Assembly (NCBI RefSeq): GCF_017940815.1 | Contig: NZ_JAGAXX010000085.1 | Coordinates: forward strand, 1-40,292 | Length of the DNA stretch: 40,292 nucleotides | Reading direction: 5' to 3' | Origin: Methanobrevibacter sp. | GTDB taxonomy: Archaea > Methanobacteriota > Methanobacteria > Methanobacteriales > Methanobacteriaceae | Shown: in pieces, positions 1 to 40,292 of the stretch | How positions within the stretch are numbered: the stretch's first letter is position 1 | How the letters are laid out: every line of letters starts with the position of its first letter | The notes under the pieces: model-generated | Database searches by the model: none | Told to the model about the DNA's origin: nothing | The model's input: only the letters and a program-made list of their open reading frames with translations | Translations under genes and position numbers: made by a program

Positions 1-136
1 AAATACACACCAAAATCAGTTGCAAAAACCGTATATCTAAATGTATTTTTAGGAGCCCTAATCATATCACAAGGATACTACTCAAAAACGGCCATACAAC
101 AATTATCTGAGAACTAAAAAATTCAGGCCCCTAAAT
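1..136 (+). mobile_element. 3' end of a probable insertion sequence (left copy)
   Basis: Identical, as an inverted copy, to 40152-40287, with no mismatch over 136 bp, after which similarity stops abruptly. An open frame enters from outside the window and ends at the TAA at 115-117 after about 38 residues (it ends IQQLSEN). Nineteen non-coding bases follow, ending TTCAGGCCCCTAAAT, which look like a terminal inverted repeat. A coding 3' end, then a short tail, then an abrupt boundary is the usual layout of an insertion-sequence end. I do not recognise the transposase family from this fragment. Because the same repeat closes both ends, the boundary may also be where an assembly stopped. Confidence 0.6.
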
Positions 137-467
137 AATTTTTTAATTTTGCAAAAAAATTCTAAAAATTCAACAAACCTCCTTAAAAGTGCAATTCATC
201 TCCCGGCTTAAAGAAGCCGGAGAATTCTTACACAATAATGTTAAATAGTAGGTTATCTATCAAAATAAGCTATGCGGTTAATTATATTAAGTATATTATA
301 ATTAATTATACTTTAATAGGCAGGTTATTGGATTAACGGTGAGTTTTCGAAAAATTAATTCAAGTTTCAACTATACATATGGGTAACTACTTTTCAAAAC
401 AAGTTTCAGATGATAAATGGTGATGGTTAATGTAAATTTTATATAATATTATTTTTAAATTAACTAA
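137..467. other. Non-coding stretch with one GC-rich hairpin
   Basis: AT-rich sequence with no supportable gene. The only clear structure is at 203-220: CCGGCTT, loop AAAG, AAGCCGG, followed by GAATTC. In this low-GC DNA the hairpin stands out. It resembles the subterminal hairpins of IS200/IS605-type elements, or a terminator for whatever lies to the left. No tnpA or tnpB remnant is visible, so it may be an orphan element end. Confidence 0.4.
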
Positions 468-947
468 ATGATGATTATTAGAGAATTTACCAAGGATGAT
501 TTGTCTGAATTGAGTTCAATTTGGAATGAAATTGTTTAAGAGGGCAATGCATTTCCACAAGAAGAAGCACTGACATTAAAGACAGGTTTGGATTTTTTCA
601 ACAGTCAAAGTCATGTTGGAGTTGCATTTGACGGTGAAATTCTTGGACTGTATATTCTCCATCCTAATAACGTGGGAAGATGCAGCCATATTGCCAATGC
701 TAGCTATGCAGTATCCTCAAAAGCCAGAGGAAAACACATTGGTCAAAAACTGGTTTTGGATTCGATTGAAAAAGCAAAAGAACTTGATTTTCTAATTCTT
801 CAGTTCAATGCTGTTGTTTAAGATAATTTGTCTGCAAGACATCTATATGAAAAATTGGGATTCAAACAGCTTGGTGTCATTCCAAAAGGATTCAGATTAG
901 ATAATGATGAATTCGTTAATATATGTCCATATTATATTGAATTATAA
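468..947 (+). pseudogene. GNAT-family N-acetyltransferase, broken by two in-frame stops
   Basis: One continuous reading frame of 160 codons starts with ATG ATG at 468 and ends at the TAA at 945-947. It is interrupted by TAA at 537-539 (codon 24) and 819-821 (codon 118). Ignoring the stops, it reads as a complete small GNAT acetyltransferase. The acetyl-CoA loop region (SSKARGKHIGQKL) lies in the middle, and the typical C-terminal SARHLYEKLGFKQLG segment follows the second stop. Each stop differs by one base from GAA, a plausible ancestral codon. Point mutation with the frame intact implies recent loss. The longest intact piece, 588-821, lacks both ends of the fold and is unlikely to work. The substrate of the ancestral enzyme is unknown. 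Confidence 0.75.
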
Positions 948-960
948 TGTCTTATTTTTT
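930..960. repeat. 31-bp repeat, copy 1
   Basis: The sequence matches 3190-3220 with a single mismatch. This copy covers the last codons of the broken acetyltransferase and its oligo-T tail. The other lies at the 3' edge of repeat copy B, just before the MATE gene end. It suggests past recombination between the two loci. Part is low-complexity AT, so the evidence is modest. Confidence 0.45.
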
Positions 961-1034
961 TGAAACAAATTTTTAACAAAAAAGTAGTAGATAATTTATT
1001 TACTTTTTAATCATCTTCTGTTCGTATCGTATCA

Positions 1035-1219
1035 AATAAATTTCACTAAAAGTAGTAGATAATTTGAAGTGTGTTATGCGAACAGTAACATGAAGCTGGT
1101 TAAAAAGAACCAGAAGTTGCATAATCCTGATTCGCCATTGCTGATTGGTGATGTTAAAGATGGTGATGTTGTAAGAGAAGTTAATGAACCTAGTTATATT
1201 GATGCTCAAACTAGATTAA
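1035..1219 (+). repeat. ~185-bp dispersed repeat, copy A (contains a 44-codon ORF)
   Basis: Direct repeat of 3007-3191, with about 80-90% identity by eye and one single-base indel. The block begins AATAAATTTCACTAAAAGTAG and ends inside a short ORF. A fragment of the same leader (AAAGTAGTAGATAATTT) occurs once more near 980-996. The copies lie on either side of the MFS gene. Confidence 0.8.
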
Positions 1220-1224
1220 TGTAG
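1090..1224 (+). CDS. Small hypothetical protein (44 aa), repeat copy A
   Basis: ATG at 1090 to TAG at 1222-1224. The peptide is basic at its start (MKLVKKNQKLHN) and acidic in the middle, with a conserved PSYID motif. I do not recognise it. The case for coding is comparison with the copy at 3063. From the shared ATG, most differences are third-position silent changes (GTT/GTC, AAC/AAT, CCT/CCA, AAA/AAG, GAA/GAG, GAT/GAC), and the amino-acid changes are mostly mild (K/R, D/E, R/K). There is no good ribosome binding site before the ATG, and the frame can extend upstream only to a TAA about 13 codons earlier. It could be a true small protein or the conserved tail of a larger lost gene. Confidence 0.35.
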   Translation: MKLVKKNQKLHNPDSPLLIGDVKDGDVVREVNEPSYIDAQTRLM

Positions 1225-1353
1225 TTATTAGGTTCGACCTTGGATATTTTAAACTTCATCTGAAAGCATTTGAAAATCAGTTTTACAGATATTGGGGTAT
1301 TCTTGCAGTATTATGATAAAAATTTAATCCAAAAATTTAATCGCTGGGAAAGC

Positions 1354-1400
1354 AAATATAAAATCATATTTAATTTTTTAAAATTAATATGTTGGAGGAT
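1354..1400 (+). promoter_or_regulatory. TATA-like box and ribosome binding site of the MFS gene
   Basis: AAATATAAAAT at 1354-1364 is a plausible archaeal TATA box. GGAGG at about 1394-1398 lies 10 bases before the ATG at 1409 and fixes that start. Confidence 0.45.
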
Positions 1401-1408
1401 TAATAAAT

Positions 1409-2926
1409 ATGAATGAAAAGGCTAATGAAAATTCTTGGTTTCCCTTAATAGTTGTGGCTTGTGCTTCATTTATTATAGTGTTGGACTCTTTCTTCATGAA
1501 TGTTAGCATTTCTCGAATTGTTGTTGATTTGAATGCTGATGTTAGTACTATTCAAATGATTGTGTCGTTTTGTACGCTTATCACTGCTGCGTTGATACTG
1601 TTCAGTACCAAACTTCAGGACATAGTTGGTAAAAAGAAACTGTTTGTAATTGGTGCTGCACTTTTTGGTATAGGAATATTTGCTGCAGTATTAAGTTCAA
1701 GTGTTACAATGTTTTTTGTCGGATGGGCAGCGATTAAAGGTGTTGCTGCGGCATTAATGCTGCCTGCCATAGTTTCAATAATAAGCGGGATATATTCCGG
1801 CAGAAAGCGTACAATTGCTTTGGCAACTCTCGGTGTAATGGCAGGACTTGCAGATATTTTAGCTCCACTCCTTGGTGGGCTTATTACAACTTTTTTCAGC
1901 TGGAGATACACTTTTGCATTTGAATTAATATTCATTTTATTTATTTTAGTAATGCAAAATAAAATACCTGATTTTAAACCTACTGAATCTAAAAGCGATC
2001 TTGATATTATTGGTGCTATACTTTCCGGTATATGTCTTCTTTTGCTTGTCCTTGGTATTTTGACTCTGACTAAGGATGTTGCTACCAGCATAATTGAGAT
2101 AATTTTGGGATTGATAGTCTTGGCAATCTTTATATGGTTTGAACTCAAAAGAAAAAGGTCAGGCAAGGTGCCATTGCTTGATGTTGAATTATTTAGAGAC
2201 AAAAATTTGTGTATAGGTACATCTATTAAGTTATTATATAATATTGTAATATCAGGAACATTTTTTGTAATGGTTCTGTTTTTCCAAACTGTATTGCAGT
2301 TAAATCCATTTGATACTGGTTTGGCTTCACTTCCGTTTGTTATGGCTTTGTTTATTTTTTCATTGACCGCTCCAAAACTAATGGGAAAACTGAATCACAA
2401 GACACTCATGGCAATAGGATGTATAATATCTATTGTAGGATGTCTGATTTTAAGTTATCAATTTAAATTAAATGTAAACATGCTGGATTTAATTCCAGGA
2501 CAGTTTTTACTTGGGACAGGTATTGGTTTTATGATGGCTTTAGCAGCGGATGTTGCATTATTCGATGTTCCTGCTGAAGGCCAAAATAATGCATCTGGTA
2601 TTATTACAACTGGTGAGACATTAGGTTCCTCATTGGGTACAGCAATCATTGGAATAATTCTAATTCTTGGAGTTATGGGCGGTATTAGTACTGCAGTCGA
2701 TACCTATGCGCCTGATTATTCAGGAGATGAACAATTCCATCAGGAGGTTTATGACTACTTCCAAAAATTAGACACTATAGAGGGACAAGACAGTATTGTT
2801 GTAGATACTGCAGATATAATTATTCAGAATGCAATGGCAACCGTAATGTATGCATTAGCCATCGTGTTAGCAACTATGTTAATTATAACGCTCCGGATAA
2901 AAAATAAAAATATTAAAAAACAATGA
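1409..2926 (+). CDS. MFS drug exporter, DHA2 (14-helix) type
   Basis: A 505-residue membrane protein predicted to export drugs or other small hydrophobic molecules across the cytoplasmic membrane by proton antiport. The length and hydrophobic pattern fit the 14-helix DHA2 (EmrB/QacA-like) group. Helix 1 carries LDSFFMNVSIS, matching the family motif LDxTIVNVALP. The loop after helix 2 has the motif A-like KLQDIVGKKK. The antiporter motif C region reads GLADILAPLLGG, with the usual Pro. The start follows a GGAGG at 10 bases. The gene stands alone between two copies of a dispersed repeat and has its own terminator. It could be ordinary multidrug resistance or could help export the peptides made by the nearby NRPSs; the sequence does not decide. 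The family call is sure, the substrate unknown. Confidence 0.85.
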   Translation: MNEKANENSWFPLIVVACASFIIVLDSFFMNVSISRIVVDLNADVSTIQMIVSFCTLITAALILFSTKLQDIVGKKKLFVIGAALFGIGIFAAVLSSSVTMFFVGWAAIKGVAAALMLPAIVSIISGIYSGRKRTIALATLGVMAGLADILAPLLGGLITTFFSWRYTFAFELIFILFILVMQNKIPDFKPTESKSDLDIIGAILSGICLLLLVLGILTLTKDVATSIIEIILGLIVLAIFIWFELKRKRSGKVPLLDVELFRDKNLCIGTSIKLLYNIVISGTFFVMVLFFQTVLQLNPFDTGLASLPFVMALFIFSLTAPKLMGKLNHKTLMAIGCIISIVGCLILSYQFKLNVNMLDLIPGQFLLGTGIGFMMALAADVALFDVPAEGQNNASGIITTGETLGSSLGTAIIGIILILGVMGGISTAVDTYAPDYSGDEQFHQEVYDYFQKLDTIEGQDSIVVDTADIIIQNAMATVMYALAIVLATMLIITLRIKNKNIKKQ

Positions 2927-2955
2927 GAGTTCATCTCTCATTTGCCTTTTTTTTT
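2922..2955 (+). terminator. Hairpin plus oligo-T terminator of the MFS gene
   Basis: AATGAGAG (2922-2929), loop TTCAT, CTCTCATT (2935-2942), then a run of T starting about 2947. The stem begins inside the stop codon region of the MFS gene. Confidence 0.7.
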
Positions 2956-3006
2956 AAATGCTTTGGGTGTTGGCAGAAACTATTGAGTTTTGATTTAATA
3001 GTATAG

Positions 3007-3191
3007 AATAAATTTCACTAAAAGTAGTAGATATTTTTGAAGTGTGTTATACCAACATTAACATGAAGCTGGTCAAAAGGAATCAGAAGTTGCATAATCC
3101 AGATTCGCCATTGCTGATTGGTGATGTTAAGGAAAGTGATGTTGTAAAAGAGGTCAATGAACCCAGTTATATTGACACGCAAACTAGATTA
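3007..3191 (+). repeat. ~185-bp dispersed repeat, copy B
   Basis: Second copy of the block at 1035-1219, in the same orientation. It fills most of the gap between the MFS gene and the convergent MATE gene. Its right edge runs into the 31-bp repeat that also follows the broken acetyltransferase. Confidence 0.8.
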
Positions 3192-3200
3192 TTATATTGA
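3063..3200 (+). CDS. Small hypothetical protein (45 aa), repeat copy B
   Basis: ATG at 3063 to TGA at 3198-3200. It has the same peptide layout as the copy at 1090, with five or so mostly mild substitutions and a different last residue pair before the stop. In this copy the frame upstream of the ATG is open for about 18 more codons, with no start and no ribosome binding site, so the ATG is uncertain. Function unknown. The silent-biased difference between copies is the only argument that it is, or recently was, translated. Confidence 0.35.
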   Translation: MKLVKRNQKLHNPDSPLLIGDVKESDVVKEVNEPSYIDTQTRLLY

Positions 3201-3220
3201 ATTATAATTTCTTATTTTTT
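3190..3220. repeat. 31-bp repeat, copy 2
   Basis: Matches 930-960 with one mismatch. It overlaps the stop codons of both the small ORF (+ strand) and the MATE gene (- strand). Confidence 0.45.
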
Positions 3221-4936
3221 TAGTGTAATAACTGTATTATTTAAACCTAATATTTGGGAGTGATCAATATCTTCCGCAAGTTGATTAAGTAAATCTATGT
3301 TTTCTGATTTTAACTCTTCTGGTTGGGTTGGATCAAATTCAATTCCTGTATCTTTAATTGAAATGACAATTGCATCCTCGTTTTCCCTAATAATAACATC
3401 AATCCAGTCTAATTTTTCGTTATGCTTGACGATGTAAACTAGTATCTCCTCAATTGCCAGACTGACAAAAACGGAGAATTTTGTATCTAAAAAATATTTA
3501 CGAACATTTTCTGATAAAGTTACAGCTTCTTTGATAGTTCCTTTGACTGTAAATTCGACCATCTTTTCGTTGGAATTATTTTTTATTATGAAAAATCCTG
3601 AATACTCACCATTGGTCTTTTTAGTAACATATCTGGAATATGCAAAAATAAATAGCAAGGTTAACATTTCTGCAACTGCGAATGAAATCCAAATACCATT
3701 GATGCCCCATAAATAATTAAATAGATAAGTTAATGCTACAGGAAGAATCAAGCCTTCCAAAAGGGATATGGCATTTGCCAATTTGTCATATTCGACAGAT
3801 GGTGCATAAAATAGGTACAATAGGTTGATTGAGTATCCTAAATAGCATAATGAAAATATTCTAACTGCATTCATAATAACTGGAATTTGTGAATGGTCAT
3901 TTACTGAGAATAAAAACAGTATTGCCTGTGGGAAAATGGCAAAAAGCAGTGAAAAGAATATGCCGAATCCTGTGACTATTTTCAATGATTTTCTTGTAAC
4001 GTAGTCAATTCCATTGAAATCTCCTTCTTTATAGTATACTGATACAATAGGCAAAATTGACTGTGCAGTGCCTAAAATAAAAATAGTCACTAATGATAAT
4101 GTATTGAAGCACATGTTAAATGCTGCCAAACCCACTTTTCCCAGAATTCCACTCAGCAGCATATTTATGAACAGTAACTTTAACGCTTGATATAATGGAA
4201 TTGAAGCACTGGAGAATCCTGTTTTAAAAATATCAACAATATATGTCGCCATTTTTGAGGTTTTTATTTTGATAAGTTTCAGTGTTCCTTCTGAATTGAA
4301 AAAGTAAGTGGTTATATAAATTGAAGCTACAAAAAATCCGGTTGTAGTTGCCAGTGCAGCTCCTGAAATACCTATATTCAAAAATTTCATGAAAATAACA
4401 TCGAAAATAACATTAACAACATTCGCCAGTAAAAATGATCTGAACTGTAATTTTATGAAATTGTCTGTTTTAATGAAGTAAGCTAAAACAGTCAAGTAAC
4501 ATAAAAATGGAATACCAATTATAAACAATTGGAAATATTGCATGACAAGAGGTTTTAGATAATCTGAATGGCATAATATTTGCATGTAAAAATCTGGAAA
4601 TAATAAACCTGTGACTGTTAGAAACAATCCGATTAAAACTATAATAATCAAAGAAGTCGTGAACAGCTCATTTCCCTTTTCATCGTCAAACTCTGCTCTG
4701 GCGTGAGTGCATAGGATGCTTCCCCCAAATCCTATTAGCCAGTAGATGACATTTACAATGCATGCAAATGGTTCAATGGATTGTATGACAAATAAATTTA
4801 ATGGACCCATAAAAAGGCTGATTAAAAATGCATCTGCAAGTATTGCAAAGTTGCCTGCTATTGAAGCCATTAGTGTTGGAAAGAACAGTTCCTTGAATTT
4901 GCCGTTCAAAAGATTGTAATTTCTCTCATATGTCAT
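3212..4936 (-). CDS. MATE-family exporter with fused C-terminal GHKL-like (RsbW/HATPase_c_2-type) domain, copy 1
   Basis: A 574-residue protein. Residues 1 to about 440 form a 12-helix MATE exporter (ion-coupled efflux, cytoplasmic membrane). The last ~125 residues are soluble and resemble the anti-sigma-kinase type of GHKL ATPase: an acidic helix with AIEEILVYIVKH in the place of the N-box, then VISIKDTGIEFDP in the place of the G1 box (DxGxxFDP). The usual N-box Asn is Tyr here and the G2 glycine box is reduced to LGLNNTVITL, so ATP binding is doubtful. The start is set at the ATG at 4936 because MTYERN then aligns with MQFERN, the start of the paralogue at 38352. An upstream ATG at 4960 and a TTG at 5020 are alternatives. 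It is divergent from NRPS1 and probably exports its product. Confidence 0.8.
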   Translation of the reverse strand: MTYERNYNLLNGKFKELFFPTLMASIAGNFAILADAFLISLFMGPLNLFVIQSIEPFACIVNVIYWLIGFGGSILCTHARAEFDDEKGNELFTTSLIIIVLIGLFLTVTGLLFPDFYMQILCHSDYLKPLVMQYFQLFIIGIPFLCYLTVLAYFIKTDNFIKLQFRSFLLANVVNVIFDVIFMKFLNIGISGAALATTTGFFVASIYITTYFFNSEGTLKLIKIKTSKMATYIVDIFKTGFSSASIPLYQALKLLFINMLLSGILGKVGLAAFNMCFNTLSLVTIFILGTAQSILPIVSVYYKEGDFNGIDYVTRKSLKIVTGFGIFFSLLFAIFPQAILFLFSVNDHSQIPVIMNAVRIFSLCYLGYSINLLYLFYAPSVEYDKLANAISLLEGLILPVALTYLFNYLWGINGIWISFAVAEMLTLLFIFAYSRYVTKKTNGEYSGFFIIKNNSNEKMVEFTVKGTIKEAVTLSENVRKYFLDTKFSVFVSLAIEEILVYIVKHNEKLDWIDVIIRENEDAIVISIKDTGIEFDPTQPEELKSENIDLLNQLAEDIDHSQILGLNNTVITLKK

Positions 4937-5043
4937 ATTGGTTACCATTTGATTATTCATTATTTCAATATTTAAATTCAATAGATAATTTTTTATAATT
5001 ATAGTAATATATTTTTTCAATATTATTAATTATATGTGATTTT
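4937..5043. promoter_or_regulatory. Divergent promoter region between MATE exporter 1 and NRPS1
   Basis: About 107 bp of almost pure A/T separates the two starts. TAATATATTTTTT near 5005-5017 could be a TATA box for the NRPS, and TTTAAATA near 4968 one for the exporter. GTGAT at 5036-5040, three bases before the NRPS ATG, is a partial archaeal Shine-Dalgarno. Shared control of synthetase and exporter is likely. Confidence 0.45.
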
Positions 5044-8000
5044 ATGTTTGATGTTGATGAAGCAGGAATTTTATTAAAGGATATAGGAAATAACTCTCAT
5101 GGTAGTTTTTCCATAGATTTGAAGTTGGATATCTCTAAACTTGATGTTGAGGAGGATGTTTTTTTCACAAGTGTTTTTGCATATACATTATCTAGATTCA
5201 CAGGCAATGAAAAGGTTTTGTTTGCTCTTGCACAAAATGATTCAAGTTCTTTGCCTTTGTTGGTTGACTGTAAAAATTCAGATATTCTTTCCTTTATTGA
5301 TTCCGTTAGGGAATCTATTGGGTATTGTGAAAAAAATATTGTTGATGCAAATCCGGAGATTATTTTTAATTGCCAACTGGAAGAGATGGATTCATTTGAT
5401 TTTAATGCCAATATTGCAAAAAAAGATAATTGTAACCATTCTTTAACCATCATCCATTCTCAAAATTATTCTAAAGATACCATAGAACGTTTTGCCAATT
5501 CCTTTAAGAGCATTGCCCGTGGCTTTTTCAATGTTAATGAGCTTAAGGATATCATTTACACTTCAAAATCTGATTTGGATATTTTGGACTCTTATAATCA
5601 AACTCAACATCAGTCAAAATATGGGGATATTTTGGATGCATTCAATTATCATCTTGCTGAATCTCCGGATAATGTTCTTGTTTCGTATGGTGATGTTTTT
5701 TATACTTATTCTCAAGGAGCGTTTCTTGCAGATAAAATTGCTAATAAATTAGCTGAGCTGGGAGTTAAAATACAGGATTGCGTTTCATTTTTAGTTGAAT
5801 GTTCTGAATTGTATATGCTGTCCGTTTTAGGCATTGTGTCCATGGGAGGTGTTTATGTTCCTTTGGATGAGGCGCATCCCGATGATCGTATACAATTTAT
5901 GGTAAAGGATACTGAATCTCATGTTGTTATTGTAAGTGATGAGACTTACGAACGTGCAAGGAATCTATTTGCTGATTTGACTCTTTTAAACATTTCCGAT
6001 ATTGTTAAAGAGGAAATTGGAACATTGTCTAGCTTGAATAATACTTGTGGTGAATTGGCATGCATGATGTATACCAGCGGCACCACAGGTCTTCCGAAAG
6101 GTGTGAAAATCACTAGAAAATCCATTTTAAACATTTCGCAGTATTATGAAGACACTTATGGAATGTCAAAAGATGATGTTTATGGTTTATATGCTTCCAT
6201 TGGTTTTGATGTTGCCAGCTTTGGTATTTTTGCGGCCATTTATGTGGGGGCTTGCTTATCTGTCGTTCCAAGTGACATCAGACTAAACATGGTTGAATTG
6301 AATAGGTATTATCTCAATCAGAACATTACCCATACTGTAATGACCACTCAGGTGGCTAAGCTTTTCATTCAAAATGTTGATGAGACCTCCTTGAAATACC
6401 TGCTTACCGGTGGGGAAAAATTAGGGGATTTCAAATCTCCTGAGGATTTTGTATTGGTTGATGTATACGGACCGACAGAATCATTCATGTTCACAAACAG
6501 TGTCATTGTCAAGGACAAGATTGATTTTTCCTCTGTCGGTTTTCTCAACAATAATGTAAAATCGTATATTCTGGATGATGAGGGAAGGCGTGTTCCATTT
6601 GGTGCGGTAGGCGAATTATATCTTGCAGGTTATCAAGTAGCAGAGGGATATTTGAATCGTGATGAGGAAAACGCTAAAGCATTTGTAGAAAACCCGTTCG
6701 ATGATGATGAAAATTATAAAGTGTTATATCGTACAGGTGACATCATGCGCTATCTGCCGGATGGTTCTCTGGGGGTTGTTGGTCGCCGTGATAGTCAAGT
6801 TAAAATCAGGGGAAACCGTGTTGAATTGCTTGAAGTTGATGAGGTAATTCGTGAAATAGATTATGTCGAGGATGTAACTGTTCAAACGGTTAAGCATAAC
6901 ACAAACAATGAGCTTGTAGTTTATGTTGTTGTAAATAATGACATGGACGAATTGGAGCTCAATAATGTTGTTTCAAAGTATGTTGGCGAACGTAAGCCTG
7001 AATATATGATTCCTTCATTTGTGATAAAGTTGGATGCCATTCCTTTAAATGTTAATGGCAAGGTAGATAAGCGTGCATTGCCTGCTGTTGACCGTGATAA
7101 ATTCCGTGCAGAGTATGTTGCACCAAGAACTGAAGCTGAAAAAACCGTTGTAGGAATATTTAAAAAGATATTTGACCAGGAAAATGTGGGCATTCACGAT
7201 GACTTTGTCCGTCTGGGAGGAGATTCATTAACTGCTATCAGATTCTTGTCATACCTTGAAAGCTTTAATTTTTCAGCGGCAAATATTTTAAAATTACGTA
7301 CTCCCGAAGCCATTGCCAAATTCATTGAAAGAGATGATGAGTTTGATTTGGATGTTTATTCCATAAAAGAGGGATGTCCGTTAAATGAACCTCAATTGAA
7401 TGTGTACTTGGATGTTATTGCAAATAATAAATTTGATTCTTACCATATTCCATTTAGGAGGAATATTGATAAGGAATTGGATGTCGATAGGATTTGCCAG
7501 GCATTAAACACAATGTTGGATGTGCATCCGATTTTAGGCATGTGTATTGATGACAGTAAAGATGTTCCATATTTGGTAAAGGGGTCTAAACCGGAGATTT
7601 CCATAGATCATAATGCTGATGATGAGCGCATCGATAATTTCTTCACTAAACCATTTGATTTGTATGATAGTTTATCAAGATTCCTAATTGTTGAAACTGA
7701 TGATGAATGCCAGTTATTTGGAGTATTCCATCACTTGATATTCGATGCTTTATCCAATGAAGTATTCAAACAGGACTTGGAATCAATCCTTAATGGAGAC
7801 GGGGTTGATGTTGATGATTCCTTCCTGAAAGTCTCTGCATTCACTCAGCAAATTCAAAATTCACAAGAGTATGAGAGTGCGGGCAAGTTCTATGGTTCCA
7901 TGTTGGCTGATAGTGATGATGCCGGTGTTCTATTGAAGAGCGTTTCCAGTGATGGTGAGGGAATGATGGAATTTGATTTGGATTTGAATTTAGATTTATT

Positions 8001-11000
8001 TAAATCATTTTTATCCAAAACAACTGTAAATGAAAGTGTTGTATTTACAGCAGTATTTGCTTACACCTTATCAAGATTCATCGGCGATGATAAAGTTCTG
8101 TTTAATATAACTGATAATGGCCGTGATAGATTCAATAATTATGGCGCAATTGGCATGTTTGTAAACACCTTGCCTATTTTAGTTGATTGTAAAAATCACA
8201 ACATTTCAGATTTCATGAACTATATGTCCGGTTTGATTTATGATGTGATGAGATATGATTATTATCCATTTAGATTATTGGCAAGTGAGTATGATATTGA
8301 TTCCAGCATAATATTCCAATTCCTGCCGGATTGGGTTTCTGTCGATGAAGACGATGAAAAAATTTATTTTGATGATGAAGACCTTTTACGTGCGGCGGAT
8401 TCAATCAATGATTTGACTGCAAATGTTGTTCAAAATGGTAATGAGTACAATTTAATTCTTTTGTATTCTGATAAATATTCTGAAGATCTGATGAGAAGAT
8501 TCGGTGAAGTATATAAATTGATTTTATCACAGTTAATCAATGTTAGCGAGTTATCCGACATTGAATTTATTTCAAAATTTGACATTGAACTTTTAGATTC
8601 TATTAATCAGAATTCCCATTACTGGGATTATGACGATATCCTTGATGCTTTTAATGACCATCTAGGTAAAAATCAGGATAATGCTTTGGTATCTTTTAAT
8701 GATGCATCCTATAGCTATGCTGAAGGTGCCTTCATTGCGGATAAGATAGCTAATCATTTAAGGGATATGGGTGTTGGGCCGCAGGATAATGTTGCTTTTA
8801 TGGTTGAAAGATCTGAACTGTACATGTTTGTGGTATTGGGCATTCTATCTTCGGGTGCAGCTTTTGTTCCTTTAGATGATGCGCTTCCCGATGAACGTAT
8901 AGGATTCATATTGAATGACTCTGACGCTAAGGTTGTTCTTGTCAGCGATGAAACTTATGAACGTGCAAGTAAATTAACAGATAATGCATCATTTTTAAAT
9001 ATTTCAGATTTTAAAGAAAATTTGGGCAGATTATCAAGTTTGCCTGTTGTGTATGGGGATACTGCATGTATTTTATACACAAGTGGCACTACAGGTTTTC
9101 CTAAAGGAGTAAAAGTTACAAGAAAATCCATTCTTAACGTCGCTGCCGTTTATTCCAGTAAGTTCAACTTTGGCAGTGATGATGTTTACGGCTTGTTTGC
9201 CAATATTGGTTTTGATGCAGGTTCATGGGCAATTTGCCAAACATTATATGCAGGAGCCTGTCTGTCAATTGTTCCGGATGAAATTAGGCTCGATGTGTAT
9301 GAATTAAACAAGTATTTCTTAAATCATGATGTTAACCATTGTATGATGACCACTCAGGTAGGTAAACTGTTCATGGAAAATATTGATGATGCTTCTTTAG
9401 ATGTTTTAATGGTTGGCGGTGAGAAATTAGGTGATTTTGAAAGCCCTGAAGATTATCTTTTAATTGATGGATTCGGACCAACAGAAACATTCGCATTCAT
9501 ATCATCAATCAACAACTCAGATAAGATCGATTCATCATCCATCGGTCAGATTAACTATAACAGTAAAGTGTATATTTTGGATGATGAATTTAGACGTGTG
9601 CCGGTTGGTGCCGTCGGTGAATTGTATATTTCCGGTTATCAGGTTGCTGATGGTTACTTGAACCGTGAAGAGGATAATGTTAAATCATTCATTGATAATC
9701 CATTTGATGATGATGAAGATTACGGAACCTTGTACCGTACCGGGGATATGGTTAGATTGTTGCCGGATAAAACTTTAGCTATCCTTAATCGTCGTGACAG
9801 TCAAGTTAAAATCAGGGGAAATCGTGTTGAATTGTCTGAAATAGAGATGGTGGTTCGTGAAATTGGCTTTGTTGAAGATGTGACCATTCAAACTATTAGT
9901 AATGGTGCTAACAAGGAGCTTGTTGCATATGTGGTTGTGACAAATGAATTGGATGGTAATGATTTGCATGATTTCATTTGTGATTATGTTGGCCAGCAAA
10001 AGCCCGAATATATGGTTCCTTCATTTGTAGTTAAATTGGATGAAATTCCTTTAAATGTCAACGGTAAAGTGGATAAAAGAGCACTGCCTGAAGTGAATAT
10101 GAGTAGTTTACGTGCGGAATATCTTGCACCTAGTACCAAAGATGAGAAATTAATTGTGAATGCCTTCGAGAAGGTATTCGGTCAAAAAAGAATCAGTCTG
10201 AATGATGATTTTGTTCGTCTTGGCGGTGATTCACTAACGGCAATCAAATTGGTCTCATATCTTGAGGGATATAATATTTCTGTTGCGGATATTTTAAATT
10301 TACGCACTCCATTGGCAATTGCGGGAAGCATTAGGGAATTCAGCTTTGATGTGGATAAATATTCTTTAGAAACAGGCTGTCCTTTAACGGAATCTCAATT
10401 GAACATTTATTTGGATATCCTTGCAAATAATAAAACCGATTCATACCTTATTCCACTCAACATTACCATTCCAAGAGAATATGACGTGGAAAGTTTAGTG
10501 GACTCAATAGAAAAGATGTTTATTGTTCATCCGATCTTGAACATGAGAATCAGTGAGGAATTTGATTCCCCTTACTTGGTTAAAGGCAATAATCCATCAA
10601 TCATTGTTAAATCTGAAGTTAGTGATGAATTCGGACGTGAATTTGTCACCAAACCCTTTGATTTAGAAGACAGTTTGTGCAGATTTTTAATTCTTAAAAA
10701 TGATGAGATGTATAATCTTTTCGCTGTTTTCCACCATTTAATCTTTGATGGATTGTCCTCTTCCGTATTTGAGCATGATTTATTCAATGTTTTAAATCAT
10801 AAGTTCATAGAATTTGACGATATGTTTTTAAAAGTGCCTGCTTTTAATGAACAGATTTCTGAATTGGAGGAATTTAAACTTGCAGGTTCCTTTTATGAAT
10901 CCCTATTGGCGGATGCAGAGGACACGGGCATTCTATTGGCCAGCGTCAATCCGGATGGTCCCGGAAGCCATAAGATTGATTTGGATGTGAGCATTGGTGA

Positions 11001-14000
11001 GTTTTTAGAAGAAAATGATGTCAGCGAAAATGTTTTGTTCACAAGTGTCTTTGCATATACATTATCCCGGTTTGTTGGAAATGATAAGGTGTTCTTTAAT
11101 ATTATTGATAATGGCCGTGACAGATTAAACAATTTCAACTCCATAGGAATGTATGTAAACACTTTGCCGTTGGTAGTTGATTGCAAAAACCGGGACATCA
11201 ATTCCTTTTTAGAGTATATGTCCGAACTTGTTTACGGCGTGATGGGATATAATTATTATCCGTTCAGGTTAATGGCCAGCAAATACGAAATTAATTCCGA
11301 TATACTGTTCCAATTCCAGCCTGAATGGTTTGTTAAGGATGATGTGACTTTCAGTGAAAACACATTCGACAGGATAGTTAATGAAAATATCATTGATGAA
11401 ATGGATGATTTGATATGTGAATTGAGTGTAGAGGTAATTCAAAAGGCCGACAATTATATGTTGAATATTGTATATTCCGATAAATACTCTAAAGACCTGA
11501 TTACTCGTTTTGCCGATTCATATAAATTGATTTTATCTGATATGGTTAATGTTAACAAATTATCTGAAATTGACTGCACCGCTTCATCTGATATAATGCT
11601 CCTGGATGATTGCAACAATACAAATCATCTATTGGCATTTGATGACATTATGGATGCATTCAATGACAATCTTTTCAGATGTCCTGAAAATAAACTAGTG
11701 TCCTATAATGAGAAATCATATAGTTATGCTAAAGGAGCTTACATTGCTTATGAAATTGCAAAAAGATTAATGGATTTGGGCGTTAAACCACAGGACAATG
11801 TTGCTTTCTTAACCGAACGTAGCGAGCATTACATGTTTAGCGTTTTGGGTATTTTATCTGTTGGTGCAGTTTATGTTCCGTTGGATGACGAGCATCCGGA
11901 TGACCGTATAAAATTCATACTTGGGGATACCGCCTCCAAGGTCATCATTGCAAGCGATGAAACATATGGTCGTGCTAAAGCGTTATTTTCGGGTGATGTT
12001 TTAAACATTTCGGAAATAGTTGAAGGCGATATTGGAAGTTTGGGAAGTTTGCCTGTTGTCAATGGTGATTTGGCTTGCATATTATACACCAGCGGATCAA
12101 CCGGCATTCCTAAAGGTGTAAAGATTACTCGAAAGTCTGTTTTAAATATTTCCCAGTATTATAAAGATACTTACGGTTTGGACAGTGAGGATGTTTTCGG
12201 TTTATATTCATCTATTGGATTTGATGCATCTAGCTTTGCTATTTTTGCCACAGTTTATGCTGGTGCTTGTTTATCTGTTGTTCCAGCTTCAATTAGATTG
12301 AACATGTCTGAATTAAATAGTTATTATATTGAGCAAGGAATCAAGCATACGTTCATGACTACTCAAGTGGCAAAGCTCTTCATTAACCACATTGATGAAA
12401 CTTCCCTGGAGATATTGCTCACGGGTGGTGAAAAACTGGGTGAATTTGCAGGTCCTGATGAATTCACGTTAATTGATGTCTATGGTCCTACAGAATCATA
12501 CACGTTCACAAATACTGTTGTTGTCAATGAAAAAATAGATTATTCCTCAGTCGGTTTCCTGTCATATAATGTTAAAGCATATATCTTGGATGCTGAAGGC
12601 AGGCGCGTTCCATTTGGTGCAGTCGGCGAATTGTACATTTCAGGTTATCAGGTTGCTGAAGGATACTTGAACCGTGACGAGGAAAACGCCAATGCATTCA
12701 TTGAAAATCCTTTCGATGATAATGATGATTTCCATTTATTGTATCGTACAGGAGACATTGTAAGGTTCTTGCCAGATAACTCTTTGGGTATCGTCGGTCG
12801 TCAGGATAGTCAGGTCAAAATCAGAGGAAACCGTGTCGAATTGCCGGAAATTGAGGAGGTAATTCGTGAAATTGATTATGTGAATGACGTGACCGTTCAA
12901 ACTGTTAAACATGGGGAAAATAATGAAGTTGTAGCATATGTTGTGGTAAATGAAGAGTTTGATGATGATGAACTTAAGGATGCGGTTTGTGATTATGTGG
13001 CCGAACGCAAGCCTGAATATATGATTCCATCATTTGTAATGAAATTGGATTGCATTCCTTTGAACATTAACAGTAAAGTTGACAGACGTGCATTGCCTGA
13101 AGTTGATGTGGGCAATTTGCGTGTTGAGTATGTCGCACCAACAACACAAACAGAAAAGATAATTGTCGAGGCATTTGAAGAATTGTTTAACTTTGAAAAA
13201 ATAGGAATACATGATGATTTTGTTAATTTGGGCGGGGATTCATTAAAGGCAATTAGGCTCATGTCAATATTAACTAAAAAATCGGTCAATATTGATGTAA
13301 GCAGTATTTTGACTGTTCGAACACCATACAATATTGCGCAACATGTTGATAATGAACCTGAAGGATATGGATTTGTTTTATCTAAAAGGGGCAATGCTGA
13401 TAAGAACATGTTTTTATTGCCTCCAATAGGAGGATTATCTTTAATATTTTCTAAATTAATCGATAATATTGATTTTGAAGGTAATATTTATACAATTGAC
13501 GATATTAAGTATTCATTACATTTGGATCAGTTGAATGACATGGATAACGGCAATTGTACTTTGGATGCATATTACAATGCCATTAAAGATATTTTCAATG
13601 ATGGCGACATTATTGTAGGATATTCCTTAGGTTGCATATTTGCTTCCCTGCTGGCTGAAAAATTGGAAAATGATAATAAAACTGTTGAAAAATGTATTTT
13701 TATTGATAGTGATTTGTTATTTGATAGAAATCAAGAAATATCTCCAGATGATGTCTTTAATGAATTTGTAAGTGATGGTGATAAGCATTCCGATGATTTT
13801 GTTGATAAATTTGAGGAGGTAGTGAGAATTAACTCTAAATTGAATTTTGAATCTCCTGAAGTCAAAACAAAGATAATCTTTTTATCAACCTCAGATTTAT
13901 TCGAAAAAAGATTGGCTGATATTTCATCAGATTATGAATATGTTGTCATTGATTCAACTCATCAAAGAATTATTGGCGAGGATATTGATAAAATAATTAA

Positions 14001-14016
14001 GTATTTTAATTCATAA
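5044..14016 (+). CDS. Non-ribosomal peptide synthetase 1: three modules plus thioesterase
   Basis: A 2990-residue cytoplasmic megasynthase. Domains in order: partial condensation-like segment (1 to ~180); A1 (~196-690, TSGTTGLPKG near 344); carrier T1 (GGDSL near 725); C2 (from ~778, HHLIFDA with H896/H897); A2 (~1197-1690); T2 (near 1727); C3 (from ~1779, HHLIFDG with H1897/H1898); A3 (~2200-2690); T3 (near 2730); type I thioesterase (~2789-2990, GYSLG with Ser2861 and probable catalytic His2973). Each A domain keeps the terminal Lys (NGK or NSK, then VD). Nine-residue pocket readings aligned by eye to GrsA are DVFTLGVMF, DAWTMGGAF and DAFTLGVTF; none matches a code I know. The N-terminal segment lacks the half of a C domain that carries HHxxxDG, so A1 must start the chain. 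The expected product is a tripeptide, linear or cyclic. It needs a phosphopantetheinyl transferase from elsewhere. Divergent from the MATE exporter; no MbtH is present. Confidence 0.93.
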   Translation: MFDVDEAGILLKDIGNNSHGSFSIDLKLDISKLDVEEDVFFTSVFAYTLSRFTGNEKVLFALAQNDSSSLPLLVDCKNSDILSFIDSVRESIGYCEKNIVDANPEIIFNCQLEEMDSFDFNANIAKKDNCNHSLTIIHSQNYSKDTIERFANSFKSIARGFFNVNELKDIIYTSKSDLDILDSYNQTQHQSKYGDILDAFNYHLAESPDNVLVSYGDVFYTYSQGAFLADKIANKLAELGVKIQDCVSFLVECSELYMLSVLGIVSMGGVYVPLDEAHPDDRIQFMVKDTESHVVIVSDETYERARNLFADLTLLNISDIVKEEIGTLSSLNNTCGELACMMYTSGTTGLPKGVKITRKSILNISQYYEDTYGMSKDDVYGLYASIGFDVASFGIFAAIYVGACLSVVPSDIRLNMVELNRYYLNQNITHTVMTTQVAKLFIQNVDETSLKYLLTGGEKLGDFKSPEDFVLVDVYGPTESFMFTNSVIVKDKIDFSSVGFLNNNVKSYILDDEGRRVPFGAVGELYLAGYQVAEGYLNRDEENAKAFVENPFDDDENYKVLYRTGDIMRYLPDGSLGVVGRRDSQVKIRGNRVELLEVDEVIREIDYVEDVTVQTVKHNTNNELVVYVVVNNDMDELELNNVVSKYVGERKPEYMIPSFVIKLDAIPLNVNGKVDKRALPAVDRDKFRAEYVAPRTEAEKTVVGIFKKIFDQENVGIHDDFVRLGGDSLTAIRFLSYLESFNFSAANILKLRTPEAIAKFIERDDEFDLDVYSIKEGCPLNEPQLNVYLDVIANNKFDSYHIPFRRNIDKELDVDRICQALNTMLDVHPILGMCIDDSKDVPYLVKGSKPEISIDHNADDERIDNFFTKPFDLYDSLSRFLIVETDDECQLFGVFHHLIFDALSNEVFKQDLESILNGDGVDVDDSFLKVSAFTQQIQNSQEYESAGKFYGSMLADSDDAGVLLKSVSSDGEGMMEFDLDLNLDLFKSFLSKTTVNESVVFTAVFAYTLSRFIGDDKVLFNITDNGRDRFNNYGAIGMFVNTLPILVDCKNHNISDFMNYMSGLIYDVMRYDYYPFRLLASEYDIDSSIIFQFLPDWVSVDEDDEKIYFDDEDLLRAADSINDLTANVVQNGNEYNLILLYSDKYSEDLMRRFGEVYKLILSQLINVSELSDIEFISKFDIELLDSINQNSHYWDYDDILDAFNDHLGKNQDNALVSFNDASYSYAEGAFIADKIANHLRDMGVGPQDNVAFMVERSELYMFVVLGILSSGAAFVPLDDALPDERIGFILNDSDAKVVLVSDETYERASKLTDNASFLNISDFKENLGRLSSLPVVYGDTACILYTSGTTGFPKGVKVTRKSILNVAAVYSSKFNFGSDDVYGLFANIGFDAGSWAICQTLYAGACLSIVPDEIRLDVYELNKYFLNHDVNHCMMTTQVGKLFMENIDDASLDVLMVGGEKLGDFESPEDYLLIDGFGPTETFAFISSINNSDKIDSSSIGQINYNSKVYILDDEFRRVPVGAVGELYISGYQVADGYLNREEDNVKSFIDNPFDDDEDYGTLYRTGDMVRLLPDKTLAILNRRDSQVKIRGNRVELSEIEMVVREIGFVEDVTIQTISNGANKELVAYVVVTNELDGNDLHDFICDYVGQQKPEYMVPSFVVKLDEIPLNVNGKVDKRALPEVNMSSLRAEYLAPSTKDEKLIVNAFEKVFGQKRISLNDDFVRLGGDSLTAIKLVSYLEGYNISVADILNLRTPLAIAGSIREFSFDVDKYSLETGCPLTESQLNIYLDILANNKTDSYLIPLNITIPREYDVESLVDSIEKMFIVHPILNMRISEEFDSPYLVKGNNPSIIVKSEVSDEFGREFVTKPFDLEDSLCRFLILKNDEMYNLFAVFHHLIFDGLSSSVFEHDLFNVLNHKFIEFDDMFLKVPAFNEQISELEEFKLAGSFYESLLADAEDTGILLASVNPDGPGSHKIDLDVSIGEFLEENDVSENVLFTSVFAYTLSRFVGNDKVFFNIIDNGRDRLNNFNSIGMYVNTLPLVVDCKNRDINSFLEYMSELVYGVMGYNYYPFRLMASKYEINSDILFQFQPEWFVKDDVTFSENTFDRIVNENIIDEMDDLICELSVEVIQKADNYMLNIVYSDKYSKDLITRFADSYKLILSDMVNVNKLSEIDCTASSDIMLLDDCNNTNHLLAFDDIMDAFNDNLFRCPENKLVSYNEKSYSYAKGAYIAYEIAKRLMDLGVKPQDNVAFLTERSEHYMFSVLGILSVGAVYVPLDDEHPDDRIKFILGDTASKVIIASDETYGRAKALFSGDVLNISEIVEGDIGSLGSLPVVNGDLACILYTSGSTGIPKGVKITRKSVLNISQYYKDTYGLDSEDVFGLYSSIGFDASSFAIFATVYAGACLSVVPASIRLNMSELNSYYIEQGIKHTFMTTQVAKLFINHIDETSLEILLTGGEKLGEFAGPDEFTLIDVYGPTESYTFTNTVVVNEKIDYSSVGFLSYNVKAYILDAEGRRVPFGAVGELYISGYQVAEGYLNRDEENANAFIENPFDDNDDFHLLYRTGDIVRFLPDNSLGIVGRQDSQVKIRGNRVELPEIEEVIREIDYVNDVTVQTVKHGENNEVVAYVVVNEEFDDDELKDAVCDYVAERKPEYMIPSFVMKLDCIPLNINSKVDRRALPEVDVGNLRVEYVAPTTQTEKIIVEAFEELFNFEKIGIHDDFVNLGGDSLKAIRLMSILTKKSVNIDVSSILTVRTPYNIAQHVDNEPEGYGFVLSKRGNADKNMFLLPPIGGLSLIFSKLIDNIDFEGNIYTIDDIKYSLHLDQLNDMDNGNCTLDAYYNAIKDIFNDGDIIVGYSLGCIFASLLAEKLENDNKTVEKCIFIDSDLLFDRNQEISPDDVFNEFVSDGDKHSDDFVDKFEEVVRINSKLNFESPEVKTKIIFLSTSDLFEKRLADISSDYEYVVIDSTHQRIIGEDIDKIIKYFNS

Positions 14017-14132
14017 TGAGCCTGTCATGTGGGTTCGTATGAAATCTATTTAACAATTTTATTTGTTAAGTTAAAACTTCAATTATTTTATTCCTTCTGT
14101 TTGTTTTGCTGTTGGTGCTTGCTTAAAATAAA

Positions 14133-14147
14133 TAGTTTTTTTTTTTG
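14133..14147 (+). terminator. Oligo-T terminator after NRPS1
   Basis: A run of about twelve T at 14135-14146, roughly 120 bases past the NRPS1 stop. Oligo-T tracts on the coding strand are the usual archaeal terminators. No strong hairpin lies just before it. Confidence 0.5.
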
Positions 14148-14154
14148 GGTTTAG

Positions 14155-14186
14155 GAATCCCCGCCGTTTAATAACGGCGGAGGTTC
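14155..14186. other. GC-rich hairpin between convergent genes; possible orphan IS200/IS605-type end
   Basis: CCGCCGTT (14161-14168), loop TAAT, AACGGCGG (14173-14180), with an imperfect outer arm GAATCC/GGTTC. It is far richer in GC than its surroundings and similar in style to the hairpin at 203-220. Hairpins of this form often mark the ends of IS200/IS605 elements, but no transposase or TnpB gene is nearby. It could equally be a bidirectional transcription barrier between NRPS1 and the nitrogenase-like operon. Confidence 0.4.
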
Positions 14187-14224
14187 AACTAATCGAGGCT
14201 GACATATGTATATGTTTAATATGA

Positions 14225-15097
14225 TTATATTCCAGAGCTTCCCTCTTGAATATTGTCCTTTTCAATCTTTTCATTCACTAATAATTTATTAATCCAACCG
14301 GATGCCCAGTCAGACAAGTCATCATTATCGAAAGGAGTTGGTAAAAACTTGTTTTTATTATCAATCACCTTTCTAGCAAGATTTCGGTAAACTTCTGCCT
14401 GTTCGGAATCAGGTGCTCCTTCAATAGTTGTCACACCATCCAATTCACAGCGTGTTACTGTAGGTGATCTTGGAACAAACTGAATTACATCACTATCAGT
14501 TTTGTCTGTAAAATCTTTGATCATATCTTCTTGGAGGGATGATTTAATGGAATTTCCAATAACACCACCCAATAATGCACCACCGTTGTTTGAATATTTT
14601 AATATTCCTTTGAATAAATTATTGACAGCATAAATGGCCATGTAATCAGATGAAGTTACAGTATATACCTGATCAGCAATTCCTTTACGAATAGGCATTG
14701 CAAATCCACCGCACACAACATCTCCCAAAACATCATAAATAATAATATCCGGGTCATATTCGTCAATGACGCCGTTCGTATTTAATAGTTCAATTGCTGC
14801 AATAATTCCTCTTCCTGCACATCCCACACCAGGTTCCGGACCTCCCGCTTCAATACAATATATTCCGTTATATCCCTCATGAACAAGTTCGTCCAAATCG
14901 CTTGATCTTTTTCTTACGGTGTCCAGGACTGTTGGGATTGATTTACCTTTTCTTAATGTTGTTGTTGAGTCGTTTTTAGGGTCACAACCTATTTGCATTA
15001 CACTATATCCCAAATCTGACAATGCTGCAGATAAATTTGAAGTTGTTGTTGACTTTCCTATTCCTCCTTTTCCATAAATTGCTATTTGTTTTGGCAT
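14225..15097 (-). CDS. NifH-like iron protein (ATP-dependent reductase component)
   Basis: A 290-residue P-loop ATPase of the nitrogenase iron-protein family. It would form a homodimer holding one [4Fe-4S] cluster and pass electrons to the D-K partner at the cost of ATP. Visible motifs are Walker A GKGGIGKS (residues 9-16), the cluster ligand Cys93 in GVGCAGRG, and Cys129 in [10 protein letters not shown]. Both cysteines expected of the family are therefore present. GAGGTGAT, about five bases upstream, is a strong archaeal ribosome binding site and fixes the start. It is the last gene of the operon, 18 bp after the K-like gene. The protein alone cannot separate a true NifH from CfbC-type or other nitrogenase-like iron proteins; the partners (two distinct subunits) argue against CfbC. 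Confidence 0.9.
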
Positions 15098-15115
15098 AAT
15101 TTATCACCTCTTTTT

Positions 15116-16486
15116 TTATAACGGTCCTACAAATGAACTTACAATGTCTTCAACCAGTGTCAATCCTCCGTCATATCCTGCATAATGCTTTACAAGAACA
15201 GACTTGTTATATATCGGATATGAAATAGGGATATGTAATGCATTATAATCCTCTATTGATGTTGGGGATTCGATTGAACTGGAAAATAGGAATAAAAATG
15301 GCCTATCTTCTAGGTTTTTCCTAATCTTATAGGTATCAGCTTCAAATACCACATCCGGTTCAACCACTGTGTCTAGATTATTTTTAATTTCATCCAATAT
15401 TTCATTTCTAACTTCAACTGGAGGATTGTCGGTAATTTGAATGATGTCCGGCAAGTATCCTAATTCATTTGCCAAAAATTTAGTAAATCCAATGGCGTAA
15501 CTGCTTTCGGCGGCAACTGCATAGAATGAATTCGGACGCACCAATATGATCGCATCACCGGGATATTCCATCAGCCTGTAGTTCCAGTCTTCTTTCTGAT
15601 TGATAAACTCTTCAACTGTTTGAGATGGAACGGATAATTTTTCACCGACTTTTCTTAGGAATTCAGCGGTTTGCTTTGCTCCAATTGGAACATTCGGAAA
15701 CTTGATGAATGGTGTCCCATATTTTTCTTTTAGTTTTTCAACGGCCCTAACGCCTAACCATGGATTTACAACAATATTGTACTCTGCTGAAGGAATCCTG
15801 TTAATATGATCTAAACCATTTTTTTGAGTGAATATTATGTTAGCTTTGATACCTATTGATTCTAAAAGGGTTTTTATTGTTAATAAATCGCCTTTCCAGT
15901 AAACATGGTTATATGGAACAATTCCGAAAATATTAACGGTTTTTTCCTCAATGTCTCCAGCGTCATCAGGCAGCAGCTGGTCAATTATCGCATCCCAGAA
16001 TAAATTATATCCTTCTAATGAATTTGCTTTAAATCCTGGTGCATTGACGTGAATTACGGCCGCTTTGTCTCTGAATTCATCAACTACCTGGTCAACATCA
16101 TCACCAATTAATGACGGAACACAACCTGAGGTTACGACAAACAAGTCATCATTTGCTATTTCAATTGTGGATTCTATTAAATTTCTGAGTTTTTCTTCAC
16201 CACCTAAAATCACATGCTCTTCAACCAGACAGGAACAAGGGGTACTTGTTCCCCCTTCATTTCCTCCTGCTGATTCTCCTCCGGCGTATAATGTTCCGAA
16301 TAACTGTCCGACACCACATCCGGCACCGGAGTGTAATATTGGAATTCCTCCTCTAATTCCTAATGTGGTTCCATAAACTCCCGCTAAAGCACAACTGTAT
16401 CTTGGGGCTTCAACTGAGTCTCTTTCAAAATTCTCAACATTAGTTAATATTCCTGACTTATTCTCTAATGCTTTTTTGCAAGTCAA
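15116..16486 (-). CDS. Nitrogenase-like component 1, K-type (beta-like) subunit
   Basis: About 457 residues of the nitrogenase component 1 fold, pairing with the D-like subunit upstream. Three P-cluster-type cysteines sit in the expected settings: Cys32 (RYSCALAG), Cys57 (SGAGCGVG) and Cys122 (VTSGCVPSLIGDD). The family segment VEEHVILGGEEKL lies between them. The C-terminal third ends in the K-type pattern (ISYPIYN then GYDGG). The start is placed at the TTG at 16486 because AGGAGG lies seven bases upstream. An ATG at 16516, overlapping the end of the D-like gene by 14 bp, would add ten residues but has no such site. A TPCSC motif (Cys84, Cys86) is unusual. No cofactor-site Cys or His is expected in a K subunit. 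The reaction is unknown. Confidence 0.85.
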   Translation of the reverse strand: MTCKKALENKSGILTNVENFERDSVEAPRYSCALAGVYGTTLGIRGGIPILHSGAGCGVGQLFGTLYAGGESAGGNEGGTSTPCSCLVEEHVILGGEEKLRNLIESTIEIANDDLFVVTSGCVPSLIGDDVDQVVDEFRDKAAVIHVNAPGFKANSLEGYNLFWDAIIDQLLPDDAGDIEEKTVNIFGIVPYNHVYWKGDLLTIKTLLESIGIKANIIFTQKNGLDHINRIPSAEYNIVVNPWLGVRAVEKLKEKYGTPFIKFPNVPIGAKQTAEFLRKVGEKLSVPSQTVEEFINQKEDWNYRLMEYPGDAIILVRPNSFYAVAAESSYAIGFTKFLANELGYLPDIIQITDNPPVEVRNEILDEIKNNLDTVVEPDVVFEADTYKIRKNLEDRPFLFLFSSSIESPTSIEDYNALHIPISYPIYNKSVLVKHYAGYDGGLTLVEDIVSSFVGPL

Positions 16487-16502
16487 TATAATTCCTCCTA
16501 GA

Positions 16503-18068
16503 TTATTTTCCTTCATTTAGGTAGTATAATGGATTGTCCTGTTCATACCACCAATCTTTATAACTTTTTTCTGTTTTTTCCGCTAAGGTCTTATGATAAG
16601 ATTTGTTTTTAAATGCATGCAACAGGAAGTTACCGAATGCTATTGCACCAGCATAACCTGATTGGGCACTGGTCGGTTCGGGATCTCCTCTTAAAGAGTG
16701 AATTCTTGTTACATTATTGTCTCTTTCCCAGGTACCTCCTTGGAATGGGCAGGTTAATGTCAAATCTGGATCTAAATTAGTGGTTACGTTAGCCTGTTCG
16801 GCAGCTTGGAACGTATTGACCATTATTTGGAAATCTCCATTATTTTCAATAATTTCTTCTAATTCGTCTATCAGCAAGTCATCAAAATCTTGAGCCATTG
16901 CAGCAGGTGTCGCCAAACCTAATTCGTCAAAGTAAGGCATTTGAGAAACCAATCTTCCCTGACCAAGTGATCCTAAAACAGTTGGTTTTTTACCGTTTTT
17001 TCTTAATTTAACAAATTCGTCTTTAATTGCATTCATTTTAGGAACCCAAATTTTGTGTTCCTCTTCAATGAGTTTTTCAACTTCATCCTCTTTTCCGGTA
17101 TATTTGGCTATATTTCTTAACCATTCATCAGTATTGGAAATACCTGTTGGGGAAGGATATAGGAAATATGGCACTCCATACTTTTGCTCTAATCCTCTAG
17201 ATAAGTAATCAGTATATGTTGGGCATATTGGAGCTGTTACTGCTGCTTCAGACAGCTGTTCAAAGTCGGAAACTGTCGCAAATTCTGGAATGAAGTTAAC
17301 TCTAAGTCCTAGTTTTCCGAGCAATCTTTTTATTTCAAGTCTGTCTTGCCAGGTGTAGGATAGCATACTTGCAACGTTAACAAGGTCCTCTTGCTTTTTC
17401 TCAGGTTCCTTAACAAGATATTTTAGGATTGCATGCCAAAATGCATCGTAACCGGTTTGCACCAATCTGCTTCTAATACCTTCACAATGGATAGGCACAA
17501 TTTTAGCGTTTACTTCATCTTGAACCTCATCAACTGTTCCTTCAATGTCTTCACCGATAATTCCGGTGGTACATGAGGTTAATATGAATATTGCCTGAGG
17601 GTTGTATCTTTCTTCTGCTTTTAAAATTGCATCTCTGAGTTTTTCAGAAGCTCCATATACAACGTCATCCTGTTGTAAATTGGTTGTTAGCCATGCGGAA
17701 TTATATTCATTTGTTCTGCCCAATGACTCAGGAACTCCACGATATAACTCTCTGTAACCTAGAGAACCTGCAGAGCATCCAACAGGAGCGTTGAATATTG
17801 TCACTGCATCACGAATTGTGGTTACTCTATTTGAAAGATAGAAATTTAACACACAACCTCCTGATTGTTGGAATTTTCTGTCTGGAATTCTTATGTTTCT
17901 TTGTTTTGCATCATTTAGCAATTCAGATGCTTTACCGTAATATACGTTGGTACCGTTAGCCCTTTGTTCTCTGTTAGGGCAGGTATCTTTGTCTAAATCA
18001 AGTATTTTTTTAATTTTATTTCTTTTACATGATCCCTTTCTATGATGTTTGTCATGTTTATTAGCCAT
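16503..18068 (-). CDS. Nitrogenase-like component 1, D-type (alpha-like) subunit
   Basis: 521 residues. P-cluster-type cysteines: Cys72 (SGGCVLN), Cys98 (APVGCSAG) and Cys166 (LTSCTTGIIGEDI). By eye, PICPTYTDYLSRGLEQKYG aligns without gaps to the NifD segment holding the FeMo-cofactor ligand Cys275, giving Cys282. RIHSLRGD aligns to the segment with His442, giving His457. CfbD and protochlorophyllide-type relatives lack these, so a nitrogenase-size iron-sulphur cofactor is plausible. The start is the ATG at 18068 after GGTGAG; an upstream ATG at 18098 would run through the operator palindrome. The N-terminus is rich in Lys and His. It is first in a D-K-H operon, an order unlike classical nifHDK. 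Not proof of nitrogen fixation: NifB, NifE and NifN are absent here. Methylthio-alkane-reductase-like activity is one alternative. Confidence 0.87.
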   Translation of the reverse strand: MANKHDKHHRKGSCKRNKIKKILDLDKDTCPNREQRANGTNVYYGKASELLNDAKQRNIRIPDRKFQQSGGCVLNFYLSNRVTTIRDAVTIFNAPVGCSAGSLGYRELYRGVPESLGRTNEYNSAWLTTNLQQDDVVYGASEKLRDAILKAEERYNPQAIFILTSCTTGIIGEDIEGTVDEVQDEVNAKIVPIHCEGIRSRLVQTGYDAFWHAILKYLVKEPEKKQEDLVNVASMLSYTWQDRLEIKRLLGKLGLRVNFIPEFATVSDFEQLSEAAVTAPICPTYTDYLSRGLEQKYGVPYFLYPSPTGISNTDEWLRNIAKYTGKEDEVEKLIEEEHKIWVPKMNAIKDEFVKLRKNGKKPTVLGSLGQGRLVSQMPYFDELGLATPAAMAQDFDDLLIDELEEIIENNGDFQIMVNTFQAAEQANVTTNLDPDLTLTCPFQGGTWERDNNVTRIHSLRGDPEPTSAQSGYAGAIAFGNFLLHAFKNKSYHKTLAEKTEKSYKDWWYEQDNPLYYLNEGK

Positions 18069-18089
18069 ATTTCTCACCATCCGTATTGT

Positions 18090-18107
18090 ATATAACAATT
18101 GTTATAT
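18090..18107. promoter_or_regulatory. Operator palindrome next to the TATA box of the nitrogenase-like operon
   Basis: ATATAACAATTGTTATAT is a perfect 18-bp palindrome. It sits 22 bp upstream of the D-like ATG and directly downstream of TATATAAT (about 18108-18118, read on the minus strand). That places it at or next to the likely transcription start, where a bound protein would block initiation. The same half-sites recur at 18412-18429. Confidence 0.65.
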
Positions 18108-18411
18108 TATATATTGGAAGTCAATATCTCTCATTCAATTGTTAAAAATTAATTAAACTTCTCATAACAGCTTAATTGAAAATTTCCCATAATATAATTT
18201 AAAAATAAAGGTCTGGCATTTAAAAAACATTATTATTAATTAAAAGGAAAAAAATAAATCTTTATTTAAAGATTAAAATTAACAATAGCATTTACTTACA
18301 AAAAATATTACATACACATGTATAAAGGCATGCACATGTGACAACATTTTTGGTTCATTATTTTACTTCTACACATATTTTTTCACCTTTATCTCGTATT
18401 TGTTTAATTTT

Positions 18412-18429
18412 TTATAACTATTGTTATAA
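18412..18429. promoter_or_regulatory. Second copy of the TATAAC-N4-GTTATA operator
   Basis: TTATAACTATTGTTATAA has inverted seven-base arms (TTATAAC/GTTATAA) around TATT. Its core matches the palindrome at 18090-18107. It lies about 345 bp upstream of the D-like start, in non-coding DNA. Paired distant sites can support looping or may serve a second promoter. Confidence 0.55.
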
Positions 18430-18681
18430 AAGTAGTCTGGTAATAATAGGATAGGTTTTTATAGTATTTAAATATTTATACATTTTGTATACATTTTATT
18501 GTCATTGATGGCAATCATATAGATTTTTGCACTAAATATGCATTTTTCTATTATTTTGTATAATAATCTTTAATTTGACAATATCAGTTTGAAAATCGCT
18601 TAAAATATAGATTACTCAAGAAAATCGTAGGTTGAATTCTACAAAAAGTAATTACTGCATCCTAGTGGGGTTGTAAACTAA

Positions 18682-18720
18682 TTGCAATGTAAGGAATATA
18701 ATATTCCTTTTTGCAATGTT
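18682..18720. promoter_or_regulatory. Palindrome with GGAA-N7-TTCC core inside a direct repeat, downstream of ATP-grasp gene
   Basis: AAGGAATATAATATTCCTT (18691-18709) is a perfect inverted repeat around one base. It is flanked by two direct copies of TTGCAATGT (18682-18690 and 18712-18720, the second slightly offset). It may terminate the ATP-grasp transcript on the minus strand, though no oligo-T follows on that strand. Its GGAA-N7-TTCC core resembles the methanogen nitrogen-repressor NrpR site (GGAA-N6-TTCC), but the spacing is one base too long. Confidence 0.4.
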
Positions 18721-18729
18721 TAGTTTCAA

Positions 18730-20418
18730 TTATCTTTTTGATGCAATAACTGCATTTTTAATTCCAAATGGTGGAGCCTCTATGTTGAAATTTGAATTTT
18801 TCACCATGGCTTCCACTCCTTTTCTTCCGCCTGGAAGGTAATCGTAGGTGTTTTTTGGAATAAATACTAATCCACCGACCTTAATGTAAGAGCATATTTT
18901 AAAAATTAACTTGATTGATTCCTCGTCATTCAGGGCCATAATGCTTTTATTTAAATTGATAAGGATATAATCGAAATGACCATGCAGCCTGCGGATATTT
19001 TCCGGTTTGAGTTGCAGGATATTTGTGTCTGGAATATCCTGGTCGGTTATCAATAAGCCATGCCCGTATTTTTCTGTGGATTTGATGAGATTTTGAAGCC
19101 TGCTGATTATCTCTTTCTTATTTATCTTTTTGTCTTCGTCAGATTCTTCGCTTAAAATCAATTGAAATGCATTTTTCTCAACGCTTCTTAAGAATTCAAC
19201 GTCTTCATCAACTGCATTTCGGTTGGTGTTGGCCAAAAATATAATGCCACAGGTTGTGTTCAGGTCTTCAGTTTTGACAAACAGCTCTGTTTCATTAATT
19301 TTATGTAGTGTGCTGTCAAAATAGCTTTTTAATTTTGGAGCGATGTTCATCATAGGAACGGACTTTGCAAGAATGTCTTCTGGAGCAATGAACAGTTTCA
19401 CGGTTCCGTTTCCAGGAGGTCTGTAAATCTGTTTTCTTTGTTCATTAAATCGTTCAGGATTCAGATATGAATCTAAAATTGAATCTGTGTCGTGTTGGCC
19501 AAAAATCATGTCAAGATATTCGGATTTCATGCTCAAACCCGCTGGGCGGCAGTTCACTTCAATGAGCACTGGTCCCTTATCATCTATCATGTATTCTCCA
19601 TGAACAGGACCATACTCTATTCCGATTGCACGAACTACATCATATGCGTATTCCACCATTTCAGCTTCGCCCAAATTTAAGCTGTTCACTGAATTGATGG
19701 TGTCATAAACTATGGCTCCTTCAGAAGTCTTGATCTTTTCATATTTCCACATTGAAATTAGGCGAGGGATTCCTTCACATGAGGTAGTATTTACTATATA
19801 TTCCTCTCCGTTGATGCGTTCTTGAACCAGAAGTTCAGTATTTTCATCACCATATGCATTGTTTTTGTTAAATATCTCTTTTAGGGAATCAATCATTTCC
19901 TGTTTGTTTAAGCAAATACGCACTCCAACAGAACAAAAACTATAAATAGGCTTTATAACTACCTCCTTTAGGGATTGAGAATCATAAAACTCGATTGCTT
20001 CTTCAATTGAAGTGACAACCTTTCCCCTGATGTGCCTGAGCCCTGCTTCAGCAAGTCTTTCATGCATCTTATCTTTTAGGGTCATGGAGTCCAAATGTTT
20101 TATTGGGGTTCCCAAAAGGCCCAAATCGTTTGATAATCTTGATGTTAGGATAACTCCACGTTCGCTGCCTGCAACTATGAGCAAAGGATCTAGTTTGCGA
20201 ACTGTTTCAAGAGTTTTTTCATAAGTGTCCTGTTCATAGATAATATCATATTCATATTCAATTCTACTGTAATTGCTTTGCATTTTTTGTTTATATTCTT
20301 CAGGATTCGCTTCACCAGGCAACAATTCCAGTATGACGGGCTTATATCCTCTATTTACAATATCTTCAATGTAATTTGTTCCTGATGAAATGCAATCCAC
20401 TACTATGATATGTTTCAT
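18730..20418 (-). CDS. ATP-grasp ligase with an extra C-terminal domain
   Basis: 562 residues. The first ~350 form an ATP-grasp ligase like those that join amino acids (BacD/carnosine-synthase-like). There is an N-terminal Rossmann-like part (MKHIIVVDCISSG), a nucleotide-binding segment VVIKPIYSFCSVGV, LLVQERINGEEY, and the metal-binding PVLIEVNCRPAG. Such enzymes activate a carboxylate as an acyl phosphate and couple it to an amine, giving a peptide-like bond. The last ~200 residues are extra. Their end (HFDYILIN, then YIKVGGLVFIP) resembles the back half of a class I methyltransferase, but no SAM-binding glycine loop was seen, so this is a weak guess. GGGAG just upstream supports the ATG. 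Its place between two NRPS loci suggests it may add to or alter a peptide; this is inference. Confidence 0.75.
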   Translation of the reverse strand: MKHIIVVDCISSGTNYIEDIVNRGYKPVILELLPGEANPEEYKQKMQSNYSRIEYEYDIIYEQDTYEKTLETVRKLDPLLIVAGSERGVILTSRLSNDLGLLGTPIKHLDSMTLKDKMHERLAEAGLRHIRGKVVTSIEEAIEFYDSQSLKEVVIKPIYSFCSVGVRICLNKQEMIDSLKEIFNKNNAYGDENTELLVQERINGEEYIVNTTSCEGIPRLISMWKYEKIKTSEGAIVYDTINSVNSLNLGEAEMVEYAYDVVRAIGIEYGPVHGEYMIDDKGPVLIEVNCRPAGLSMKSEYLDMIFGQHDTDSILDSYLNPERFNEQRKQIYRPPGNGTVKLFIAPEDILAKSVPMMNIAPKLKSYFDSTLHKINETELFVKTEDLNTTCGIIFLANTNRNAVDEDVEFLRSVEKNAFQLILSEESDEDKKINKKEIISRLQNLIKSTEKYGHGLLITDQDIPDTNILQLKPENIRRLHGHFDYILINLNKSIMALNDEESIKLIFKICSYIKVGGLVFIPKNTYDYLPGGRKGVEAMVKNSNFNIEAPPFGIKNAVIASKR

Positions 20419-20552
20419 AATCTCCCTCTTATGCTATAATGGATTATTTATTTTACTTTGTTTATAAATGTGTAGATAAATGGTGAAAGTTTTAGTATTA
20501 TTTCATAAAAAAATAGTGAGTTGTTCTAAAAAAAGAAAAAATTGGTTTAATG

Positions 20553-21356
20553 TTATGCATCCGCATACAATAAACCGATTGCCCTGAATGTAAACAGCAT
20601 TATAAATGGCAATCCAACAAAGATGCCTATGAAAACGCCGATATATGGAATCAATCCGATAATTCCGATGACCGCTGATAAAACCAATGCAATTAAATAA
20701 ATTACAATCAAGGTAACAATAATTTTTAAAAGGCCAATTTTTGACATGTCCTTTAATATTTCCTTGAATCTTAAACCTTCGGTTCCGCTTCCGGATTTTG
20801 CAAATCTGACAAGTGCTGTAAATGACATCAATGAAAATATGATAAATAGTATGACTGCAACAATTAATGTAACTGTTAGCGCATTTGTGAATGTGTTAAT
20901 TGTTGATTTTGGAATTGCCGCCATTATCATAGATGCAGTGGTTGCATTATTTGCTATAGCGTCAATGCTGGCATATACCATTTTTGTGAATGATGTAAAC
21001 AGTCCACTTGCGGAAGCGACAATTATGACAATGATTAAAGGTATGATGAAATAGATTATCTCTAAAATCATTGCTTTAATGCCTATGACAAATTGCTTTA
21101 CATAATCAAAGTCTGGAAGGATTTTACTGCCTTCTGTTCCACCCTTAATGATTTCAACTAGGTACCCTAAAACTACAAATGAAACGATTAAAGTCACAAG
21201 AGTTAAAATGATGGTTAAAGTGTTGTTCTTAACACCATATGATGGAACAATAGTTGATAAGCTCATTAAAATAATTAAAGCACAGAATATTAAAAATTTT
21301 CGAGTATCGCTAATTGGATATTTAATAGCATCCGTTATAAGTTCACGTAAATTCAT
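20553..21356 (-). CDS. DUF4013-type integral membrane protein
   Basis: 267 residues, about six hydrophobic helices, a short N-terminal amphipathic segment (MNLRELITDAIKYP) and a glycine-rich C-terminal pair of helices (GIIGLIPYIGVFIGIFVGLP). The pattern matches the DUF4013 proteins common in Methanobrevibacter and relatives, whose function is not known. The start is the ATG at 21356, because GTGAT lies four bases upstream. A GTG at 21365 is the same GTGAT site read as a codon and is less likely. It is transcribed away from the secreted-protein gene at 21522. No catalytic motif is visible. Confidence 0.75.
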   Translation of the reverse strand: MNLRELITDAIKYPISDTRKFLIFCALIILMSLSTIVPSYGVKNNTLTIILTLVTLIVSFVVLGYLVEIIKGGTEGSKILPDFDYVKQFVIGIKAMILEIIYFIIPLIIVIIVASASGLFTSFTKMVYASIDAIANNATTASMIMAAIPKSTINTFTNALTVTLIVAVILFIIFSLMSFTALVRFAKSGSGTEGLRFKEILKDMSKIGLLKIIVTLIVIYLIALVLSAVIGIIGLIPYIGVFIGIFVGLPFIMLFTFRAIGLLYADA

Positions 21357-21521
21357 ATCTATCACACTTAACTGCTTTACAAATATATATTTTGATAATA
21401 GTATTTAAAATTTAAACCATGAATTAACGGTCGAATATGGACAAAACATGTATTATGCCGATAGAATTGTCATAATCTTAATATAGGGGAATAATATAAA
21501 TTATTAACATAGAGGCATAAA
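21357..21521. promoter_or_regulatory. Divergent promoter region, membrane protein / secreted protein
   Basis: 165 bp, A/T-rich. ATAATATAAAT near 21491-21501 is a TATA-like box for the rightward gene, and GAGG at 21512-21515 its ribosome binding site, six bases before the ATG. Confidence 0.4.
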
Positions 21522-22925
21522 ATGAACAAAAGAATAGTTACATTAATTCTTGTTATATTAATTTCCTTTTGTTTTTTAGGTATTGTTGTGGCGGAAAATG
21601 CCACTCATGATGGTGCCGATGCTACAGATCATGACAAGGCTGTCGATAATGATAAAGATGTCGATAATGATAAGGATGTCGATAATGATAAGGATGTCGA
21701 TGACGACAAGGCCGATAAGAATGATACGGACAAGGACGATACCAAGGATAAAAACAAAACGGATGATAAATCCAAAAAGGGAGATGTCATAGCTAAAGGA
21801 AGTGGAAATGACATTAAGTTTAGTGATGGGTATAGAGGATTTAGGCTTGATTATTCAAAACATGCTGCAAGTTCTGGGGATGACTTCAAAAGTGTCTCTG
21901 CATCAAAAGCAAGTCATTCAAACACACTTAAAAGGGCCGTAGTCGAATGCTACAGACACGATTCCGAAGGCAGTATTGGAAAAGTAATGGCCAGTGTTAT
22001 AAAAACCGGATCTGCAGGCGGCAAGGTCGGTGAAGCGATTGCGGAGTCACATGAATCAATAAGCAATCATGATGTCGTTAAAATAGACAATAATACAGAA
22101 GCTGTTTTTGATTTTGAAGTTTTAAAATCTGTATCTGGTAATGAATCTAATTATTTTGCATATACCGTATCATTTAGAACAATAAATGATGGTGGAAACA
22201 TTAATCAAACCAATAATTTGACTAATTTAACAAATACAACAAATGCAACAAATACAACAAATGCAACCAACATTACAAATACAACCAACGTCACAAATTT
22301 AACTCAGCTAGATAATGGAACAAATGCTACATTCTTTAAGGAATTATACGATTATTTGCTCGCCCTTGCAAATGCACTCTATGATGCTTGGAAACCTATT
22401 GTCGACACATTAATTAATGATTTTCTAATGATGGTTAATGCCTTAGAAGATCTGGTAAATCTGTTTGAAAACTTCATGGAGGAACTGCAGTCGTTAGTGG
22501 ATGCCCTTGAGGAACTTATAGATCTGCTTGAATCGATATGGAAAGAGCTTTCGGGGATTTTAAAATTATTTGCCATTCTATTGGCTGCTCTTGATCAGCT
22601 TTTATACCTAATTGCATCAGTATTGAATTTCATTGCGGGACTTATCTCAGCAATCATATCACTTATACAGCAAATTTTAGGATTAATATTTGCATTGATA
22701 AATTTCATTATAGGACTTATTCAGCAACTTTTAGGATTGCTGTTTGCTTTGATAGATTTCCTTTTAGGTTTACTCAATCAATTAATATCCTTGCTTCAAG
22801 CGATTTTCGACTTCTTGAAATCTGCGGGTAGTTTCCTGATTAATGTTATTGAAAATGCATTGGTTATAGTAGTTGCATTCGTGGCTATTACCATTGGGGC
22901 ATTTATTTATAATAGAATAAGATAA
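21522..22925 (+). CDS. Secreted, probably glycosylated envelope protein with Asp-rich and Asn/Thr-rich repeats
   Basis: 467 residues. A signal peptide (MNKRIVTLILVILISFCFLG, then IVVA before E) directs export. Residues ~30-90 are a highly charged Asp/Lys repeat made of KDVDND units, likely flexible and cation-binding. A globular part (~90-225) follows, not recognised. Residues ~225-270 hold a dense run of N-glycosylation sites (NLT, NTT, NAT repeated about every three residues), a probable sugar-coated spacer. The rest is a series of leucine-rich amphipathic and hydrophobic helices with internal repeats (IQQILGLIFALINF and IQQLLGLLFALIDF). It ends in a hydrophobic helix and a short basic tail (YNRIR), the pattern of a membrane anchor. 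It could be an adhesin-like protein or a structural membrane-organising protein. No known enzyme domain was seen. Confidence 0.7.
   Translation: MNKRIVTLILVILISFCFLGIVVAENATHDGADATDHDKAVDNDKDVDNDKDVDNDKDVDDDKADKNDTDKDDTKDKNKTDDKSKKGDVIAKGSGNDIKFSDGYRGFRLDYSKHAASSGDDFKSVSASKASHSNTLKRAVVECYRHDSEGSIGKVMASVIKTGSAGGKVGEAIAESHESISNHDVVKIDNNTEAVFDFEVLKSVSGNESNYFAYTVSFRTINDGGNINQTNNLTNLTNTTNATNTTNATNITNTTNVTNLTQLDNGTNATFFKELYDYLLALANALYDAWKPIVDTLINDFLMMVNALEDLVNLFENFMEELQSLVDALEELIDLLESIWKELSGILKLFAILLAALDQLLYLIASVLNFIAGLISAIISLIQQILGLIFALINFIIGLIQQLLGLLFALIDFLLGLLNQLISLLQAIFDFLKSAGSFLINVIENALVIVVAFVAITIGAFIYNRIR
21642..21695 (+). repeat. 18-bp in-frame tandem repeat (three units)
   Basis: Three units of GTCGATAATGATAARGAT; the second and third are identical and the first differs by one base. 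A partial, diverged fourth unit follows to about 21710. Each unit encodes VDNDKD. Units of this kind change number easily by slippage, so length may vary between strains. Confidence 0.85.
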
Positions 22926-22962
22926 CTTTCTTATTTCTTTTTTTTTAATATTTTTTTTAAGA
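22926..22962 (+). terminator. Oligo-T terminator of the secreted-protein gene
   Basis: Several T tracts, including one of nine and one of eight, follow the stop codon within 40 bases. No hairpin. Typical of archaeal termination. Confidence 0.5.
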
Positions 22963-23101
22963 TGTATTGGTAAAAGGGTAAAATTTTCTATAAAATTATA
23001 TAATATGATGTAAATAAATATGACATGAAAGCTAATTGCTTTTTGAATTATTAGGCAGTTCACTTGAAAAAGTGAGCATAACAAAATATGGAGGAAAAAA
23101 T

Positions 23102-23557
23102 ATGGAAGCTAATAAGTCCGCTGGGATATTATCCATTATTTTAGGATTAATTTTTATAATTTTCCCTATTTTCAGTACTGGATTAGTATCTATTCTTATT
23201 GGAGTAAGTTTAGTATTCTTAGGTATAGCAGTAATATTATCCGGATTTTCAGCATTTAATATCATTGTTGGAATTCTAGCAATTATATTTGGGCTATTGT
23301 TCATATTCAATATTAGTGCGTTGTCCTTCCTTTTAGGAATCCAATTCTATATTATCGGTATCCTATTGATCTTAATGGGTATTGCAGGTATCTTTTCAGG
23401 ACAAGGTGTGTCAAGAATTGCTGCAGTATTGCTTGTAATTTTAGGTATTATTGCATTTGCCCTTGGAGGAATGTCACTTACCCAACCACTCTTCGCTGCA
23501 ATCCTTATCGGTGTAGGTCTTATAGTTGAAGGTGTAAACATATATCTTTCAGAATAG
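23102..23557 (+). CDS. HdeD/DUF308-family small membrane protein
   Basis: 151 residues, almost wholly hydrophobic, with about six short helices in three similar pairs (for example GILSIILGLIFIIFPIF and GILAIIFGLLFIFNISAL). This is the layout of the HdeD/DUF308 family, linked in bacteria to acid stress but of unknown function in methanogens. The start is the ATG at 23102 because GGAGG lies seven bases before it. An upstream ATG at 23036 would add 22 residues (MLFELLGSS...) without a ribosome binding site. It is monocistronic, with its own hairpin terminator. Confidence 0.75.
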   Translation: MEANKSAGILSIILGLIFIIFPIFSTGLVSILIGVSLVFLGIAVILSGFSAFNIIVGILAIIFGLLFIFNISALSFLLGIQFYIIGILLILMGIAGIFSGQGVSRIAAVLLVILGIIAFALGGMSLTQPLFAAILIGVGLIVEGVNIYLSE

Positions 23558-23563
23558 AAACTT

Positions 23564-23593
23564 AAGCAATCTTTTGATTGCTTCTAATTTTTT
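23564..23593 (+). terminator. Hairpin plus oligo-T terminator after the DUF308 gene
   Basis: AAGCAATC (23564-23571), loop TTTT, GATTGCTT (23576-23583), then a long T tract. Confidence 0.8.
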
Positions 23594-23910
23594 TTTAATT
23601 TTTTTAATTGTTATTTTTTTCAATAATTCTCAAATAATTGTTAAAACAAGCGTTTTAGCGAATAATAATTGCAATTATTCTTTTCGTATATTGGAAATAT
23701 CCTGAATTTTTTAATATTTCATTAAAATCTTTTAGATTCTAAAATGAATACTGATATTTGAACTCTATTTTATACATATCCATTGTTTTTTTTTCAAAAT
23801 GTACTTAATGTATTGTTTACATATATAAATATATAATAATTAACATTTATTAAATGATTTTTGAATCTTGAGAATGTTAATCAAATTTATGTAATGGGAA
23901 TTGATTTATC
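23594..23910 (+). promoter_or_regulatory. Leader and promoter region of NRPS2
   Basis: About 317 bp without a gene. ATATATAAATATATAATAATT at 23821-23841 contains good TATA-like boxes 70-90 bp before the NRPS2 ATG, implying a 5' leader of about 45-65 bases. The ATG itself has only a weak purine-rich stretch (ATGGGAATTGAT) in front of it. No operator or riboswitch was recognised. Confidence 0.45.
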
Positions 23911-26900
23911 ATGTCTAATAATGAAACTAAAATCGTTTTAGCTGATGAGGATTTATGCATGCTGAGTGAAGCTCAAATTGATGTTTATATGGATGAAACA
24001 AACAACAATGAATGCACCATATATAATAATCCTTATAAAATAAATTTGAATGGAAAATATTCTGTAATTGAAATTAAAAATGCCATCTGCAGGTTATCTG
24101 AAATTTTTCCAGTTTTATCTGCACGTATTGTAGTTGATGGGGAAAAGGTCTCTTTTGCTTTTGATGCAGATTTTCCAGTAATTGAAGGGACTGCTGCTGA
24201 TGCAAAGTCCTTTGTGGTTCCATTTAACTTGGAAAAAAACTTATCTAAATTTTTGATTGTTGAAGATAATGATTCCAAGTTGTTATATGTCGATTTGCAT
24301 CAATTGATTTTTGATTGCAGGTCACTAAACATTCTATTAGATGCATTGGTATCTGTTTTGGATGGAGATGATTGCGATTTTGTCGATGATGGTGCCTTAA
24401 GACGAATTGCCCTTGAAAATACAATAATCGATTCAGCTTATAAAAATGATGCCGGAATCTTTTATGAATCCATGTTATGTGATCGGGAAGAGGTTTATGA
24501 ATTATTGCCTTCCATTAAAACAGATTCTGATGAATATTTCAGATATGTGTCCTCATTTGACATGGATTTTAATAATCTAGACTCATTTTTGCAAAATAAT
24601 TCAATTTCCCGTAATCAATTTTTCACAAGTGTTTTTGCTTATAATTTGTCAAGGTTTACAGGTTCCTCAAAGGTACTGTTTAATCTTGTTGAAGATGTTA
24701 GAGGCCAAATTGATTCTCCAAATGCGGTTGGAATGTTGTCTAACACTTTGCCTCTCTTATTTGACTGTAAAAATCAAAATGTAAATTCATATTTAAAATA
24801 TTCTGCTAATTTAATTGATGCGGCTAATGACTTTGCTTTATATCCATTCCAAATTTTAAAAGAGGAATACGGTTTAAATTCAGATATTTTATTCCAATAT
24901 GTTGCAAATGATTTTGATGTCGAGGAATTAAGACATGACATTCCTTTTGATTTATCATTTTATATTTCCTGTGAGGATGCTGTTGAAATAAAGGTTCTAT
25001 ATTCAGATAAATATTCAAAAGATTTCATTGAACATTTTGCAGATTCATTCATGGCTATTGCGAATTCCATGATGAAAGTTAATGAATTATTGGACATTGA
25101 TTATGTCTCCTCATCAGATTTGGAAATTCTGGATGACGTTAATAAGACAGAACAGGATTTAGGTTATGAAGATATTTTAGATGCATTTAATGATAATCTG
25201 GACAAAACTCCAAATAATATCCTTGTTTCATTTATGGATAAGTCCTATACCTATTCCGAGGGGGCTTTTATTGCGAATAAGATTGCTAAACGATTGTTGG
25301 AGTTGGGTGTTGAAGCACAGGATAATGTTGCCTTTTTAACTGAGCGTTCTGAGTGTTATATGTTCAGTGTTTTAGGTATTCTTTCTGTGGGTGCGGTTTA
25401 TGTGCCGTTGGATGATAAGCATCCTGATAATCGTCTGCAGTTTATTTTGCAGGATACAGAATCTAAGGTGGTCATTGTTAGTGATGGAACTTATGAGCGT
25501 GCAAAAGAGTTAGTTAATAATTCAATTGTTTTTAATATATCCGATATTGTTAAAGATGAGAGGGGGTCATTGTCTAGCTTGCCTGTGACTTATAATGATT
25601 TGGGTTGTATATTATACACCAGTGGTACTACAGGCATGCCTAAAGGTGTTAAAGTTCCAAGAATCGCTCTTGTTAACCTGTCCTCATATTATGTTAGAAA
25701 TTATGCTTTGACCAGTGATGATGTTTTCGGGTTATATTCATCTATTGGTTTTGATGCTGCATGTAAAGCAATCTTTGCTGCCATTTATGCGGGATCTTGC
25801 TTGGATGTCATTCCAAATGATGTTAAATTAGATATTAATGCACTGAATAATCACTTTAAAACTCAGGGAATAAATCATGTTGACATCACCACACAAGTCG
25901 CCAAGTTATTGGTTTCTCAAATAGAGGATATTCCATTGGATGTCTTATTCACTGGTGGTGAAAAATTAGGTGAATTTGATGAGGAGGTTAACTGTCGTTT
26001 TGTAGATGGGTATGGACCTACTGAAGCATATGTTGAAATTTCAACTGTTGATGTATTGGGAAGAATTGATCCATCATCTATTGGTCATTTGGTTGACAAT
26101 ATGAAGGCATATATCTTGGATGATGAGGGAAGACGTGTTCCAGTGGGTGCGGTTGGTGAATTATACCTGTCAGGTTATCAGGTTGCCGATGGCTATTTAA
26201 ACCGTGATGAGGAAACAGAAAAGGTATTTTTAGACAATAACTTTTTGGATGATGAAAATTACGCTACATTATATCGTACAGGAGACATTGTGCGCTTATT
26301 GCCTGATGGCACTTTGGGTATTGTGGGCCGTCGTGACAGTCAGGTTAAAATCAGGGGAAACCGTGTGGAATTGTCTGAAATTGAATCAGTAATCCGTGAA
26401 GTTGACCATGTTGAGGATTTAACTCTCCAGACAGTTAAGCGTGGCACCAACAACGAACTTGTGGCATACGTTGTTTCAAGTCTTGAAAATGACGATGTCG
26501 TAGCCGATTCCATTTGCGATTATGTTCGTGAACGTAAACCTGAATATATGGTTCCTTCATTTGTAATCTGTTTGGATGAGATTCCTTTGAATGTTAACAG
26601 TAAAGTTGATAAGAGAGCCTTGCCTGAAGTCGATGTAAAAGGATTACGTGCAGAATATGTCGCACCTACCACTGAAATTGAAAAACAAATAGTCAGTGCA
26701 TTTGAAAAAGTTTTTAATCAGGAAAGAATTGGTATTTACGATGACTTTGTTCGCCTTGGAGGGGATTCGTTATCTGCAATTAAATTGTTGTATTATATTG
26801 ATGAGTATAATCTCTCTGCAGCAAATATTTTAAGTTTACGCACTCCTAAGTCAATTTCTGAAAGTGTTAATGTAACTACTTTTGATTTGGATACATATTC

Positions 26901-29900
26901 ATTGGAAAGTGGATGTCCTTTAAACGAACCTCAACTAAATGTTTATTTGGATATCATGGCAAATGACAAGTCAGACTCTTATATTATTCCAGTAAAGGTT
27001 CATGTTCCTAAAGATTACTCTTTAAAAGAAATAACTGATGCATTAGATGAGATGTTTAGGGTTCATCCTATCTTGAAGATGAGGATAAGTAAAGAGTTTG
27101 ATGTTCCTTATCTTGTCAAAGGAAACAAACCGGTCGTTTCATTCGAATCTAGTGATTTTGATAGGGATTCCATCCTTGAATTTATTAGTGAACCTTTCGA
27201 TTTAGAGGATTGCATGTGCAGATTCTTAATAGTTGAGGATGGAGATGGATATGATCTGTTTGCCGTTTTCCATCATTTGATTTTCGATGGCTTTTCAGTT
27301 CTTGTATTTGAGCCGGATTTATTTGATATTCTTAACGGCAAATCTTTGGATATGGATGATTCATTTTTAAAAGTATCTGCTTTTAGCAATCAGATAACTG
27401 AAACAGATGACTTTGACGAAGCTGCCTTGTTTTATAAGTCCATGTTGGCAGATGTTGATGAATCTGCTGTTTTATTAAGCAATGTTTCTCCGGATGGACC
27501 GGGAGATTATAATATTGATTTGAATGCTGATGTAAGTAAATTTTTAGAGAAATATAATGTTAGTGAGAATGTTTTATTCACGGGAGTGTTTGCTTATACA
27601 TTATCTAGGTTTGTAGGTGATGATAATGTATTTTTCAACATTGTAGAGAATGGTAGGGACAGGTTTAAAAACTTTAACTCCATAGGAATGTTTGTTAATA
27701 CGTTGCCGATAATGGTGGACTGTAAAAATCGTGATGTCGGATCTTTTTTAAATCACATGTCTGATGTGATTTACAATGTTATGGGTTACAATTATTATCC
27801 TTTCAGATTATTGGCTAATGATTATGATATAAATTCCGATATACTATTCCAATACAGGCCAGATTGGTTTGATGAAGGACAAGCTACATTCGTTGAGGAT
27901 ATTGATGATGAGATTGAGGAAAAGTTCATCGGTGAAATGGGAGACTCAGTAAGTGACTTGAGTGTTGTTGTCACTCAAAATTCTGATGACTATAACCTGG
28001 ACATATTGTATTCTGATAAATTTTCCAGAGAATTTATTGAACGTATTGCAGAGTCATTTAAATTAATTTTACATGATATTATTGATGCTGATGAGTTATC
28101 AGACATTAATTATATTTCATCTTCCGATTTAATGCTTTTAGATAGCTATAATGAAACTGATCGTCCTTTAGATTATGGGGACATTATGGATGCATTTAAT
28201 GATAATTTGTCTAAACATCCTGACAATAAGCTTGTTTCATGCATGGACAGGTCATATAGCTACGCTGAAGGTGCATTTATTGCGGATAAAATAGCTAAAC
28301 AGTTGATTGAGTTAGGTGTTGAAGCGCAGGATAATGTTGCATTTTTAACAGAACGTTCTGAGCATTACATGTTCAGTTCTTTAGGTATTGTGTCTCTTGG
28401 TGCGATTTGTGTTCCTTTAGATGTAAATCATCCAGATGAACGTTTGGAATTTATCTTAAATGACACTGATTCTAAGGTGATTATTGTCAGTGACGAGACT
28501 TATGAACGCGCTAAAAATTTATCCGATGTGGCTGTTTTAAATATTTCTGAAATGGTTTGGGGAGATATAGGAACTTTAGACTCATTACCTATTGTTTATG
28601 GTGACTTGGCTTGCATGTTGTATACCAGTGGCACTACTGGTGTCCCTAAGGGGGTTAAAATTACACGAAAATCCCTTTTAAATCTTTCACAGTTCTTTAG
28701 TGAAACTTATGACTTCACCAGTAATGATGTATATGCACTATATTCAAGCATTAGCTTCGATGCAGGTCCTCAAGCGGTTTTCCAATCAGTATATGCTGGG
28801 GCATGCTTGTCTATAGTTCCAGAGGACATTAAATTCAATATTCAAAAATTGAATGAATATTTCATTAGACAAAACGTTACCCATACCTTTGTTTCCACAC
28901 AAGTGGGTAAGATGTTCATGGAGCAAATAGACGATACGTCATTAAATGTATTGTCTGTTGGTGGTGAAAAATTAGGAAATGTAAAAAATCCTGAAAGATA
29001 TAGGCTGGTTGATGAATTCGGTCCGACTGAAGCATTTGCATTCATTTCCTCAATTGAAAATTCAGATAAGGTTGATGAGTCATCTATCGGATTCTTTAAT
29101 TATAACTCTAAGGAATATATTTTGGATGCTGAGGGCAGGCGTGTTCCTTTCGGAGCCGTTGGAGAATTATGCATATCCGGTTATCAGGTTGCGGACGGAT
29201 ATTTGAATCGTGACGAGGAAACAAATAAATCTTTCTTGGACAATCCGTTTGACAGTTCCGAGGGGCATGATGTCCTGTACCGTACAGGTGATTTGGTGCG
29301 CATGCTGCCTGATGGGTCTTTAGGTATTGTTGGCAGGATGGACGAACAGGTTAAAATCCGTGGAAACCGTGTTGAATTATCTGAAATCGAATCAGTGATT
29401 CGTGAACTTGATTATATTGATGATGTGACCGTTCAAACAATCAAACATGGGTCAAATAATGAACTGGTGTCCTATGTTGTGATATCCAAGTATATGGATG
29501 AAAATGTTCTCAGGGACGGTGTTTGTGATTATGTTTCTAAAAATAAACCTGATTTCATGATTCCTTCATATGTCATTAGATTGGATTCAATTCCTTTAAA
29601 TGTCAATGGTAAGGTTGATAAACACGCTTTGCCTAAAGTGGACCTCACTGCTATGCATGTTGAGTATGTTGCAGCAACAAATGAAACTGAGCAAATGATT
29701 ATCGATGCCTTTGAAAGTGTGTTTAATATAGAAAATATCGGTTTATTTGATGATTTCGTCCGTTTGGGTGGTGATTCAATTTCTGCTATCAGGGTTATCA
29801 CCATGCTTCAGAAAAATGGCGTTTCATGCACTGCAAGGGATATTTTAAATCATAAGACTCCTTATCTAATCGCTCAAAATCTCACAGAATTTGAAGAGGA

Positions 29901-32900
29901 CATATCTTTTGATCCTGTTGAAAGTCAAGTTGACTTATTGCCTATTCAAAGTTATTTCTTTAAGAATAATGATAAAAATGAGTTTTCACAACAGTTCATT
30001 CTGAAATCTAAAGTTAAATTGGACCCAAATGATTTGAAAAATGCATTTGATGAACTATCCAATATTCATGACATGTTGCGAGCTGTTTATAAATTTGATG
30101 ATGAGGGTAATCCGATTCAGGAAGTGTTACCGTTAAACACTAGTGTTTGTGAAGTTAATGAATTCTTCATTTCTGATTTGTCTGAATTTGATGGTCTTTT
30201 CATCAATTCTATTAAGTCATTGAATATTCATGACCACTTGGTTGATATCAGTCTTATTCACTATCGTGATGCGGATTATGTCCTATTTGTAATTCATCAT
30301 TTGATTATTGACGGTGTAAGTTGGAATATATTATTGGTTGACTTGACTTACATATATGCTCGTCTCATTAAAGGTGAGGAAATTGATCTTCCAAGGCCAT
30401 ATCCTTACAAAAATTGGGTTGAAGATGTTAAAAAATTGGTAGATAACATTTCCGAGGAGGAAAAGCAGCATTGGATTGAAGTAAATGAAATGCTGGATGA
30501 TTCAAACATTAAAGGGGAAAGTAATCTTTATGCATTCAATGTTGAAATTGATTTCAGCACAGATAATCTGTTGATGTTGTCTGAAGAGGAATATTGGGCT
30601 TTGGCAATTGCAAGAGCTTATAAAAAGACATATGGCGAGGATATAATATTCAATCGTGAATCTCATGGTCGTGACGATACAATATCCAATCTTAATAGAA
30701 CTATTGGATGGTTTACCAGCCAATACCCTGTCCCTGTTAATGTCAGTTCTGAAGATGATGGCATTTCATTGATTAATGATGTCTATGCTCTAAAAACTGC
30801 ATTTAAGGACATTAAAAATTTGGGTTTGAATTATGGTTCATTAATTTATACAACTGGTGAGTTGGAGTTCAAGAATTGTCCTGTTACTTTTAATTTCTTA
30901 AGTAATGAATTTGTATTCGACAATATGTTGTTTAGATCCATTAACACTTATTTGGATTCCAATGAAGAGCTAAGTGTAGATTTATATGAAGATGACTTTT
31001 ATGGAATTAGTATTAATGTTTCACAATCCGATGATGTGTACTTAGTGGCGGGGGTTTATGCAAAAGACACTTATATTGGAGACCAATACAGCACACTTGT
31101 TGAAAACATTAAAAATGAGTTAAAATTAATTGCAAACTACAAGTTTGAGGAAAATATTGCTTGTTGTTTATCTGAGCCTCAAATGGGTGTTTATTTGGAT
31201 GAAAAAGTAAATGATAAGGGTATTGCTTATTCAACTTCAACCGTTTTGGATTGTGACCTGAATAAATCTGTTGATGAAATTGAAAGTGCAATACGTTCAT
31301 TGATTGATAAGCATCCTATTCTAAAAGGACGTATTTTGGATAATAATGACTTGCCACTTTTAGTTTGTGATTCCAATCCTTTAATTGAAGTAGTTAATGA
31401 TGATGATACAAGCGGTTTAGTCAATCCTTTCAATTTGGAGGATTATTTGGCTCGTTTCTATATTGTGGACACTCCTGACCGCAAGGCAATATTCTTTGAT
31501 GTCCATCATATCATCAGTGATGCAACTACCATTTCAGTAATCATAAATGATTTAAATAATGCTTTAGAGGGCAAGATGGATGATAGTGTTGATTTAGGTT
31601 TTATTTACAGCAGTTATGACTTCTTTGATTCTAAATTCCAATCAAATTATGACTCTGCCCATGAATTCTTTGCAAATAATTTCGCTGAAATTGATGAGAT
31701 TCCAACCTTGATGCGAGATATTGACGGATCTGAGGGCAGTGTTGTTCTTCCTATTCGTGGCATCAAGGATAAATTAGAAGAGTTTGCTCATGAAAATGGA
31801 ATTACTGTAGGTAATTTATTGAATGCAGTATTCGCTTACACATATTCTCGTTTCACAGGCAGTGATAAGGTCTACTTTAACATAATGGAACATGGTCGTC
31901 ACGAGGATTATGTCCAGAATGCCGTGGGCATTTTTGTCAGAACAATTCCTTTGGTTATCGATTGCAGCAATGCGCCGATTGCGGAATATGTCAGCAATGT
32001 TTCCGATTTGGTTTTAGACTCCATGGCCAATAGTATTTATCCATTCAGGTTTTTGGCTAGTGAATTTAATTTAAACAATAACATATTCTTTGAATATAAC
32101 TCTGATTTAAATGACGTGTCATTTATAGGTGATGAAATAATCCTTTCAGATTATGCGATGGATACAGTTGGGGAATTCTCAGGTGTTGTAAACGATTTGG
32201 ATGACGGTTATGCAATCAGCATTGACCACTCAGATATGTATAGTCAGGAAACTGCTAAACGTTTTGCTTATGTATTCAAGGAGATTTTAACTCAAATAGT
32301 TGAAAAGACTGATTTAAAGGATATCGATTATGTTTCACAATTAGATGTGGATGTTTTAGACAGTTACAATGAAACAGACTGTCCTTTGGATTATGAAGAC
32401 ATTTTGGATGCATTTAATGACAATCTTGCCAAATATCCTGACAATAATCTTGTTTTATTTAAGGATAAATCTTATAGCTATTCTGAAGGGGCTTTTATTG
32501 CAGATAAGATTGCCAAAAAGTTATCCGAGTTAGGTGTTGGAGTGCAAGATAATGTCGCCTTTTTAACTGAACGTTCTGAGTGTTATATGTTCAGTGTTTT
32601 AGGTATTCTCTCTGCAGGTGCGGTTTATGTGCCGTTGGATGATAATCATCCTGATGATCGTTTGCAGTTTATTTTAGAGGATACTGGTTCTAAGGTCATT
32701 ATTGTTAGTGATGATACTTATGAACGTGCTAATAATTTATCAGATGCAGCCGTTTTAAATATTTCTGAGATATTAAAAGAGGATATTAGCAGTCTTGACG
32801 CATTGCCTGTTGTTTATGGTGATTTGGCATGCATGTTGTATACCAGTGGTACCACAGGTGTTCCTAAAGGAGTGAAAGTCACTAGAAAATCCGTTCTTAA

Positions 32901-35900
32901 TGTTTGTGAATCATACACCAAGGATTATGGTTTGGATAGTGATGATGTTTATTCATTGTTCTCTGGAATTGGTTTTGACGTAAGCAGCTTTGTTATCAGT
33001 GTTGTCATGCGTGCAGGTGCTTGTCTGGCTGTTGTTCCTGAGGAAATCAGATTGAACATGATGAAATTGAATGAGTATTTCATTAGCAATGATGTTTCTC
33101 ATGCTTTTATCACCACTCAGGTGGGTAAATTGTTCATGGAAACAGTTGATGAAACTTCATTGGATGTTTTACTTGTTGCAGGGGAGAAATTAGGTGAATT
33201 TGTAAGTCCTGATGATTATGAGTTGGTTGATGCATATGGTCCTACTGAAGCATTTGCATTTGTCACATCAATCAATAATTCCTCTAAATTGGATTACTCT
33301 TCTGTTGGTTTGTGTAACTGTAATGTGAAGGCTTATGTTCTTGATGATGAGTTCAGGAGAGTTCCTTTGGGTGCTGTTGGTGAACTGTACTTGTCCGGTT
33401 ATCAAGTTGCTGACGGTTATTTAAACCGTGAAGAAGAAACTCAAAAGGCATTCTTGGACAATCCCTATTCGGATGATGAAAATTATGCCACATTATACCG
33501 TACAGGGGATATGGTGCGCTTATTGCCTGATGGAACATTGGGAATTGTAGGTCGTCGTGACAGTCAGGTTAAAATCCGTGGAAACCGTGTGGAATTGTCT
33601 GAAATTGAATCAGTAATTCGTGAAGTTGGCCACGTTGAAGATGTGACTCTTCAAACCATCAAACAAGGTAGCAACAACGAACTTGTGGCGTACATTGTTT
33701 CCAGCATGAATGATGAAACTGGTGCTGAAGAGGATATTAAAAATCATGTTTTAAGCAATAAACCTGATTACATGGTGCCTTCATTTATCATTTTCTTAGA
33801 TGATATTCCTCTCAATGTCAATGGTAAAGTTGATAAGAGGGCTTTGCCTGAAGTAAATATGAGCAGTCTTCGTGCTGAATTTATCGCTCCTAAGACTAAA
33901 GAGGAAAAATTGGTTGTTGAATCATTTGAAAAGGTCTTTAATCAAACAAGAATAAGTTTAAATGATGATTTTGTTCAGTTAGGTGGTGATTCATTAACTG
34001 CTATTAAACTGCTTTCACATTTAGACGGTTACAATATTACTGCTGCGGAGATTTTAAGTTTACGCACTCCATTTGCAATTGCAGAAAGCATTAAGGAATT
34101 TGATTTCGACAGGGACATTTATTCCTTGGAGGGTGGTTGTCCTTTAAACGAATCTCAATTGAATGTTTATTTGGATATTATTGCTAACAGCAAAAAAGAT
34201 TCATTCCTTATTCCAATCAACATTCCTATTCCTGAAAAATATCCTGTGGAGGATGTTGTTGACGCTTTGGAAAAGATGATGATTGTACATCCAATTCTAG
34301 AGATGAGATTAAGTGATGAATTTGATGTTCCTTACCTTGTCAAGGGAAATGAACCATCAATTTCTGTTGAATCAGATGTCAGCGATGAATTTGGTCGTGA
34401 ATTTGTAACCAAGCCTTTTGATTTAGAGGACAGTTTGTGCAGATTCTTAATAGTTAAAAATGATGAAATTTATTACTTATTTGCTGTTTTCCATCATTTG
34501 ATATTTGATGGTTTGTCAGCTTCTGTATTTGAGCATGACTTGTTTGAAATCCTTGATGGAACATTCCTTGATTTCGATGATTCATTTTTAGAAGTGGCTG
34601 CATTCAATAATCAAATTTCACAAACCGATGAGTTCAATGATGCTGCATTGTTTTATGAATCCATGCTGGCGGACATTGATGAATCTGGTGTTTTATTGAA
34701 TAGCATCTGTCCTGATGGGCCGGGAGACTATAGTATTGACTTGGATGTGGACATAAGCAAATTTTTAGAAAAATATGATGTGAGTGAAAACTTATTGTTC
34801 ACCAGTGTCTTTGCTTATACATTGTCTCGTTTCATGGGCGATGATAAGGTCTTTTTCAATATTGTCGAGAATGGTAGGGACAGATTCAACAATTTCAATT
34901 CCATTGGAATGTTTGTAAACACTTTGCCAGTATTGGTTGACTGCAAAAATCAGGATATTGCTTCTTTCATAGAATACATGTCTGATGTGATTTATGGAGT
35001 AATCGGTTATAATTATTATCCGTTCAGACTATTGGCCAATGAATATGACATCAATTCTGACATTCTTTTCCAATTTAAGCCGGATTGGTTTATTAAGGAA
35101 GATGTGATGTTCAGTGAAAATGAATTCGATAAGAAAATTAGGGAGGGAATTGTGGATGGAATGGATGATTTCATCACTGATCTTGAAGTGGAAGTTGTCC
35201 AAAAAGGCGATGAGTATAGTTTAATGATATTCTATTCCAATAAGTTCTCTAGGGATTTCATTGAACATATTGGAGAATCCTTCAAATTAATATTGCATGA
35301 TTTCATTAATGTTGACAGGTTATCAGATATCAATTATACTTCTTCATCTGATTTGATGCTTTTAGACACTTTTAATGAAACAGAACATGACTTCAAATAT
35401 TCAGATATTCTGGATGCATTCAATGATAATCTTCTAAAATATGAAAACGAAACATTGGTCGGATATAAGAACAAGTCCTATACTCATGGTCAATCAGCAT
35501 TCATAGCCAATGAGATAGCTAATGAATTGTCCGATATGGGTATTGTCCATAAGGATTTCGTTTCCCTGTTTGTGCCTCGTTCAGAACTGTTCCTGTTGAC
35601 AAGTCTTGGTGTATTGGCAATGGGTGGAGCTTATGTTCCTATTGAAACAACATATCCTGATGAGCGTATAATTCTGATGCTAACTGATTCCCAATCTAAA
35701 GCAGTAATTGTTAATGATGCATCTGAAGAAAAAATTACCAGGATAATCATGGAGAATAATCTAAACATTGATGTTTTAAACATTTCTCCTATATTTTATG
35801 GTAGTATTGGCAGTTTAAATCATTTGGACACTGTTGATGTTGATGAGGATGACGTTGCATGTGTATTATACACAAGCGGTACAACTGGAACTCCTAAGGG

Positions 35901-38340
35901 GTCACTTACTCCAAGAAGATCATTGAATAATTTTGTATCATGGTATGTGATGGAAACCAATTTCACTTCTGAGGATGTTTATGGTATGCATTGTTCCTAT
36001 GTATTTGATATGCACACTCATGCGTTATACTCTCCGGTTATCACCGGTGGTGCTTTATACATAGTTCCAGAGGAAATCAGATTGGATTTAGGTTCCTTGA
36101 ATAAGTATTTTGTAGAGCATAACTGTACTCATACTTTCATCACAAGTCAAGTTGGAAAGCTATTTGCCGAAAGTGGAATGGAAACAAGCATCAAGCTTTT
36201 ATGTTTCGGAGGAATGAAATTAGGTGAGTTAAATGCACCGGATTCCATTGGTCCATTTGAATCCTATGGTCCTTCAGAAAACCTGGCAATATCCACAAGC
36301 ATATTCGCAAACAAACGTATACACACATCCAGTATCGGACGGTTTATAAGTAACGTTAAGGGATATGTACTGGATAAACAGCATCGCCGTGTTCCTTTCG
36401 GTGCGGTTGGTGAACTTTACCTGGCAGGTAAACAATTGAGCTTAGGTTATCTAAATCGTGATGAGGTCAACGCAAAGGCATTCTTTGACAATCCTTTTGA
36501 TGATTTGGAAGGTTATGAACGTATTTATGCTACAGGAGATGTTGTAAGATTCTTGCCTGACGGCACTTTGGGCATTGTCGGTCGTCAGGACAGTCAAGTG
36601 AAAGTCCGTGGAAACCGTGTTGAACTTCCTGAAGTGGAATCTGTAATTAGAAAGATCCCATTTGTTGAGGATGTTACAGTTCAAACAACCGTTAATAATG
36701 GAAATAATGAGTTGGTGGCTTACGTTGTCGTGTCGGATGAGGCCAATGAGGATAATCTTAGAAATGACATTCGTGAATATGTCAGTGACCGCAAACCTGA
36801 TTATATGGTTCCTTCATTTGTAGTTAAATTGGATGAACTTCCATTGAATGTAAACGGTAAAATTGACAAACGCGCTTTGCCTGAAGTTGATTTAAGCAAT
36901 TTGGGTGGAGAATATGTTGCTCCTGAAAGTGATGTCGAGGCATTTTTCGTTGAATGCTTTGAGGAATTGTTGGGAGTCAGCAAAGTCAGCACAACAGATG
37001 ATTTCTTTGAAATGGGTGGTGATTCAATGCTTGTAATTAAAATTATTTACAAGGCTTTAAATGAAGGCTATTCCATTACATATGCAGACTTATTTGATAA
37101 TCCTACTCCAAAATCATTATCAAAAATCATCCTTTCAACACAAGAACAATCTAGGGATAATGAAGAAGACTATGATTATGGCATGATCAATAATCTTTTG
37201 AATGAAAACAATATGGATTCATTCAATCAAGGAAAATGTGATGATGACTTGGGTAATGTGTTGCTGAGTGGAGTGACAGGATTTTTAGGAATTCACATAC
37301 TCAATGAATTGCTTCAAAATGAAAACGGTGATGTTTACTGTTTAATAAGGTCTAGAGAAGGCATTTCCATTGAAGACAGATTCAATGAATTGGAGGATTA
37401 CTACTTCGGAAGTGCTCTGGATGAATTTAAAGACAGGGTGCATCTTGTTGAAGGGGACATAACTAATGCTGACGACTTTAAAAAGCTTAGTGAATATAAC
37501 ATTAATACGGTCATAAACAGTGCCGCTAATGTAAAACACTTTGCTTATGGCAGTGAGCTAAAAGACATCAATTTATATGGGGCAATCAATGCATTGGAAT
37601 TTGCAAAACTTAAACAAGCCAAATTTGTTCAAGTTTCAACCGAAAGTGTATCTGGAATGTTTGTTGAAGGCTTGCCAAGTGACATTGCCCTTCATGAGGA
37701 TGAATTGTATATAGGTCAGGACTACATAAGCAACAAATATATTGAAAGCAAGTTCTTAGCTGAAAGGGCGATTCTAGAAGCTGCTGCGGAAGATGATTTG
37801 GACGTTAAAATAATGCGTGTTGGAAATCTGATGGCTAGAAGCTATGACAGCAAGTTCCAAAAGAATTATGATTCAAATGCATTTGTCAATAGTTTAAAGT
37901 CATTCGTTACTATAGGAAAAATGCCAAAATCTGCTTCAGAGGAAGAATTGCAATTCAGTCCTATAGATTTGACTGCAAAATCAATTGTCATGCTGTCTAA
38001 AACACCAAAAGAATGCAAAGTTTTCCATCCAATCACAGATAAGCTTGTCACCTACAGTGAATTGGTTGATGTTTTCAATAATTTGGGCCTGAATGTGGAA
38101 ATTGTTGATGATGAAGTGTTTGACCAGTCATTAAATAATATTTTAAATGATGAATCAAAACAAGATGGACTGTTTGGTATAGCCACTGAATTGAATGATG
38201 AGGATGAGTGTATTCCTATAGGTAGGGAGTATACCTTAAATGTATTGTCCGAACTTGGTTTTGAATGGAGTGAAACCACTGAAAATTATTTATTTGAATT
38301 TATACGAATATTAAAAGAATTAGGGTTTTTTAATGTTTAA
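23911..38340 (+). CDS. Non-ribosomal peptide synthetase 2: four modules, epimerase, terminal reductase
   Basis: A 4809-residue megasynthase. Order: C1 (1 to ~415; the active-site motif reads HQLIFDC at 130-136, catalytic His lost); A1 (~421-905); T1 (~950); C2 (from ~1002; HHLIFDG, H1121/H1122); A2 (~1424-1910); T2 (~1953); epimerase (~2000-2410; HHLIIDGVSW with H2129/H2130, NRTIGWFTS); C3 (from ~2417; HHIISDA, H2532/H2533), in the position of a D-donor C domain; A3 (~2830-3315); T3 (~3358); C4 (from ~3410; HHLIFDG, H3528/H3529); A4 (~3832-4330; YGPSE in place of YGPTE); T4 (~4370); thioester reductase (~4450-4809; TGFLG at 4456-4460, Y4610xxxK4614). Pocket readings by eye: DAKTFGGVE, DAQSSGEAF, DVFTLAAAF, DMHTCGSAI; none matches a code I know. 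Likely product: a tetrapeptide aldehyde or alcohol with a D-residue at position 2. Co-transcribed with the MATE gene 11 bp downstream. Confidence 0.94.
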   Translation: MSNNETKIVLADEDLCMLSEAQIDVYMDETNNNECTIYNNPYKINLNGKYSVIEIKNAICRLSEIFPVLSARIVVDGEKVSFAFDADFPVIEGTAADAKSFVVPFNLEKNLSKFLIVEDNDSKLLYVDLHQLIFDCRSLNILLDALVSVLDGDDCDFVDDGALRRIALENTIIDSAYKNDAGIFYESMLCDREEVYELLPSIKTDSDEYFRYVSSFDMDFNNLDSFLQNNSISRNQFFTSVFAYNLSRFTGSSKVLFNLVEDVRGQIDSPNAVGMLSNTLPLLFDCKNQNVNSYLKYSANLIDAANDFALYPFQILKEEYGLNSDILFQYVANDFDVEELRHDIPFDLSFYISCEDAVEIKVLYSDKYSKDFIEHFADSFMAIANSMMKVNELLDIDYVSSSDLEILDDVNKTEQDLGYEDILDAFNDNLDKTPNNILVSFMDKSYTYSEGAFIANKIAKRLLELGVEAQDNVAFLTERSECYMFSVLGILSVGAVYVPLDDKHPDNRLQFILQDTESKVVIVSDGTYERAKELVNNSIVFNISDIVKDERGSLSSLPVTYNDLGCILYTSGTTGMPKGVKVPRIALVNLSSYYVRNYALTSDDVFGLYSSIGFDAACKAIFAAIYAGSCLDVIPNDVKLDINALNNHFKTQGINHVDITTQVAKLLVSQIEDIPLDVLFTGGEKLGEFDEEVNCRFVDGYGPTEAYVEISTVDVLGRIDPSSIGHLVDNMKAYILDDEGRRVPVGAVGELYLSGYQVADGYLNRDEETEKVFLDNNFLDDENYATLYRTGDIVRLLPDGTLGIVGRRDSQVKIRGNRVELSEIESVIREVDHVEDLTLQTVKRGTNNELVAYVVSSLENDDVVADSICDYVRERKPEYMVPSFVICLDEIPLNVNSKVDKRALPEVDVKGLRAEYVAPTTEIEKQIVSAFEKVFNQERIGIYDDFVRLGGDSLSAIKLLYYIDEYNLSAANILSLRTPKSISESVNVTTFDLDTYSLESGCPLNEPQLNVYLDIMANDKSDSYIIPVKVHVPKDYSLKEITDALDEMFRVHPILKMRISKEFDVPYLVKGNKPVVSFESSDFDRDSILEFISEPFDLEDCMCRFLIVEDGDGYDLFAVFHHLIFDGFSVLVFEPDLFDILNGKSLDMDDSFLKVSAFSNQITETDDFDEAALFYKSMLADVDESAVLLSNVSPDGPGDYNIDLNADVSKFLEKYNVSENVLFTGVFAYTLSRFVGDDNVFFNIVENGRDRFKNFNSIGMFVNTLPIMVDCKNRDVGSFLNHMSDVIYNVMGYNYYPFRLLANDYDINSDILFQYRPDWFDEGQATFVEDIDDEIEEKFIGEMGDSVSDLSVVVTQNSDDYNLDILYSDKFSREFIERIAESFKLILHDIIDADELSDINYISSSDLMLLDSYNETDRPLDYGDIMDAFNDNLSKHPDNKLVSCMDRSYSYAEGAFIADKIAKQLIELGVEAQDNVAFLTERSEHYMFSSLGIVSLGAICVPLDVNHPDERLEFILNDTDSKVIIVSDETYERAKNLSDVAVLNISEMVWGDIGTLDSLPIVYGDLACMLYTSGTTGVPKGVKITRKSLLNLSQFFSETYDFTSNDVYALYSSISFDAGPQAVFQSVYAGACLSIVPEDIKFNIQKLNEYFIRQNVTHTFVSTQVGKMFMEQIDDTSLNVLSVGGEKLGNVKNPERYRLVDEFGPTEAFAFISSIENSDKVDESSIGFFNYNSKEYILDAEGRRVPFGAVGELCISGYQVADGYLNRDEETNKSFLDNPFDSSEGHDVLYRTGDLVRMLPDGSLGIVGRMDEQVKIRGNRVELSEIESVIRELDYIDDVTVQTIKHGSNNELVSYVVISKYMDENVLRDGVCDYVSKNKPDFMIPSYVIRLDSIPLNVNGKVDKHALPKVDLTAMHVEYVAATNETEQMIIDAFESVFNIENIGLFDDFVRLGGDSISAIRVITMLQKNGVSCTARDILNHKTPYLIAQNLTEFEEDISFDPVESQVDLLPIQSYFFKNNDKNEFSQQFILKSKVKLDPNDLKNAFDELSNIHDMLRAVYKFDDEGNPIQEVLPLNTSVCEVNEFFISDLSEFDGLFINSIKSLNIHDHLVDISLIHYRDADYVLFVIHHLIIDGVSWNILLVDLTYIYARLIKGEEIDLPRPYPYKNWVEDVKKLVDNISEEEKQHWIEVNEMLDDSNIKGESNLYAFNVEIDFSTDNLLMLSEEEYWALAIARAYKKTYGEDIIFNRESHGRDDTISNLNRTIGWFTSQYPVPVNVSSEDDGISLINDVYALKTAFKDIKNLGLNYGSLIYTTGELEFKNCPVTFNFLSNEFVFDNMLFRSINTYLDSNEELSVDLYEDDFYGISINVSQSDDVYLVAGVYAKDTYIGDQYSTLVENIKNELKLIANYKFEENIACCLSEPQMGVYLDEKVNDKGIAYSTSTVLDCDLNKSVDEIESAIRSLIDKHPILKGRILDNNDLPLLVCDSNPLIEVVNDDDTSGLVNPFNLEDYLARFYIVDTPDRKAIFFDVHHIISDATTISVIINDLNNALEGKMDDSVDLGFIYSSYDFFDSKFQSNYDSAHEFFANNFAEIDEIPTLMRDIDGSEGSVVLPIRGIKDKLEEFAHENGITVGNLLNAVFAYTYSRFTGSDKVYFNIMEHGRHEDYVQNAVGIFVRTIPLVIDCSNAPIAEYVSNVSDLVLDSMANSIYPFRFLASEFNLNNNIFFEYNSDLNDVSFIGDEIILSDYAMDTVGEFSGVVNDLDDGYAISIDHSDMYSQETAKRFAYVFKEILTQIVEKTDLKDIDYVSQLDVDVLDSYNETDCPLDYEDILDAFNDNLAKYPDNNLVLFKDKSYSYSEGAFIADKIAKKLSELGVGVQDNVAFLTERSECYMFSVLGILSAGAVYVPLDDNHPDDRLQFILEDTGSKVIIVSDDTYERANNLSDAAVLNISEILKEDISSLDALPVVYGDLACMLYTSGTTGVPKGVKVTRKSVLNVCESYTKDYGLDSDDVYSLFSGIGFDVSSFVISVVMRAGACLAVVPEEIRLNMMKLNEYFISNDVSHAFITTQVGKLFMETVDETSLDVLLVAGEKLGEFVSPDDYELVDAYGPTEAFAFVTSINNSSKLDYSSVGLCNCNVKAYVLDDEFRRVPLGAVGELYLSGYQVADGYLNREEETQKAFLDNPYSDDENYATLYRTGDMVRLLPDGTLGIVGRRDSQVKIRGNRVELSEIESVIREVGHVEDVTLQTIKQGSNNELVAYIVSSMNDETGAEEDIKNHVLSNKPDYMVPSFIIFLDDIPLNVNGKVDKRALPEVNMSSLRAEFIAPKTKEEKLVVESFEKVFNQTRISLNDDFVQLGGDSLTAIKLLSHLDGYNITAAEILSLRTPFAIAESIKEFDFDRDIYSLEGGCPLNESQLNVYLDIIANSKKDSFLIPINIPIPEKYPVEDVVDALEKMMIVHPILEMRLSDEFDVPYLVKGNEPSISVESDVSDEFGREFVTKPFDLEDSLCRFLIVKNDEIYYLFAVFHHLIFDGLSASVFEHDLFEILDGTFLDFDDSFLEVAAFNNQISQTDEFNDAALFYESMLADIDESGVLLNSICPDGPGDYSIDLDVDISKFLEKYDVSENLLFTSVFAYTLSRFMGDDKVFFNIVENGRDRFNNFNSIGMFVNTLPVLVDCKNQDIASFIEYMSDVIYGVIGYNYYPFRLLANEYDINSDILFQFKPDWFIKEDVMFSENEFDKKIREGIVDGMDDFITDLEVEVVQKGDEYSLMIFYSNKFSRDFIEHIGESFKLILHDFINVDRLSDINYTSSSDLMLLDTFNETEHDFKYSDILDAFNDNLLKYENETLVGYKNKSYTHGQSAFIANEIANELSDMGIVHKDFVSLFVPRSELFLLTSLGVLAMGGAYVPIETTYPDERIILMLTDSQSKAVIVNDASEEKITRIIMENNLNIDVLNISPIFYGSIGSLNHLDTVDVDEDDVACVLYTSGTTGTPKGSLTPRRSLNNFVSWYVMETNFTSEDVYGMHCSYVFDMHTHALYSPVITGGALYIVPEEIRLDLGSLNKYFVEHNCTHTFITSQVGKLFAESGMETSIKLLCFGGMKLGELNAPDSIGPFESYGPSENLAISTSIFANKRIHTSSIGRFISNVKGYVLDKQHRRVPFGAVGELYLAGKQLSLGYLNRDEVNAKAFFDNPFDDLEGYERIYATGDVVRFLPDGTLGIVGRQDSQVKVRGNRVELPEVESVIRKIPFVEDVTVQTTVNNGNNELVAYVVVSDEANEDNLRNDIREYVSDRKPDYMVPSFVVKLDELPLNVNGKIDKRALPEVDLSNLGGEYVAPESDVEAFFVECFEELLGVSKVSTTDDFFEMGGDSMLVIKIIYKALNEGYSITYADLFDNPTPKSLSKIILSTQEQSRDNEEDYDYGMINNLLNENNMDSFNQGKCDDDLGNVLLSGVTGFLGIHILNELLQNENGDVYCLIRSREGISIEDRFNELEDYYFGSALDEFKDRVHLVEGDITNADDFKKLSEYNINTVINSAANVKHFAYGSELKDINLYGAINALEFAKLKQAKFVQVSTESVSGMFVEGLPSDIALHEDELYIGQDYISNKYIESKFLAERAILEAAAEDDLDVKIMRVGNLMARSYDSKFQKNYDSNAFVNSLKSFVTIGKMPKSASEEELQFSPIDLTAKSIVMLSKTPKECKVFHPITDKLVTYSELVDVFNNLGLNVEIVDDEVFDQSLNNILNDESKQDGLFGIATELNDEDECIPIGREYTLNVLSELGFEWSETTENYLFEFIRILKELGFFNV

Positions 38341-38351
38341 GGAGAAGAAAT

Positions 38352-40052
38352 ATGCAGTTTGAAAGAAATAACAAATTAATAACAAGTAAATTCTGGCAAT
38401 TCTTTATCCCTACCGTATTGAGTGTATTTGCAGCTAACATGGCAATATTCGTGGATGCGGTAATTGTTTCATCACTTGTTGGTGTTGAAGCACTTTCAGG
38501 TTTACAAATTATATTTCCATTTATAAGTTTTGTTGATTTATTATGCTGGATGATCGGATTGGGAGGAGGCATACTTTGTGCCTCAGCTAAGGCAAATTTT
38601 GATGAAAAACAAGCCAATACGATTTATTCGGCTGCAATCATATCTATAGTGTTCATATGTATAATTATAGCTGTAATAGGATTATTATTCCCTGAAATAG
38701 TGATTGGTGGTTTATCTGGTTCTGTTCATCTAAACACATATGCTTTGGAATATTTTAAGATGTATATTGGTGGGTTGCCATTTGCTGGTTTAATGTTTGT
38801 TTTGTTTTACTTTGTTGAAATGGATGGGATGCCTAAGTTTGCATCTATTGCATTGGTTGTTGCCAGTATTTTAGATCCTCTGTTTGATGTTATATTGATA
38901 CAGGTCTTCCATATGGGCATGGCAGGTTCAGGTTTGGCTACTGCCATTAGTTATGTTGGCGGTGCAATTATCATGGCCTTATATTTCTTCAAACCGAATA
39001 AGACATTGCATCTGGTTAAAATCAATCTAATTACTTTAATAAAAGATTTTATAAATATTTGTAAATCTGGGTTTGGAGGAGCTTCAACCCAGTTGTATAT
39101 AACTATTGCAACAATATTTTATAATGCAGTTATTATTTCATTTTTGGGCGATGGAGGTTTGGTTGCTCAGGAAATATGTACAAATATGCTGCTTATAATA
39201 TCAATATTTTTCATTGGACTGGTGGAAGCAATATCTCCTATAATAGCTGTTTATTATAATGATAATGATTATAATGCCATAGATAATTTAAAAAACATTT
39301 CATTTAAATTTATAACTATTGTGAGTGTTATTTTTACAGGAGCAATGATTTTCTGTCCTGATTTGATATTAACAATATTTTCAGTAAAAGCCCAATATTC
39401 TGCAATCGTTGCAAATGCCGTTAGATTATATGGATTGTACTTCCTGCCTCTTGGATTTGTATTTTTCTATATATTTTATACTCAATCAATTCAAAAAAAT
39501 AAGGTATCAAATATTGTTGCGCTGTTCTTCAATTTAGTTCTTGTATTGGCAATGTTGATGGTATTGCCTAAGTTATTTGGCTCAAATGGTATTTGGATTA
39601 CACCATTCTGTGTTGGTGCCATCATGTTATTGGGCATTGTAATTTATTCCAGATATTTGCATAAAAAAACAGATGGAGAATATCATGGTATATTTATCAA
39701 CAAATCTCATGATGGAAACTTTTTGGAGTTTACCATAAATGCAAATGTTAATGATGTAAATGGATTGGTAGATGTAATAAGAGATGAATTGAAGGGCAAT
39801 GAGCTTTCAGAGTGCGTTTGCTCATCCATAGAGGAATTTTTAATTGATGTAATTGAAACAAATGATAAGCTTGATACCATTGATGTTTTACTGGATGTTG
39901 GCAAAGAGTCAATAAAAATCTACATTAAAGATTTGGGAAGTGAAAAGGGCGATAAATTCACTTTTAAAAATAATAATTGTGATTTTGAAGTAACTTTTGA
40001 CCACGCATGGGTATTGGGTTTAAACAGCACTGTAATAACCATTAAAAATTAA
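38352..40052 (+). CDS. MATE-family exporter with fused C-terminal GHKL-like domain, copy 2
   Basis: 566 residues, paralogue of the protein at 3212-4936 along its whole length. Residues 1 to ~440 are a MATE exporter of about 12 helices (start MQFERNNKLITSKF). Residues ~445-566 are the same soluble GHKL-like domain, more worn than in copy 1: SIEEFLIDVIETN replaces the N-box and IYIKDLGSEKGD the G1 box, so the conserved Asn and the FDP after the DxG are gone. The shared last motif LGLNSTVITI is kept. AGGAG, seven bases upstream, supports the ATG. The gap of 11 bp after the NRPS2 stop and the oligo-T terminator after this gene make a two-gene operon. It is probably the exporter for the NRPS2 product. 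Confidence 0.87.
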   Translation: MQFERNNKLITSKFWQFFIPTVLSVFAANMAIFVDAVIVSSLVGVEALSGLQIIFPFISFVDLLCWMIGLGGGILCASAKANFDEKQANTIYSAAIISIVFICIIIAVIGLLFPEIVIGGLSGSVHLNTYALEYFKMYIGGLPFAGLMFVLFYFVEMDGMPKFASIALVVASILDPLFDVILIQVFHMGMAGSGLATAISYVGGAIIMALYFFKPNKTLHLVKINLITLIKDFINICKSGFGGASTQLYITIATIFYNAVIISFLGDGGLVAQEICTNMLLIISIFFIGLVEAISPIIAVYYNDNDYNAIDNLKNISFKFITIVSVIFTGAMIFCPDLILTIFSVKAQYSAIVANAVRLYGLYFLPLGFVFFYIFYTQSIQKNKVSNIVALFFNLVLVLAMLMVLPKLFGSNGIWITPFCVGAIMLLGIVIYSRYLHKKTDGEYHGIFINKSHDGNFLEFTINANVNDVNGLVDVIRDELKGNELSECVCSSIEEFLIDVIETNDKLDTIDVLLDVGKESIKIYIKDLGSEKGDKFTFKNNNCDFEVTFDHAWVLGLNSTVITIKN

Positions 40053-40077
40053 AGGGTTTTTTTAAAAACCTTTTTTT
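40051..40077 (+). terminator. Terminator of the NRPS2-MATE operon
   Basis: AAAGGGTTTTT, a two-base loop, AAAAACCTTT with one bulged G, then a T tract to 40077. It begins at the MATE stop codon. Confidence 0.7.
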
Positions 40078-40151
40078 ATTCTTTTTTTCGTAACTGCCAC
40101 ATTTTTAAAACTTGGAATTTCATTCTAATGTTTAAATATGATAAATAATAA

Positions 40152-40287
40152 ATTTAGGGGCCTGAATTTTTTAGTTCTCAGATAATTGTTGTATGGCCGT
40201 TTTTGAGTAGTATCCTTGTGATATGATTAGGGCTCCTAAAAATACATTTAGATATACGGTTTTTGCAACTGATTTTGGTGTGTATTT
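40152..40287 (-). mobile_element. 3' end of a probable insertion sequence (right copy, inverted)
   Basis: Exact reverse complement of 1-136. The coding 3' end points leftward into the window, so the two flanking elements face each other. Similarity ends at the same base on both sides (the ATTTAGGGGCC terminus). The last five bases of the window (40288-40292) continue the element beyond what the left copy shows. No target duplication can be read, because the outer ends of both elements lie outside the window. Confidence 0.6.
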
Positions 40288-40292
40288 GTGTA

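Follow-up and report, generated by a model that had tools for sequence, protein, structure and literature searches.

What governs a nitrogenase-like operon in Methanobrevibacter whose leader carries two copies of the same palindrome? We analysed a stretch of 40,292 nucleotides (the window) in which this operon lies on the minus strand. The palindrome closer to the operon, ATATAACAATTGTTATAT (18090-18107), is perfect over 18 bp, and its 14-bp core begins 37 nt ahead of the ATG of the marD-like gene. The distal copy, TTTTATAACTATTGTTATAAAA, has perfect 9-bp arms, reaching TTTTATAAC/GTTATAAAA, around one non-complementary centre pair; its core, TATAACTATTGTTATA, occupies 18413-18428, and the two sites are 322 bp apart. 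An earlier note on this DNA had described a perfect 18-bp palindrome and a near-perfect second copy about 320 bp upstream, and both are confirmed as described. The exact pattern TATAAC-N4-GTTATA was found at 2 places in the 40,292 bases, against 0.00 expected from 100 dinucleotide shuffles. When two mismatches were allowed, the motif was only weakly above chance in the window (8 vs 3.7) and equalled its control across the window's genome (73 vs 73). It is thus the exact motif that carries the signal, and regulon sites were counted only if exact or with one mismatch.

Both sites recur before orthologous operons. All three sister species (G054, G055 and G095) have the pair, with the proximal operator in the same place: its core stands at -37 from the ATG in 4/4 species, despite a diverged leader between the sites. 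The distal site is kept in the same four species and in the next genus (g9), where sites lie at -35/-37 and, in addition, 350-545 bp upstream of the orthologous operon. Sites also precede this operon in g6 (G009), part of g12 (G121, G124) and g15 (G136), and they flank the nitrogenase-like H-D-K operon in termite-gut genera. None was found within 800 bp of the orthologous operons of the Methanosphaera group (G108, G109), or within 800 bp of the operon in relatives outside the family (Methanosaeta, Geotalea). At four loci of termite-gut Methanobacteriaceae (L154, L155, L156 and L158), nitrogenase-like H-D-K genes and NMT1/SsuA-like ABC transporters have operators interspersed, and two of the four also carry thiI.

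Each operator has a putative promoter in front of it. A conserved block contains the putative TATA box TTTAAATA (18465-18472, minus strand), which begins 44 nt before the distal operator and which we take, by the archaeal promoter consensus, to mark the distal promoter. For the proximal site, we infer a promoter in the block TTCAATTAAGCTGTTATGAGAAGTTTAATTA (18150-18180, minus strand), which includes an inverted repeat and is kept in 4/4 species; the putative TATA box within it, TTTAATTA, begins 51 nt before the operator. An Rfam search of the leader matched no family. Directly upstream of the leader lies a gene for an ATP-grasp ligase related to dapdiamide A synthase (18730-20418, minus strand), and the operon region is flanked by two giant open reading frames (ORFs) of 2990 and 4809 aa (5044-14016 and 23911-38340), which probably encode surface adhesin-like proteins.

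The motif is a feature of the family rather than of this locus. In 139 Methanobacteriaceae genomes, the exact palindrome ATAACAATTGTTAT was found 329 times, vs 25 for the reversed control, and in 18 genomes ATAACAATNGTTAT occurred 2-29 times per strand (control, 0-2). Outside the family, the motif was at background in the 13 complete relatives searched (1 vs 1 control). A logo built from 108 unique sites reads (A)TATAACAATTGTTATA(T). Nearly all sites are intergenic, ahead of promoter-proximal genes; few fall 'inside' genes, and most of these reflect over-long ORF starts. The earlier note had considered that the motif might occur at random frequency in an A+T-rich genome and not be conserved upstream of orthologous operons; it proved to be far above random and conserved there. 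One genome of genus g13 (G129) has 25 exact palindromes, several of them in pairs spaced by 24 bp and many close to the ends of contigs; a mobile or repeated element may be among them.

The genes next to the motif indicate its purpose. Both cysK and metY were among its neighbours in all five genomes first surveyed. Other sites in the window's genome precede cysK-cysE-HTH-cysS, metY, RNase III-metX genes and moaE; larE-ThiF and FdhD, a GMC oxidoreductase and pdxS; NMT1-like ABC-transporter binding proteins; and a glutamine-amidotransferase/glutamate-cysteine-ligase operon. Targets such as cysK, metY, moaE and ThiF come up again in seven further genomes (G033, G009, G055, G095, G019, G012 and G124), where others are new: thiI, sufC, nifB, fdhD and pyridoxamine kinase; an enzyme resembling cystathionine gamma-synthase, next to a rhodanese/TusA-like gene; and methanogenesis marker 16, which we take to be a DUF39-type protein linked to homocysteine synthesis. 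A few sites lie near genes with no obvious sulfur link, among them feoB, adhesin-like genes and what we assume to be possible [Fe]-hydrogenase cofactor genes. Because the motif's neighbours are sulfur genes, its targets read as a functionally coherent sulfur assimilation regulon, and this sharing rules out private operators of the nitrogenase-like operon. It also bears on the idea that these are chance or generic A+T-rich palindromes with no function: the genome is A+T-rich and the two-mismatch motif sits at control frequency, yet enrichment of the exact motif, positional conservation and functional coherence all contradict it, and we give it almost no credence. A separate observation concerns three loci (L201:1301-4918, minus strand; L221; L223) at which a glutamate-cysteine-ligase homologue and a class II glutamine amidotransferase adjoin an operator in methanogens, which suggests gamma-glutamylcysteine or a related thiol.

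A nitrogenase family operon in a methanogen invites comparison with NrpR, which acts on methanogen nif operons through the palindrome GGAA-N6-TTCC. The likeness lies in the palindromic operator before a nitrogenase-family operon, and the nitrogenase-like gene products would fit nitrogen control. The NrpR operator, however, differs in sequence, is absent from the leader and occurs at chance frequency in the window, as the note's statement that the site is unlike it implied; the other targets of the motif are sulfur genes. Control of the operon by NrpR is therefore extremely improbable. The same note had proposed that an unidentified repressor, and not general nitrogen control, probably governs the operon. 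The part that survives is a specific, non-NrpR regulator; the site itself is not private, being an operator of the predicted sulfur regulon. Since genes for cysteine and methionine synthesis have the same site before them, sulfur shortage, and not nitrogen status, very probably activates the operon, with a DNA-binding protein as yet uncharacterised as the probable mediator.

The enzyme itself also has relatives in sulfur metabolism. The operon encodes a NifD/MarD-like catalytic subunit of 521 aa (16503-18068, minus strand), in which the P-cluster cysteines Cys72, Cys98 and Cys166 and the cofactor cysteine Cys282 are conserved; a NifK/MarK-like subunit of 466 aa (15116-16516, minus strand), whose best solved relative is MarK (9FMG/9D9U); and a NifH/MarH-like iron protein of 290 aa (14225-15097, minus strand), closest to MarH (9FMG). 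The best solved match of all three is the Rhodospirillum rubrum methylthio-alkane reductase, Mar (9FMG; also 9D9U), a sulfur-salvage enzyme (PMC12552129). Cysteines 32, 56 and 121 of MarK align with cysteines in the K-like subunit, so that six P-cluster cysteines are matched. The resemblance to R. rubrum marBHDK thus covers three subunits and the P-cluster and cofactor cysteines, and extends to a nifB-like gene, which is under the same operator in G033 and, in Methanosphaera-like genomes, comes after the H gene of the operon (L160:10283-12176, L161:4313-6106). The differences are a low identity, which makes this enzyme a distant homologue; the lack of a histidine in the D-like subunit at the place aligned with MarD His429, the loop I ligand, although nearby Cys440 and His457 are retained throughout the relatives examined; and an operator limited to one archaeal family. 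Since predicted sulfur control and relatedness to Mar coincide, the sequence evidence favours organic-sulfur salvage over nitrogen fixation.

Which protein might read the motif? The best candidate is a 124-aa XRE-type helix-turn-helix (HTH) protein encoded between cysE and cysS (L006:4402-4776); where a winged-helix regulator had been expected, an XRE-type protein is thus the predicted one. Its HTH_3 domain narrowly passes the Pfam cut-off (23.6 vs 23 bits), and the predicted structure (pLDDT 82.7) has helices at 31-38 and 42-49, as expected. The HTH region (DITQPAVSQY...DKRG) and five cysteines, C5, C89, C92, C115 and C118 (CxxC...CxxC), are invariant in 24 sequences. The gene adjoins cysE or cysK in six genera (g1, g3, g6, g8, g9 and g15), as part of operons that follow a site, either cysK-cysE-HTH-cysS or metY-metX-cysE-HTH. 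In one Methanosphaera-group genome it neighbours a glutamate-cysteine-ligase-like gene, where the site has one mismatch, and in 11/11 further complete genomes of the window's genus an exact site lies at most 2.5 kb away. It was found in 77/78 good family genomes and not detected at 1e-8 in 13 complete relatives outside the family; being near universal, it cannot discriminate within the family, and its co-occurrence with the motif is confounded by phylogeny and A+T content. G137 has two copies of the gene and no exact palindrome. It is the conserved gene linkage, together with the matched range, that makes this protein the best candidate.

Another regulator could read the same sulfur-regulon operators, with the HTH gene doing something else. 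An ArsR-type regulator gene, possibly MsvR-like (L115:3263-4036, plus strand), is divergent from a ThiF gene across one site, and TrmB- and MarR-like genes occur near single sites. For the HTH protein, a PDB sequence search gave no specific relative, and a fold search returned generic helix-turn-helix folds only (E > 1), so that it stands without a solved homologue; it has no NCBIfam assignment either. Against a regulator of the MsvR (ArsR/V4R), TrmB or MarR type, only the cysE-linked HTH gene is consistently in regulated operons, in six genera, and its family-level range matches that of the motif. We regard such a replacement as somewhat unlikely. SurR of the Thermococcales (GTT-N3-AAC) and MsvR of methanogens are archaeal regulators with cysteine-based sulfur or redox sensing. 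Both differ from the candidate in protein family, MsvR being of the ArsR/V4R type; the SurR operator also differs, the pattern GTT-N3-AAC-N5-GTT being absent from the leader and at chance frequency in the window. In bacteria, cysteine regulators such as CymR and CysB each govern cysK, met genes, sulfur-compound transport and salvage. The arrangement proposed here resembles theirs in placing cysK, met, transport and salvage genes under a single regulator, the candidate being instead an archaeal HTH protein of the XRE type that bears a CxxC...CxxC cluster and whose gene accompanies cysE.

The leader between the two operators is not devoid of ORFs, although the note had stated that no coding sequence is involved. 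A 22-codon ORF, MCRSKIMNQKCCHMCMPLYMCM (18308-18376, minus strand), includes 5 Cys and 6 Met, half of its residues, and has a GGTG ribosome-binding site at 18384-18387. The sister-species peptides are MCRCKPMEQKYYHMCMPLFMCM, MCRCNCMMSQMCCRMCMPLVMCM and MCRCIIMVHKCCHMCMPLVMRM; across the four species the ORF has 22-23 codons, with one in-frame codon insertion in one of them, and the GGTG lies at a similar distance in each. In 5000 shuffles, no ORF combined 8 or more Cys+Met with a share of 40% or more. Among 67 genomes of the genus, the ORF signature was found in 4, exactly those that carry the operon. A one-mismatch match outside the genus was discarded as chance; it lies inside a long ORF read from the opposite strand. 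Two hairpins accompany the ORF. The first, a terminator-like 11-bp hairpin (18310-18339, minus strand; 1 found vs 0.1 expected), overlaps the Met-Cys-Met codons and the stop and is followed by a T-rich tract. The second, the A/T-rich AATCTTTAAATAAAGATT with a T tract (18240-18274, minus strand), is a possible terminator of a short transcript and is weak in 1/4 species.

These features are possibly those of a sulfur-sensing leader peptide. Amino-acid leader-peptide attenuators include the trpL type and the Cys-rich leader ORFs of actinobacteria, and the likeness to the trpL type consists of a short ORF enriched in the amino acids concerned, a ribosome-binding site, an overlapping terminator-like hairpin and a position upstream of the operon under its supposed control. 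On this model, ribosomes stalled at Cys/Met codons under Cys/Met shortage would block termination at the hairpin and U tract, leading to readthrough. The Cys/Met content, the conservation of ORF and ribosome-binding site with an in-frame insertion, the hairpin's overlap with Cys/Met codons and the strict occurrence with the operon in the genus all speak for it. On the other side, the hairpin is terminator-like only: its pairing is kept in 4/4 species, but there are no two-sided compensatory changes or other covariation, the folding z-scores are modest (-0.85 to -2.7), and one species lacks a good downstream hairpin. Archaeal transcription termination, moreover, depends chiefly on U tracts, and no such ORF was found in the leaders of the neighbouring genus g9. 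The setting is also different from that of trpL, being archaeal, with the ORF's own operator before it and a second putative promoter and operator, those of the downstream operon, after it, and any readthrough is putative. We hold an attenuator to be a possibility on the unlikely side.

The short ORF could instead encode a Cys/Met-rich microprotein that acts independently, perhaps as a metal- or cluster-binding helper of the enzyme, and is made from its own sulfur-controlled promoter. In favour of this are a putative TATA box, an operator and a ribosome-binding site belonging to the ORF itself, along with a possible terminator, and its strict association with the operon within the genus. Several of its cysteines vary, however (positions 4, 11, 12 and 21 among the four species), and it was not found in the other genera that have the operon. 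A microprotein is a plausible reading, if one of less than even probability. In the g9 leaders (L026-L028), a different leader takes the place of the short ORF; it has two conserved elements between the operators, a GCCCCTAAAAATT...AATTTTAGGGC inverted repeat and a CCCTCATAATTC block.

From the sites, their conservation, the regulon content, the linkage of the HTH gene and the conservation of the ORF, all read from sequence, we infer repression, the regulator's identity and signal, what the enzyme acts on and what the peptide does, as follows. The operators (consensus TATAACAATTGTTATA) would define a regulon for sulfur assimilation in the Methanobacteriaceae. The repressor dedicated to them, most likely the XRE-type protein of 124 aa with its CxxC...CxxC cysteines from the cysK-cysE operon, would be bound close behind the promoters while the supply of reduced sulfur, cysteine or Fe-S is adequate, and would leave its sites under sulfur shortage. 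Derepression would then turn on cysteine and methionine synthesis, sulfur transfer and the nitrogenase-like, Mar-like operon, whose enzyme may free sulfur from organic sulfur compounds. In the window's genus, the second operator would govern an upstream transcript encoding the Cys/Met-rich peptide of 22-23 residues; translation of this peptide may provide a further layer of control that depends on cysteine/methionine. We consider the core of this explanation, sulfur-regulon operators, an HTH repressor and a Mar-like operon derepressed under sulfur shortage, to be likely. Its extension to a two-layer sulfur switch, in which a family-specific CxxC...CxxC regulator is joined by a Cys/Met leader-peptide attenuator between the operators in one genus, is more speculative and, in our judgement, rather improbable.

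In the open-access papers searched, neither the regulon nor its operator or regulator is described. For Methanobrevibacter and its relatives, the analysis puts forward a proposed master regulator of sulfur metabolism together with its operator; it also offers a candidate archaeal leader peptide for sulfur amino acids, and gives the nitrogenase-like operon of rumen methanogens a testable function class, sulfur salvage. Gut sulfur supply and nitrogenase-family chemistry would then be directly linked.
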